From Isoetes taiwanensis (taxonomy: Eukaryota; Streptophyta; Lycopodiopsida; Isoetales; Isoetaceae), in NCBI GenBank assembly GCA_021234155.1, contig JAJEKV010000006.1:6359727-6423726 (forward strand): DNA of 64,000 bases. The letters run 5' to 3'. Numbering within the stretch: position 1 is the first letter of the stretch; each line of letters begins with the position of its first letter. Below, piece by piece: positions 1-64,000 of this stretch. A program made the translations under genes and the position numbers. Below the pieces are notes generated by a model that ran no database searches, was not told the origin of the DNA, and worked only from the letters and a program-made list of their open reading frames with translations.

Positions 1-554
1 ATTCAGATGCTGATGAGGAGGAAGAATTGGTCGATTCCCAATTCTTGGATCCAGATGAGCAGATAAGGAAATCACAAAGAGGGACCCAGAAGATGGAGCG
101 GCTGGCTCAGTATTATCCATTAGGGATTGGGCACAAGTTGCTGCTGGACATCAGACGCCTCAAGGTTTGCACTGGAGATGCCGTCTTGTTCAACCACAGG
201 GAGTTTAATCCAGCACACATGCTAGAGATTCTGAACCTGATGGTGTGACATCCTGTTGCGGATCCAATGCCTGCGGATGTCATACCATTCAGCAGATTGA
301 CCGATGAGTTGTTCAGGTGGACCACTGAGGAAGACCTGAAGGGAAAAGACATCAGGTTTTGGGTTGTGGACGGGCAGCATTCAGTGAGGGCAGCACAAGT
401 ATTGCAGACGGAAAAGGAAGTGCCGCAAAGGATCAAGGACAGATATTCCAAACGAGAGTGCAGAGTTCTCTCAGCGGACATGCCACCAACGGAGCTCGCC
501 AGCATTAGCCACTGTCAGAATACAATAGCCGCAAGTGCCAGCTACATAAGGTAA
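1..554 (+). pseudogene. Exon of a DGQHS-motif (ParB/DGQHR-like) repeat-associated protein, copy A
   Basis: The open frame enters from before the window, stops at a TGA near 246 and continues in another frame to 554. The second part reads ADVIPF...RFWVVDGQHSVRAAQ, then RIKDRYSKREC. A D-G-Q-H-S/R motif after a hydrophobic strand and before a helix is the signature of ParB/DGQHR-type nucleotide-binding folds. I infer the resemblance from that motif only, and no biochemical function is assigned. The frame ends at CATAAG/GTAAAT (about 549-554), which looks like a plant 5' splice donor, so this is probably one exon. The same segment is repeated at 28842-29350. It sits 2 kb upstream of a transposase-like gene on the same strand and may belong to the same repeat family. 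The internal stop could be a real mutation or a base error. Confidence 0.5.
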
Positions 555-684
555 ATTACTGTCTCTGGTTCGGGGCTTTACAGGCTAGAGGCACCTCAGA
601 CAAGACACAAATGAATGCCCTAGAGCTTGGGCTGGTCAAGGGTAGATGTGGTTCCTGGCATTGTTGTATGTGAGACTAGCGGGT

Positions 685-1133
685 CTTCTCGACTAACGAG
701 TCGAGAAAGTAGCCAACGCGCCTTCAGGATGCTCGCCTTAAGGACGCATTTCCCCTTGGTTAGTCGCAGAGGCCTCTACCCAGTCGGAGCCACTCCCCTT
801 CGCAATATTCGACGAAGATGGTTCGAAGGAGAGTGGCTCTGACTGGGTAGAGGCACCTGCAACCGGACACAGGGGAATTGGCTGGCTATGACATTCTCGA
901 CTCGCGAGTCGAGAATGCACAAAGGCTGCAGCAGGCTTTTGAGGACTAGAAAGACGTTGGGTAGCTGTCTGCATTCTCGACTCGCGATTGCCTCAGCCAG
1001 CCAACAGTCCAGGGTGTACACTCCCTGTTCTCGCCTCGCGAGTTGAGAAATTCTCGACTCGCGAGTCGAGAAGAAGGATTGTACTTCCTGGATTGTTGGC
1101 AAGCTGAGGCATTCTCGACTCGCGAGTCGAGAA
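685..1133. repeat. Cluster of near-identical palindromes (CTCGACTCGCGAGTCGAG core), copy A
   Basis: Five perfect or near-perfect 22-24 bp palindromes lie in 450 bp: 685-706 (centre TAA variant), 893-916 (perfect, 24 bp), 1028-1049 (two changes), 1051-1072 (perfect) and 1112-1133 (perfect), with a half site at 973-988. The core is CTCGACTCGCGAGTCGAG. Spacing is irregular. The stretch follows a splice-donor-like site and has no convincing coding frame, so it is probably intronic or repeat DNA. Confidence 0.85.
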
Positions 1134-2170
1134 AGCCGGGTGTAGTCTGCACCTTTCCTGCAAGGGAGGATATTCTGTGAGTTAGAGAGATTTGCAATTT
1201 CTGTGAAGCAATTTCTGTTCTTCGTTCAAAGTTAGAAACATTCATTCATAGTTATGTTCTGTTATGAAACATTCATATAAAGTTTTGCAATTTCTGTTGT
1301 GAATCATTCATAGTAATGTTCTGTTACTGCTCTGCAATTTTTTTCTTCCTATTACCTGTCTCTGAGGATTCCTAATTCGGTTGCTTGCCACTAGTCTTAC
1401 CACTAGTCTTACTTATGCCTGTACAAGGTATTCAATTAAATAAAAACTAAGAAGAAGAAAACAAAAACTAAGAAGAAGAAAACAAAAACAGAAAACTAAA
1501 CAAAAGCAAAACGGAAAACAGTGAATAGATGTGAAATAGAGTGAAACAGTGGAGACAAAAGAGAACATATTAAAAAAGCATACCCGGCAGATTTGCTGGA
1601 TGAGAAGGAAGCTTCCACGTTTGATTCCATGTTTGAACAGGCGTTTGCAAAGCGAGAATAGAAATTTGTCGGGCTGGAAATTGTATCAGGGGATAGTAAG
1701 AACCTCTAATAAAAGAATATAAGTAAGAGTGCAGTAAAGGACTTACAAAAAACTAAAAAAAAGCAGTAAAAGAAGCTAAAAACTTACAGAGAAGAACCTC
1801 ACTTTCTTCTTAGGGAATAACGGCCGCTCGAACACTCAAACTGCGCGAAAACCTCGGCACTGGATGCGTCGCGATCCGTCGACCAGGCTGCTGTCATAAG
1901 AAGACGTCGGAATTGAGTGAATAGATGGATCGCCAAGGGGGAGCTCCAGAGATGGAATAGAAAACAGAACAGAAAAAGAATAGGGGAGGATGAATGGGTC
2001 GCGGAGGAAGAGGAAGCGGGTGCAGTTATTTCTGGCTGCACCCTCGAACCTCGATAAAGTGCCATTATGACACCCTCTCACGTGTGGGCCATGCCATCCG
2101 TGACCTGGGTGTCCGGATTGCTGACGTGGCCATGTCAGCGGTCACTGACGAGGCGCCACGTGGACACAAA
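1134..2170. other. Non-coding stretch with an A-rich tandem tract
   Basis: I see no gene here. About 1437-1512 is an A-rich tract with a roughly 21-bp unit of the type AAACTAAGAAGAAGAAAAC repeated twice. 2080-2165 is GC-rich with ACGTGG/CCACGT pieces. The whole stretch has a counterpart in block B (29940-30955). Confidence 0.6.
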
Positions 2171-2490
2171 AATGTTTCCAATGGTTCCAATATTTTAATG
2201 GTTTTAAATGTTTTTAATGGTTATATGGTTATGATGGTTTTAATGGTTAATGGTTAATGGTTAATGGTTATAATATTTTTAATGGTTAATGGTTTTAATG
2301 GTTAATGGTTATAATGGTTATATGGTAATAATGGTTAATGGTTATATGGTTATAATGTTTTTAATGGTTATATGGTTTTAATGTTTTTAATGGTTATATG
2401 GTTAAAATGTTTTTAATGGTTCTATATGGTTTTAATGGTTTTAGTGGTTTAAATGGATTTAATGGTTTTAATGGTTGTATATGGTTTAAA
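2171..2490. repeat. TTAATGG/TATATGG minisatellite, copy A
   Basis: About 320 bp built of short variants of TTAATGGT and TATATGGTT (phases such as AATGGTTAATGGTTA). It is strongly asymmetric: one strand carries almost only A, G and T. The copy at 30960-31275 differs mostly by run lengths. Confidence 0.9.
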
Positions 2491-2521
2491 CGTGTGCTAT
2501 TTCATTTAGGGAGCATGTGAG

Positions 2522-3354
2522 ATGAACAAAATGGAGGCAAGGAAGCCCAGCACAGGACATTGCCCTAGGCTCCAATGGAGGAAGATGGCCTGCTTATTGT
2601 TGCACCCGTGCAACAAGACGGTATTTGCAGAGGGCATCATAACTGCAGTTGATCCTTTTGATAGTGTGATTGATGAAAGGCTGGGGGGGTGATCATTTTG
2701 GAGTTGGCATTGGGAAGCTTCTTATCCAGTTGATACAATCATGTCCCAGGGAAGCTCTAGTGATAGCATTGTGTGCTCTAGGTTGTTGGAGTCCCAAACT
2801 CAGTTAAGATGGCCAATTAGATATATTACAAATATGAATGGTGAGAAGCTGGAAGGCCCTAATGAACTACATACCCCAAGGCCCAGTGCAGGCCATGTGG
2901 AAGATTTGGTGGTGGATGAGCATCCTTTGATCACAAGGAAGAGGCGCTATGTTTTTCATAAAAGGCAGCCAAGGGTGCCCAAGAGGCCTAGAAGTGACAA
3001 ATATTTAGAAAGGATGGAAAGTATGGCCCCAACCAAAGAAAACCTAGAGGCAATTAGGGGACAAGAGTGTTGCAACCTAGATTGCACAGTCCAGTACAGT
3101 GTGGATGACCTCGTGCAGATAAGGTCCCAATACATTTGACAGCTTCAGAAAGATAGGATTAATTTCATCTACTCCTTGTGTAGAAATTCCAGCTATGATG
3201 AAAACACAGGAAGGTTACTATATCAATTGAGGGGCCTGAAGGTATGTATGAGAGCATTGAGATGGATTCTTGGCGTGAGCAAGTCTTCATTCTACAGATA
3301 CTGGGAGCAGGTTAGAAAAGGGCACAGGTTATTCCAACATGGCAATGCACTCAC
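2522..3354 (+). pseudogene. Transposase-like (DUF7869-type) gene, 5' half, copy A
   Basis: A frame from ATG 2522 (MNKMEARKP...) is broken near 2690 by an extra G in a G-run. It resumes (SFWSWHWEAS, MSQGSSSDS) to 3137, is interrupted by one stop, and continues to 3354. The order is: a basic segment (RKRRYVFHKRQPRVPKRPR), a cysteine motif ECCNLDC followed by YSVDDLVQIRSQY, then RGLKVC and LGVSKSSFYRYWEQV, a helix-turn-helix-like segment. This layout matches a family of multicopy transposase-like proteins found in many eukaryotes. The frame is cut in codon 2 of 'LT' by an insertion and continues exactly at 59859. The family assignment rests on motif memory, not on a search. Confidence 0.65.
3350..3354 (+). 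repeat. Target-site duplication CTCAC (left)
   Basis: CTCAC lies immediately before TGTAACGG at 3355. The same five bases follow CCGTTACA at 59859-59863. Removing everything between, plus one CTCAC, restores an uninterrupted reading frame (…GNALTLKPRANT…). Block B has the same CTCAC at 32141-32145. Confidence 0.85.
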
Positions 3355-4712
3355 TGTAACGGGCCTGGCCAGTTAACCTCTCGGTAACTGGAGATCCCAT
3401 CGATCTCTACCGTTGGATCTACTTAACCTCTGGGACTCAAGAAGTTAACACACGCATGCTTAGGTAAAGAATTTAATCTTTGTATATATTCTAAGGTCCC
3501 AAAGATATACTTGCCATTGCTTAGCAATAATCCCGCACAACAAAGAATGTTCTTAATAATTATAGCTTCAAGCCAATATATAATAATAATAGTAAACAAG
3601 TTATTTAACTGGCAATCCACACTTCTACTCTCGCTTTCCCGAAGCTTGGTTACTTTCTGGAGCATCTCACACCTCTGCTTACACCATCAACTACGGGGTT
3701 AGTCACACGGACTAAGTGGGAATCGGGGATCTAGGACATATCTAGCTTCAACAATACAAGGCGTTAACCTAGAACAACAACCTAACCTTACCATAGCCTT
3801 GCCCCTGCAATCCAAGTAACTAGTCCAGCAAGCATGACCAATGCAACTTAATTCCAACAAAGAAGACCACATATATAATAACCAAGCAATCATAGCATCA
3901 ACATTGCAATCAATATTCCTCTGGGTCTGAGCAAGCTCAACTCGGCTGATCAGGCCAGTGACATAGAGGCGGGGTAACCATGTGTGTACACACCCATCCA
4001 CGATGCGTCCAGCATTGGAGGACCACTTAACTGTGCATGACGTTGTACCATACGGTACCAACGCCCGATGTTCAAATAATACCATTTACATAGCACTGTG
4101 CAATAACCACGAGTCTATACCATCGCACCTAGACTCCGGCCCCAGAGGTCTATATCAAAGAGTTATACTACACATAGATCACAATACTATGAATTCCACC
4201 CAATATCAACTAGGCACATTTCCATATCAAATTTACCTTAGAAATTCCATAATTTACACCTCATGCAACAAAGGAAATCCAGTTATACGCTCGTATAAAC
4301 ATTACTATCTCTACCATGCAACATGCAATGCCTGGTGCTTAAGCAAAATACAACCTTCACTAATATCTTATTACTTTTAACTAGATCAATTTCCTTCGAA
4401 TTACTACTTATAACCTTAATGACGGTGGCTTCCATAACCCTGCTAACTAGTTTATTAATTCATGCATCCATTCCCAGCTAGTAATACCCCTAGCATATAT
4501 TTTCCCTTTGCTAATTTAGTTATTTCCAAAGGGTTTAGATATACAACTAGCTACCTTGTTAAACTACACATCCCGTAATCATAAATACTTATCCATTAGC
4601 ATACCCCTCCTTCACTTAAAAGCTGATCGAACGAGCTTTCCGTCGGTGTATGATTTGTATGGTGTTTCCTCTGTTTTAGTTGACGGAATCCACCTGACAA
4701 TCCCGGCCCTCT

Positions 4713-6041
4713 ATGGCCACCCCTGACAGCATGCATGCGTTGAAGAAAAGAGCCCGCAATTTGGATACCTCGTCCCCATCAGAGCAGGTATCACAAGCTG
4801 AGGCAATCAGGGTTGTACAGGAACAGGCCGGTTCCCCCCAGGCTAAGCTGGCAAGCTTGGAGGCATCACGGGACCATCTGCGAAGGGCTGCGCTCAAGAA
4901 GCAGCTTCTCCAACAGAAGGAGCGAATTTCCCTTGTGGAAGTTCGGCTTGGGGATTATGATTGCAGGGGAGCCCAAAAGGCTGATGACCAGATAAGAGGG
5001 GAGATACAAGCAACAACGCAGCTAGTCACGGAGATGGGGCACCGCTTGGATAAGGTCCACCAGCAGTGGATGGAAGACATGGCGCAAGCACGGGCTGACA
5101 TGAAGGGGTTGCTCCAGCAGATTGTACAAGTCACAAGCATGGCTGGTCGGATAGATGCTAAGGAAAAGGATGTGGAAGCGGTGCGGGGCAGGCTCCAATT
5201 CCTTGATGAAGCAAAGACAGACAGGCAGGAGATGTCAGGAAGATGCTCACATATAGAGAACCATATGGCCCACTTACAGCAAGAGATGCAGGACCTCCGA
5301 ATGGAGGTGCAACGAGTCCGGAGTGCACCACAGTCGTCTGCACCAGCACCCCCCATACCAGAGGCCGAGGTGGCTCAGGGAATCAGGCGGGTACTTCGTG
5401 AGGAGCAAGACATCCAGGCACGCCGCCTCAACCTTATTGTGCGGGGATTGCCGGAGGAGCAAGGCAAGGATTTGCCAGGTAAGCTTACCACCCTGGTACT
5501 TGCAAAGCTCCAATTACAGTATTTGGTTATCAAGAGTCCAATCAGGGTCGGAGGACCGAGCATGAGACCTCGGCTAGTTAAGTTTGCAGTCTTGGATTGG
5601 GAGGCAAAATCTTTGTTGTTGCAACGCACCAGTCGCTTGAAAGGTACGTCCATATACCTGGATCTAGATCTCACGCCACTGCAACAACGGGAAAGAAGCC
5701 AAGAGTTGGTCAAGATAAGAGAGATTCAACAAGCTGGAGGGGCTGCTGGTTTGGTTAATGGCAAGATGAAGGTATATGTGCCTCCTCGTCAGACAATTGT
5801 GGAGGCAGCACTCCCACGAGCAGCTGCGTCACAGGGGCAGAGCGGTCCAAGGGCATCAGGCCAGGCAGGCCAGGGAGAGGGCGGATTGAGGCCTTCCACA
5901 ACTGCAACACATCCATCAGGGTCCCGTGAGCAGGCTGCCCGAGTTATTCCAACCACAGCAGGCGCCCTCGTGCACTCGATGGGTCCTGACCCGCAAATAA
6001 AGATAGGGAAAGTGTCTTCGCATTGTTTCCCGGAATTGTAG
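4713..6041 (+). CDS. LINE ORF1 protein (RNA-binding, coiled-coil), copy A
   Basis: An intact 442-residue frame starts at ATG 4713. Residues ~60-210 are a charged, heptad-like helical region (KKQLLQQKERISLVEVRL, EMGHRLDKVHQQWMEDMAQ), consistent with the trimerising coiled coil of L1 ORF1 proteins. Residues ~230-345 hold RRLNLIVRGLPEEQGKDLPG and IREIQQAGG, the usual ORF1 RRM-like pattern (NLIVRGLPE). The C-terminus is low in complexity (Gly/Ala/Ser/Gln). I see no CCHC zinc knuckle. By family knowledge the protein coats LINE RNA. The block B copy (33492-34760) is frame-broken. Confidence 0.8.
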   Translation: MATPDSMHALKKRARNLDTSSPSEQVSQAEAIRVVQEQAGSPQAKLASLEASRDHLRRAALKKQLLQQKERISLVEVRLGDYDCRGAQKADDQIRGEIQATTQLVTEMGHRLDKVHQQWMEDMAQARADMKGLLQQIVQVTSMAGRIDAKEKDVEAVRGRLQFLDEAKTDRQEMSGRCSHIENHMAHLQQEMQDLRMEVQRVRSAPQSSAPAPPIPEAEVAQGIRRVLREEQDIQARRLNLIVRGLPEEQGKDLPGKLTTLVLAKLQLQYLVIKSPIRVGGPSMRPRLVKFAVLDWEAKSLLLQRTSRLKGTSIYLDLDLTPLQQRERSQELVKIREIQQAGGAAGLVNGKMKVYVPPRQTIVEAALPRAAASQGQSGPRASGQAGQGEGGLRPSTTATHPSGSREQAARVIPTTAGALVHSMGPDPQIKIGKVSSHCFPEL

Positions 6042-9000
6042 GGGCTTCCCGTGGCGTAAGGGCGTGGCTTGAATGGGATCGCGGCAGACATGGACATCGT
6101 CTTCTGGCAGGGAGACATGGGAGTATGAAGGGCATCGATTGCCGGACATTCGAGGATATCAACGATTTCTCACTTGCTAATGAGCGCCATGGCGACGCGG
6201 CAGTGCGGTGGAGTGGCTTGCTACTTTAGGGACGCCTTAACATGCAAGATCACACTTCGAAGTCCGATGCATTTAACCGCTACATGTGGGTAATGGTATT
6301 AGAGCCTGGTCATGTCCCATTGTTTCTTGCTAGCTGCTATATTCCCCATGCAGGCTCTAAGTTCTACCGGTACATGATGGATATACCGTGATGTCCGTGA
6401 TGCCGTGATAGGGAGGCGTATGGTGACATAGACCGCTATAGACAGCAGGGGACAGGTGTTTTTGCTTGGAGATTTCAATGCTCAGACGTCATAGATTGCG
6501 ATTCGGTGACCTTCCAAGGTGACGATAATGCCGATCCGCTTTTTTGAGAGGCGGCCGCTATTCAAAGATACACGGCACTCCCAGGATATGGTGGCTAGAC
6601 CATTTGGCAAGGCGGATGGTCCAGCTCTGCCGTGTTTTTGACATGGTAATTTGTAATGGTATGCGGCGATGGCCACACTCGGGGGTGTTACTTGCGGAGT
6701 GATAGGCGGGATGGGGAGCTAGTGTGTTGGATTACTTTCGCTCCGGTAGCAAAAGACTTGACATGGTTACACACTTCTCCATTGGCACAAGCACAGGGGA
6801 TGAGGAGGCTTCGTCAGATCACTACCCGCTTTATGTCACGCTGAATTGGGAGCACTCAATAGTGGAGACACCGCAAAGGGAGCGTGGAGGGTTACCATAC
6901 ATCCCACGCTATCAGAAGCAGGGACAGTATGAATCTGTGTTGGTGCGAGAGTTATAGGGGTTTGATAGCTTCTACACACTGCAAGACAGGTGTGCATTGC
7001 TGGTGAGGGCGCTGCTTGTAGCTGCTGAGGCTTCCTTTGCAGTGAAGGGCCCTCCAAGGAGGGACACCGTGCATTTTCCTGAGAACTCGTGGTTTGATGC
7101 TGATTACAAGGCTCTAAAGAGCCAGCTGCGCTTGGTCATAGATCCACAGTTGCGGCCACAAGCCCTGCAAGACTATAAGCTCTTCCTAAAAGCCAAGAAG
7201 GGGAGATACATGGCAGAAACCCAGGAGCGCCTGTTTGACATGCTCATGGCAGAGCCAAAAGCTTTTTGGCGTAAGGTGTTATACAAGAAGCGCCAGGTGG
7301 CTGGTAATGTAAGTGTGGAGCAATGGATGCACCACTTGCAGGAGTTATATGACCCCCCAGGAGCTAATGCCAGGGTCCCGGATCAGGTAGGAGAGGTCTT
7401 TGCAGCACTCACGGGAGGATGTCAGCAGTGGTCTCGGGCATCGGGCGAATGGCAAGGCAAAGGATTTACGGGGGCTGCAGCCGAATTTGTTGAAATGGGG
7501 TGGCCCATGCGTGGTAGGGCCCCGACGGTGATCATTAACCGGGGCTCACGGCGAGGGGCTCCCCGTGAGTGGATGGTTAGTAAGGTTGTTCCTGTTCATA
7601 AAAAGCCGGTAATACGGATGGCCGCGAATTACCGGATGATTATGGTAAGCTCACTTGTTTGCAAAGCTCCCGGCGGGGGGTGGTGGAGAAGAAACTCACT
7701 AAGTGGGCCGAGGAGGCGTGGGTGCGGGCAATTGGCGGGCGGGGCTTTCGCCCGACTCACTCCACGACCGACCATATCTTCACTTTGAGAGTGTTGATGG
7801 AGGCAAGCCGAATGTGACAGGACTTGTATTCTTTGCTTTGTAGATTTTAAGGCGCATATGATACCGTCCCAGAGATATGTTGTGGCAGAGGTTGCAAGAA
7901 TTGCGAGTTCCACAGGGAGTTGCGAGAATGTGGTGCACCAGCTTTATGATGGGATTTATCTTTGCCTTGCCTTATGAAGATCGTGCGGTAGCTAGCACTA
8001 TGGGAGTTAAGCGGGGCTGCCCGTTGTCTCCAACGCTTTTGGGTTGTACATTGATAGCTTGGAGGCGTGGATGCAGCACCATGGGGGAGTCGGGTGCAAT
8101 TATCGATCTGCGACCTCGTGAGCGATTCATGTATCGCGGATGATGTAGCTTTGCTAGCCCACACGGCCAGCGGTATGCGGCGGCAGCATTTGGATGCCCT
8201 CGGTGGGTTACGTGGGGCAAGCGGGAATGACGGTGAACTTGCACAAAACTAAGCTTCTCGCGATCTGTCCTCGCAACACCCTATCCGGAGTTATATTACG
8301 GGGGCGGGGAAGTGGAGATGGTGCGGAGCTTCAAGTATCGGGAATTGATTTCACTACTAACATCTTTGTGGGATGAGTGTGTGGAGAGGAGAGCCGGTCT
8401 GTTTGGAAGGTTTTATATGCGAAGGCAAAACGCATGTTGCGGATAGATCTACGTATTTGGCGAGGAGAGCACACTGTTTAGGGCTTTGGTCGGCAGGTCT
8501 TTGCTATATGGGGTGGAGGTTTGGGGCCCAAAGCGGTTAGCAAAAATACGTGGGATAGGTTGGAAAGGGTGCGAAAGCTTTCTTGACATATAGCTTGGGA
8601 GTGAAGGACACCGTACCATATCGATTTTGTTGTATGAGGCGGGTTCGGCCTTTACAACGATTCTATCTATGCGCAGGCATCTTACTTGCTTCCATAAGGT
8701 GGATGGGATGGATGAGCATCGCTTGCCCCCCACAGCCGTGTTGTTAACGCAGCCCCCGATGGTGAAGAGGGTATGGCATGAGCCTTCTTGTAAGGGATGG
8801 TTTAGAAGGTGGTCTATGGATTACCAACGGATGGTGGCACCGGGATTCGATCTTGTGAATGGGCAATTGGATGCGGGCTATGCTGCCACCACCACGTGGG
8901 ATGCCTCTACTCTTGCAAAGCCCAAGGCGAGCACTATCACGCCAGATTAATCCCGGCCTTGAGCATGGACCCCATCGGTGCTTGAAAGCACACATCTACG

Positions 9001-9254
9001 TGAAGAAGCGGAGAGCTATTGCTGCCATAAGGGCGGGTTCCCATTACCTCTAATTGAAACAGTCGATGGGGGTGAATGGCGGGCACGGGATCCCCAGGGA
9101 GGAGAGGATATGTCAGTGTTGTGAGATGCACGTGATAGAGGATGAGCACCATGCCCTCCAGCTTGCCCAGCATATGCCCATGTCCGAGCAGTGCACACTG
9201 ATCTTAGATGCTCTGACACGCCGCTACATCAGTTACTCGCATCACCTCTGGTAG
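6042..9254 (+). pseudogene. LINE ORF2 (endonuclease-reverse transcriptase), copy A, frame-broken
   Basis: The longest open piece is 6997-7788. The region is recognisable in fragments over three frames. 6060-6700 has endonuclease-like pieces (VFWQGD, CFCLEI), and 6997-7600 a linker. Around 7740-7790 is GFRPTHSTTDHIFTLRVL, the RT motif before the palm. At 8136-8159 is ADDVALLA, the RT catalytic Asp-Asp motif, preceded near 8000 by GVKRGCPLSPTLLG, the RT RGCPLSP motif. The last in-frame stop is at 9252. At least ten indels or stops break it, so it is not translatable as written. The family reaction is target-primed reverse transcription in the nucleus. Confidence 0.8.
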
Positions 9255-9515
9255 CGCGACTGGGAGCTTACATCCTGCAGATTTCGGCCGTCAGACTTGC
9301 TCTTATGAGGCATGGTATTTGAGAGCCTACTGTTAGGGTTTTTCCTCCCAAGTGGGGGTTTTTTCATCCCGGTAGTAGGGTTCTACTGTACAGTTACATT
9401 GTTTGTTTTTGGTGTTGGGGTTTTTGGCTTTTTTGCCTGTTCTCTGCATGTGCCGTCTCATAGGCCTCTGGCCTCCGTGGACGTTAAAATAAACTTCCTT
9501 CCTTCCTTCCTTCCT

Positions 9516-10205
9516 AAATAAATCACTAGCCCAATTCCTTGATCCAAACCAACCCTTAATATTTTATTCCAAAACCTATAACCTTAGCTTTTCCTTAACT
9601 TTATACTTTATTATTACCTTACTAACTAAATATTAACATAGTAGAGAATATTAAATCGGTTAATATGCTCGCTATCCATAGGGTCTTTAAGAGATCATGA
9701 ATAATCAATTCAATTCAATTCAATTAACCATGCATGCCTATTCATGACCATGCTCATATGATTTAACTCCAAGTTTATACTACATTTAGAGCAATTGTTA
9801 TTAAATCAACACAGCTATACAAACACTAGAAAACCCCAGGTGTAAGGCTTGATCCCCACCTGGAAATCCCGCTTGCTCCTTCTGCACCCCAGCAACACGC
9901 TCCCAGAATATTGCTCACACCCTGCTCCTTCAGCAATCCGGCTGCAATCTGCCTTCCAAAATGTTCCACCATCACAAAAAAGACTTCTTTCCCATGGAAA
10001 ACTCCTTCCCAAGAAATCAAGAATAATATTGTTGCACTTATATAACCTAGCAATGCCCTTGCATGCATGCATACATTGCATGCATGGACACATTGCATGC
10101 ATGTATTCCTAGCACATAATCATTTATTTTACTTTTGAAAATGCACTCTTGTATAATGGCAACGTTACTTACATCTTAGTGTTGGTGCTAGGTTGCTAGG
10201 TCCGT
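9516..10205 (+). repeat. 3' part of the TGTAACGG unit, tandem copy 1 (A)
   Basis: Starts AAATAAATCACTAGCCC and runs to GGTGCTAGGTTGCTAGGTCCGT. It contains (CAATT)n near 9708 and GCATGCATGCAT runs near 10065-10100. The next 667 bp repeat it almost base for base. Confidence 0.85.
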
Positions 10206-10872
10206 ACTTAGACTTTAATCCTAAATAAATCACTAGCCCAATTCCTTGATCCAAACCAACCCTTAATATTTTATTCCAAAACCTATAACCTTAGCTTTTC
10301 CTTAACTTTATTATTACCTTACTAACTAAATATTAACATAGTAGAGAATATTAAATCGGTTAATATGCTCGCTATCCATTAACCATGCATGCCTATTCAT
10401 GACCATGCTCATATGATTTAACTCCAAGTTTATACTACATTCAGAGCAATTGTTATTAAATCAACACAGCTATACAAACACTAGAAAACCCCAGGTGTAA
10501 GGCTTGATCCCCACTTGGAAATCCCGCTTGCTCCTTCTGCACTCCCAGCAACACGCTCCCAGAATATTGCTCACACCCTGCTCCTTCAGCAATCCGGCTG
10601 CAATCTATCGCCTTCCAAAATGTTCCACCATCACAAAAAAGACTTCTTTCCCATGGAAAACTCCTTCCCAAGAAATCAAGAATAATATTGTTGCACTTAT
10701 ATAACCTAGCAATGCCCTTGCATGCATGCATGCACACACTGCATGCATGGACACATTGCATGCATGTATTCCTAGCACATAATCATTTATTTTACTTTTG
10801 AAAATGCACTCTTGTATAATGCCAACGTTACTTACATCTTAGTGTTGGTGCTAGGTTGCTAGGTCCGTTACA
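10206..10872 (+). repeat. 3' part of the TGTAACGG unit, tandem copy 2 (A)
   Basis: Repeats 9516-10205, with a deletion of about 30 bp around the (CAATT)n stretch. It begins ACTTAGACTTTAATCC, which preserves the bases lost at the LINE insertion point, and ends CCGTTACA. The inverted copy at 57918-59858 has only one such segment. Confidence 0.85.
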
Positions 10873-11045
10873 GTGACGAGACTGCCGAGTTGATCCTCCT
10901 GGCAACTCGGGATCTTGTCAAAACTTGCAAAGTGACTAGATCTAGGTTGGTATAACTTTACAAAACAACATTGGTGAAGAATTGAATCTTCTTACTCATA
11001 ATAATCAGAGATCAACTATAGTCTATCCATTATCAAATACAATAT
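10873..11045 (+). repeat. Left end of a second, diverged unit of the same family (A)
   Basis: GTGACGAGACTGCCGAGTTGATCC aligns in pattern with the first unit's TGTAACGGGCCTGGCCAGTTAACC, and GAAGAATTGAATCTTC with its TAAAGAATTTAATCTTT. The unit is cut at AATAT (11041-11045) by the Ty3 LTR. Its continuation is found after the complete Ty3 element at 52942. Confidence 0.6.
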
Positions 11046-12680
11046 TGTGACGGTCCAGGGGAATATACGCCATAAATACGTATATTCCTGGATCCGTCAC
11101 CATACAAGCCTATCTTCATAGCCTTGTATACCATAGATTGTGGCACTAGGGGGCATGACTAAGTTATTCTCATAACTTAGCCAACCATAGGTTAAGCCAT
11201 TATCCACGTGGCCTTAACCTATTGGGGCACCGCCACACAGGACTCACCCGATTGGTGCCACGTGGCATCCTAGATGGACCTAACTTATATAGGCACAAAC
11301 CCTAACCCTAGACCTCTTTCCAGCCCTAGCACCCAGAGACTCACCTACTCGTTCGAAAACCCGTTTCGAACATCGTTTGTTGTGGCATAGGCTGGTGCAG
11401 CAGCCCCAGTAGGGTAGACTCGTTCTTGGAGTAGGAGCAGCAGCTTGTGAGTCGAAGACCATGGAGGCGCCCGGATCTGGAGGGAGAGCACCTGGAGCAG
11501 GTATGTAGAATAGTAGTCGCGATAGCTTATCTGGAATTAGCATTCCAGATATGCTAGTATCTTGTATCTAGAGTAGAGCCATCCTAGAACCCATATTCAA
11601 CATCTTGAACCCTAATCAAGGAACCCTAACTATTAGTTAGATTTGTATGATTAGGTTAAGATGTTCTTCTTATGATTATTCTCATGATGTGATGATTATG
11701 TGATGATGGTTGATCATGTTTGCTCCTCTTGTATTGGGAAGGGGGGTAGAGACCTAGAGCCATATGTAGTATGCTCCTAGAGTAGATCCCTTAGTTCCTA
11801 TTAGTCGCGGCCTGTGCATAGGAGCCCACCAGGCTATTGAGGCTATGATATGACTCAACACCATATAACGGGGCTAGAGGGAAAGTGGAGGGAGGATCCC
11901 CGCCGAGTGGGGGCCGGGGGATCCCATAGTATGCTAGGCTTATGGTGGGTCACTTCGTGGGCGAGCATGGGTCCGACACCTCCGGGGCAATGGTGTTGTT
12001 CGCCTCCCGAGCTGCAAGTGTTGGCTTGGCTCTCGTTTTGGGGGTTCGGTCGGTTACGAATCGTGGTGTCGCCATCGATTCTCTAGCCGCCTGGCACCTC
12101 TAGATCCTCGGAAGGGAGATGCAACCCTTCTGCCTCATCGGACCGGGGAGATGCAACACCGGAGTAGTCCCGATGGGTGATGCCATGGGATTGCGCATGA
12201 TCAGGAAGGCTAGAGTCCCTGTCGAGCCTGATCTAGCCCATCCGCAAAGTATGCGGGGAGAGGGCGGATGGAGTGGTCAACCCTAGCCATTGTTCTATGC
12301 CGCCCCTCGCCATTGCCATGACTCGGTCTGCGCTCTATCTTGAGGCCTAGCCCATCCGGTCATCCTCCTTGCGAAGTGCGAGGGGGTAGGAACTCTCATG
12401 TCTTATGGTTCGTGATTATCATCTTTGCCTTGGATTATGAGTGATGCACTACCCTTCGAGGTAGTACTTGTATATGTTGATGCTAGTTTCGACGTGTTAT
12501 CGCCTTCTGCCTTATAGGAGCCCATAGGGGAAGGCTGCGCAAGACACCCTTCGTGTTCCCTTCCGCACTAAGAGTCACCTCGAGTGCGAGGGGTGAGCAG
12601 GGCCCATGCGGTGGCCGAGCCGGATGGGGATTTCTGCCGGCGGTGTCTACTGGCGCGTGACGTTTAGCGGGGGCGTCACA
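11046..12680 (+). mobile_element. Ty3/gypsy 5' LTR, copy A
   Basis: TGTGACGGTCC...GGGCGTCACA, 1635 bp, homologous throughout to the two LTRs of the element at 39767-52936. It carries the same U3 features: inverted repeat GGAATATACG/CGTATATTCC (11060-11088), the G-box palindrome TGCCACGTGGCA (11256-11267) and TTATATAGG (11285-11293) as probable TATA box. The flanking AATAT at 11041-11045 is the same target sequence as in block B, so this is the same insertion event. Confidence 0.9.
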
Positions 12681-12681
12681 A

Positions 12682-12697
12682 TGGTATCAGAGGCGAT
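12682..12697 (+). promoter_or_regulatory. Primer-binding site, tRNA-iMet type (A)
   Basis: TGGTATCAGAGGCG one base after the LTR end. It matches the plant initiator-Met tRNA 3' complement TGGTATCAGAGC except for an extra G. Confidence 0.8.
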
Positions 12698-13253
12698 GTT
12701 CTTGGTTGACCAAGAACTAGCAACCGACCATAACCATGAAGTAGTCTAACAGGCCTATAGGGGTGTGAAATAAACATTTCCACCATTGAACATGGAAAAT
12801 TGGGGAAAAAAATTTTCTCCTAGGTAGTGGGTCAGGAATTAGGCTAAGTGTTAGACGAAGATTTGAGTGAGTCAAACGAACCTTCTAGTAAATTTGGAGT
12901 GAAAATTATGCATCTGCATCAAATTTCACCTAAAATGGGTCGAAGAATCATGCCAATCGGAGACCGTGTGAAAATGAAACAAATTCATAAATTGCACTTG
13001 AACCATTAGGAAAATTCGAAAATTTAAAGATAATATCAAATTAATATAGGTTAATATATACATTAATAGTTAAATAATTAATAAATAGGGTGTAATTAAT
13101 AAGGGGGCTAATAAATAGGGGGCAATTATGGTAGGAGAATATTCCAGGGACCCTCCTTTTTAAATATCTGACACCTCATTTTCTCTCTCCAACCCTTCAC
13201 CCCCAACTCTCTCTTGCTCAGCCCTTCGTCACCCATTTTCTGAACCATAAGAT

Positions 13254-14325
13254 ATGGCTCGCACCAAACAAACCTACAGGAAGCCTGGAACAAGACCTAC
13301 CCTCCATGGCGCAGTAAAGCAGGCTTATTATGTGAAGAAGATCCTGAGCACCTCCGACCCAAGAAAGGGGAAGAGGAGCTTCCCCCCAGAAGCAGCAGCA
13401 GCAGCGAAGCCTCCTTCCATGACGCCGAGGAGAGTCCCAGCAGCAGCTCCTGGCGGGCAGTTGAGGATCGGGCGACCGCCATTTCGACCCTCGACACCGA
13501 GGTGGAAGAAGAGGTGGAGGAGCAAAAGTGCAGTTAGTGGAGGGTGGGCCTTCAAGTGCCCAAGAAGAAGGGAAAGGAAAAAGTAGCAGAGTGGCCTGAG
13601 GAGAGGGCCGCAGGAAGGAAGAAAAGGGAGAGAGAGGGAGCCGAGAGAGCAGGGAGAGGCGGACGAAGAGAAGGAACGACATGCCTCACGGACTGGGCTG
13701 CTATTCAAGAGCCCCACGGGAGGAGGAACCCTCAAGTGGAGGAAGAGGAGGAGGAGGGGCAGCAGGATCCCGATGCTAGGGCCACCCCCTGCCCCCAGTG
13801 GCCTGAACCACCTAAGGTGGTGAAGAAACAAAAGGTAGGGGAGCGGGCACCAAGGCCCGCCAGACCGGGAGTTCAAAAGGAAGATGGTGTAGACATAAGG
13901 AGCAATTCCTTGGCCATTGGACGAGGCACAATGAGTGGTATTGCTGCCAGGAGGTGTGTAAATACAGCCGTGGTGGGCGGCAGGTGCCAAGAAGAACCAG
14001 CCCAAGCCACCCCCACTCCAGACCGAAAAATTAAGAGGGTTCACCACGGGCCTAACAAAGACGACATCTGGTTTAGGAGATTCGCACCCTCAGATGTGCA
14101 CCTAATTCCCGACAAGGGAGCGCATTTTGAGCCGCCTCCTTAGAGAGATTTTGGTACAGCTCCGGACCGACATAGGGTTGGCCCCCTCTAATGACCCGCC
14201 CGCAGAGGTCACCGCGCAGCTGGTGCACTTCTTCGAGAGGGTCCCTTCGCTATCCATGCTAAGCGGGTAACCCTCATGCCGAAGGACATCCACTTAGCAC
14301 GGAGAATCCGCAGGGAGAGGCCCTA
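13254..14325 (+). pseudogene. Retrotransposon-encoded histone H3-like protein, copy A (frame-broken)
   Basis: ATG 13254 begins [16 protein letters not shown], the histone H3 tail start with Y in place of Ala7. A Lys/Ala/Pro-rich stretch and a long Glu/Lys/Arg-rich insert follow. At the 3' end, 14263-14325 reads [14 protein letters not shown]...RRERP-stop, the last helix of the H3 fold. Many small differences from 41981-43058 break the frame (for example 13840-13920 and 14080-14180, where copy B is still readable). It lies 574 bp after the LTR, in the place where other Ty3 elements begin gag. See 41981-43058 for the better copy. Confidence 0.8.
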
Positions 14326-15061
14326 GGCCTCAAATTTTGTAAATTTTGTAAATTTTGTAGAAGAATTAAAATCTTCATGTAATTATGTTTCTTATTAATA
14401 TAAAAGTCATTTTCCTCTATAATTAGAAAAAAAAAAATGTTGTATGCTTGAAATGTAGGAAATAGAACCCAATTGTGGTAGAATTCTTCATAGCATGTCT
14501 AGAAACACCCTAGAAATCATGACTACAACAAAATTTTGGCAAAAAAAATCATCAAAAATGCAAAAATTGGGCCAGTCGGGTGAGACCGCGCCAATGGCCT
14601 CTGCGTCCCCGACGTTGGCGAGGCGGCGTTCATGGATTCACCCGCCTACCCCCAAAATCATGCTTTTTGGTGTCAGTTTTGCTCAAAATAAGTTGCTAGT
14701 TAGGTTAGAATTGGCCCAATTAGCCATATTAGCATCTTCAAATTCCCTAAATTGACCAAAAATTGGCCCAAAACAGGCCAACCGGGTGAGACCGCGCCAA
14801 ATCGTCTGCGTCATGACCCAGGCCATCCTTGTGATTCACCGGGTCGGCTCCCAGCCCAAATTAGCCAAATTTGATCCAACAAATTACCGTATAGTGTTCT
14901 TGCCTTATTTTGGCAAGTTTGCACTTCATGGTAGTTCATTTCAGACACCGAGCCATAGAACCAAGGTCGTCTTGGGTAGGCACCTTTGCCTAGAACTGAG
15001 GTCACCCATAGTCTATAAAATAGGCCCCATTTGTGTTTTTCTTCCAGCAATACGTAACTGA
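14326..15061 (+). other. Spacer after the H3-like gene, with TATA-like box (A)
   Basis: No gene. It contains AT-rich 3' end sequence (TTTTGTAAATTTTGTAAATTTTG), two imperfect repeats around GGTGAGACCGCGCC (14577-14650 and 14783-14850), and CTATAAAATAGG at 15012-15023. In block B the same spacer leads to a second gene at 43867. Copy A ends before that. Confidence 0.6.
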
Positions 15062-15062
15062 N
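15062..15062. other. Ambiguous base N: probable contig join
   Basis: This is the only N in the window. Homology between block A and block B ends exactly here, and unrelated sequence starts. Confidence 0.7.
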
Positions 15063-15063
15063 C

Positions 15064-15720
15064 TTGAGCGATGCAACAGGATATAAACTAGTGACATTGC
15101 CCCGAAGAGAGGCGAGGAAAAGATGGGAAAACTCGATGCTTTCACTCTTCAACCATTAATCTCTAATGTTCTCTCTATTACCTGGGGTTTCTCGGCCTTG
15201 AGAGTCAAAGAAAGTCCCGAGTACCGAGGAGAAAGGAAAAGATTCAAGGCTCTCGACTCGCCCAGTCAGCCATGTCGAAAGCCCGCCGTCTCTTCTTCCC
15301 TTTTGCCTCGGCTTTCGTCGATGTACCCGGTGAGGAAGAACATAGAAGGAAGTGAAGGCCGGAGTGAAAGCATGGCATTCCCAAATCTTTGTCTTGACTG
15401 ATGCAACAGGATGTAATGGCGACATTGCAGAAGAGGCGAGATTGGGGAGGGCTCGATGCTTTCCTCTTCTTCAATAATCTCTAATGTTCTCTCTATTACC
15501 ACAGGGTTTCTCATTCCTTGAAGAGAGTCAAGAAAGTGAGAGAAACACGAGGAAAAGGATAGATTGAAGAGTTTCGGACTCGCTGACTTCGAAAGCCGCC
15601 GTCCTCTTCTTTCCATTTTGTCTGCGGCTTTCGACTGGCGAGTGGAAGCTCCATCTCCTTCCTTTAAAGCTATAGGGCTTTCTCGACTCGCGAGTCGAAA
15701 ACCCGCATCTGCTTTCACCG
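15064..15720. repeat. Two tandem units of about 330 bp
   Basis: 15064-15398 and 15399-15720 share GATGCAACAGGAT, GACATTGC, CTCGATGCTTTC and TCTCTAATGTTCTCTCTATTACC in the same order. Each carries CTCGACTCG-type palindromes or degenerate half sites, with a perfect core at 15681-15698. No protein is recognised. Confidence 0.75.
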
Positions 15721-15879
15721 TGTTCCCTCACGGGCACCGCCGACTCTGGCGAGGTCGGCATTTTCAGGAACTCGAGGATGGGGGGCTTTTGGGCTTCGAC
15801 ATCGAGAGAGAGCTTGGAATGGATATTTCCAGGGTGAGGGGCATTCAACACCGGGGCTTCGTCCGGCGTCTTTGAAGAC

Positions 15880-17503
15880 TCTAAAGCGCAGGCGGTTGCT
15901 AAAGATGTAGTTAGAAAAAACTCGGGGCGAGTTTTGCCAGGTGGTCCCTCTCGCCTCTGATGCCTTGCTCGATGTTCGAGAGGAGCATTCCCCACAGCGA
16001 GTTTGCACGAGCGGGGGCCATCCCACTGACTCCCACTCCATGGGGGGCCCGAGGCTTGACAAAGGAAGAGTGGATGTGTCATTCATGATCTTCCATTCGG
16101 ATAAAACCCTATCGCGGAGCGTAATTTCATCGCGTGAAACTGACTAATAATATGAAACACAATCTCACCAACCATAGCAGCATCAAGGAGTCAGCAATGC
16201 ACCTTCATAACAATAGCTAAAGAAGAATCCTGCCAGGCTCCCGGACTCAAAGAGGGATGGCTGGCAATGAAGCCTCGGAGTTCATTCTTGAGCCGAGAAT
16301 TCATGGCAGTGGATTTAGGTAACATAAAGGCTGCATGGCAGGGTGATCCCACTCCTCGCCCTCCCGTTACTTTGCTGCAGTGAGGTTTGAGATGTTGGGA
16401 CCTGGCCGTGGCCTGCGGGTGAATGGCGGAGGGGCTACTGCTGGCAGGTTGCATCTCCCCAACCCACGGAGTGAAGCGGGAAAGGCTGCCTCTCCTCGAG
16501 TATCCATGCTGCGCCATGGTGACTGGGGACCACTTGCTCCTTATTAGAGCTTGAACTCACTGGAAGGTCATATCCACACCCGCGAGTGTCGAGCTCATGC
16601 CTTGCCCTGCCTTGATGACAAGCCATTAGCCCTGGCGGCCAAAAGACCCAGGTAGGCTTTACTGCGGAGGAATTAGGTCGGCGATGAACGAGTTTCCTCG
16701 CTATCAAAGCTGGCCTTGCCCCTTCACCCACAGCGGAGGTGGGCTCCACGTACCGCAGGCTGCATGGTATGTGGGAACTAAGGTGCTATGTGAGGCATCT
16801 TCTACGGCCTTTAGGTCTCTACCCCCTTCCCACAACAAAGGGAGATCACGAGTGGAATACATACAATATCCTTGAAACGAAGGCGAAAATCATATCGAAA
16901 TCTATCTGCACCCAACATCCAATGTTAGGTTCATTAAGTTAGAGTCTCGAGATCTAGGGATCTCCTAAGGCTTCAGAGATGATCTAACATCTGGCAAACA
17001 TATTGCCATGGCTAAAACGGTTTGCTGCTTCGAACAACTAGATGCACTCATGGCACTCACGATCCTCGGGCGTCGACATGCACGATCTTCTTAGAAGACA
17101 AGTGCTACTCAGCAACTTTGTTATTACCGTCGACACCGAACTGGCAATGCGATTCGAGCCTTGTAGCGAATTGGCGGAAGCCTAAATGCGAAAAGAAGGA
17201 AAAGGCTCTAAGAAAACCTAATTGGCAAAGTGAAAGGAGAGCTAGGGTCTAGGGTTTTAGCCGCTATAGACCCTATCTAGGTTGGGAACATCCACGTAGA
17301 CAGAAGAGCCGTTTGGAAATGGATGAACAAAGGAACGCTTTATTTGTGTATGTTTAATTACATACCCAACATCAAGGACGCCTGATTGTAACCTTTAGCT
17401 CCTAGGATGCCAGCGTTGTCCTACTCTCAAGTACATGTCGCAGCAATATGCGTGTGTCTTGAGTATAATATGCGATATTGAAGCGTATATTATCTTTGGG
17501 TAT
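15880..17503 (-). mobile_element. 3' LTR of the minus-strand chromovirus
   Basis: Aligns in order with 27166-28785. Shared landmarks are GAGCATTCCCC/GAACATTCCCC, GGTTGCATCTCCCCAAC, TAGGCTTTACTG and TTTAATTACATACCCAACATC. The segment GGAGATGCAACC seen in the LTRs of the plus-strand element is also present (antisense), so the two LTR families are related. The left edge is approximate. Confidence 0.6.
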
Positions 17504-17517
17504 CTCTCCCCACCTTG
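17504..17517 (-). promoter_or_regulatory. Polypurine tract (minus strand)
   Basis: On the minus strand AGGTGGGGAGAGA directly precedes the point where homology to the other LTR begins. This is the usual place for plus-strand priming. Confidence 0.55.
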
Positions 17518-18390
17518 ACTTGATCTTTTGTCACCGGCATCCGCGTCTCCACCTTGGGTACTTTTGCATATCCGCATTACAACATATCCATAATATATTA
17601 ATCACCGAGTGGCATTTGCGGACTGCCTTAATTGTACTATGGTGAGCTCTTCGTCTCACTTCGCAATGACTATAAACAAAATTATCAATTATAGCTTTAA
17701 GGTTTAACTAAAGCTTCTCATTAAGCCTCCTCACAACACATTATGTAAAACATGGTTGGCGAGGATCTTGTAAGCGCTACCCTCCGCATTTTCGGTCCTT
17801 CTGGTTGCTGCTTGAGGATGTGCCTTCGTTAGTATGACTAATTATTATTATAAGGGTTGGTTGTAAGGAACCACCCATTAAAGACAAATTATATGGATGC
17901 GAGGCATATCTCTTAGGCATAGGAGAGATTATGTTTCTCCGCATCGGCAGAAGAGGCGGTAGCCTATTATGCCTATGTGCGGCTCATGCTACACTGTAGT
18001 TGCCCTGGCGTGGGACTTGGGTCCTTCAGGTATGAGTAGTGAGCCCTCCCGTAGGCATTGACTAGAGGTGCTTTTTCCTATCAATGCATGCTGAATGACC
18101 TCTTTTCTCTGGTCATCTAGCCCGTGGGGCAGTAGACTTCTAGCCTACCTTCCACTCAAACAAAAGCGAGCAGCGGTCATGCACCTACGATGACATTACA
18201 CCGCGCCTAGAGAGCACGTGGTGGTCTCATCATCGTGCTATGCAGCCATGCCTAGCATGGTGCATGCATAGATTATATAGCTACACATGCTTAAATCGAG
18301 CCAAATCGGCATGCACAGGCGATTTCTTGGTTCTTTGATGTCATTCTGCCGGTGGCCAGGCCGACCCTTGCGTGCTCCATAAACTTCGGT

Positions 18391-21300
18391 CTTGTTTCTT
18401 AGATGCGACTCAAGTACCCACGTAGCGTCTTCCAGCGGTAAATTACTTCCACTTCTAGTATTGGAGGAATTTTGACCTTCTTGTCTTCTTATAAGATTTC
18501 TATTAAGAAGACTTAGAACGATTTCAATATCCGTCCGTCATTTCTAAAAACTCATTTGTCTCAATATTTCCTCGGGGTTTTGGGGTGTGCCTCTTTGGCA
18601 AACTTCACGTGGAAAACCTTATGTATCTTAAGATGTGGCGGCAAGTCAACTTGTAGGAGTTGGTTACCTCTCTTCTCCTCTATTCTGAGGTCCGACCCAT
18701 CTTGGAGCAAGCTTCTTGCCGATCAGACTTGGCCTGCTTGACTTTGATCTTCAACCACACTTTGTCTCCGCTTCAAATTCTATGCTCCCTGTAGCGTAGA
18801 ATGCTTCTAAATGCGCTTCTTCTTTTGCCGGGGAATGTCCTCTCACTTCCTCCAAAGTCTTGCGACATCTGTTTGAGACTTCCACATGGACACCGGGGGT
18901 TGTGCCAAGTATCTGGGGACTGAACGATGATACGTAATTAATCATAAAAGGACTCATGCGATGACTCACGCTTGGTCTTTGAGGCAAACTCTACTAGATG
19001 AAATCCCATCCCGCTTGATCCCATACATGGCTTTACTTAACATATCCTGTTTGTCCTCAGTCACGACCATCGTTTGGGGATGATATCGTTAACATCATCG
19101 AAAATGCGGATGGTGGTGAATAGAACAAAGGCACTCATAAACTTAGATCTCTATAGAGATTATCTCCATGGGCATCCATCCTAAAATCATAACAAAATAG
19201 GTTAGGCGTAATCTAATGCGTCATCACGTTATTTGCTGCGACACAAGTGTGCCATCTTTGACAACTTTATCTACTACCATCAAAGCATCTTTGCCCTTAA
19301 CATTCTTAGATCTGTGTAATAAAATCATACTTAATGCATTTAGCCTTTAGCGCGGGAATGGTTCAAAACACGGGATCGTTTGGGATTTACAATACTGTAG
19401 CATATCGGCCTCTAATATATCTTGCTATTTCCTTCTTCATCGGACCCAATAATAAGCACTTCTAATCTTGAAATATGTCTTCATGAACCATTATGCTTCT
19501 ATGGGACTTTATGGGTATCATTCAAATAAGCGCGGCTAGAAGATTTTTGGTACACAATTTTCTCAATATAGCCAAGTTTGTAGTGCTGAACATCTCCCTT
19601 TCATGCGGGTCTCTTTGGAAAAGTACTAAACTTCCTTGAAATCGAGGTCCGTCGGCAATGTTTCCTCAATCTTCTTGCCAAACTCACTTACAAGTGTTGA
19701 TATGCGTTACAATGAATACGGTTGCAATGGCTTCTGGAAAGGGCATCACTTAACCATTGAGCCTACTTTTGTGGCTTATAACTTATCTCAAAGTCATATT
19801 CTTCAGAATTCCATCCCATCTCCTTTGCCTCAAATTAAGGAAGCGTAAATAAATATATATTGGAGGCTTTTGATGATCCCGTGTCCTATTTGATTTTCTT
19901 CCCACGATAAATAATGCCTCCAGATTCTTAAAGCCCTTACTATAGCCGGGGAGGCTCGATCATCGTTAGGTAAGCATTTGTTGATTATTAGTTCAACTTC
20001 TTGGAATCACCAGAGCCCACTACTCTTTCCTCTTTTGCGCCCAGGGGCATTAAACTCTGCTAGCATCACGTTGCTCACGAGCTTATCTTTGGTGGGATCG
20101 ACCAAGACCAATGTTTGGCGCGTCGTCAAAGCTTTCGCCGATTAATCTCAAATGCTTTACGGGCCTTGTTTTGTATGGGCTTGCCCAGTCTTTTATCTTC
20201 CCGCAGCATGTGAGAATCGGATTAATGGCGGCGCTACCTTGGCAAATTCTTCACAAATCTTCTATAACTGCTAGCCCTAGGAAGCTCTACGACTTCATCG
20301 TATTCTTTGGTGCCGGCCAGCGTTACGGCTTCTATCTTAGCAGTGCGTGGAAATGCCTTCTTTGTGATCGTGCCCCAAGTACTCCCTCTTCAGTTGCGAA
20401 AGTAGCGCCGATAACCGCCAAAAAGAGTTGATACCTTAACTTTTCAACACCACCTTCCTCAAATTTGTTGGAGCGTGCTCCTCCCGCGGAACCTACTTGT
20501 AAACCAAGATGTAAATTAGAAGACTATGATGAAGGAATCTAGAAATTGGCGGAAGGCGTGGTTCATTAACTGCATCATGAATGTTCTTTGGTGCATTAGA
20601 CGTCAAAGGGTATAGCGTGAACTCCTTAGTGCCCATATCTTGTCTGAGCTTATTTGTCTTATGAATGTCTTCCTCCTTGATCCCTATCTGGTGATATCGT
20701 CGAGATCTATTTTGGAGAAAGATCTTTGCTCACCGTGATCCATTAAGTCATCGACCTAGGCAAAGTATACTTATTTTGATGGTGTGCTTATTTAGCTTGT
20801 GATAATGCTACATCCTAAGGCTCCCATCGGAAAAAACTTCTTCCTGAAAGAATAGGGGAGACTCGACGGGGAGACACTAGATGTATGAACCCTAGGTCTA
20901 GCAATTCTTGCAAGCCTTCTTCAACTCTGTCAACTCCTCGGTTGACATCCTATAAAGAGTGCCTTGCTTGTAGGCCGTCCAGTTCAAGTCACTATTCCTT
21001 TCACGACTCATGGTGCCAATCTCATCGAGGAACAAATTAGGTAAATTCCTCGATCCAACTTTGCCTATTGGCACAGGAAGCTTACTGGGTCTTTTGATCT
21101 CTTTATTTCTCCTCCGTCACGATCTTGGGCTCAAGCTTAAGGAGATAGGCCACGCTGCTCTTATGCACTTAAGCAGTTTTCTACTCATGCATTGCATGAT
21201 TGGGATTACTTCTTTGCACATTGATTTAGATGACTTTGCCACTGGCGTTGTTAAAAGGTCACCTTCGTTTCCCACAATGATGATTGCTCCTGGCGGTCAG

Positions 21301-21530
21301 ATGTTCATTCAATAATGAGATCATACGCCTATGACTGATGACTTCCGCTCCCAATGCAACATGCTGGCAAGTCATACATTGAAGTTGTCTCTTCCCTGCT
21401 TTGTATGCCTAATTGCTCATTAGCTACTTCGCGGCACAGGCTTGGACTTTGCGGCTTTAGCACAGCATGCTACCATCCTGGGGATGCAAAATTATATTTG
21501 CTTCGAGTCTATCAATGCTGTAAGAAGGAT
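18391..21530 (-). pseudogene. Pol of the minus-strand chromovirus: protease, RT, RNase H region, integrase, chromodomain
   Basis: Read on the minus strand. 21518-21476 resembles the aspartic protease site: Ile-Asp, then Asn-x-Ile-Leu-His-Pro where DTGSSHNFASP is expected, with bases changed at CAG. 20740-20680 gives FSKIDL...GYHQI-like RT sequence, and 20640-20590 RYGH(Y)EFT...P(F)GLTNAP-like. The catalytic DD segment (~20540) is damaged. 19300-19255 gives GKDALMVVVDK, the integrase core start. 18975-18953 gives MSPFMINY, 18620-18595 KVFHV, and 18450-18391 NLPLEDATWVLESHL, the conserved DATW helix of a chromodomain. The order is that of a Ty3 chromovirus. No open frame longer than about 100 codons remains. 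Confidence 0.75.
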
Positions 21531-21579
21531 TTCTCTTGGGCTTTCGATTAGTTGAGATTACCTTATCTTGACTTTCGTT

Positions 21580-24500
21580 GCATTCCTGTATCCAGCCATT
21601 GCAAAGATGTGACACTCACCATGGATGTGATCCGGGTGGCCGTGGTCGTCACCGTCCGCGGCGGTGTCCATCGGCTACGCGCCAATGCGCATTCATAATC
21701 GGGGGCAATTGTTGGTCCTATGCCACGGGCGGAAGCATCTGGCTCCTGGCTAGCTTCTCTATGCATTCACAGCTGGCTATAAGCGGGGATGGTGCCAAAG
21801 GTGCCTCACGGCGGGATGGATTAGACTTGGCTCCTTGCTCTTGGAAGCTTACACCGTTTCTTTTCACCTTTGCCACTGCTTGTGTTGCCTTGCTTCCCAT
21901 AATTTGAATTATGCGCGTCTTTGCTAGCTCTTGGGCTTGCGCCCAGCGGGCTGTTTGATAATATTTCCTTATCACGGAAATATTCTTTGTCTTGATGCTG
22001 CTCTTGTGGACCTGTTTCGCTACCAGGCTTATGGCCTTTGCTTCTGCCTCGACCGCGAACCGGTTTGTGCCGCCCTGAAACTGCCGGATCTCATGCGTTC
22101 AGGCGCTCGTATGGCCTTCCCGCGGCGTGGCGCTTTCATCGCTTTGGCTTTACCTCGCCGCCGTCTCCTGAGATTCCACCAGGTGTATTTCACGGTAATT
22201 TGTTACTTATTCTGTCTCGGCCTTGCTGCATCATATTGCACTATGTTCCTCTTAATTTTATAATGATGTTTACGAGCATATAGCGAACTCCTGAATTGTA
22301 AGCGTCCTGCTCGGCCGTATTAGCTTTGGCATACCTTCCGCAAATTCATTTGCCGCGCAGCGGGTTTTCAGCATTTGCTACCACGCGCTGTCTTTATCTT
22401 TCATGCCATGGCGTTGCCATACTCACTCATCTCATCCCAGCCATGCCTCGCTGCATTAGGATCTGGACCACAGCTGCTCACAGCTTTACGGCTTTCACAC
22501 ATTACTAAAGAGTCCAGCTTTCTTCGATGTCGATGCGTGATCTCTGTCGCGTCGCGGTTTGGATCGCCGCCGTGACCTGGATGCCTCTTCTTCACTGCTC
22601 TTCGTCCGAGTCATTATCGAGAGCTGGAGCTTGAGGATCGAGCTAAGGAGATCTTCTCCCTCTGCTTCTCTTCCCCTTCGTTGCTTATTCGGCCCGATTT
22701 GGCGTTTCGACAGGAGCACATTACGGTCCTGTCCTCCTATTGCTGCGCCTGCTAGCAATGCCGCTTATCGTGGATGTCAGATCTGATTTAAGATAAGCTC
22801 CTCCTCCGGTGTTACCGCTTCAATTCAGGGCGCAAATTCCTCGGCTGGAAGCGCCTTGGCAGGAACCACGTTCTTGTTCTGCATTTTTGTGTTCATCAAA
22901 AGGTTTCTAGGTACTCTAGCTGCATGCACATTAAGTACATTACGATCATTAGTTCTTGTTTTGTGTGTTACGTTGTTTTACTTGTTTATATACCAGTTTG
23001 AGGGAGCAATTATATACAAAAGAGATATATATTATATTCATATATATATACTGCAGAATTTTTTACATGCAATTTAATAAACTTTTACTCTTCAGAGCTT
23101 CTTGGGGTAGTGGGGGTGGTCCTCCAAGAGATTTGTTCTTCACTTGAAGTGCCTAATGATCACGTTGGGTCGAGATGTTGTTAGCGTTCCTCCTTGGAAA
23201 TCTGCCTCCATATCTTAATTCTCCTCGATGTATATGCGGTATTCTTGCCTTAATCGCCTGTCGCCTATAAGAGTTGCAAAGTGAAGATGGTCAATGCAAT
23301 GTCTCTTGATCAGGACAACATGGTGCGATGTTTGAGTAATGCGTGCGTGGTATCAAAACCACAGGCGATAAATAAAGACCCTTCTTCACCTCTTGGGCTA
23401 AGGTGGTGAATAGCAGCTATTCTTCGAATCCAGCAACAGCGGCGGGTAGTATCACGGCCTTATCATGCCACTGTTTCTTGGTGAGCGAGTTGTACTGTGC
23501 CTTCCGGCGAAGTCATCCCAGTATGTCACTCTGAATATAGAGTGCGGTGCTGCCCGGCCTCATGGGTTGATCTTTTGCTCCATCTTTGCTTGGCGGGGAT
23601 GGGTGTTAGCGAGCTCAATAATCGCGATGTGGACTTGCCTTTTGATGCCCATTTGTTCCTGGTGCCATGAACTCCTCCTCAGAGGCAATTCCCTTTCGGC
23701 CATCATGCGTACGTCTGCGTAGCTTCTATATGATGATGTCTGCATGGAAGTGAAGGTCACGGCTTCTCTTATCGCGTGGGAGTCGACTGCCGATCGATGA
23801 AGTAAATTAAGTCGCACCAGCTGTGTAGAAGTGTAAAATCTCATCACCCTAAAGGCCTGCTATTCGGCAGCGTGGAAGATTCTTGATGTCGTGAAGGAGG
23901 GTTAGATATGCCTGCTGCTATGAACCGTCGAGCTTGTAATACTTACGCGGTGGTGGGTTTCTTCTTGTTAACTTTCGCGGTCCCTCTTGAGTTTTTGGAT
24001 CTGTTGTTCCACTAACACCTCTCTGTTCCTAGATCGAGGTGCCAGGGTCTGGTCGTGTCATCCTCCTCCTCTTCTTCTTGCCAAGTGCTCGAAGTGCATC
24101 CCGTTCCTCTCCCTCTGGCCTTTGCGGCCATGGCTGCTGGGTTCAACTTCCTGAGCTGCTGAGGGTTCCCCATCTGGGTTTTGACCAGAAGAGATAGAAA
24201 AGATATTCGGTAACGTATAGGAATACCTCCTCTATTGGCAGAGATGGACATGTGGTTGGGAAGGCGGTGCTTTTGTCCTCTAAAGTACTTATCTACATTT
24301 GGGATATCTTGCGGGGGCGACGAGAAATGATGTGGAGATTGCAAAATACCTACACAAGGTTGACCAAAAGGGTCATATCTTGGCGGCATGGAACTTCCGG
24401 ACATGATGTTACGGTAAGAGAGTAAGCGATGGTGGCCTCAATGTCGGATTCCCTTGGAGGAACGAAGGCAATTGATGTAAACCCGACCCTTGGTGTGTGG

Positions 24501-24640
24501 CTGACCTGTCGCTTGAATGAAGAAGTGGCCATGAGCAACTGAAATTTAGGATAATGACAGATCTGAGAAGCGCCCTAAGGATCGAGGAAATAAACAGAGC
24601 AGAAGCGGATGGAAAGATTACAAACACTTAGGTTCTACTT
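21580..24640 (-). pseudogene. Gag-like and upstream ORF region of the minus-strand chromovirus
   Basis: Open minus-strand pieces are 24404-24012 (with a Glu/Asp run EEEEEDD after a Pro-rich start), 23847-23560 (AIIELANTHPRQAKMEQ) and 21975-21718. The region between the TATA-containing spacer and protease should hold gag and the unknown second ORF found in the plus-strand element. No single piece is a certain capsid match. Assignment is by position. Confidence 0.4.
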
Positions 24641-25397
24641 ATAAACAAAAGGAAAACCCTAATTTTGGGGAGAATTTTAGGTTTACAATTCTCTGACTTC
24701 ACAGTCCTAGAGGTATGATTTATATAAACTACTTTGACTTGGAAATACTCCTAAGATTCTAAAGCAATGGTCTGGACCGTCTAAGAACTAACTTGGATCA
24801 GATAGGACGAGACCACTCACCACAGTCTTGAGTAGGGTCGGTTTACCGCCGGCCAGTTGAAGCACTACGTGAGTGGAGGCTATTGTTGAAGTCACTAATG
24901 ATGCTAAAGCCCAAGAGAACTAAAAGACATAATCACGGATATCTCGCCGAGGATAGATAGGATTGAGCGCTACTGCATTGTTTAGGCAGAGTTGTGGTGG
25001 AGTTTGGGGTTCGACCACTCCCTACGGTCTTGCCGGGGTGGAATCGATTCCAAACCAAATGGAATCGTACTCTGTGAGGTGGAGCTCCATTTGGCTTCGG
25101 CGTTAGCCAATTTGGACAGATTAGGGTCAATTCCTACTAACTAGGAATTGAGCTAGGTGAATAGTATACTCTTTTCGCATTTAGGCAAGATTTGGCACCA
25201 AACCATGCTCAACCACTCTACGATCTTGAGAGTGGGATCGGTTTACCAATAGAATGGGTTGAGCGCTCGTGAAGGGTGGGATCAAAATGCGGTTTTGTTT
25301 CGAACTTTGCTGTTTCTAAATGTAGAGTCCGATACGCCTATTTCAAGCTCGATTGGACTTTATTTATTTATCAAAATTATAGACTTATACCAAAAAG
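24641..25397 (-). other. Spacer with TATA box between H3-like gene and gag region (minus strand)
   Basis: No gene. It includes TTTATATAAA at about 24720-24730, correctly oriented for a minus-strand transcript of the gag region. A ~35-bp motif with ACCACTC...CTTG...GG(G)TCG..TT recurs three times (24812-24860, 25010-25045, 25203-25252). The plus-strand element has an equivalent spacer with its own repeats and TATA box. Confidence 0.45.
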
Positions 25398-26559
25398 TCA
25401 TTTGTGTTTGAGGGCCTCCTTCTTAATAAACTGAGCTAGTCTAATATCTTTTGGGCATACAAGTCACTCTGCGTGTTGAGCACAGCCGAGTCTTCAGTAA
25501 TGTCACGATGTCTTGCTCGGCTATCTACTGGTCGAGCAACGCCTTAATGCGTCGTGACCCGTTTGGATGCGTCGAACTCTTTTAAAATCTCCTGTTAGGC
25601 GTGCAAAGGGGCTGCGGGAATGAGAAGCCATAACTCGCTGGAAGTGCTTAATTTCTTGGGCGCCCTCGCCCAATTTTAGTCATGCCGGCCTTTCGCCGGC
25701 TTCTTGGTGAGGTTGGTTTGTTAGATTCAAACTTCAGCGTGTTCTTCTTCGTTGGTAGGCCTCCTCAATAGTCTTCACTCTGTGTTCTTCCGTAGTATTT
25801 TGGGTATTCTTGGGTGCATTTTCGTATGCAGCGGTATACTCCTTTAGCTCGGTACTTCAGAGTCAAAACTGGTATATAGGACTCCTGGTTTCTTAGTCTT
25901 TGTATTTGGGGTAACCAGCCATTTAGGATGGTGATTGCATTAGCCCTGGGGTCTTCATCCTCAGTGTGGGTTTGAAGGGCCGAAGTCTCTCTTTTGGTTA
26001 GTGTCCTCCGCTCCTCCTCGGGTTAGTCCCGAGGGGCAGATAGAGGCTTCTCGAGGATCAGCTCTGTATAGTCCCTCCATGGCCCGGTGTCTTCTTCAAC
26101 TTCTTGACTTCTCATGAAGCGCCAGGTCACCCTCTCCGCTCTCACCTTCTCCGGCTCCTCTTCGCTTCCTCCCTTTCTTCCCTATACATTCCTTCTCCTC
26201 CCTCCCTCTTTCTTAGGTTCTTCCTTTTCCTTCCGGCTCGCCTTGGATTTCCTCGGCTCGCCTTCTTCTCTTTCCCTCTTCTTCTTCTTAGGTTCATTCA
26301 CGGTTCCTCATTATCCGAAGATCTCCCTCAGCCCGGCCTCCCTCCATAGCTCCGCCCGCCCAGCGTCATACCTCGATCAAAGGTGCTCGATACATTCACC
26401 GCTCGCCGGGTTAGGGTTGGAATTAGTTCCAGCAGGTGCCTCCTCTTCCGATAATGCGCACTTGCCTCCGTGCGGCCTTACTGTCGGACGGCTGCATCTA
26501 GTAGCTCACATAACCCGGGTATAACGCTAGCAGGCGTCTGTTTTTCGTCAGATTGCCAT
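25398..26559 (-). pseudogene. Diverged retrotransposon histone H3-like protein (minus strand)
   Basis: The minus-strand start at 26559 reads ATG GCA then, after a small shift, TKNRRLL, resembling a MARTKN-type tail. An acidic stretch (LSEEEAPAG) and a Lys/Glu/Arg-rich segment (EPKKKKREREEGEPRK) follow. The 3' quarter, over three adjoining frames, gives GAQEIKHFQ, SPFARLT, EILKEFDASKRVTTHAL, IAEQDIV, TEDSAVLN, RRVTCMPK and DIRLAQFIKKEALKHK-stop. Aligned in order these match H3 ([58 protein letters not shown]). It is far more diverged than the gene at 41981, but map position, length (~387 codons) and architecture agree. Four or more frameshifts are present, some probably base errors. Confidence 0.65.
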
Positions 26560-27152
26560 GCTTTTTGTTTTATTAGGGTTCGAGCTTTGGCGCTGAGATG
26601 TCTTCTTAGGCGGTGTTCTCGAGAAAGGTAAGGGATATCTCCGCGTCGGCCTTGGAGAGTGGACTTTAGGGTTGGGACTTGCAGTTCATATGGGAAAAAA
26701 CTAGGGCGTGGCGATGCAGAGGCATTCATTTGGGTTCACCATGCTCAAAACACCCACCACTCACCTGATGCTGGGCGAGATTGGATTACCAGCAGAAGGA
26801 GATGCAGGCACTCGTGAAGTCGGCCCAATTTTAGGGCTATTTTGCAATTTCACGGGAGTTTCTTGGTGTTATAAAATACAAACTTTATGCAGAACTAAGG
26901 GAATAAGCCAAACTACACCATTAGTTTAATTAATTTGAACGTCTAACTAGGTCAGCGGAGGTCAACCACTCACCTGATGCGCTGGCCGAGAATGGTTCTG
27001 AAGCAGAATAGTCTTCAGCTGCTTACATCGAAAAGTGAAAGCCCTACAACAATTTAGGTTGGAAAAGATGCTACACTTCACTAGCAACCTATCATGGAGC
27101 TAAAATCTGCCAAATTAAATTTCCCCGAATTGTTCGAGAACTCTTGCTTAGG

Positions 27153-27166
27153 TGGCTATACCCAGA
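27153..27166 (-). promoter_or_regulatory. Degenerate primer-binding site (minus strand)
   Basis: On the minus strand TGGGTATAGCCACC resembles the iMet site TGGTATCAGAGCC with the CAG lost. It lies about 590 bp upstream of the H3-like ATG, against 574 bp in the plus-strand element. Confidence 0.4.
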
Positions 27167-28785
27167 CAGAATCTGCAGTAGTCTAAAGGAAAAATGGCGA
27201 TTCTTTCGATCTTGGATGCCGAGATCGTATACGTGCCAGCTCGTGGCCGTCCCTACTCCTTATCACGATGCCGCCATTGTTGAAGGAGAACATTCCCCGG
27301 CAGGCTGCGGCGGGGCCATCCACGACTCCACTCCCGTAGGCCCGGTAGCAGGGAAGAGTGGATTAATGTCGTGTCAGGTCTTCCATGGGATCGACCTATC
27401 TGGGCGTAACAAACAAGCGTGAGCACAGCTAATAATATGCTTGCAATCACCCATAACCTTAGCAGCATCGCAATTAGGCAATGCCTTCATAGCAATAATA
27501 CCAAAGGAAAGGTCCTGCGGGGCTCCGGACTCGAGGGGATGGTGACTGAATCGAGTTCATTATGGGGCCGAATTCATGGCAATGGATTTGGGCGGCATAG
27601 AACATGGCTTAAGGGTCAGTCCACTCCATCCGTAGCCCTCCATTACACACTGCGAGTAAGGCTGAAGTGTTGGGACTTAGCCGTGCTTTGTAGGGTGAAT
27701 AGCGGAAGGGGCTACTCACTGGCGGGTTGCATCTCCCCAACTCCGTCGGCCGGGAAGAAGGCTGCCTCTCCCCTCGAGCTTATCCATGCTCATCGGCGAG
27801 GCGACTGGGGGCCAGCGCCTTAATGTCGACTTGAACTCAGCGGAAGGTCGTATCCACCACCCACGGTGTCGAGCTCATGCCTTGCCCACCGCGCGGTAAC
27901 AAGCCGTCGCCCTGCCAGCAAAAACCACAGATAGGCTTTACTGAGAGGGTCGGTCGCGATGAGACAAGTTCCTCCTTATCAACCCGGCCTTGCCCTTCAC
28001 GCGGCCGGGTGGGCTCATTACCCGCGGGCGCCAGTATGTGGGAACTAGGGTGCTATGCTGAGGCATCTTCTACCACTACAGCCTTTAGGTCTCACCTTCC
28101 CACAACAGGAGATCCGCGAGTGGAATGCAATATCCGCGGAGCGAGGAGATAAGAGAATCATATCCAATCATATCACAAGCAACATCCAATGTGGGGATAC
28201 ATTAGGTTAGAAATTCGGATCTAAGATCTACAAGGCTTCGAGATGATCTAACCTCTGAAAACCGACATATTACTTCGCTAGCTAAAGCGGTTTTACTATG
28301 AACAACTAGTACGCTCATGGCGCTCTGATCTCCGGGCGTCCGTACTCTGATCTTGCCGAGAAGGCGGTACGCTGCTACGACAGCACGGTATTGCAAATCC
28401 GACTTTGAACTGGCAATGCGATTCGAGCCTTACCTTGGCGAGATTGGCGGAAAGCCATCGCGAAGAGGAAAGGCTCTAGAAGAGCCTAGTGGCAAAAGTG
28501 AGAAAGGCTAGGGTCTAGGTTTTAGCATATATATAGACCCTATCTGAGTTAGGAGCATCCACATGGGCAAATGGCTTTAAGCCATTTGGAAATAATGAAT
28601 AAGGAACCTTTTGTTGTGTATGTTTAATTACATACCCAACATCCAAGGTTGCTAGGTGCAACCTTTGGCTCCCTGGAATTACCGTTGTCCTACTCTCAGA
28701 AGTACATGTCACTTGGCTGACATATGCCGTGTGGCGTCAGCATTATAATATGCATTGTTAGGCGATATGTATTATCTTTGAGCGT
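27166..28785 (-). mobile_element. 5' LTR of the minus-strand chromovirus
   Basis: Homologous to 15880-17503. The outer end near 28785 (minus strand CGCTCAAAGATAATACATATCG) carries an ATAC/GTAT arrangement like the first hairpin of the plus-strand element's LTR. Edges are approximate to some tens of bases. Confidence 0.55.
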
Positions 28786-28841
28786 CTAAAGTCATGGCAG
28801 AATGAGAGTTACAGGAAGACCGAATCTTGTCAAAATAGTAA

Positions 28842-29350
28842 ATTCCCAATTCTTGGATCGAATGGCAGAATAAGAAATCTAAAGAAAGGACCCGAGAGAA
28901 TGGAAGCTGGTATCAGTAATATCAATGAGATTAGGCACAAGTTACTCTTTGGACATCGAGCGCCTCAAAGTTTGCGGAGATACGTCTTGTTCAACCACGG
29001 GGAGTTTAATCAGCACATGCCAGAAGTGCACGAGACACGATGGTGTGACATCTGTTCGCCCGGATCAATGCACAGGATGTCATACCGTGTGGTGGCCAGA
29101 TGAGTTGTTGGTGGATACTTGAGAAGGCGAAGGAAAAAGACATCAGGATTTTGGGTTGTGGGCCCAGGCGGCGACCGGTGAGGAGCAGCACAAGTATTGC
29201 GGGCGGAGAAAAGGAAGTGCCGCAGGGATCAAGGACAGATATTCCAAACGAGAGTGCGAGTTTTCTCTCGGCCCGACATGCCACCAATCTGAGCTCGCCC
29301 GGCGTAGCCAGCCGGGGAATACAATAGCCGCAAGTGCCATTACATAAGGT
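28842..29350 (+). pseudogene. DGQHS-motif exon, copy B (damaged)
   Basis: Second copy of 1-554. IKDRYSKREC remains readable, but the DGQHS segment is frame-broken (GGGTTGTGGGCCCAGGCGG replaces the A sequence coding VVDGQH). The splice-donor-like end CATAAG/GTAAAT is retained. Most differences from copy A sit at CAG/CTG. Confidence 0.5.
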
Positions 29351-29486
29351 AAATTACTCGCCTCTACGGTTCCGGGCTTTACAAATAGAGGCACCTCAGA
29401 CAAGACAAAAATGAATGCCCCAGAGCTTGGGCCGGCTCGGGGGTAGATGTGGTTCCCCGCATTGTTGTATGTAGAGACTAGCGGGT

Positions 29487-29936
29487 CTTCCCGACTAACG
29501 AATTCGAGAAAGTAGCCAACGCTACGGGATGCTCGCCTTAGGGACGCATTTCCTTGGTTAGTCGCGAGGGCCTCTATCGGTCCAACCCTCCCTTCGCAAT
29601 ATTCGGCGAAGATGGTTGAAGAGAGTGGCTCGACCGGGTAGAGGCACCCGCAACCTGTTTCTGAGAATTGGTGAAAGCTATGACATTCTCGACTCGCGAG
29701 TAGAGAATGCACAAAGGTCAGCAGGCTTTTGAGGACTAGAAAGACGCTGGGTAGGCTCGCTGCGTCACATTCTCGACTCGCGATTGCCTCGGCCAGCCAT
29801 CAAATCCGTGGTGTACACTCCGCTTTCTGCCGCTGAAAGTTGAGAAATTTCTACTTCGCGAAGTCGAGAAGAAGGGATTGTACTTCCCCGGATTGTTGGT
29901 AAAGCCGGGAGGCATTCTCGACTCGCGAGTCGAGAA
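29487..29936. repeat. Palindrome cluster, copy B
   Basis: Counterpart of 685-1133. Intact CTCGACTCGCGAGTCGAG remains at 29914-29936. The other members carry one to three changes (for example 29693-29716 and 29847-29870). Confidence 0.8.
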
Positions 29937-29939
29937 AGC

Positions 29940-30955
29940 CGGGGTAATGTCAGACCTTTCCGCAAGGGAGGATATTCTCAGAAGTTAGAGAGATTTGCAA
30001 TTTCGTGGAAGCAATTTCTGTTCTTCGCTCAAAGTTAGAAACATTCATTCATAGTTATGTTCTCATATGAAACATTCATATAAAGTTTTGCAATTTCGTT
30101 GTGAATCATTCATAGTGAATAGCACGCTTCGCCTCGCAATTTTTCTTCCTATTAATTGCCTCCGAGATTCCCAATTGGGTTGTTTGCCACTAGTCTTACC
30201 ACTAGTCTTACTTATGCCTGTACAAGGTATTGAATTAAATAAAACTAAGAAGAAGAAACAAAAACTAAGAAGAAGAAACAAAACAGAAAACTAAACAAAA
30301 GCAAAACGAAAACAAAGAATAACAGATGTGAAATAGAGTGAAATGGAGACAAAAAGAGAACATATTAAAAAAAGCATACCCGTAGATTTTGCTGGATGAG
30401 AAGGAAGCTTCCATGTTTGATTCCATGTTTGAACAAAAAGCTGTTTTGCCGGCAGAATAGAAATTTGTCTGGGCCGAAATTGTATCGGGATAGTAAGAAC
30501 CTCTAATAAAAAGAATATAAGTAAGAGTCACAAGAAAGGACTTACAAAAAACTAAAAAAAAAGAAAAAGAAGCTAAAACTTGATGAGAAGAACCTCACGC
30601 ACTTTCTTCTTAGGAATAACGGTCGTCAACACTCAAATCGGGCGAAAACCTCCTTTGGATCGGATGCAGCGATCCGGTCGACCGTGCTGCCGGCCATAAG
30701 AAGACGCCTAATTGGAGGAAATAGATGGATCGCCAAGGGGAGCTCCAGAGATGGAATAGAAAATGTAACGTAAAAAAGAATAGGAGGATGAATGGGTCGC
30801 TGGAGGAAGAGGAAGCGGGTGCGCTATTTCCGTCGCACCCTCAAACCTCGATAAAAAGTGCCATTATGACACCCCTCTCATGTAGGGCCATGCCATCCTG
30901 ACACGGGTGTCCGGATTGCCGACGCCGGCCATGTCAATGACGTATGCGTGACACA
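29940..30955. other. Non-coding stretch, copy B
   Basis: Counterpart of 1134-2170 with the same A-rich tandem tract near 30240-30290. No gene seen. Confidence 0.55.
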
Positions 30956-30959
30956 AAAT

Positions 30960-31275
30960 GTTTCCAATGGTTCCAATATTTTAATGGTTTTAAAATGTTT
31001 TTTAATGGTTATATGGTTATGATGGTTTTTTAATGGTTAATGGTTAATGGTTAATGGTTATAATATTTTAATGGTTAATGGTTTTAATAGTTTAATGGTT
31101 ATAATGGTTATATGGTAATAATGGTTAATGGTTATATGGTTATAATGTTTTAATGGTTATATGGTTTTAATGTTTTTAATGGTTATATGGGTTAAAAATG
31201 TTTTTAATGGTTCTATATGGTTTTAATGGTTTTAGTGGTTTAAAATGGATTTAATGGTTTTAATGGTTGTATATG
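30960..31275. repeat. TTAATGG/TATATGG minisatellite, copy B
   Basis: Counterpart of 2171-2490, differing mainly in T- and A-run lengths. Confidence 0.9.
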
Positions 31276-31315
31276 GTTTAAACGCGTGTGCTATTTCATT
31301 TAGGGAGTATGTGAG

Positions 31316-32145
31316 ATGAACAAAATGGAGGCAAGGAAGCCCAAAGACAGACATTGCCCTAGGCTCCAATGGAGGAAGATGGCACCTATTGTTCGCACCC
31401 GCAACAAGACGGTATTTGCAAGAGGGCATCATAACCGCAATTGATCCTTTGATAGTGGGATTGATGAAAAGGTCAGCATCATTTTGGAGTTGGCATTTGG
31501 AAGCTTCTTATCCAGTTGATACAATCATGTCCTGTGGAAGCTCTAGTGATAGCATTGTGTGCTCTAGGTTGTTGGAGTCCCAAACTCGGTTAAGATGGCC
31601 AATTAGATATATTACAAATATGAATGGTGAGAAGCCGGAAGGCCCTAATGAACTACATACCCCAAGGCCCAGTGCAGGCCATGTGGAAGATTTGGTGGTG
31701 GATGAGCATCCTTTGATCACAAGGAAGAGGCGCTTGTTTTTCATAAAAGGCAGCCAAGGGTGCCCAAGAGGCCTAGAAGTGACAAATATTTAGAAAGGAT
31801 GGAAAGTATGGCCCCAACCAAAGAAACCTAGAGGCAATTAGGGGACAAGAGTGTTGCAACCTAGATTGCCTGATCCAAGATGATCAATGGATGACCTAAT
31901 AAAAGGTCCCAATACATTTGACGTACCTTCAGAAAAGATAGGATTAATTTCATCTACTCCTTTGTGTAGAAATTCAGCTATGATGAAAAACACGGAAGGT
32001 TACTATATCAATTGAGGGGCCTGAAAGGTATGTATGAAAGCATTGAGATGGATTCTTGGCGTGGAAGCAAGTCTTCATTCTACGATCTTGTAGGGAGCAA
32101 GTTTAGGAAAGGCAATGTGTTATTCCAACATGGCAATGCACTCAC
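31316..32145 (+). pseudogene. Transposase-like (DUF7869-type) gene, 5' half, copy B
   Basis: Same gene as 2522-3354. The piece 31389-31793 is open across the point where copy A has a G-run stop and shows SFWSWHLEASYPVDTIMS, which supports one continuous original frame. The CCNLDC segment and the helix-turn-helix-like part (KSSFYD...) are damaged after 31800. It ends at CTCAC 32141-32145, where the TGTAACGG unit begins. In this block the gene's 3' half is 59859-60764. Confidence 0.6.
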
Positions 32146-33491
32146 AGGACGTATGGGCTCGCCGCTTAACCTCTCGAAATCGGAGATCCCATCGATCTCT
32201 ACCTGGATCTACTTAACCTCCGGGACTCAAGAAGTTCTTTACGCGATGCTTAGGTAAAGAATTGAATCTTTGTATATATTCTAAGGTCCCAAAGATATAC
32301 TTGCCATTGCTTAGCAATAATCCCGCACAACAAAGAATGTTCTTAATAATTATAGCTTCAAGCCAATATATAATAATAATAGTAAAACAAGGGTATTTAA
32401 ACCGGCAATCCACACTTCTGCTACTCGCTTTCAGGAAGCGGTTACTGAGCATCTCACCTGCCACACCATCAACTACTGGGTTAGTCACACGGGACTAAGT
32501 GGGAATCGGGGATCTAGGACATCTAGCTTCAACAATACAAGCATGCTAACCTAGAACAACAACCTAACCTTACCATAGCCTTGCCCCCAATCCAAGTAAC
32601 TAGTCCAAAGAAGCATGACCAATGCAACTTAATTCCAACAAAGAAGACCACATATATAATAACCAAGCAATCATAGCATCAACATTGCAATCAATATTCC
32701 TCCTGGTCGAAAGCAAGCTCAACTCGGGCCTTGACCAAGTGACATAGAGGCGGGGAACTATGTGTGTACACACCCATCCACGATCTCGTCCGGCGTGGAG
32801 GACCACTTAATCGTGCATGGCGTTGTACCATACCGTACTCGCAACCCGATGTTCAAATAATACCATTTACATAGCAATCGTTGCAATAACCACGAAGTCT
32901 ATACCATCGCACCTAGACTCCGCCCCAGAGGTCTATATCAAAGAGTTATACTACACATAGATCACAATACCATGAATTCCACCCAATATCAACTAGGCAC
33001 ATTTCCATATCAAATTTACCTTAGAAATTCCCATAATTTACACCTCATGCAACAAAGGAAATCCAAATATGCGGCCATTATAAACATTACTATCTCTACC
33101 ATGCAACATGCAATGCCCGGTGTAAGCAAAATACAACCTTCACTAATATCTTATTACTTTTAACTAGATCAATTTCCTTGAATTACTACTTATAACCTTA
33201 ATGACGGTGGCTTCCATAACCACGCTAACTAGTTTATTAATTCATGCATCCATTCCCAGCTTAGTAATACCCTAGCATATATTTTCCCTTTGCTAATTTA
33301 GTTATTTCCAAGGGTTTAGATATACAACTAGCTACCTTGTTAAACTACATCCCTGTGAATCATAAATACTTATCCATTAGCATACCCCTCCTTCACTTAA
33401 AAGCTGATCGAACGAGCTTCCGGCCGGTGTATGATTTGTATGGTGTTTCCTCTGCTTTTAGTTGATTGGAACCATGACAATCCCGCCCTCT

Positions 33492-34760
33492 ATGGCCACA
33501 CCGACAAAGATGCATGCGTTGAAGAAAAGAGCCCGCAATTTGGATACCTCGCCCCCATCGAGCAGGTATCACAAAGCTGAGGCAATCAAGGTTATACAGA
33601 ACAGCCGGTTCCCCGTGCTAAGCCGGGCAAGCTTGGAGGCATCACGGACCATCTCGCTGGCTCGTCAAGCAGCGCTTCTCCAACAAGGAGCCAATTTCCC
33701 TTTGGAAGTTCTGGGGATTATGATTGCAGGGGAGCCCAAAAGGCGATGACCAGATAAGAGGGGAGATACAAGCAAATAACGCAGCTAGTCACGGAGATGG
33801 GGCACCGCTTGGATAAGGTCCACCAGTGGATGGAAGACATGGCGCAAGCACCCGGCCGACATGAAGGGTTGCTCCAGCAGATTGTACAAGTCACAAGCAT
33901 GGCTGGTCGGATAGATGCTAAGCGAAAAAGGATGTGGAAGCTGGCTCGCTCCAATTCCTTGATGAAGCAAAAGACTGACAAAGCAGAGATGTCGAAGATG
34001 CTCACATAGAGAACCATATGGCCCACTTACAAAGAAGAGATGCAGGACCCTCGGATGGGTGCAACGAGTCCGTGAGTGCACCAGTGCACGCCCGGCAGCA
34101 CCCAAAGACCCCCATACCGAGGCCGAGGTGGCTCGGGGAATCAAAGTGTACCGTTGAGGAGCAAGACATCCGGGCCGCACCGCCTCAACCTTATTGCAGC
34201 GGGATTGCCGAGGAGCAAGGCGAGGATTTGCCAGGTAAGCTTACCACCCTGGTACTTGCAAAGCTCCAATTACAGTATTTGGTTATCAAGAGTCCAATCA
34301 GGGTCGGAGGACCGAGCATGAGACCTCGGCTAGTTAAGTTTGCAGTCTTGGATTGGGAGGCAAAATCTTTGTTGTTGCAACGCCCGGTCGCTTGGAAAGG
34401 TACGCCCATATACACGGATCTAGATCTCACCAAAACGCAACAAAAAGGAAAGAAGTTGGTCAAGATAAGAGAGATTCAACAAGCCGGAGGGGCTTTTGCT
34501 GGTTTGGTTAATGGCAAGATGAAGGTATATGTGCCTCCTCGCCGAATTAATTGTGGAGGCGGACTCCCAGCAACCGCGTCTGGGCGAGGCGGTCCAAGGG
34601 CACTGTGGCCCGAGGAGGCGTGGAGAGGGCGATTGAGGCCTTCCACAATCAAGTAACACATCCATGATCGTCCCGTGGCGAGGGCTGCCGAGTTATTCCA
34701 ATCCACGGCAGCCCCCGCACTCGTCAGATGGGTCCACAAATGCCAGCGATCGATAGGGAA
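33492..34760 (+). pseudogene. LINE ORF1, copy B, frame-broken
   Basis: Begins MATPTKMHALKKRARNLDTS. Several indels split it (for example near 33560, 33620 and 33960). The RRM-like half is still open at 34200-34520 (GEDLPGKLTTLVLAKLQ, KIREIQQAGG). It would encode the same RNA-binding protein as 4713-6041 if the indels are base errors. Confidence 0.7.
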
Positions 34761-34779
34761 AGTGTCTTCGCATTATTTC

Positions 34780-37700
34780 TGAATTGTAAGGCTTCCCGTG
34801 GCGTATGGGCAAAAGCTTGGAATGGGATCACGGCAGACATGGACATCGCTCTCTTCTATGAGGGAGACATGGGAGTATGAAGGGCATCGGGATACCCGGT
34901 ATTCGCAGGATATCGGCATTTCTCACTTGCTAATGACGCCATGGCGGCGTGCTGGTACCCGGGGAGTGGCTTGCTACTTTAGGGACATATAACATGCAAG
35001 ATCACACCCGGAAGTCCGGATGCATTTTAACCGCTACATGTGGGTAATGGTATTAGAAACTGGTCATGTCCCATTGTTTCTTGCTAGCTGCTATATTCCC
35101 CATGCAGGCTCTAAGTTCTACCGGGTACATGATGCGCACACAGGATGTCCGGATGCCGTATAGGGAACTGTATGGTGACATAGACCGCTATAGACAAAGA
35201 GGGGACAGGTGTTTTTGCTTGAGATTTCAATGTTCAGACGTCAGCAGCGGTTCGCGATCGGTGACCTTCCAAGGTGACGATAATGCTGATCCGCTTTGGT
35301 TTGAGATGTAGCTATTCAGACGCCACGGCACTCCTGGATATAGTGGCTAGACCATTTGGCAGCGTGATGGTCCGGCTCGCCGTGTTTTGACATGGTAATT
35401 TGTAATGGTATGCGTGATGGCCACACCTTCGGGGGTGTTACTTGCGTGGGAGTGATAGGCGGATGGGGAGCTAGTGTGTTGGATTACTTTCTACCGCTCG
35501 TTAGCGTACCCGACATGGTTACACACTTCTCCATTGGCACAAGCAATGGGGGATGAGGAGGTTTCGACCAGTCACTACCGGCTTTATCCGCTGGAATTAG
35601 GAGCACTCAATAGTGGAGACACCGCAAAGGAGCGTGGAGGGTTACCATACATCCCACTTCTCGGGCGCGTGGGGCGATGAATGCGTGTTGGTCGCGAGAG
35701 TTATAGGGGTTTGATAAGCTTCTACACAATTGCAAAGGCAGTGTTTCTTTGTGAGGGCCCCCCAGTAGGCCGGGAGGCTTCCTTTGCGAAAGGGCCTCAA
35801 GGAGGGACCGTGCATTTTCCCCCCAGAACTTCGTGGTTTGATGTTGATTACAAGGCTCTAAAGAGCCAACAAGGCTGGTCATAGATCCACAGTTGCGCCC
35901 ACAAGCCCTACCAAGACTATAAAGCTCTTCCTAAAAGCCAAGAAGGGGAGATACATGGCGTAAAACCTGGGCGCTGTTTGACATGCTCATGGCATGCCAA
36001 AAGCTTTTTGGCTTAAGGTGTTATACAAGAAGCGCCAGTGGTAATGTAAGTGTGGAGCAATGGATGCACCACTAGGGAGTTATACGACCTCGTGAGCTAA
36101 TGCCGTGGTCCCATCGGTAGGAGAGGTCTTTGCGGCTCACGAGAGGATGTCCAACAGGTCTCGAACATCCGGGCGAATAGCAAGGCAAAAAGGATTTCAC
36201 GAGGGCTGGTAAAAATGTTGAAATAAATTGGCCCATCCAGGTAGGGCCCCCGGGACGTGATCATTAACCGTGCTCGAAAGAGGGGCCCCCGTGGATGGTT
36301 AGTAGGTTGTTCTACATTCATAAAAGGGTATTATCACGGATGAGCCCGTAATTACGGATGATTATGGTAAGCTCACCGTTTGCAAAGCTCCCTCGGCAGG
36401 GTGGTGGAGAAGAAACTCACTGGCGGGCCGAGGGAAGGAGTCGGCAATTGGTAAGCTGAGGCTAGCCCTACCACTCCGACCGACCATATCTTCACTTTGA
36501 GAGTGTTGATGGAGTGCAAGCGAATGCTTGTGACTTGTATTGTCGCTTGTAGATTTTAAGATCGCATATGATCTTGCCCCTGGAGATATGTTGTGGCCGA
36601 GAGGTTGCAAGAATTGCGAGTTCCACAGAGTTGCGGAGATAATGGTGCACCGGCTTTTATGATGGGATTTATCTTTTGACCGCCTTATGAAGATTCCAAG
36701 GGTAGCTAGCACTATAGGGAGTTAGCGGTGCTGCCCGTTGTCTCCAACGCTTTTTGGGTTGTACATTGATAGCTTGAGACGTGGATGCAAAGACCATGGG
36801 GGGAGCTCGGTGCAATTATCTCGATGCGACCTCCGTGGAGCCGGCCATCAGATGCGATGATGTAGCTTTGCTAGCCCACACGGCCAAAGAAAGATGCGTT
36901 AGATTTTGGATGCCCTCAGTGGGTTCCGTGGGGCAACGGGAATGACAAAGAACTTGCACAAAACTAAGCTTCTCGCGATCCCGTCCTCGCAACACCCTAT
37001 CCTGAGTTATATTACAGGACCGAGGAAGTGAGATGGTGCGAGTTCAAGTATCCGGGAATTGATTTCACTACTAACATGCCGTGGGATGAGTGTGTGGAGA
37101 GGAGAGCCAGCAAGTCAGTCGGAAGGTTTTATATGCAAAAAAAACATGTTGCGGATAGATCTCTCGGATCGGGCGAGGAAGACACACCGCTTAGGGCTTT
37201 GGTCGGTTTCTGCCGCTTTATATGGGGTGGAGGTTTGGGGCCCAAAGCGGTTAGCAAAATAATGTGGGATAGGTTGGAAGGTGCGAAAGCTTTCTTGACA
37301 TATAGCTTGGGGAGTGAAGGACACGTACCATATCGGTTTTGTTGTATGAGGCGGGGTTCGCCTTTTACAAAAGATACGCTATCTTGCAGCATCTTACTTG
37401 CTTCCATAAGGTGGATGGGATGGATGAGCATCGCTTGCCCCCACTGAGTCGCGGTTGTTAACGCAGCCCCTGATGGTCAAGAGGGTATGGCATGAAACAT
37501 CGTAAAGGGATGGTTTAGAAGGTGGTCTATGGATTACCAAATGATGGTGGCAATCGTCGCATTCGATGCGAGAATGGCAATTGGATCGGGCTATGCTGCC
37601 ACCCCATGGGATGCCTCTACTCTTGCAAAGCCCAAGACAGAGCACTATCACGCCTCCGTTAATCCCTACTTTGAGCATGGACCCCATCCAGTACGAAAGC

Positions 37701-37985
37701 ACACATCTGTGAAGAAGCGGAGAGCTATTGCGCCATATGGCCGGGTTCCCATTACTCCCCTGGTGAAACAGTCGATGGGGGGTGAATGGCGTGCACGCGG
37801 ATCCCGGGGAGGAGAGGATATGTCGGTGTTGTGAGATGCACGCGTGATAGAGGATGACACCATGCCCTCCGGCTTGCCCGGCCTTATGCCCATGTCCGAA
37901 AGCGAAGGCACACCGATCTTTAGATGCTTTCGGAACGCGCCCTTACATCGGGCCACTGCGCATCACCTCCTGCGGTAGCGCGACC
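34780..37985 (+). pseudogene. LINE ORF2, copy B, frame-broken
   Basis: Counterpart of 6042-9254. It aligns along its length, but no piece exceeds 140 codons. The longest (37028-37447) matches the post-palm region of copy A. The RT Asp-Asp site near 36857 reads GCGATGATGTAGCTTTGC, with the frame disturbed upstream. Confidence 0.7.
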
Positions 37986-38239
37986 GGGAGCTTACATCCT
38001 GCCAATTTCGGCACGTCGGACTTGCTCTTATGAGGCATGGTATTTGAGAGCCTACTTGTTAGGGTTTTTCCTCCCAAGTGGGGGTTTTTCATCCCGGTAG
38101 TAGGGTTCTCTTGTCTCTGATTACATTGTTTGTTTTGGTGTTGGGGTTTTGGCTTTTTGCCCGTTTCTCTGCATGTCTCAGTCTCATAGGCCTCGGCCTC
38201 CTGGACGTTAAAATAAACTTCCTTCCTTCCTTCCTTCCT

Positions 38240-38927
38240 AAATAAATCACTAGCCCAATTCCTTGATCCAAACCAACCCTTAATATTTTATTCCAAAACC
38301 TATAACCTTAGCTTTTCCTTAACTTTATACTTTATTATTACCTTACTAACTAAATATTAACATAGTAGAGAATATTAAATCGGTTAATATGCTCGCTATC
38401 CATAGGGTCTTTAAGAGATCATGAATAATCAATTCAATTCAATTCAATTAACCATGCATGCCTATTCATGACCATGCTCATATGATTTAACTCCAAGTTT
38501 ATACTACATTTAGAGCAATTGTTATTAAATCAACACACTATACAAACACTAGAAAACCCTGGTGTAAAGGCTTGATCCCCACCTTGAAATCCCGCTTGCT
38601 CATACGCACCCCAAAGAACACGCCCTGCAATATTGCTCACACCCTGCTCCTTCAGCAATCCGGCTGCAATCTGCCTTCCAAAATGTTCCACCATCACAAA
38701 AAAGACTTCTTTCCCATGGAAAACTCCTTCCCAAGAAATCAAGAATAATATTGTTGCACTTATATAACCTAGCAATGCCCTTGCATGCATGCATACATTG
38801 CATGCATGGACACATTGCATGCATGTATTCCTAGCACATAATCATTTATTTTACTTTTGAAAATGCACTCTTGTATAATGGCAACGTTACTTACATCTTA
38901 GTGTTGGTGCTAGGTTGCTAGGTCCGT
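38240..38927 (+). repeat. 3' part of the TGTAACGG unit, tandem copy 1 (B)
   Basis: Counterpart of 9516-10205. Nearly identical except at CAG/CTG positions such as 38600-38632. Confidence 0.8.
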
Positions 38928-39591
38928 ACTTAGACTTTAATCCTAAATAAATCACTAGCCCAATTCCTTGATCCAAACCAACCCTTAATATTTTATTCCA
39001 AAACCTATAACCTTAGCTTTTCCTTAACTTTATTATTACCTTACTAACTAAATATTAACATAGTAGAGAATATTAAATCGGTTAATATGCTCGCTATCCA
39101 TTAACCATGCATGCCTATTCATGACCATGCTCATATGATTTAACTCCAAGTTTATACTACATTCAGAGCAATTGTTATTAAATCAACACAGCCTATACAA
39201 ACACTAGAAAAACCCTGTGTAAGGCTTGATCCCCACTTGAAATCCCGCTTGCTCCTTCATGCACTCCCAAAGAACACTCCCGAATATTGCTCACACCCTC
39301 GCCTTCAAAGAATCCTACCGCAATCTATCGCCTTCCAAAATGTTCCACCATCACAAAAAAGACTTCTTTCCCATGGAAAACTCCTTCCCAAGAAATCAAG
39401 AATAATATTGTTGCACTTATATAACCTAGCAATGCCCTTGCATGCATGCATGCACACACTGCATGCATGGACACATTGTATGCATGTATTCCTAGCACAT
39501 AATCATTTATTTTACTTTTGAAAATGCACTCTTGTATAATGCCAACGTTACTTACATCTTAGTGTTGGTGCTAGGTTGCTAGGTCCGTTAT
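38928..39591 (+). repeat. 3' part of the TGTAACGG unit, tandem copy 2 (B)
   Basis: Counterpart of 10206-10872. Begins ACTTAGACTTTAATCC. Confidence 0.8.
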
Positions 39592-39766
39592 TGTGATTTA
39601 GATCGCCGAGTTGATCCTCCCGCAACTTCGGGATCTTGTCAAAACTTGCAAAGTGACTAGATCTAGGTTGGTATAACTTTACAAAACAACATTGGTGAAG
39701 AATTGAATCTTCTTACTCATAATAATCAGAGATCAACTATAGTCTATCCATTATCAAATACAATAT
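39592..39766 (+). repeat. Left end of the second, diverged unit (B)
   Basis: Counterpart of 10873-11045, interrupted after AATAT by the complete Ty3 element. It continues at 52942. Confidence 0.6.
39762..39766 (+). repeat. Target-site duplication AATAT (left)
   Basis: AATAT before the 5' LTR. The identical AATAT follows the 3' LTR at 52937-52941. Confidence 0.9.
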
Positions 39767-41405
39767 TGTGACGGTCCAGGGGAATATACGCCATAAATAC
39801 GTATATTCCCGGATCCGGTTCACCATACAAGCCTATCTTCATAGCCTTGTATACCATAGATTGTGGCACTAGGGGGCATGGCTAAGTTATTCTCATAACT
39901 TAGCCAACCATAGGTTAAGCCATTATCCACGTGGCCTTAACCTATTGGGGCACCGCCACACAGGACTCACCCGATTGGTGCCACGTGGCATCCTAGATGG
40001 ACCTAACTTATATAGGCACAAACCCTAACCCTAGACCTCTTTCCAGCCCTAGCACCCAGAGACTCACCTACTCGTTCGAAAACCCGTTTCGAACATCGTT
40101 TGTTGTGGCATAGGCTGGTGCAGCAGCCCCAGCAGGGTAGACTCGTTCTTGGAGTAGGAGCAGCAGCTTGTGAGTCGAAGACCATGGAGGCGCCTTGGAT
40201 GCGAGGGGAGAGCACCCGGGCGTATGTAGAATAGTAGTCGCGATAGCTTATCTGGAATTAGCATTCCAGATATGCTAGTATCTTGTATCTAGAGTAGAGC
40301 CATCCTAGAACCCATATTCAACATCTTGAACCCTAATCAAGGAACCCTAACTATTAGTTAGATTTGTATGATTAGGTTAAGATGTTCTTCTTATGATTAT
40401 TCTCATGATGTGATGATTATGTGATGATGGTTGATCATGTTTGCTCCTCTTGTATTGGGAAGGGGGTAGAGACCTAGAGCCATATGTAGTATGCTCCTAG
40501 AGTAGATCCCTTAGTTCCTATTAGTCATGTGCTGTGCATAGGAGCCCACCGTGCTATTGAGGCTATGATATGACTCAACACCATATAACGGGGCTAGAGG
40601 GAAAAGGGAGGGAGGATCCCCGCCGAGTGGGGGCTTCGGGGATCCCATAGTATGCTGGAGCTTATGGCCTGGCCACTGTGCGGGCCGAGCATGGGTCCGA
40701 CACCTCCGGGGCAATGGTGTTGCCACGCCTCTCGAGAGCTGCAAGTGTTGGCTTGGCTCGCTTTGGGGGTTCACTGGGTTCTTAATCGCGGTGTCGCCAC
40801 GATTCTCTAGCCGCCCACGGCACCTCTAGATCCTGGAAGGGGAGATGCAACCCTTCCCGCCTCATCGGACAGGGAGATGCAACCGGAGTAGTCCCGGCGG
40901 GTGATGCCATGGGATTGCGATCCCGGAAGGCTAGAGTCCCGTCGAGAGCCTGATCTAGCCCATCCGCAAAGTATGCAATGGGGAGGGGCGGATGGAGTGG
41001 TCAACCCTAGCCATTGTTCTATGCCAGCCCTCGCCATTGCCATGACTCGGTCTGCTCTATCTTGAGGCCTAGCCAGTCAGTCATCCTCCTTGCGAGTCTG
41101 AGCCGGGGTAGGAGCTCTCATGTCTTATGGTTCGTGATTATCATCTTTGCCTTGGATTATGAGTGATGCACTACCCTTCGAGGTAGTACTTGTATATGTT
41201 GATGCTAGTTCTGACGTGTTATCGCTTCAGCCCTGTTATAGGAGCCCATAGGGGAAGGGCGCGCCAAGACACCTTCAGTTTCCTTCCCCGCACTAAGAGT
41301 CACCTCGAGTGCTGGGGGTAGACGGCGGCCCATCGTGGCTGAAATGATGGGGATTTCCTGCCGAGTGTACGGCTGGGCGCCGTACGTTTAGCAGGGAGCG
41401 TCACA
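39767..41405 (+). mobile_element. 5' LTR of the complete chromovirus
   Basis: TGTGACGGTCC...GAGCGTCACA. U3 holds two hairpins: GGAATATACG/CGTATATTCC at 39781-39809, and GGCTAAGTTAT/ATAACTTAGCC at 39880-39905. It also has the G-box palindrome TGCCACGTGGCA (39979-39990) and TTATATAGG (40008-40016) as probable TATA box. Telomere-like ACCCTAACCCTA follows the TATA box. Many differences from the 3' LTR are at CAG/CTG sites, so LTR divergence should not be used for dating without re-sequencing. Confidence 0.92.
39979..40016 (+). promoter_or_regulatory. LTR promoter core: G-box palindrome and TATA box
   Basis: TGCCACGTGGCA (a CACGTG G-box, known binding core of plant bZIP/bHLH factors) lies 17 bp upstream of TTATATAGG. 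The same arrangement occurs at 11256-11293 and 51502-51539. Confidence 0.65.
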
Positions 41406-41406
41406 A

Positions 41407-41418
41407 TGGTATCAGAGC
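41407..41418 (+). promoter_or_regulatory. Primer-binding site, tRNA-iMet
   Basis: TGGTATCAGAGC, one base after the LTR end. Exact complement of the plant initiator-methionine tRNA 3' end. Confidence 0.93.
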
Positions 41419-41980
41419 GATGTTCTTGGTTGACCAAGAACTAGCACTGACCATAACCATGAAGTAGTCTAACAGGCCTATAGGGGTGTGAAATAAACAT
41501 TTCCACCATTGAACCGCGAAAATTGGGGAAAAAAATTTTCTCCTAGGTAGTGGGTCAGGAATTAGGCTAAGTGTTAGACGAAGATTTGAGTGAGTCAAAC
41601 GAACCTTCTAGTAAATTTGGAGTGAAAATTATGCATCTGCATCAAATTTCACCTAAAATGGGTCGAAGAATCATGCCAATCGGAGACCCAGGTGAAAAAT
41701 GGCGCAAATTCATAAATTGCACTTCGAACCATTAGGAAAATTCGAAAATTTAAAGATAATATCAAATTAATATAGGTTAATATATACATTAATAGTTAAA
41801 TAATTAATAAATAGGGTGTAATTAATAAGGGGGGCTAATAAATAGGGGCAATTATGGTAGGAGAATATTCCCAGGGACCCTCCTTTTTAAATATCTGACA
41901 CCTCATTTTCTCTCTCCAACCCTTCACCCCCAACTCTCTCTTGCTCAGCCCTTCGTCACCCATTTTCTGAACCATAAGAT

Positions 41981-43058
41981 ATGGCTCGCACCAAACAAAC
42001 CTACAGGAAGCCTGGAACAAGACCTACCCTCTCCATGGCGCAGCAAAGCAGGCGACATGTGAAGAAGATCCCGAGCACCTCCGACCCAAGAAAGGGGAAG
42101 AGGAGCTTCCCCCCAGCAGCAGCAGCAGCAGCGAAGCCTCCTTCCATGACGCCGAGGAGAGTCCCAAAGCCAGCAGCCTCCGCCGGGTGTACTGTCAGGG
42201 ACTGCCAATCTCCGCCATTTCGACCCTGACACCGAGGTGGAAGAAGAGGTGGAGGAGCAGGTGCAGCAGCAGGTGGAGGAAGCGGGGCCTTCAGTGCCCA
42301 AGAAGAAGGGAAAGGAAAAAGTAGCAGAGTGGCCGGAGGAGAGGGCCGCTAGGAAGAAAAGGGAGAGAGAGAGGGAGCTGAGAGAGCAGGAGAGGCGGAC
42401 GAAGAGAAGGAACGACAGGCCTCGCCGGACCGTCGTTATTCAAGAGCCCCGGCCGGAGGAGGAACCTCAAGTGGAGGAAGAGGAGGAGGAGGGGCAGCAG
42501 GATCCCGATGCTAGGCCACCCTGCCCTAAGTGGCCGGAACCACCTAAGGTGGTGAAGAAACAAAAGGTAGGGGAGCGGGCATTCGCGCTCCAGCAGGACC
42601 GGGAGTTCAAAAGGAAGATGGTGGCATACAAGGAGTACCTTCGTCATTGGACGAGGTACAATGAGTGGTATTGCCAGCCAGAGGTGCAAATAAGTGGTGG
42701 GCGGCAGTCAAGAAGAACCAGCCCAAGCCACCCCCACCGGACCGAAAACCCAAGAGGGTTCACCACGGGCCTAACAAAGACGCACGCCGGGTTTTAGGAG
42801 ATTCGGCACTTTCAGATGTGCACGAATCTCCTGATAAGGAAGGCGCATTTTGAGCGTCTCCTTAGAGAGATTTTGCAGCAGTTCCGGACCGATTATAGGG
42901 TTACCCCTCTAATGACCCGGGCTCTGCAGGAGGCCGCCGAAGCAGAGCTGGTGCAGCTCTTCGAGGAGGGAAACCTCTGCGCTATCCATGCTAAGCGGGT
43001 AACCCTCATGCCGAAGGACATCCACTTAGCACGGAGAATCCGCAGGGAGAGGCCCTAG
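41981..43058 (+). CDS. Histone H3-like protein encoded by the retrotransposon (frameshifted copy, ~358 codons)
   Basis: Starts [16 protein letters not shown], the canonical H3 tail opening (Ala7 to Tyr). A Lys/Ala/Pro linker follows ([16 protein letters not shown]), then an acidic then basic insert of about 200 residues ([37 protein letters not shown]). A conserved block [21 protein letters not shown] and [14 protein letters not shown], like H3 KKPHRYRPG, come next. 42798-43055 encode the histone fold: [69 protein letters not shown], ending RRIRRERP. Loop 1 has canonical H3 length, not the longer CENH3 loop. Total length is ~2.6 times H3. Frames change near 42200, 42690 and 42795. These may be base errors, because the block A copy reads differently there. 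Lying between primer-binding site and gag, it is part of the element, not a host gene beside it. Confidence 0.88.
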
Positions 43059-43866
43059 GCCTCAAATTTTGTAAATTTTGTAAATTTTGTAGAAGAATTA
43101 AAATCTTCATGTAATTATGTTTCTTATTAATATAAAAGTCATTTTCCTCTATAATTAGAAAAAAAAAAATGTTGTATGCTTGAAATGTAGGAAATAGAAC
43201 CCAATTGTGGTAGAATTCTTCATAGCATGTCTAGAAACACCCTAGAAATCATGACTACAACAAAATTTTGGCAAAAAAATCATCAAAATGCAAAATTGGG
43301 CGGTCGGTGAGACCGCGCCAATGGCCTCTCAAGGCCCGACGCGGGCGCCAAGCATGGATTCACCCGCCTACCCCCAAAAACATGCTTTTTGGTGTCAGTT
43401 TTGCTCAAAATAAGTTGCTAGTTAGGTTAGAATTGGCCCAATTAGCCATATTAGCATCTTCAAATTCCCTAAATTGACCAAAAATTGGCCCAAAACAGGC
43501 CAACCGGGTGAGACCGCGCCAAATGCGTCTCATACCCATGACGCTGAGGCCATCCGCGGATTCACCGAGGTCAGCCATCTTTGGCCCAAATTAGCCAAAT
43601 TTGATCCAACAAATTGCCATGTAGTGTTTCTTGCCTTGTTTTGCTTAAGTTTGCACTTCATGGTAGTTCATTTGGACACCCAGAGCCATAGAACCAAGGT
43701 CGTCTTGGGTAGGCACCTTTTTGCACGAACCCCGAGGTCACCCATAGTCTATAAAAATAGGCCCCATTTGTCATTTTTCTTCCTACGTAATGCCCCCGCC
43801 CCTTAGGCGATTTTCTCGATCCTCCACCGATCTTTGCAAGCCATTTTCTACACCCTTTCCTGCTCA
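43059..43866 (+). other. Spacer with H3-gene 3' end and TATA box for the next ORF
   Basis: No gene. AT-rich 3' sequence (repeated TTTTGTAAAT, then TTATTAATATAAAAG) lies directly after the H3-like stop. Two imperfect repeats around GGTGAGACCGCGCC (43295-43372, 43505-43572) follow, then CTATAAAAATAGG (43749-43761), 106 bp before ATG 43867. This suggests an internal promoter (inference). Confidence 0.55.
43749..43761 (+). promoter_or_regulatory. TATA-like box upstream of the second ORF
   Basis: CTATAAAAATAGG, conserved in copy A (15012-15023). The unrelated minus-strand element has TTTATATAAA at the same map position. Confidence 0.5.
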
Positions 43867-45404
43867 ATGGCGCCCAGCAACTTTGAGAGATGGTACAATG
43901 CTGCCAGCCATATCCATGTGCTTCCAGTAGATCAAGCCTTCTCCGTGTTTGATCACTTGTTTGATCTTCACGCAACTTTGACTAGAACACCCTACTACAC
44001 GGACATTATGTGCCAATATGACCAGCAGGTCCTGCCTTGGGAAGTTAGACTGCCTCCTAGGGGAGGGAATTGGGTTTCCCTTGAGACACTTACCCAAGCC
44101 TTAGGTCGAGAGTTGGCAGGATCCAAAGGCAAGAAGCAGCTATGGGATAGGACTAGGACCATGCCCGATTACATGACCTGCAGACATAATAGGCATAGGT
44201 ACCTTTCAAATTTCGCATGGCCCTTGCCCTCTTCATGCACTATAAGTCAATCAACAAAGTAGGGGAACCCTCTGTTCAGCCCTTAGACTTAGCGCCACTT
44301 GATACCCGTAGAGCCCAGGATCAAATCCTGAATATAGAATCCTCCGCCTACGAATACTATGGCACGACGTCAGGGGCACCATCTCTGCAGATCCATGAAG
44401 ACTATGAGCAGCTAGGGGAGCAGAACCCAGAATGGGAGAGCAGGGAGGCAACAAGAATGAGGAGGTATGCGCCGAGGCATGACGACGACGCGAGAATGTG
44501 CCTAATGCACCCACCGGTCCGGCATCACAGCCTTTGTCGCCGATAGTCATCGACGGGGAGGAGTACATTTTGCAAATGACATCCTCAACTTGTCCCATCT
44601 TGTGAAACAGGGTCTCCAATCGACAAGCTCTTGGGCATGATAGCACACCTGAAGAGCAATGTACATCATCGACTACTCATACCAGAGATTCCAAGGGAGT
44701 CGGAGAGACACTCTTATGCTTTGGGAGATAATGTCGATATAGCAGCCTCATCGCCAGATTAGGGAGATCTATCGACAGCGAGGAGCCTATTATCTCGCAG
44801 GAGGAGTTCCAAAGACATACTGAGCACACTCTACAAAACCAGGGAAGGGCCCAAGCTCAAGCCGACCAGTTCGAGCCAGAGCATGAGGGAAGGGTCCAGC
44901 AAAGATCAACTTGACAACGCAACCAAAGATGTGGAGGGATCATGAAGACCGATGGCAGTGGATGCCTACGGTGAAGCAGCTTAGAGGAAGGGCACTGGAT
45001 CGCGAGGCGTAGGGAAGGGCGCGACACTTCGCTACTATCTTCCAGCCCTCAGCCAGGGGCAAATGATAGTCTTCCACAAGGAGTTCAGCCCAAGGGGGGA
45101 AGAATCCGTGGCACTTCTCATAGCACTTTCGGGCTTCGGGCAGCACTCGAAGATATACGCCCATGCCGACCACATTATTCTTTTCAACAGGGCAGTCGCG
45201 CTCCATTGCCTCGACTTTGCGAGAGGGCATCTTAGGGATGCAACACTTTCAGTGGTAGCAAAGAATAAAGACTGTAACTCCCGCAACCAGGAGATGGCCC
45301 GAGCACTTGAAGGAAGATCGACGAGGAACATCTTGCGCAACCTCGGCAAAGGCCTCCGATTCAGGGATGTCAAGAACTTCTTCAGGCTTTCGGGAGGCCA
45401 CTGA
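43867..45404 (+). pseudogene. Second ORF of the chromovirus, function unknown
   Basis: From ATG 43867 the frame reads MAPSNFERWYNAASHIHVL...PPRGGNWVSLETLTQALGREL. One shift near 44210 leads to ALALFMHYKSINKVGEPSV...YEQLGEQNPEWESREATRMRRYAP. After a poorly readable, Gln/Glu-rich middle (44560-45050), 45063-45404 reads VFHKEFSPRGEESVALLIAL...NILRNLGKGLRFRDVKNFFRLSGGH and stops. A gap of some 200-300 bp with AT-rich sequence separates it from gag. I recognise no domain. It could be an extended Gag N-terminus, a captured host protein, or an element-specific accessory protein. Confidence 0.5.
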
Positions 45405-45604
45405 ATAGTTGTAAAAATTTTCTTAAGTTTTATGCTAAATGTTTCTTGTATCCATTGTGCTAAGATATATCTACCTTATCATGTAATCCTTATGTATTAA
45501 TGACTATTAACTGTTTTGCAAATGTAAGGCTTTGTATGATTTCTTATAACTAAAGATAATTCAATTGCAAGAAAAAAATTGATCAACATCTAACCCAAAT
45601 AAAA

Positions 45605-46862
45605 TGTATTGATGATCAATCCTTGCAGCAAGGAACTCAAGTGCAGGATCTCAAGATCAGCACCGACCACGCAATTGGGTACCAAGGAACTTGTTTGGCG
45701 TGAGAACAGAAGACCTTGGAGGATATATGTCACTGCAGGCAGCAACGAAGGTTGGTGCAGATGAGGAATCAGATGCAACACCTCATCAACTGGGCGACAC
45801 CTCTCATGAATGCACAGGAAGATGGTCACCCACCTCCACCTTGTTTCCCGGGTGGTGACGAAGTCCCTCAGCAGGAAGGGGAGGGCAACCAGGGGAACCT
45901 CAGGGATAGGAGAAGGAAGAGGAGAACCAGGAGTCCATCATCATCTAGCTCTAGCTCATCAGACAGCTCTTCCAGTGAGGACAGCTCTAGCTCCGACAGT
46001 CAGTCTGGCACACCTAAAGCAAGGAAAAGAGCAAGAAAGACAGATGACTATCAGAAAAATGTGGATAGTGCTATGAGCAATGTATGGAAGACAAGGAAGC
46101 TGGGCCAGTTTTCAGGGAAAGACAGGTCAGGCATGGAGGCTGAAGCATGGCTTGATGAAATGGAAGAATTTGGCAACTCATACGGTATGAAAGACAAGGA
46201 CATAGGGAAAGTTGCTACAGCTAACCTTATTGGACCTAAGAAGGATCCGTGGAAGGGATATGCTAAGTCCAACAAGTCAAGAGGAATAATTGCAGGTTTA
46301 AGACCTTCAAAGAAGGCTTTCCGCATAAGCACTATGTGCCAAGGTCTCATACTAGTAGACAGATTCAGCTTTTACTGAGTTGAATCGGGTAGCTTATCGC
46401 TGGCTAAGTATACCGAAGAATTTATGAGGCTCAGCTGAATGTTCCCTGGAGTCTCGAGAGGGCAAGCCGTGGATACTTACATTGAGGGGTTGAAACAGCA
46501 AATATCAAGAGGCTTGTTAGAGCAATCAACCCGAAGTCAGCTTGAGCCGAAGATAAAGCTATAAGTTTGGAGGAGGCACCAAAGAACTCCAAAGAGAAAG
46601 CAATCAACCTTCGGGGGTAAGAGTTCAGGGCGATCGTGGGGACAATATCGGGGTAAGCAATCAGCAGCTACACCATCAGGGAGTCAACAGCAAGGTAAGG
46701 GTCAGAGCAAAGCTTTTGGGGACCGTAAAGCCACGTAAATGCATCAGGGGGCAATGCTCTTAAGCCGCCTCCTAGACACCTGCCAAGGAAAAGAGACAGA
46801 ATGCATTGAGAAGAAGTTATGCTTCAGTGCTTCCGGCCGGGGCACCGACACATGATTGTCCA
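45605..46862 (+). pseudogene. Gag polyprotein (Ser-rich N-terminus, capsid, CCHC zinc knuckle), frameshifted
   Basis: The best open part is 45716-46378: a Gln/Met-rich start, RDRRRKRRTRSPSS, then a Ser/Asp/Glu tract of about 25 residues, then KLGQFSGKDRSGMEAEAWLDEMEEF, a typical Ty3 capsid start. After shifts, 46405-46500 gives YTEEFMRLS and GQAVDTYIEGLKQQISRG, the capsid C-terminal domain. 46810-46860 gives, over two frames, CFQCFRPGHR(T)HDC, a CCHC zinc knuckle. The start codon is uncertain. Gag assembles the particle and binds the RNA. The Ser-rich acidic/basic insert is unusual for chromovirus Gag. Confidence 0.75.
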
Positions 46863-49303
46863 TTCGTCATGCAAAAAAGCCCTTGGCGAACTCTTGGATT
46901 GGGACTCCCCAACAGAAGCGGACGAGGACGATGACCAGCAGGAGGCCCAGGACTTCATAGATGGTGAGTGTCACATATGTGCAAACATTGAGTCAGGTGA
47001 TATAGAGAATCAGTCAACTGTCATCGCGGCTAATGGGATCATAGATAGTAATCCTTATGTAGTCCTCATAGATACAGGTAGCTCTCATAATTTTGCATCT
47101 CCTAGATTGGCTGCTCTAATGAAGAACAAGGTATTGAAGTCTAAGCCAAGGCCAGTAGCTATGGCAAACGGCGCCATTCGGCACACTAAGGGGAGGAGGA
47201 TCACCTTTGACATAGACCTTAGTGGGGCTAAGTGGCCGATGGGAGCAGAAGTCATGGACATCGGAAGATATGATCTGATAGTGGGGATGGAATTTTTGAA
47301 GCCAGCCAAAGCCATGATTGATTGCGACCGAATGAAGTCACCATGACGGCACCGCATCGCAAAGAAGTTGATAGTGAAAGGTAAGAAGCTAGATTCTCCT
47401 ATGCAGTGTATTTCTTTGAAGCAGCTAAGGAAGAGTATAGAAAGGAATAAGGTGGATTACATCTTGAGGATGGAATCAGTTGAGCCAGGCAAGCAGGATG
47501 GAAGTGACCCAAAGGGAAATCAGCCCCAAGGCAGATAGCAAGGCTTATTTCAGAGTTCAAGGATGTATTCCCCCAAATCCGGCAGTTTTCACCTTATAGG
47601 GGTGTGGAATGTGAGATCACATTGGCTCCGGATGCGAAGCCTACCAGTAAGGCGCCATATAGAATGAGCACCCCAGAATTGATTGAGCTCAAGAAACAGC
47701 TGCAGGAATTGCTCGAGCTTGGATTTATAAGAGCAAGTGTGTCTCCTTTCGGAGCACCTATACTCTTTGTGAAGAAGAAAGATGGGAGCTTAAGAATGTG
47801 CATAGACTATCGCCAAACTTAATAAGCGCATCGATAAAGAACAAGTATGCATTGCCAAGGGCGATGATCTAATGGACCGCCACAAGGAGCAAAGGTATTC
47901 TCTAAAATTGATTTGAGGTCGATACCATCGATAAGAATAAAAGAAGAGGATATCCATAAGACCGCTTTCGAAAAACGCGGTATGGTCACTTTGAGTTTAC
48001 AGTAATGCCCTTTGGACTATCGAATGCTCCAGCAACGTTTATGCACCTCATGAACGACATCTTCAGAGACTTCTTGGATGAGTTTGGTATTGTCTTCTTC
48101 GACGACATCCTAATCTACAAACAAGTCCCTTGAGGAGCATTGTCGCGATCTCGGAAAGTATTAGAGAAGTTGAGACGCCATCGGTTGTATGGGAAGCTCT
48201 CTAAGTGCCACTTTGCAACAGGTAGAGGGGAGTACTTGGGGCATGTAGTAACATCCGAGGGAATCTCCACAGATCCATCTAAGATTGAGGCAATAGTTGA
48301 TTGGCCAGCTCCAAGGAATGTGGCAATGAAGTAAGAAGCTTTCGGGTTGGATATTACGAAAAGTTCGTGAAGGACTTTGCTAAGTGGGCGCCCCCTCCGG
48401 CTCGGACCTCACTAAGGCCAAGAAGATTAAGGATTGGGCTAGCCATTGGTTAGAGAAAGTCCAAGCTTCTTTTGAGAAGCTTAAAGAGGTTTTAACAAAC
48501 AGCACCGCTTGTTGTTCTTCCGGATCCGAGTAAAGATAAGTTGGTAGCAAAGATGCAAGCAAGATAGCAACAAAGGCAGTCTTGATGCAAGAAGGAAGGG
48601 GTAGTCGCCACGACTCAAGAAGATGAACGACGCCGAGCAACGCTACCCAACCCATGATCGAACCGCTAGCCATTGTCGGGGCATTGAGGATATGGAGGCA
48701 TTATCTGCCGGGAAGGAAGTTTCGCCAGATAATCGATCACCGTAGCCTTCAAGATCTTTTCACCCAGCCACTCCTCAACTTAAGGCAAAGGAGGTGGATG
48801 GAATTCCTTGAGGAGTATGATTTTGATATTATATATAAGCCCCGGTAAGCTTAACGTTGTACGCCAGATGCCCTCTCCAGAGACCATTTCGCACAAGGAC
48901 GCATTGTAATGCGATTTCCACTCTTTTCGAAAGTGAGTTTGGCAAGAAGATTGAGGAGTCCTTGCCAACGGATGTGGACTTCAAGGAGGTATGGGAAAGC
49001 CTTTCCAAGGAAGCCGTAATGATAAGGAGCGGGAAGCCTTCAAGCATTATAAGAAGGAAGGCAACTGTTGTATCACAAGCATAAGTTGTGTGTGCCCTCG
49101 AATCATCAGGGGTAAGGAAGCTAATTCTTCATGACACACATAACAGCCCAATAGCAGGGCATGCTGGCTTCATGAAGACCTATTTCAAGATTCGAAGTAG
49201 CTACTTCTGGCCAGGAATGAAGAGGCAGATAGCTGCATATATTCGGGATTGCCGCTTGTGTCACAGACCAAAGTGGAGCAACTTCGATTCCGTGTGCTCT
49301 TGA
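46863..49303 (+). pseudogene. Pol: aspartic protease, reverse transcriptase, RNase H, integrase zinc domain (frameshifted)
   Basis: 46930-47346 holds the protease: VVLIDTGSSHNFASPRLAAL (DTGSS active site) and YDLIVGMEFL. 47604-47822 is RT N-terminal ([41 protein letters not shown]). 47950-48120, one frame over, gives [25 protein letters not shown] and FFDDILIY, the catalytic aspartates. 48140-48334 gives RRHRLYGKLSKCHF and EYLGHVVTSEGI. 48410-48850 is RNase H ending EEYDFDIIYKP. 49088-49303 is the HHCC domain of integrase (HDTHNSPIAGHAG, SYFWPGMKRQI, CRLCHRPK). Gaps and shifts at 47345, 47822, 48335 and 48845 break the frame. Confidence 0.9.
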
Positions 49304-49312
49304 GCCATTGGG

Positions 49313-50485
49313 GTGCCAAATGCAAAGTGGGAGGTCATAAGCATGGATTTCATCACAGGTCTCCCTAGAACTCTTCGAGGCAAGGATGCATTGATGGTTG
49401 TCGTAGATAAGTTATCTAAGATGGCACATTTTGTGCCTTGCAAGACTACTGACACCGCATTAGATACTGCCAAGTTATTTGTAAGGGAGATTTTCAGACT
49501 CCATGGCATGCCTCGGGAGATAATATCTGATAGAGATTCTATGTTTATGAGTGCCTTTTGGCAGGATCTCTTTAGCACCATTCAGACGAAGCTCTCCATG
49601 AGCACGGCATATCATCCCCAAACAGATGGCCAGACGGAAAGGACGAATCGGATCATTGAAGACATGCTTCGGAGCTATGTGTGGAATAAGCAATCCAAGT
49701 GGGATGAGTACATCCACTTGGTGGAATTCGCCACAACAAGCAGCCAAGCAGAGTCATCTCAGATGTCTCCTTTCATGGTGAATTACGGGTACCAGTGCTT
49801 AACCCCGGATACCTGGCACAATCCTGTGTCCAAGGTAGAAGTGTCCCAGCAGATGTTAGGGGATATGCAGCAGCTAGTCGAAGAAGTAAGGGGTTATTTA
49901 TTGGCAGCAAGAAGTCGGCAGAAGAGCGTAGCCGACAAGCACAGGATCGTAAGGGAATTCAAAGCAGGCGATAGCGTTTGGTTGAAGATAAAGGTGAAGC
50001 AAGCCAAGCTGCGGATTGGGAGCTGCAAGAAGCTTGCCCCTAGGTGGGCTGGGCCGTTCAAGATTTTGGAGAGAGTGGGCTCTCAAGCCTACAAGTTGGA
50101 TCTTCCAGCCCATCTTAAGGTTCACAAGGTCTTCCACGTAAGTTTATTAAAAAGGCACAATCCTAACCCTGAGGAGGTTTTGGATACTCCAACCTTGTTG
50201 GAAATGACGGAGGAGCAAGTAGAAATAGTGCCTGAATTGCTTCTTGATAAGTCATTCAAGAAGACTAGGAGGTCTCAGTTCCTCCAGTATTTGGTTAAGT
50301 GGAAGCACTTACCCGTGGAAGATGCGACATGGGTATTGAAGCAAGACTTGGAGAAGCAATACCCAGAGTTTATGAAGGAGTTTGATGGGCGAGTCGTCTC
50401 CGACTTGGTCAATTCCGACTTGCCGTGGTTAGCTAGTATGTTGTTAGTTAGTTTTAAGCCCGGGCGCATGCATTCTAGTTACTAG
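49313..50485 (+). CDS. Integrase catalytic core and C-terminal chromodomain (open, 390 codons)
   Basis: An open frame without internal stops (the first ATG in it is 49313). The DDE core is complete: SMDFITGLP (first Asp), IISDRDSMFMS (second Asp), and Glu in AYHPQTDGQTERTNR. MSPFMVNYGYQ and SVWLKIKVKQAKLR, then LAPRWAGPFKILERVGSQAYKL, form the GPF/Y-type domain, followed by KVFHVSLLKRH. Residues ~320-365 (SQFLQYLVKWKHLPVEDATW) are a chromodomain with two aromatic cage positions (Tyr, Trp). In this family the chromodomain steers integration to histone-marked chromatin. Here the same element also supplies an H3-like protein. Upstream pol is frameshifted, so expression as written is doubtful. 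Confidence 0.93.
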   Translation: MPNAKWEVISMDFITGLPRTLRGKDALMVVVDKLSKMAHFVPCKTTDTALDTAKLFVREIFRLHGMPREIISDRDSMFMSAFWQDLFSTIQTKLSMSTAYHPQTDGQTERTNRIIEDMLRSYVWNKQSKWDEYIHLVEFATTSSQAESSQMSPFMVNYGYQCLTPDTWHNPVSKVEVSQQMLGDMQQLVEEVRGYLLAARSRQKSVADKHRIVREFKAGDSVWLKIKVKQAKLRIGSCKKLAPRWAGPFKILERVGSQAYKLDLPAHLKVHKVFHVSLLKRHNPNPEEVLDTPTLLEMTEEQVEIVPELLLDKSFKKTRRSQFLQYLVKWKHLPVEDATWVLKQDLEKQYPEFMKEFDGRVVSDLVNSDLPWLASMLLVSFKPGRMHSSY

Positions 50486-51280
50486 GGTGCATGTGCCGAA
50501 CCTTGATCGTGTGGGCGGCGATGGGATACGCCTTTAGGGCATTCTCTAGGCCACACGCACCAAGAGGTGCGCATGACCATTAGGGTCATGTGAGTGAGGA
50601 ATGAGGCATGGTGGGCGATGATGGGACATCGATCGGATGATCTCTATGCCACGATGCGGGGTACGCACACCGCCGTGGGAGGGTCATGGTGAAGGTTAAA
50701 GTGATCATCGCGCGATGATGGGATCGTGAGACGCCCCTAGCTTCAAACCCGTGGGGCATGATGCACTAGGGGGTACTCGGCCGGGAAACCGAGTACAAGG
50801 TAGCACTCGATCATGGGCGATGATGGGAGCATCTTAAATGATCCTTAAGCTCAAATCCGAAAGGGCCATGATCTTGGGCAAGGTAGTAGGACAACCTTGA
50901 GTCAGTAGTTCGGCTCAAGGGGGTAAGGGGGGTGGTCCCCTAAAACCACAAATTATTAACTAAACTAACGTAATGTGCTCCTTTTGCAGGCAAGTAGAAG
51001 GTGGACTTCAACGAGGAACGCATTACGAGAAGATAGGGGGAGCCATAATTTAGATTATGAACCCTAATAATTCTTACCATAATGTTTTGAATTATCGTAA
51101 GAAATAACTGTGTTAAGGCTATATAATTTTGTATAAGTACAAATATAGCCTAAAATTTTGACTTGATCTAATAAAACTTGATTTGCTATAATAAACTAAA
51201 GGTTATGACATGTTGTTGCTTGTGCAGGCATAAGGTAGGTTCGTCACCTTAGCGCAATGCTGAGGACAGCATTGTCCTAA
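50486..51280 (+). other. 3' untranslated region of the chromovirus with repeated GGGCGATGATGGGA motifs
   Basis: No gene. The motif GGGCGRTGATGGGA occurs about four times (near 50514, 50616, 50710 with changes, 50815), interspersed with GGGTCATG and GGGGCATGATG pieces. TTTTGCAGGCAAG (50980s) and TGTGCAGGCATAAG (51223s) look like 3' splice acceptors. Confidence 0.55.
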
Positions 51281-51291
51281 GGGGGGGAGAA
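51281..51291 (+). promoter_or_regulatory. Polypurine tract
   Basis: GGGGGGGAGAA immediately before TGTGACGG of the 3' LTR. Confidence 0.9.
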
Positions 51292-52936
51292 TGTGACGGT
51301 CCAGGGGAATATACGCCATAAATACGTATATTCCTGGATCCGTCACCATACAAGCCTATCTTCATAGCCTTGTATACCATAGATTGTGGCACTAGGGGGC
51401 ATGGCTAAGTTATTCTCATAACTTAGCCAACCATAGGTTAAGCCATTATCCACGTGGCCTTAACCTATTGGGGCACCGCCACACAGGACTCACCCGATTG
51501 GTGCCACGTGGCATCCTAGATGGACCTAACTTATATAGGCACAAACCCTAACCCTAGACCTCTTTCCAGCCCTAGCACCCAGAGACTCACCTACTCGTTC
51601 GAAAACCCGTTTCGAACATCGTTTGTTGTGGCATAGGCTGGTGCAGCAGCCCCAGCAGGGTAGACTCGTTCTTGGAGTAGGAGCAGCAGCTTGTGAGTCG
51701 AAGACCATGGAGGCGCCCGGATCTGGAGGGAGAGCACCTGGAGCAGGTATGTAGAATAGTAGTCGTGATAGCTTATCTGGAATTAGCATTCCAGATATGC
51801 TAGTATCTTGTATCTAGAGTAGAGCCATCCTAGAACCCATATTCAACATCTTGAACCCTAATCAAGGAACCCTAACTATTAGTTAGATTTGTATGATTAG
51901 GTTAAGATGTTCTTCTTATGATTATTCTCATGATGTGATGATTATGTGATGATGGTTGATCATGTTTGCTCCTCTTGTATTGGGAAGGGGGGTAGAGACC
52001 TAGAGCCATATGTAGTATGCTCCTAGAGTAGATCCCTTAGTTCCTATTAGTCGCGGCCTGTGCATAGGAGCCCACCAGGCTATTGAGGCTATGATATGAC
52101 TCAGCACCATATAACGGGGCTAGAGGGAAAGTGGAGGGAGGATCCCTGCCGAGTGGGGGCTTCGGGGGATCCCATAGTGGGCTAGGCTTATGGTCGGTCA
52201 CTTCGTGTGGGCCGAGCATGGGTCCGACACCTCCTGGGGCAATGGTGTTGCCCTGCCTCTCGAGAGCTGCAAGTGTTGGCTTGGCTCTCGTTTTGGGGGG
52301 TTCAGTCGGTTACGAATCGTGTGTCGCCACGATTCTCTAGCCGCCCACGGCACCTCTAGATCCTGGGAAGGGGAGATGCAACCCTTCCTGCCTCATCGGA
52401 CCAGGGAGATGCAACCTGGAGTAGTCCCGATGGGTGATGCCATGGGATTGCGTATCCGGAAGGCTAGAGTCCTGTCAGAGCCTGATCTAGCCCATCTGCA
52501 AAGTATGCACAGGAGGGGCGGATGGAGTGGTCAACCCTAGCCATTGTTCTATGCCAGCCCTCGCCATTGCCATGACTCGGTCTGCTCTATCTTGAGGCCT
52601 AGCCAGTCAGTCATCCTCCTTGCGAGTCTGAGCCGGGGTAGGAGCTCTCATGTCTTATGGTTCGTGATTATCATCTTTGCCTTGGATTATGAGTGATGCA
52701 CTACCCTTCGAGGTAGTACTTGTATATGTTGATGCTAGTTCTGACGTGTTATCGCTTCCGCTGTTATAGGAGCCCATAGGGGAAGGGCGCGCAAGACACC
52801 TTCGTGTTCCCTTCCCGCACTAAGAGTCACCTCAGAGTGCGGGGTAGACGAAGGGCCCATGCGGTGGCTGAGCCGGATGGGGGATTTCCTGCCGAGTGTA
52901 CGGCCGGGCGCCGTACGTTTAGCAGGGAGCGTCACA
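51292..52936 (+). mobile_element. 3' LTR of the complete chromovirus
   Basis: TGTGACGGTCC...GGGAGCGTCACA, with the same two hairpins (first at 51306-51334), G-box palindrome (51502-51513) and TATA box (51531-51539) as the 5' LTR. In several places it agrees with the block A LTR against the block B 5' LTR, for example TTCCTGGATCCGTCACC. Confidence 0.93.
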
Positions 52937-52941
52937 AATAT
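52937..52941 (+). repeat. Target-site duplication AATAT (right)
   Basis: Matches 39762-39766. Confidence 0.9.
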
Positions 52942-54220
52942 ATTCAGAGAAAATACTATCATCAATTCATTCACAAGATCTAGTTGAGCAATTTAATACA
53001 AGAGCTTCTCTTGTGGAACTCAACCACGATCCCCGGCTACACTACTGCCACTAGCTTGACTATTCCTTGCTGATCCACTGCACAATGCACTCAAGGGGTT
53101 AGTCCTCGTGACTAAGTGGGTATCCCATAGCTGCCTCTGCATGCATAGAACATCTTGCAATCTTGGATAACAAACATAGCAACTCTAAGACACAAGAACC
53201 TATGGTGCAATGCTAGACTATGACAATAAAGGAAACATCATGACATCAAGAGAAAGAACATAACCAGAGTACCAAACCATCATAAACAAACTCCGGGACA
53301 ATGGGTAGCTCAGCCAGCCTACATACAGGCCCTGTTAGCAGCATGTTGCCCAGCCAGCTTACATTCCAAGCCCTGTAGCGGGTGGTGGGGTGAACCTCAT
53401 ATGCGCATACCCTCTCAGCCCACGTCTGGCACTAGAGGACCTCTTACCATAGGAGTTCACAAGAGTTGACTAACGTAGCAATCCCGGCCAGGAGAACTAA
53501 CGGCCGGTGTCACAGAGCACAAATACATAGAACATAGAAACATGAGTCATGCCGGAGCAACCCAGGCCACCGAACCTGGAAGTCTGACCCCGGAGGATCC
53601 AAGTACATAACAAAATACCAAGACACTGTGACACAATGACTGAGATCATGACATGTGTTGTTCATTAGTTATTTACCATATACATGTGTCTAAACCATAC
53701 CCTAGCCACTTGTCGAAGTTGCCCATACAACTGCCCATGTTGAAGTAGTCATTTCGGTGATGAAATCCCAATAACCAACCAACCCAGGCGATGTAGCAAG
53801 CTGGAACCACTTCTTTGGTGTAGATATAGTCCACTTCACAACATTAATTTCTTAAGCCATCTCTAGCTGTGGTTTCAATGTTTTATAATTTAAATACCAC
53901 TTCCTTAGCTAATCAATTTAATAGCACAATTAATATAGAGCCTCCAAATTACATCTTTCCAGCTTAAATTCCATAGGGCCTCCTGACCGCAACTGCTTAT
54001 ATCACATGTCAAAGGATTCCAGGCCTAGGCCCCATCTCCACGAGCCAAAATATATAATAACTCTTTAGCTTGGGAATTATTAAGCTTAGGTTTTATATTT
54101 TCTTAGGTAAATAAGTTTAGTGATCCACCGTAATGCATGTTCTTACTAGAATTACTATCTTTCTTCCAAGATCTCTTGAATATGATATCTTCATTCAAGC
54201 TCTCATGCACTAGATACATG
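52942..54220 (+). repeat. Continuation of the second, diverged unit
   Basis: Shares landmarks in order with the first unit (3580-4250): GGTTAGTC..CGTGACTAAGTGGG, a CATATGCGCATACCC... / CATGTGTGTACACACCC segment before CTAGAGGACC / TTGGAGGACC, and a GGAGGATCCAAGTAC / CCAGAGGTCTATATC segment. It is clearly older or of another subfamily. The right end is not defined. No coding capacity. Confidence 0.5.
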
Positions 54221-55273
54221 GCTCCTATATTTAACACCCCAATCTTGGAGTATAACAAAGCACTTAATGGAACAAAGTGGTCAGGTTACGCATTTATATT
54301 TAGAGAATGATATCCACTTAAATTATGGCAGATTGAAGAATTGATTGGCCAAGATTGAACAATGTTATCCATCTTATGGATAAGGAAGAAGAAGACGATA
54401 AATAGAGGAATAACATATTTAATCGTGGTAGTAGGTAAACCATGAAGTTGAACGAAAGAGTTGTCAGATAAAGCCCAGACATGAGATAAAGGCAGAGGGG
54501 AATGTATAGACATGGGAAAGTGCCATTTTTAAAAATCTTAGAATGTAATAGAAGAGTTGTAAGCACATCTAGTAATGGTGCTTCCATGTATCGTAATTAT
54601 TTGGCATGCTAGAAGTGATTGTAGATTACAGGAGGGATGGTGATTGCATTAGTTGATTAAGGATATAGTCAAAGGATTGAAGTTGTGAACGAAATACATG
54701 AAGTAAGAGCGTCATTGAAATTAACGGCAATTGATGCCTATAAAATCTTGTTGAAAGACTAATCAGTGTGATGGGGTAATATGTATGGAAGTAGGCTAAA
54801 TATAGAGGCCAAGTGTATAGCCTAGGATACTTCAATGTCATTGGATGAACTCGTAGAGGAATTCTCTGTATCATGGGTTATAATTTTTATGGGATCCCTT
54901 ATATCAACTTAAGTATGTTACCTGGCTATAAGATACCCAGACTGGGGGACTTGATTATTTATTTTGCTTGTTACTTTTTGGATTTGGCCACCCAAAAAGT
55001 CTTGAGAGATTACATATCTAGTTCGACCTGAGTATCTCTTTGGAATGGTGGTTTTTTTTTCTATGACACGTACCTTCTTTATGAAAAGTTGCATTAACTA
55101 CATTACGTTTATTATATTGAATTGGATATGTATGTTCCTCTTTCTGATGCATAGAGTATACTCATAATATTTGAGTTAGTTCTAGACTCGGCGGTATGTT
55201 AAATTGAATGTTAGAAGGGTCGTGCATTGGAGCTATCTAATATGTATCTTTCCTTTAGCTTAAATTACTTGTA
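54221..55273. other. No recognised feature
   Basis: AT-rich sequence. Short open frames occur (minus strand 54286-54874), without motifs or codon pattern that I can support. Confidence 0.4.
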
Positions 55274-55561
55274 CCCCTTTGGTTTGGGTGCATATTCACA
55301 CGGGGGGTGACTCCGGGCAACGAGAGCTGTTGGATAGGCATATTCACCCCTTATTCCTTAATCTACACCGTACACAAAGTTCCTCGTTTGTGGGGTATGG
55401 ATGTATAGAATTTGTTATACTGTATAACAAGATTTGCAAAATACTATAAGATTTCAAGCAATATACTATATGGTGTTGATTTTGTACGTGCAAAACATAA
55501 TTACAGGGCTCTCGCTGCCCTACGTCACCCCCCGTGTGAATATGCACCCAAACCAAAGGGG
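55274..55561. mobile_element. Foldback / MITE-like element with ~55-bp inverted arms
   Basis: The left arm (55274-55328, CCCCTTTGGTTTGGGTGCAT...ACGGGGGGTGAC...GAGAGCT) and right arm (55507-55561) are inverted copies with about four mismatches, separated by 178 bp. No target duplication is evident. Confidence 0.8.
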
Positions 55562-55660
55562 GTTTCAGGGGGATTTTAATTTAAATGCATTGAATGTAAT
55601 GATTTTTGTTAATAATGTTAATGGTAATTATGTGTTGATTGTTATATCAAAAAAAAATTT

Positions 55661-55675
55661 GGGCCCTTCGGGCCC
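55661..55675. repeat. GC hairpin GGGCCCTTCGGGCCC
   Basis: A 6-bp perfect GC stem with loop TTC, preceded by nine A and TTT in very AT-rich surroundings, about 100 bp right of the foldback. Confidence 0.6.
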
Positions 55676-55772
55676 TAACAAAAGAAAAACAGATAAACAA
55701 CAAGGGCGTAAATATTAATTATTAATTGAAGAGATTATATAAAACATCAAGGACATTACACTACATTTTCAT

Positions 55773-56024
55773 TTAATACAATGCATTTTTAGCTGGAAAT
55801 AGTTCTAACATTTGAAATCCACAAATGGCCATCCAAGGAGTATATAGCACGACTGAACTTGCCTTCTTGAGTTCCTTAGAAATATGTAGCGTAGGTCCAG
55901 GATCTCCGACATCGAAACAAAGTACTGTATTTTCATAGATTATATCCACAAAACTATTGAAACTTGGAGTATACCTTTTGGTCCAAAATGCTCCATATTT
56001 GCACAAATTATGAAAATGGGTCAA
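55773..56024 (-). other. Open frame of 83 codons, unrecognised
   Basis: Contains NSFVDIIYENTVLCFDVGDPGP and ends AKNALY-stop. It is on the same strand and 1.1 kb downstream of the MsrB-like exon, so it could be a terminal exon of another captured gene, or chance. Confidence 0.25.
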
Positions 56025-57121
56025 AGATTAGCAATAACTACTATACATCCTTCTTCTGTCTTCAAGTTACACACCAAAGACAAACTAATTTCAAACCTCA
56101 AACTAATTTCACTGTGTAATGGCAACAAAGGGTCTCCAGGTTATCCGCTTCGCTTCATGTAAAGCAGCATTTTTTATCAGCAGCCATAGATTGAGATATT
56201 GTCTCCATCAGCCATAGATTGAAATATTGTCTCCATCCTTCAAATACACATTCCAAAATTTCATCTGAAATAAAACCCTCAAACCGTTTGCTTTCCATCT
56301 CAGAATCTGAACTCAGCTATAGTAAGTCCCCAAACTTTGTTCTAGACCAGGGGACACCGAAATAGGAGAAACTCAAGCAAGCTGGATCACATAGCCCAAC
56401 TAAAAGCTGCCACATGAAGTACATAACCTTCGTATAATATCATCCAAAACTCCCAGGCAGCAGATGAAGAGTATATTTTCCGGATCTACAAATAAAGCTG
56501 TGGCTTACTATTTAGATGGAGCAATATTTTATCTCATCATTGATGCCTCTGCATAAAACAAAGAGGCCTGCGAACTGGCAGAATCATGGACTCCATATCT
56601 GCAAGTTTTAGAAACCTTCAGAGATTGATAGGCATATAAGAAACAGCCGAGAAAGTCAAGGCCGGCTCTGAAATGGAAATCCAACAAGAAGGGGGTTTGC
56701 GAAGAGAATTCAAAATACCCGAAAGAATACTCTCTTCTGGGTTGCTAAAGAGTTTTACTGCAACGAATGAGAAGCTGAGAAGCTGAGAACGAAATGGGCA
56801 GTAGCAGATCATGTCGGTTGTGGAAAAACCCTTTCAGATCGGCTGCAAATTGAGGAAATTGTGCAGCCCGCCCCTACCAGCCCGTACTGGCCCTGCCATG
56901 CAGAGGCCCCGCATTGTGTTGAAACCAGGTACCAATACCAAATATTGCATTCAAATTTAAATCCAGAATAAGTGTGAATAAAATCATGCAGCAATACAAG
57001 GCATCAGAAAACAATGCTGTGAGCGACAGTTCTGATCATGCTGCTGGCAACGCAACTATGGCTAGGGTTTCTATTTGTTTCCACAAGAATACGAACAAGA
57101 ATACGAACGAGCTTTACTTAC

Positions 57122-57182
57122 TCGGTTCCTTTCTTCCTTAAGTTGCCAAATTGCTCCGGTGTAAGCACTGCCCGCCACTCCT
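57122..57182 (-). pseudogene. Probable MsrB (methionine sulfoxide reductase B) exon
   Basis: On the minus strand the frame reads EEWRAVLTPEQFGNLRKKGTE. This is the N-terminal part of the MsrB domain, whose usual pattern is W..VL(S/T)PEQ(F/Y)..LR.KGTE. It is bounded by TTTTAAG/AG at the 5' side and by GTAAGT (57116-57121) at the 3' side, so it is an exon with a consensus donor. The zinc CxxC pairs and the catalytic Cys lie in later exons of the family. I could not find them in 55.6-57.1 kb. It is probably a captured or truncated fragment inside the composite insertion. Confidence 0.5.
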
Positions 57183-57189
57183 CTTAAAA

Positions 57190-57917
57190 GCTCCAGATAT
57201 GGCTGAATATATTTGATATACCCCTGCCAGACCTATAACTCTTATAATGTTTCCCCAAGACTGAAGCCAAAGCTTGGAGATGCAATCACCAAACAAAACA
57301 CATACACATTCAGGCAACAAACACAGATCCAAATCTGTTTCCACTCTGATCACAAGAACATTAATTTTTTGCAAGAATGCCCTGAAATGCTATCCACGAG
57401 GCTTGCATGTTCAGCCCCTAAAATAAAAAGAGGGCTTTTGTTGTGAGCCCTTGGATGTTGGACCATTGAAAAAAAAAAAAGCTAAATCAACGACTAAGAA
57501 ATGGTGCACTCTAGATGTACGCATTAGTACATCCATTCGAATACGCCATGAAATCTTAGGAAAACCTTTGTGAAAAGCGTACAAAAACACAAAAAAAAAC
57601 CCCTGTTATTATGCTACATATTGAAGCTAGCTTTGAACTTTCAAGTTTGGAGAGGCATCACCTTGGATTGGAAGGCTAAGCAATTGTGTTTGACAAGGAT
57701 GGGTCAGTTCTAAGGGACAAAATTGTATTCATTTGGGAGTATGTTGAATTGAGGATTAAGATGTGAAGGCATAAAGGGAAGAGACCCGAGGAATTAAGGA
57801 GGCAAACTATTAAAAAAAAATTAGATCAATGGTTGGGTTTGTTCCAAGGACGATGTCACAAAGGGAGATGCTAAGATGCACCCATGAGGACATGGGTTGA
57901 ATTTTTGGAGGAGAGAC
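57190..57917. other. No certain gene: sequence between MsrB-like exon and inverted unit
   Basis: 57190-57430 may be the intron upstream of the MsrB-like exon (minus). The remainder has A-runs at 57468-57480 and 57588-57597 and no supported gene. Confidence 0.4.
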
Positions 57918-59858
57918 TGTAACGGACCTAGCAACCTAGCACTAACACTAAGATGTAAGTAACGTTGCCATTATACAAGAGTGCATTTTCAAAAGTAAAA
58001 TAAATGATTATGTGCTAGGAATACATGCATGCAATGTGTCCACGCATGCAGTGTGTGCATGCATGCATGCATGCAAGGGCATTGCTAGGTTATATAAGTG
58101 CAACAATATTATTCTTGATTTCTTGGGAAGGAGTTTTCCATGGGAAAGAAGTCTTTTTTGTGATGGTGGAACATTTTGGAAGGCGATAGATTGCAGCCGG
58201 ATTGCTGAAGGAGCAGAGTGTGAGCAATATTCTGGGAGCGTGTTGCTGGGAATGCAGAAGGAGCAAGCGGGATTTCCAGGTGGGGATCAAGCCTTACACC
58301 TGGGGTTTTCTAGTGTTTGTATAGCTGTGTTGATTTAATAACAATTGCTCTGAATGTAGTATAAACTTGGAGTTAAATCATATGAGCATGGTCATGAATA
58401 GGCATGCATGGTTAATAGATAGCGAGCATATTAACCGATTTAATATTCTCTACTATGTTAATATTTAGTTAGTAAGGTAATAATAAAGTATAAAGTTAAG
58501 GAAAAGCTAAGGTTATAGGTTTTGGAATAAAATATTAAGGGTTGGTTTGGATCAAGGAATTGGGCTAGTGATTTATTTAGGATTAAAGGCTAAGTGAAGG
58601 AGGGGTATGCTAATGGATAAGTATTTATGATTACAGGATGTGTAGTTTAACAAGGTAGCTAGTTGTATATCTAAACCCTTTGGAAATAACTAAATTAGCA
58701 AAGGGAAAATATATGCTAGGGGTATTACTAGCTGGGAATGGATGCAGGAATTAATAAACTAGTTAGCAGGGTTATGGAAGCCACCGTCATTAAGGTTATA
58801 AGTAGTAATTCGAAGGAAATTGATCTAGTTAAAAGTAATAAGATATTAGTGAAGGTTGTATTTTGCTTAAGCACCAGGCATTGCATGTTGCATGGTAGAG
58901 ATAGTAATGTTTATAGCGTATAACTGGATTTCCTTTGTTGCATGAGGTGTAAATTATGGAATTTCTAAGGTAAATTTGATATGGAAATGTGCCTAGTTGA
59001 TATTGGGTGGAATTCATAGTATTGTGATCTATGTGTAGTATAACTCTTTGATATAGACCTCTGGGACCGGAGTCTAGGTGCGATGGTCTAGACTCGTGGT
59101 TATTGCACAGTGCTATGTAAATGGTATTATTTGAACATCGGGCGTTGGTACCGTATGGTACAACGTCATGCACAGTTAAGTGGTCCTCCAATGCTGGACG
59201 CAGCGTGGATGGGTGTGTACACACGTGGTTACCCCGCCTCTATGTCACTGGCCTGATCAGCCGAGTTGATCTTGCTCAGACCCAGAGGAATATTGATTGC
59301 AATGTTGATGCTATGATTGCTTGGTTATTATATATGTGGTCTTCTTTGTTGGAATTAAGTTGCATTGGTCATGCTTGCTGGACTAGTTACTTGGATTGCA
59401 GGGGCAAGGCTATGGTAAGGTTAGGTTGTTGTTCTAGGTTAACGCCTTGTATTGTTGAAGCTAGATATGTCCTAGATCCCCGATCCCCGATCCCCACTTA
59501 GTCCGTGTGACTAACCCCGTAGTTGACGGTGTAAGCAGAGGTGTGAGATGCTCCAGAAAGTAGCCAAGCTTTGGGAAAGCGAGAGTAGAAGTGTGGATTG
59601 CCAGTTAAATAACTTGTTTACTATTATTATTATATATTGGCTTGAAGCTATAATTATTAAGAACATTCTTTGTTGTGCGGGGTTATTGCTAAGCAATGGC
59701 AAGTATATCTTTGGGACCTTAGAATATATACAAAGATTAAATTCTTTACCTAAGCATGCGTGTGTTAACTTCTTGAGTCCTAGAGGTTAAGTAGATCCAA
59801 CGGTAGAGATCGATGGGATCTCCAGTTACCGAGAGGTTAACTGGCCAGGCCCGTTACA
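57918..59858 (-). mobile_element. Clean inverted copy of the TGTAACGG unit (1.94 kb)
   Basis: Reverse complement of the unit at 3355-10872 without the LINE and without the tandem duplication. It reads TGTAACGGACCTAG at 57918 and CAGGCCCGTTACA at 59858. It is close to identical to copy A over both halves, so the two arms are recent or were homogenised. Its outer flank CTCAC (59859-59863) matches the outer flank of the left unit. Its inner flank (GAGAC) does not match, which argues against an independent insertion. Confidence 0.8.
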
Positions 59859-60764
59859 CTCACTTTGAAACCTAGAGCAAACACTCTCAAGGCCATTGCA
59901 GTCTTCGAGAGCTTTGTGAGATACATGTCTCAATCTATGCCCCACAAGTCGAAGGTGAACGAGCACGGTGTGCGAGTGGTGCAAAGGGTGTTGCCACAAC
60001 ATTATATCCAAAAAGAGTGCCTTAAAGAGGTCAACTCCATCCTAGAAACTACTGGAGGTCGGCCTCTTTCTCAATCACATTTCAGCAAGTTATAGAGCAC
60101 TCACTTCTCAGACGTGAGTGTCCTGCAATACATGACATTCTCAAAGTGCAACACTTGCATTCAACTCAAGGATACACTTGCATCAACTGCAAAGAAAGAA
60201 AGAATGGCAATTAGGGAGCAATTTGCAGATCACCAAAGGGTCCAAATATCATGTAGACCGTTGTATTGGCAGTGGAGAACATTTTCTTAGATGCAGCCTG
60301 ACAGATTTTTGTGTATAATTCATGATAAGATGGACCAACACAAGACTTTCTTGCCAAACTTTTCAGATGAAAGTAAGTCTAGCGGGTGTCTTAACACATG
60401 GGCATGGAACTGGAACCTATGGTCATTTTGTGCTTGATCTATGAAGGGATGATCCAAACTTCCATGTGAGCTTTATTTTCAAGTGCTTGAGAACACTAGA
60501 GAAAGGATCGATAGAAGGGAGGAGGTATTCCCCATCAGCCCCCATTTTTGAGCTTTGATGGATGATCAACCGCTTTGTTACCAAAGGCAGATAAAAAAGC
60601 TCACATCCAAGGTGTCCAGTGAATCAAGGAGAACTTGGGATGATTTCCCCTTACTTGAGAAACAACTGCCAGAGGAGCTATGTGTTCAATTGGACAACTG
60701 TTGGAAAGAAAACAAGAATAGATGGATGTTTGGGGCAATGTCATACTTGACAGCAGTGGGAGTA
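59859..60764 (+). pseudogene. Transposase-like (DUF7869-type) gene, 3' half
   Basis: Joins in frame to 3354: GNALT then LKPRANTLKAIAVFESFVRYMS. The sequence continues with YMTFSKCNTCIQLKD, REQFADHQRVQ..CRPLYWQW, IIHDKMDQHKTFLPNFSDESKS, LTHGHGTGTYGHFVLDL and ELCVQLDNCWKENKNRW in shifting frames. The last block is typical of DUF7869-type proteins (VQLDN..K(D/E)NKNR). It was interrupted at ~60764 by another LTR element. Several frameshifts show long decay. The function is transposase-like by association only. Confidence 0.7.
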
Positions 60765-61211
60765 TGTTGATATTTGGGGTTCTTGGCATCACCTTGCAGC
60801 AGCAGTCCATGACTGCCGGATGCCACAAGGCTGCCACAAATGCTCATGGATCAACAAAAGAAGGTGGGAAGAAACTCCAAGAACAAGAACAAGAGAAAGA
60901 ATGAACAAAACAAAATCATATTGATGCTCCAAAAGGAGGTGCTCCAAAATGTGAGCAAAAACCTAAACAATGAGAGGAAATGCTCTCTCTAAATAGTAGA
61001 GCAAAACCCTAACCCTAACTGACATATCACCTTCCACAGATCTAGGCTGAATCTGGGCCATAGATTGTGGGATCCAATATGACAAATACATGTGGCCTAT
61101 GCCACCTACCACATATGTGGGCTAAATCCGGGCCCTAGATCAAGTGGTCCAATGTGATAAATACATGTGGCCTATGCCACTCATACATATGTTTAGCCCA
61201 AAGGGCTAACA
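60765..61211 (-). mobile_element. LTR of another retrotransposon (minus orientation, 447 bp)
   Basis: Ends are TGTTGATA...GGGCTAACA (TGTT/AACA inverted termini). It lies exactly where the transposase-like frame breaks, and is followed on its minus-strand upstream side by a purine tract. It contains AACCCTAACCCTAAC near 61004-61018 and a ~65-bp internal repeat around ATACATGTGGCCTATGCCAC (61086, 61161). The expected partner target site GAGTA lies beyond the window. Confidence 0.6.
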
Positions 61212-61226
61212 CTCCCCCCCACCACA
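61212..61226 (-). promoter_or_regulatory. Polypurine tract of the minus-orientation LTR element
   Basis: Minus strand TGTGGTGGGGGGGAG directly before TGTTAGCCC. Confidence 0.6.
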
Positions 61227-61545
61227 CCAAACTATGTAGAACCTTTATAATAGCAGGTTAAACATTTACAACAGTATCAAAAGTGAGGGGAAATAAGGAT
61301 AATGTCGCCGAAAATTCTTGACCCAAAAATGCCAATGTCGATGAAGTACAAAAATCATGAGAGGTTGAGAAGGCTGGCACCACTTCTCTTGAGCTTGCCA
61401 CGAGCTCCTTTAAATCCATAGAAGTCGAATCTAATATTGAGAAGGCTGTCACCACTTCTCATAGAGCTTGCCACTTAGCTCCGAATACATGCGCCAATCA
61501 AAGTGTCTTGTAAGAAGTGGAACAAAAATTTGGAAACAAAAATTG
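61227..61545. other. Internal region of the LTR element, no gene recognised
   Basis: No pol domain seen on either strand. Two copies of GAGAAGGCTG.CACCACTTCTC (61366 and 61439) precede the minisatellite. Confidence 0.4.
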
Positions 61546-61795
61546 TTGAAGGGGCAGAAGGCCCTAAAGCCATCTTCACACCATTTTTGAACTTGAAAAG
61601 TTGAAACAAGGAGTTGAACTTGAAAGAGTTGAAACATAAGTGATTGAAGGGGCGGAAGGCCCTAAGTCTTTTTCACACCATTTGTTGAACTTGAAAGAGT
61701 TTGAGCAGATAGTTGAACTTGAAGGAGTTGAAATTGAAGGGGCGGAAGGCCCTAAGACATCTTCACGCCATTTGTTGAACTTGAAAGAGGCTCAA
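61546..61795 (+). repeat. ~90-bp tandem repeats (GTTGAAGGGGCGGAAGGCCC)
   Basis: Three units (61546, 61643, 61733), each GAAGGGG.GGAAGGCCCTAAG...TTCAC.CCATTT.TTGAACTTGAAA. Confidence 0.8.
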
Positions 61796-62063
61796 CCGCC
61801 ATGTATTATGGACGGCCGAGATGGATTGAAAAAAATTGTCTCTCAAACGCCCTGCATTTGGGTCGATGAGGTAAGCTTGAAGGTTGAGGAAAGATTGCTG
61901 AAAAAAAGGCCTACACACGCCGGCTGTGTGAGGTTTGTTGGTACAAGGGTGCAAAGAAGATCTCCAAGAATGCGACAAAAGATGAGGCATCCCTCAAAAT
62001 GTGCCAAAAATATGCTCCAAAGACTTCTTGCATGAAAAAAAGAATTGAAAGGTGTGCTCGAAG

Positions 62064-62690
62064 TCACGCCGTGAGGGGCCGTGACAATTTTGTGTTGGAC
62101 TCACGCCATGGGGCCATGAGCATGTGGCAAAAAACCGTCGGTAAAAAATGTCTTTAGATCTCACGATGAAAATATGCCACGCCTTAATGGGCCATGGGAT
62201 GTGATGTGGTTCACGCCAGATAAAAATGTCTTTAGATCTCACGATGAAAATATGCCACGCCTTAGGGACGCCTCACATGTCACCGGCAAAAACTTGCCGG
62301 ACGTCAAGCCGCTGAGCCGCTCAGGTGCAAACTGCTCCAGCAGTTCGAGACGAGCGGCTCGGACGTCAAACCGGCCGTCTCAGTTTTAGCTCATGTGAAT
62401 ACCTACAAATTTACATGTGAGGCGTCTCTTAATGGGCCGTGGGATGTGATGTGGTTCACGCCAGCAAGGGTCGTGAAAGAAAATCAAATTGTGCCACGTC
62501 GTGGGGCCGTGGTTATTTGAGGACGCCACACCGTGGGGCCGTAACACACGCCGTGGAAGGGCCACGCTGCGAAGGTTTTGAACTCTCGAAGCCACGCCGT
62601 GATGGCCGTGGGCTAGGTTTTGTAGACTGGAAGCCACGCCGTGATGGCCGTGGGCGACGGGAAGCCACGCCGTGATGGCCATGGGCTGCT
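62064..62690 (+). repeat. CACGCCGTG-GGGCCGTG minisatellite
   Basis: Many variants of CACGCCGTGATGGCCGTGGGC, near-perfect at about 62592, 62633 and 62662. There is also a 43-bp duplication around TGTCTTTAGATCTCACGATG (62148 and 62227). No protein is supported. Confidence 0.8.
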
Positions 62691-64000
62691 GTTGATGCTG
62701 ATCAAAGCCTGAAATCTGTCTGGTATGGATGATCCTCCAGGAAGTGTGGCCCGTGATGGGTCGTGGACGCTGAAGAGCATGGACGCTGGCCGTTGAAGGC
62801 CGTGGGTCGACCGGGAAGGTCCGTGAATAAAAATTTGTCCATGCCAAAGGGCCGTGGAAACGGAAGTTTTGTGTGCAGAGGTTTTGTTGCCGGATGATTT
62901 AGTTGGGGCATGCTATGCTCCAGAGATAGACTGTTAACCAGAGCCTTGCTTCAAAAAGTTGGAGTCACGAGCTGGCTGAAAAGGGCTGCTGAAAAAAATC
63001 TGGTGCTTGCACTGTTTTAGTTCATCTGATTGGTTTTGGGGCAGCCACAGTCTGGGATAAGAAAATTGCAGAGCCAAGTGTCTGCCCCGACAAGTTGCTG
63101 CCTGTGTGATGCCGGATATGGCAAATCAATTCATGGTATCTAGGTTGAGACGTTGATGGCTACAGGGGAGCCGGCTACAGATATCGCAGACGAAGCAGCT
63201 ACTTAACACGCCTTGTGCCTTTTATGCGGCATAAAATATTTTTACTCCTTGTGCAAATCGGCTGTCCCTGAATGCTGTTTTGCTGCATTTAGAATGCCAA
63301 AAGTCATTGCATGTGATATTTGCAGATGTCTTGAAGATCTGGCCATGAATGCTCAGTAGAAACAATCTCTGAGCTGGGAGAAAAAGAGGAACCAGGGGAT
63401 TTTGATTTTGCGTGCAAAGAAGGGCTTGCAAAAATGCTGATGATCTGATGATTGAGGTGAGTCGTGAGGAAGCCAAATAGATGGGATCATATTGTTGAAA
63501 AATGTCTCAGATTTGAGGCAACCGAAAACTCTGTGAAAATGGGTAGGTATTAGGAAAAAACGTTGCACTGCCATTGAGATAGCCATGATTGGCGGCAGAC
63601 ATTACTCCCAGAAATGAAACATTGAATAGAGCCTCTGCTCTGGTTGTGTGAACAGAGCAATATCAAACTTGCGGAAAAACTTCTGAACAAGAACCCTTGT
63701 GCTTGAATCTGCAGATGGATTTCAGAACAGAGCTAAAAAATTCCTCTGGTGCTCTTGCAGGTACAAGGGACGGTGAAGTTGATTCGATTCGCCGGGAATA
63801 TGGCTGATGAGATCGTGTATTTGAGCCCAGAAATTCTGAAAGAGCCGTTGGGCCTCCTTTGTTTTTGTGGCTCGGTTGCAGTGGCTGAGAAAAAAAATCC
63901 CAAACATCCTTGAAACTGCCCATTACCAGATCAGAAACACTTGAAGGTGCCTATTAGCAGATCAGTGTATGTGCTGACAGTGCAAGAACGCCTTGTGTCG
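62691..64000. other. No recognised feature to the window end
   Basis: Mixed-composition sequence, probably more of the LTR element interior. Minus-strand open frames of 60-86 codons exist (63222-63923) without recognisable motifs. Confidence 0.4.

Follow-up and report, generated by a model that had tools for sequence, protein, structure and literature searches.

Few host proteins are as conserved as the core histones, which are also the main substrate of transposon silencing. Divergent N termini on an H3 core are known from CENH3 and other divergent H3 variants, and in CENH3 loop 1 is in addition longer than in H3.

Capture of H3 by transposable elements has been described for fungal hAT DNA transposons of Pyrenophora tritici-repentis, Pseudocercospora fijiensis and relatives, for which the accessible parts of two reports (PMC3538342, PMC6710886) give tens to hundreds of H3-like copies; those of P. 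tritici-repentis look intact and have ESTs, and those of P. fijiensis are all inactivated save the original gene. Plant Ty3/gypsy chromoviruses, as characterized in the available portions of two surveys (PMC6317226, PMC2864245), possess LTRs, a primer-binding site (PBS), protease, RT/RNase H and integrase in that order, and a C-terminal chromodomain. Orchid Ty3/gypsy elements carry an acquired m6A RNA demethylase domain, and the accessible part of that report (PMC9289625) describes the purified protein as active.

Here we describe a Ty3/gypsy chromovirus of the lycophyte Isoetes taiwanensis with an H3-like gene ahead of gag, located in a window of 64,000 nucleotides (the whole stretch of DNA that was analysed). 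Like the fungal hAT elements, as far as the accessible text describes them, this element carries and multiplies an H3-like gene; the fungal carriers, however, are DNA transposons with terminal inverted repeats, whereas the Isoetes carrier is an LTR retrotransposon of a lycophyte, in which H3 is joined to long additional domains, stands at a constant position ahead of gag, occurs in two divergent families and is under selection inside the element. It has direct LTRs, a 5-bp TSD and an integrase, and neither a hAT domain in the nine window frames scanned nor terminal inverted repeats of 60 bp or more were found. With plant chromoviruses, as far as the surveys cover them, it shares the LTRs, PBS, protease-RT/RNase H-integrase order and C-terminal chromodomain, to which it adds the H3 gene and a second open reading frame (ORF2) ahead of gag; compared with the orchid demethylase, in the available description, both the gene and its role are different. 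The element H3 resembles CENH3 in its divergent N terminus on an H3 core, but it is retrotransposon-borne, multi-copy and without a loop-1 insertion, its core aligning gap-free to H3 over 86 columns.

No report of H3 in an LTR retrotransposon was found among the titles and abstracts listed by literature searches of open-licence PMC papers. The word "histone" occurs once in the main text of each chromovirus survey, for plants (PMC6317226) and for non-seed plants (PMC2864245), both times concerning what chromodomains bind, and it is absent from the main text of the I. taiwanensis genome paper (PMC8566536) and from the accessible text of the I. sinensis genome paper (PMC10541799) and of a review that covers extra ORFs of LTR elements in plants (PMC7264820). 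Thus, we conclude that H3 capture by transposable elements was known before, from fungal hAT elements, and that a carrier of the LTR-retrotransposon kind is new as far as these sources reach.

The chromovirus and its histone gene

The element measures 13,170 bp from LTR to LTR and forms a single unit, with the parts given below; the main family named there is a set of related loci treated in the following section.

39762-39766, no strand: 5' TSD AATAT, identical to the 3' AATAT
39767-41405, + strand: 5' LTR, TG...CA, 1639 bp, aligned to the 3' LTR
41407-41418, + strand: primer-binding site, exact motif TGGTATCAGAGC, starting just past the 5' LTR
41981-43058, + strand: H3-like gene, with a charged insert between MARTKQT tail and H3 core; frame-shifted in the window copy
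42798-43055, + strand: H3 histone-fold core, 86 codons, open; PF00125 3.1e-26
43867-45404, + strand: accessory ORF2, broken in the window copy; C-terminal part conserved in 16 of 20 main-family loci
45704-46378, + strand: first open piece of gag, with a related gag at main-family loci (15 of 20)
46810-47346, + strand: aspartic protease piece; RVP_2 2.2e-9
47508-47819, + strand: RT N-terminal piece, by similarity to main-family loci
49304-50485, + strand: integrase with C-terminal chromodomain; rve 9.5e-10, SH3_Tf2-1 4.2e-23, Chromo PF00385 3.5e-11
51292-52936, + strand: 3' LTR, 1645 bp, aligned to the 5' LTR
52937-52941, no strand: 3' TSD AATAT, identical to the 5' AATAT
11046-14323, + strand: 5' LTR, leader and H3 gene in a second version; the locus is duplicated here, ahead of the gap at 15062

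Features of a Ty3/gypsy chromovirus were present, namely an LTR pair with TG...CA and TSD, a PBS, which we take to resemble the end of the initiator-Met tRNA, the protease-RT/RNase H-integrase order and a chromodomain, which also lies at the integrase C terminus of main-family locus L012 (2.7e-8). The RT piece had no Pfam match of its own, and was 66-76% identical to eight of nine loci and 48% identical to the ninth; the adjoining part of locus L024 matched RVT_1 (4.3e-23) together with RNase H. Gag of L011, a relative of the window element, matched Retrotrans_gag at 9.8e-5, slightly below the Pfam cut-off, and two pieces of the window ORF2 that were scanned gave no Pfam match. More RT pieces, in other frames and judged by eye, extend to about 48900. 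With the LTRs, the AATAT TSDs, the PBS and the downstream domains all located, the H3-like gene lies between the 5' LTR and PBS on one side and gag on the other, inside one TSD-flanked element, as the original prediction had placed it.

The histone gene begins with MARTKQT at 41981, and its core (42798-43055) is followed by a stop codon at 43056-43058. The core matched the Pfam Histone profile PF00125 at E = 3.1e-26 (92.5 bits, against a curated cut-off of 26.4), the core of a further copy, L031, reached 98.2 bits, and solved H3 structures matched residues 1-85 of the 86 at E of ~1e-29. The nearest solved relatives are H3: among the best 60 of 177 matches, 59 were named H3 and one was a "Histone domain-containing protein". 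The predicted MARTKQT start and terminal H3 fold are thus confirmed by coordinates, by Pfam and by solved structures, and the histone profile search that had been proposed, in which the absence of a hit would have counted against the prediction, gave a strong match. The protein departs from the canonical form of H3 (~136 residues, tail 1-44) in being far longer, with the tail largely replaced. A charged insert of ~200 residues had been predicted between tail and core; the size was roughly right, but a single readable protein is found only in other copies, since the window gene is split between frames (41981-42196 and ~42689-42793 in one, 42186-42683 and 42798-43055 in another). Frame disruption likewise breaks ORF2, gag and pol of this copy.

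Part of this breakage may be technical. Positions 34-15045 of the window duplicate 28842-43783, flanks included, at 88.7% identity, the first version stopping just before a single N at 15062. The alignment of the two LTRs (1665 columns) contains 43 mismatches and 46 gap columns, in clusters with long identical runs between them. We read the clustered LTR differences and the duplicate as signs of error-prone long-read assembly. The assembly that holds the window has 1,658,258,908 bases in 1110 contigs; the accessible text of the genome paper gives 1.66 Gb in 204 scaffolds and 909 contigs, from Nanopore and Illumina data (PMC8566536). The assembly probably retains a single locus in two versions, seen as the duplicated 15 kb. 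The second LTR and H3 gene in the window were therefore rejected as an independent copy and carry no independent evidence, because the same insertion site is present twice.

Other sequences were seen around the element. A repeat of ~0.65-0.7 kb stands in tandem directly before it (38236-39590, and again 9512-10874) and recurs inverted at 57916-58595. On the minus strand, 18391-19032 is a remnant of a different integrase, whose identity to the element's integrase is 29-36%. Two ORFs, 4698-6041 (447 aa) and 6958-7788 (276 aa), look LINE-like by eye and had no Pfam match at E<=0.01.

Copies, forms and origin of the element histone

A search of the genome with the window H3 core, in which the best 150 of 8599 first-look candidates were scored, gave at least 150 copies including the window's own, 84-100% identical and spread over 84 contigs; nine of the 150 cores contained a stop codon. 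The window integrase gave at least 105 scored copies including itself, the other 104 at 89-97% identity. At least 18 same-strand pairs of H3 and integrase, the window's included, were found on 15 contigs, where 0.05 would be expected by chance; three opposite-strand pairs within 20 kb were left uncounted. H3 lay upstream of the integrase by 5972-9266 bp in these 18 pairs, and by 6433-6542 bp in 13 of them. Because both lists hold best matches only, 18 of 105 is a lower bound.

Linkage was also assessed in copies chosen through the integrase: for 20 of the other 87 integrase copies, 1.2 kb at the expected H3 position was read regardless of H3. Core matches, whole, in pieces or in several frames, were present in 10 of the 20, and the core was not found in the stretch read in the other 10. 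Among the latter, L048, L053 and L054 had the 5' part of the H3 gene, L042 and L043 had element sequence beside the H3 gene, L057 had pol, and L046, L049, L051 and L060 had nothing similar in the 1.2 kb.

A second set of carriers came from a genome search with PF00125 (best 150 scored of 8705 first-look candidates). The 15 best matches cover the profile nearly end to end; eight of them were fetched and are ordinary host H3 genes, distinct in sequence from the element H3. Dozens of lower-ranked matches have long open frames, and the first 20 by rank with frames of at least 350 aa were taken as the main-family sample. All 20 have a stop-to-stop frame of 367-494 aa with the H3 core at its C terminus, and in 14 the family start codon is present, giving proteins of 400-459 aa. 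Element genes follow downstream within the 10-kb stretch in 19 of the 20 (ORF2 in 16, gag in 15, protease in 11, RT in 9 and integrase in 2); L015 had none of the five there. The exact PBS motif occurs in 15 loci, 2.8-2.9 kb into the stretch and 657-713 nt ahead of the start position (measured in L009 from its second PBS). Carriers L012 (TSD CAATC) and L024 (TSD TCGGA) are each bounded by an LTR pair and a TSD.

The histone match, the recurring arrangement of H3 and integrase and these two further LTR/TSD-bounded carriers support the central claim of the original prediction, that a Ty3/gypsy chromovirus captured H3. The outcome named as fatal to it, an H3 gene in one copy only and misjoined to LTRs, is contradicted by the collinear pairs on 15 contigs and by the borders of L012 and L024. 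A lineage of Ty3/gypsy chromoviruses has almost certainly taken up a host H3, which it retains between PBS and gag as an accessory gene.

The histone occurs in quite different forms. In window-family proteins, about 250 inserted residues separate MARTK(Q/R)T from the core; of 11 relatives fetched, 8 have an uninterrupted frame of 362-372 aa from MARTK to the end of H3, and the remaining three have shorter frames and no in-frame MARTK. Main-family proteins begin with an N domain of ~215 residues; a linker that is acidic or rich in Gln then leads to a remnant of the tail near STGGKS and to the core, and none of the 20 loci retains the tail's K4 end. L028 represents a third form, with an N domain 32-39% identical to that of other main-family members and a core that branches first in the main group. 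In a structure model of a main-family protein, residues 10-215 of the N domain mostly had pLDDT of 70-90, falling below 60 at about 111-130, and the H3 core was placed with low confidence; Foldseek returned no solved fold at E<=0.001 and did not recognise the H3 core itself, so no structural claim rests on this model. The N domain had no homolog at E<=0.001 among 559 candidates from the protein collection. ORF2, searched with the L017 sequence, had none at E<=0.001 among 7997 word-sharing candidates, in a collection that may omit records of this genome, and its structure model was unusable (mean pLDDT 32.8). Between ORF2 and gag, a short acidic frame (YEERIT...YGQRYGEYPER...EDANDH) is common to divergent families (L011:6494-6868, L028:6630-7241); in L011 it had no Pfam match, and it is possibly an exon.

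Multi-copy H3 families with long N extensions, here F1, F2 and F3, also occur in other sources, with up to 201 members per cluster. They account for 43, 33 and 3 hits, respectively, among 120 listed of 461, a tally that omits nine hits whose core the pattern missed as well as hits with short N parts. Our guess is that they are retrotransposon genes, perhaps of other plants. No intact F2 was present among 98 scored F2 matches in the Isoetes genome, which comprised ordinary H3 genes, main-family-like cores and two longer matches containing stops (C1038:6404750, C1061:3336086). Two proteins from other sequence assemblies, P0116 and P0080 (335 and 343 aa), combine a charged N-terminal part with a C-terminal H3 core. 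A phage or IMG/VR origin was rejected: the window H3 gene had no match among phage records, and P0120, a long-tailed H3 protein from another source, had no relative in IMG/VR.

In a tree of H3 cores (53 rows, 86 columns; identical rows and the divergent P0118 dropped), the main family lay on one side of the branch joining it to host H3 (98/85), and the window family and F2 lay together on one side of another (96/90). Constraining the main and window families together gave a borderline p-AU of 0.052, and with 86 columns two captures are neither shown nor excluded. The predicted capture therefore stands in amended form: the genome holds at least two quite different H3 forms, and possibly more than one capture lies behind them.

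Selection and substitutions in the core

Median dN/dS in the window family was 0.028 for the core and 0.142 for tail plus insert (8 copies, 28 pairs); in the main family (19 copies, L028 left out) it was 0.044 for the core (170 pairs), 0.161 for the N domain (145 pairs) and 0.199 for the linker (151 pairs). Copies of both families were picked through their H3 score, which biases these core values low and leaves the other parts unaffected. Two integrase-chosen copies, L041 and L050, had a full in-frame core. For L041 against 11 window-family copies, core dN/dS was 0.06 at a dS near saturation (2.09), and for L041 against L050 it was 0.07 (0.042/0.56); L050 against the window family was saturated. 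Given core values of 0.03-0.07 in the tested samples, the histone appears to be kept by selection, and such conservation of the core speaks for a function exerted via the histone fold. The roles first proposed for the protein, namely nucleosome entry, genome packaging or the marking of target sites, are candidates for that function. On these sequence comparisons, the element histone has probably been held constant through long element evolution.

The window-family core differs from host H3 at 28 of 86 positions, 26 of them in all 11 copies, with changes that include K56M, K79R and S87L/V89T/L90R; the main-family core differs at 15 of 86, including L60P (18 of 19 copies), S87F (19 of 19) and G102E (19 of 19). 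By the position lists that we assume for the H3-H3' interface, DNA contacts and chaperone motif, 11 of 13 interface positions are kept in both families, DNA contacts are kept at 10 of 11 positions in the main family and 9 of 11 in the window family, and chaperone-motif positions are kept at 1 of 3 and 0 of 3, respectively. With contact and interface residues mostly kept and others changed, this is a histone that could still assemble but whose outer surfaces are altered. In the eight intact window-family copies, A1-R2-T3-K4-Q5-T6 is kept in seven, the exception being L032 with R as residue 5, and all eight retain K9, while position 10 is altered in all eight and position 7 in six.

Possible roles of the element histone

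Our best overall explanation, which we consider probable without regarding it as firm, is that the captured H3 is kept as an accessory gene and acts as an element-made nucleosomal H3 variant. The protein would fold as H3, pair with host H4 and be deposited in nucleosomes as an element-made variant; that it acts through the nucleosome or through H3-H4 assembly seems, from its sequence, somewhat better than an even chance. The surroundings of K9 are altered, K56 and K79 are lost and the 87-90 motif is changed, which together suggests that chaperones and modifying enzymes handle this H3 differently and makes counter-silencing our first choice of purpose, although a tentative one: the changed tail and surfaces of the window family (the K9 neighbourhood, K56M, K79R, 87, 89 and 90) would make chromatin harder to silence. 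Alternatively, the insert or N domain may bring element proteins, for example the integrase complex, to chromatin.

A different reading is that the H3 gene was misjoined to LTRs. The window is indeed poorly assembled, with 15 kb duplicated, N and clustered LTR differences, but collinear pairs recur on 15 contigs, LTR pairs with TSDs bound carriers elsewhere and the eight host H3 genes are distinct; we rejected this artefact, whose probability is negligible. The gene might instead be a passenger, a host gene carried along and amplified with no function of its own, as with the RIP-inactivated H3 copies of P. fijiensis hAT elements. The accessible text on that case (PMC6710886) does put functionless captured H3 on record, and some Isoetes copies have decayed, as seen in the nine cores with a stop and in several integrase-chosen copies in pieces. 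We regard a passenger as very improbable, in view of the low core dN/dS, which extends to the two testable integrase-chosen copies, the identical position of H3 in two divergent families and the open frames of 362-372 and 400-459 aa from a start codon.

Two further possibilities give the protein a function outside stable nucleosomes. As a basic, nucleocapsid-like protein it could bind element RNA or cDNA in virus-like particles or the pre-integration complex, a role to which a highly charged insert and a gene upstream of gag in the same element would be suited. Packaging of this kind would not need so fixed a core, however (dN/dS 0.028-0.07, against 0.14-0.20 elsewhere), and the main family carries a folded-looking domain in front rather than extra basic sequence, so we think this role quite unlikely. 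The protein might also be a decoy or dominant negative that occupies H3 chaperones or SUVH-type H3 methyltransferases and weakens silencing without lasting deposition. Retention of A1-T6 and K9 beside altered positions 7 and 10, together with the loss of K56 and K79 and the changes at 87, 89 and 90, would fit such a decoy, but the DNA-contact residues, unnecessary for a mere decoy, are largely kept, and we judge it unlikely.

If the element histone is a nucleosomal variant, as we prefer, it may have a partner within the element. The integrase chromodomain apparently, in our comparison with HP1, is without the first and last aromatic cage residues, like type II chromodomains. For type II chromodomains the binding partner is unidentified in the available part of the plant survey (PMC6317226), and one candidate for this role, where the element's own chromodomain is concerned, is the H3 that the element encodes. 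A more far-reaching version, which is speculative and which we hold to be improbable, is a private chromatin state in which element H3 on element copies or target sites would resist H3K9-type silencing and dock the element's integrase by its insert or N domain; such captures would perhaps have been repeated in plants, with F1-F3 as further cases.

Conflict between element and host over the nucleosome would have a direct test case in a retrotransposon with an H3 of its own that it encodes, keeps and diversifies, and the apparent retention of this histone by selection hints at elements that build some of their own chromatin. Natural H3 variants under selection are available here as well, with an insert of ~250 residues, K56M, K79R and altered chaperone positions. 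In such genomes, element and host histones may be mixed in H3 counts and in H3 ChIP.

Every leader between PBS and H3 start that could be measured contains upstream ATGs. The window leader has 7, those of five window-family copies have 8-10 and those of 14 main-family loci have 5-9; L009, for which a distant PBS had been taken, is not counted. With 5-10 upstream ATGs per leader, simple scanning to the H3 start is doubtful unless the leader is spliced.
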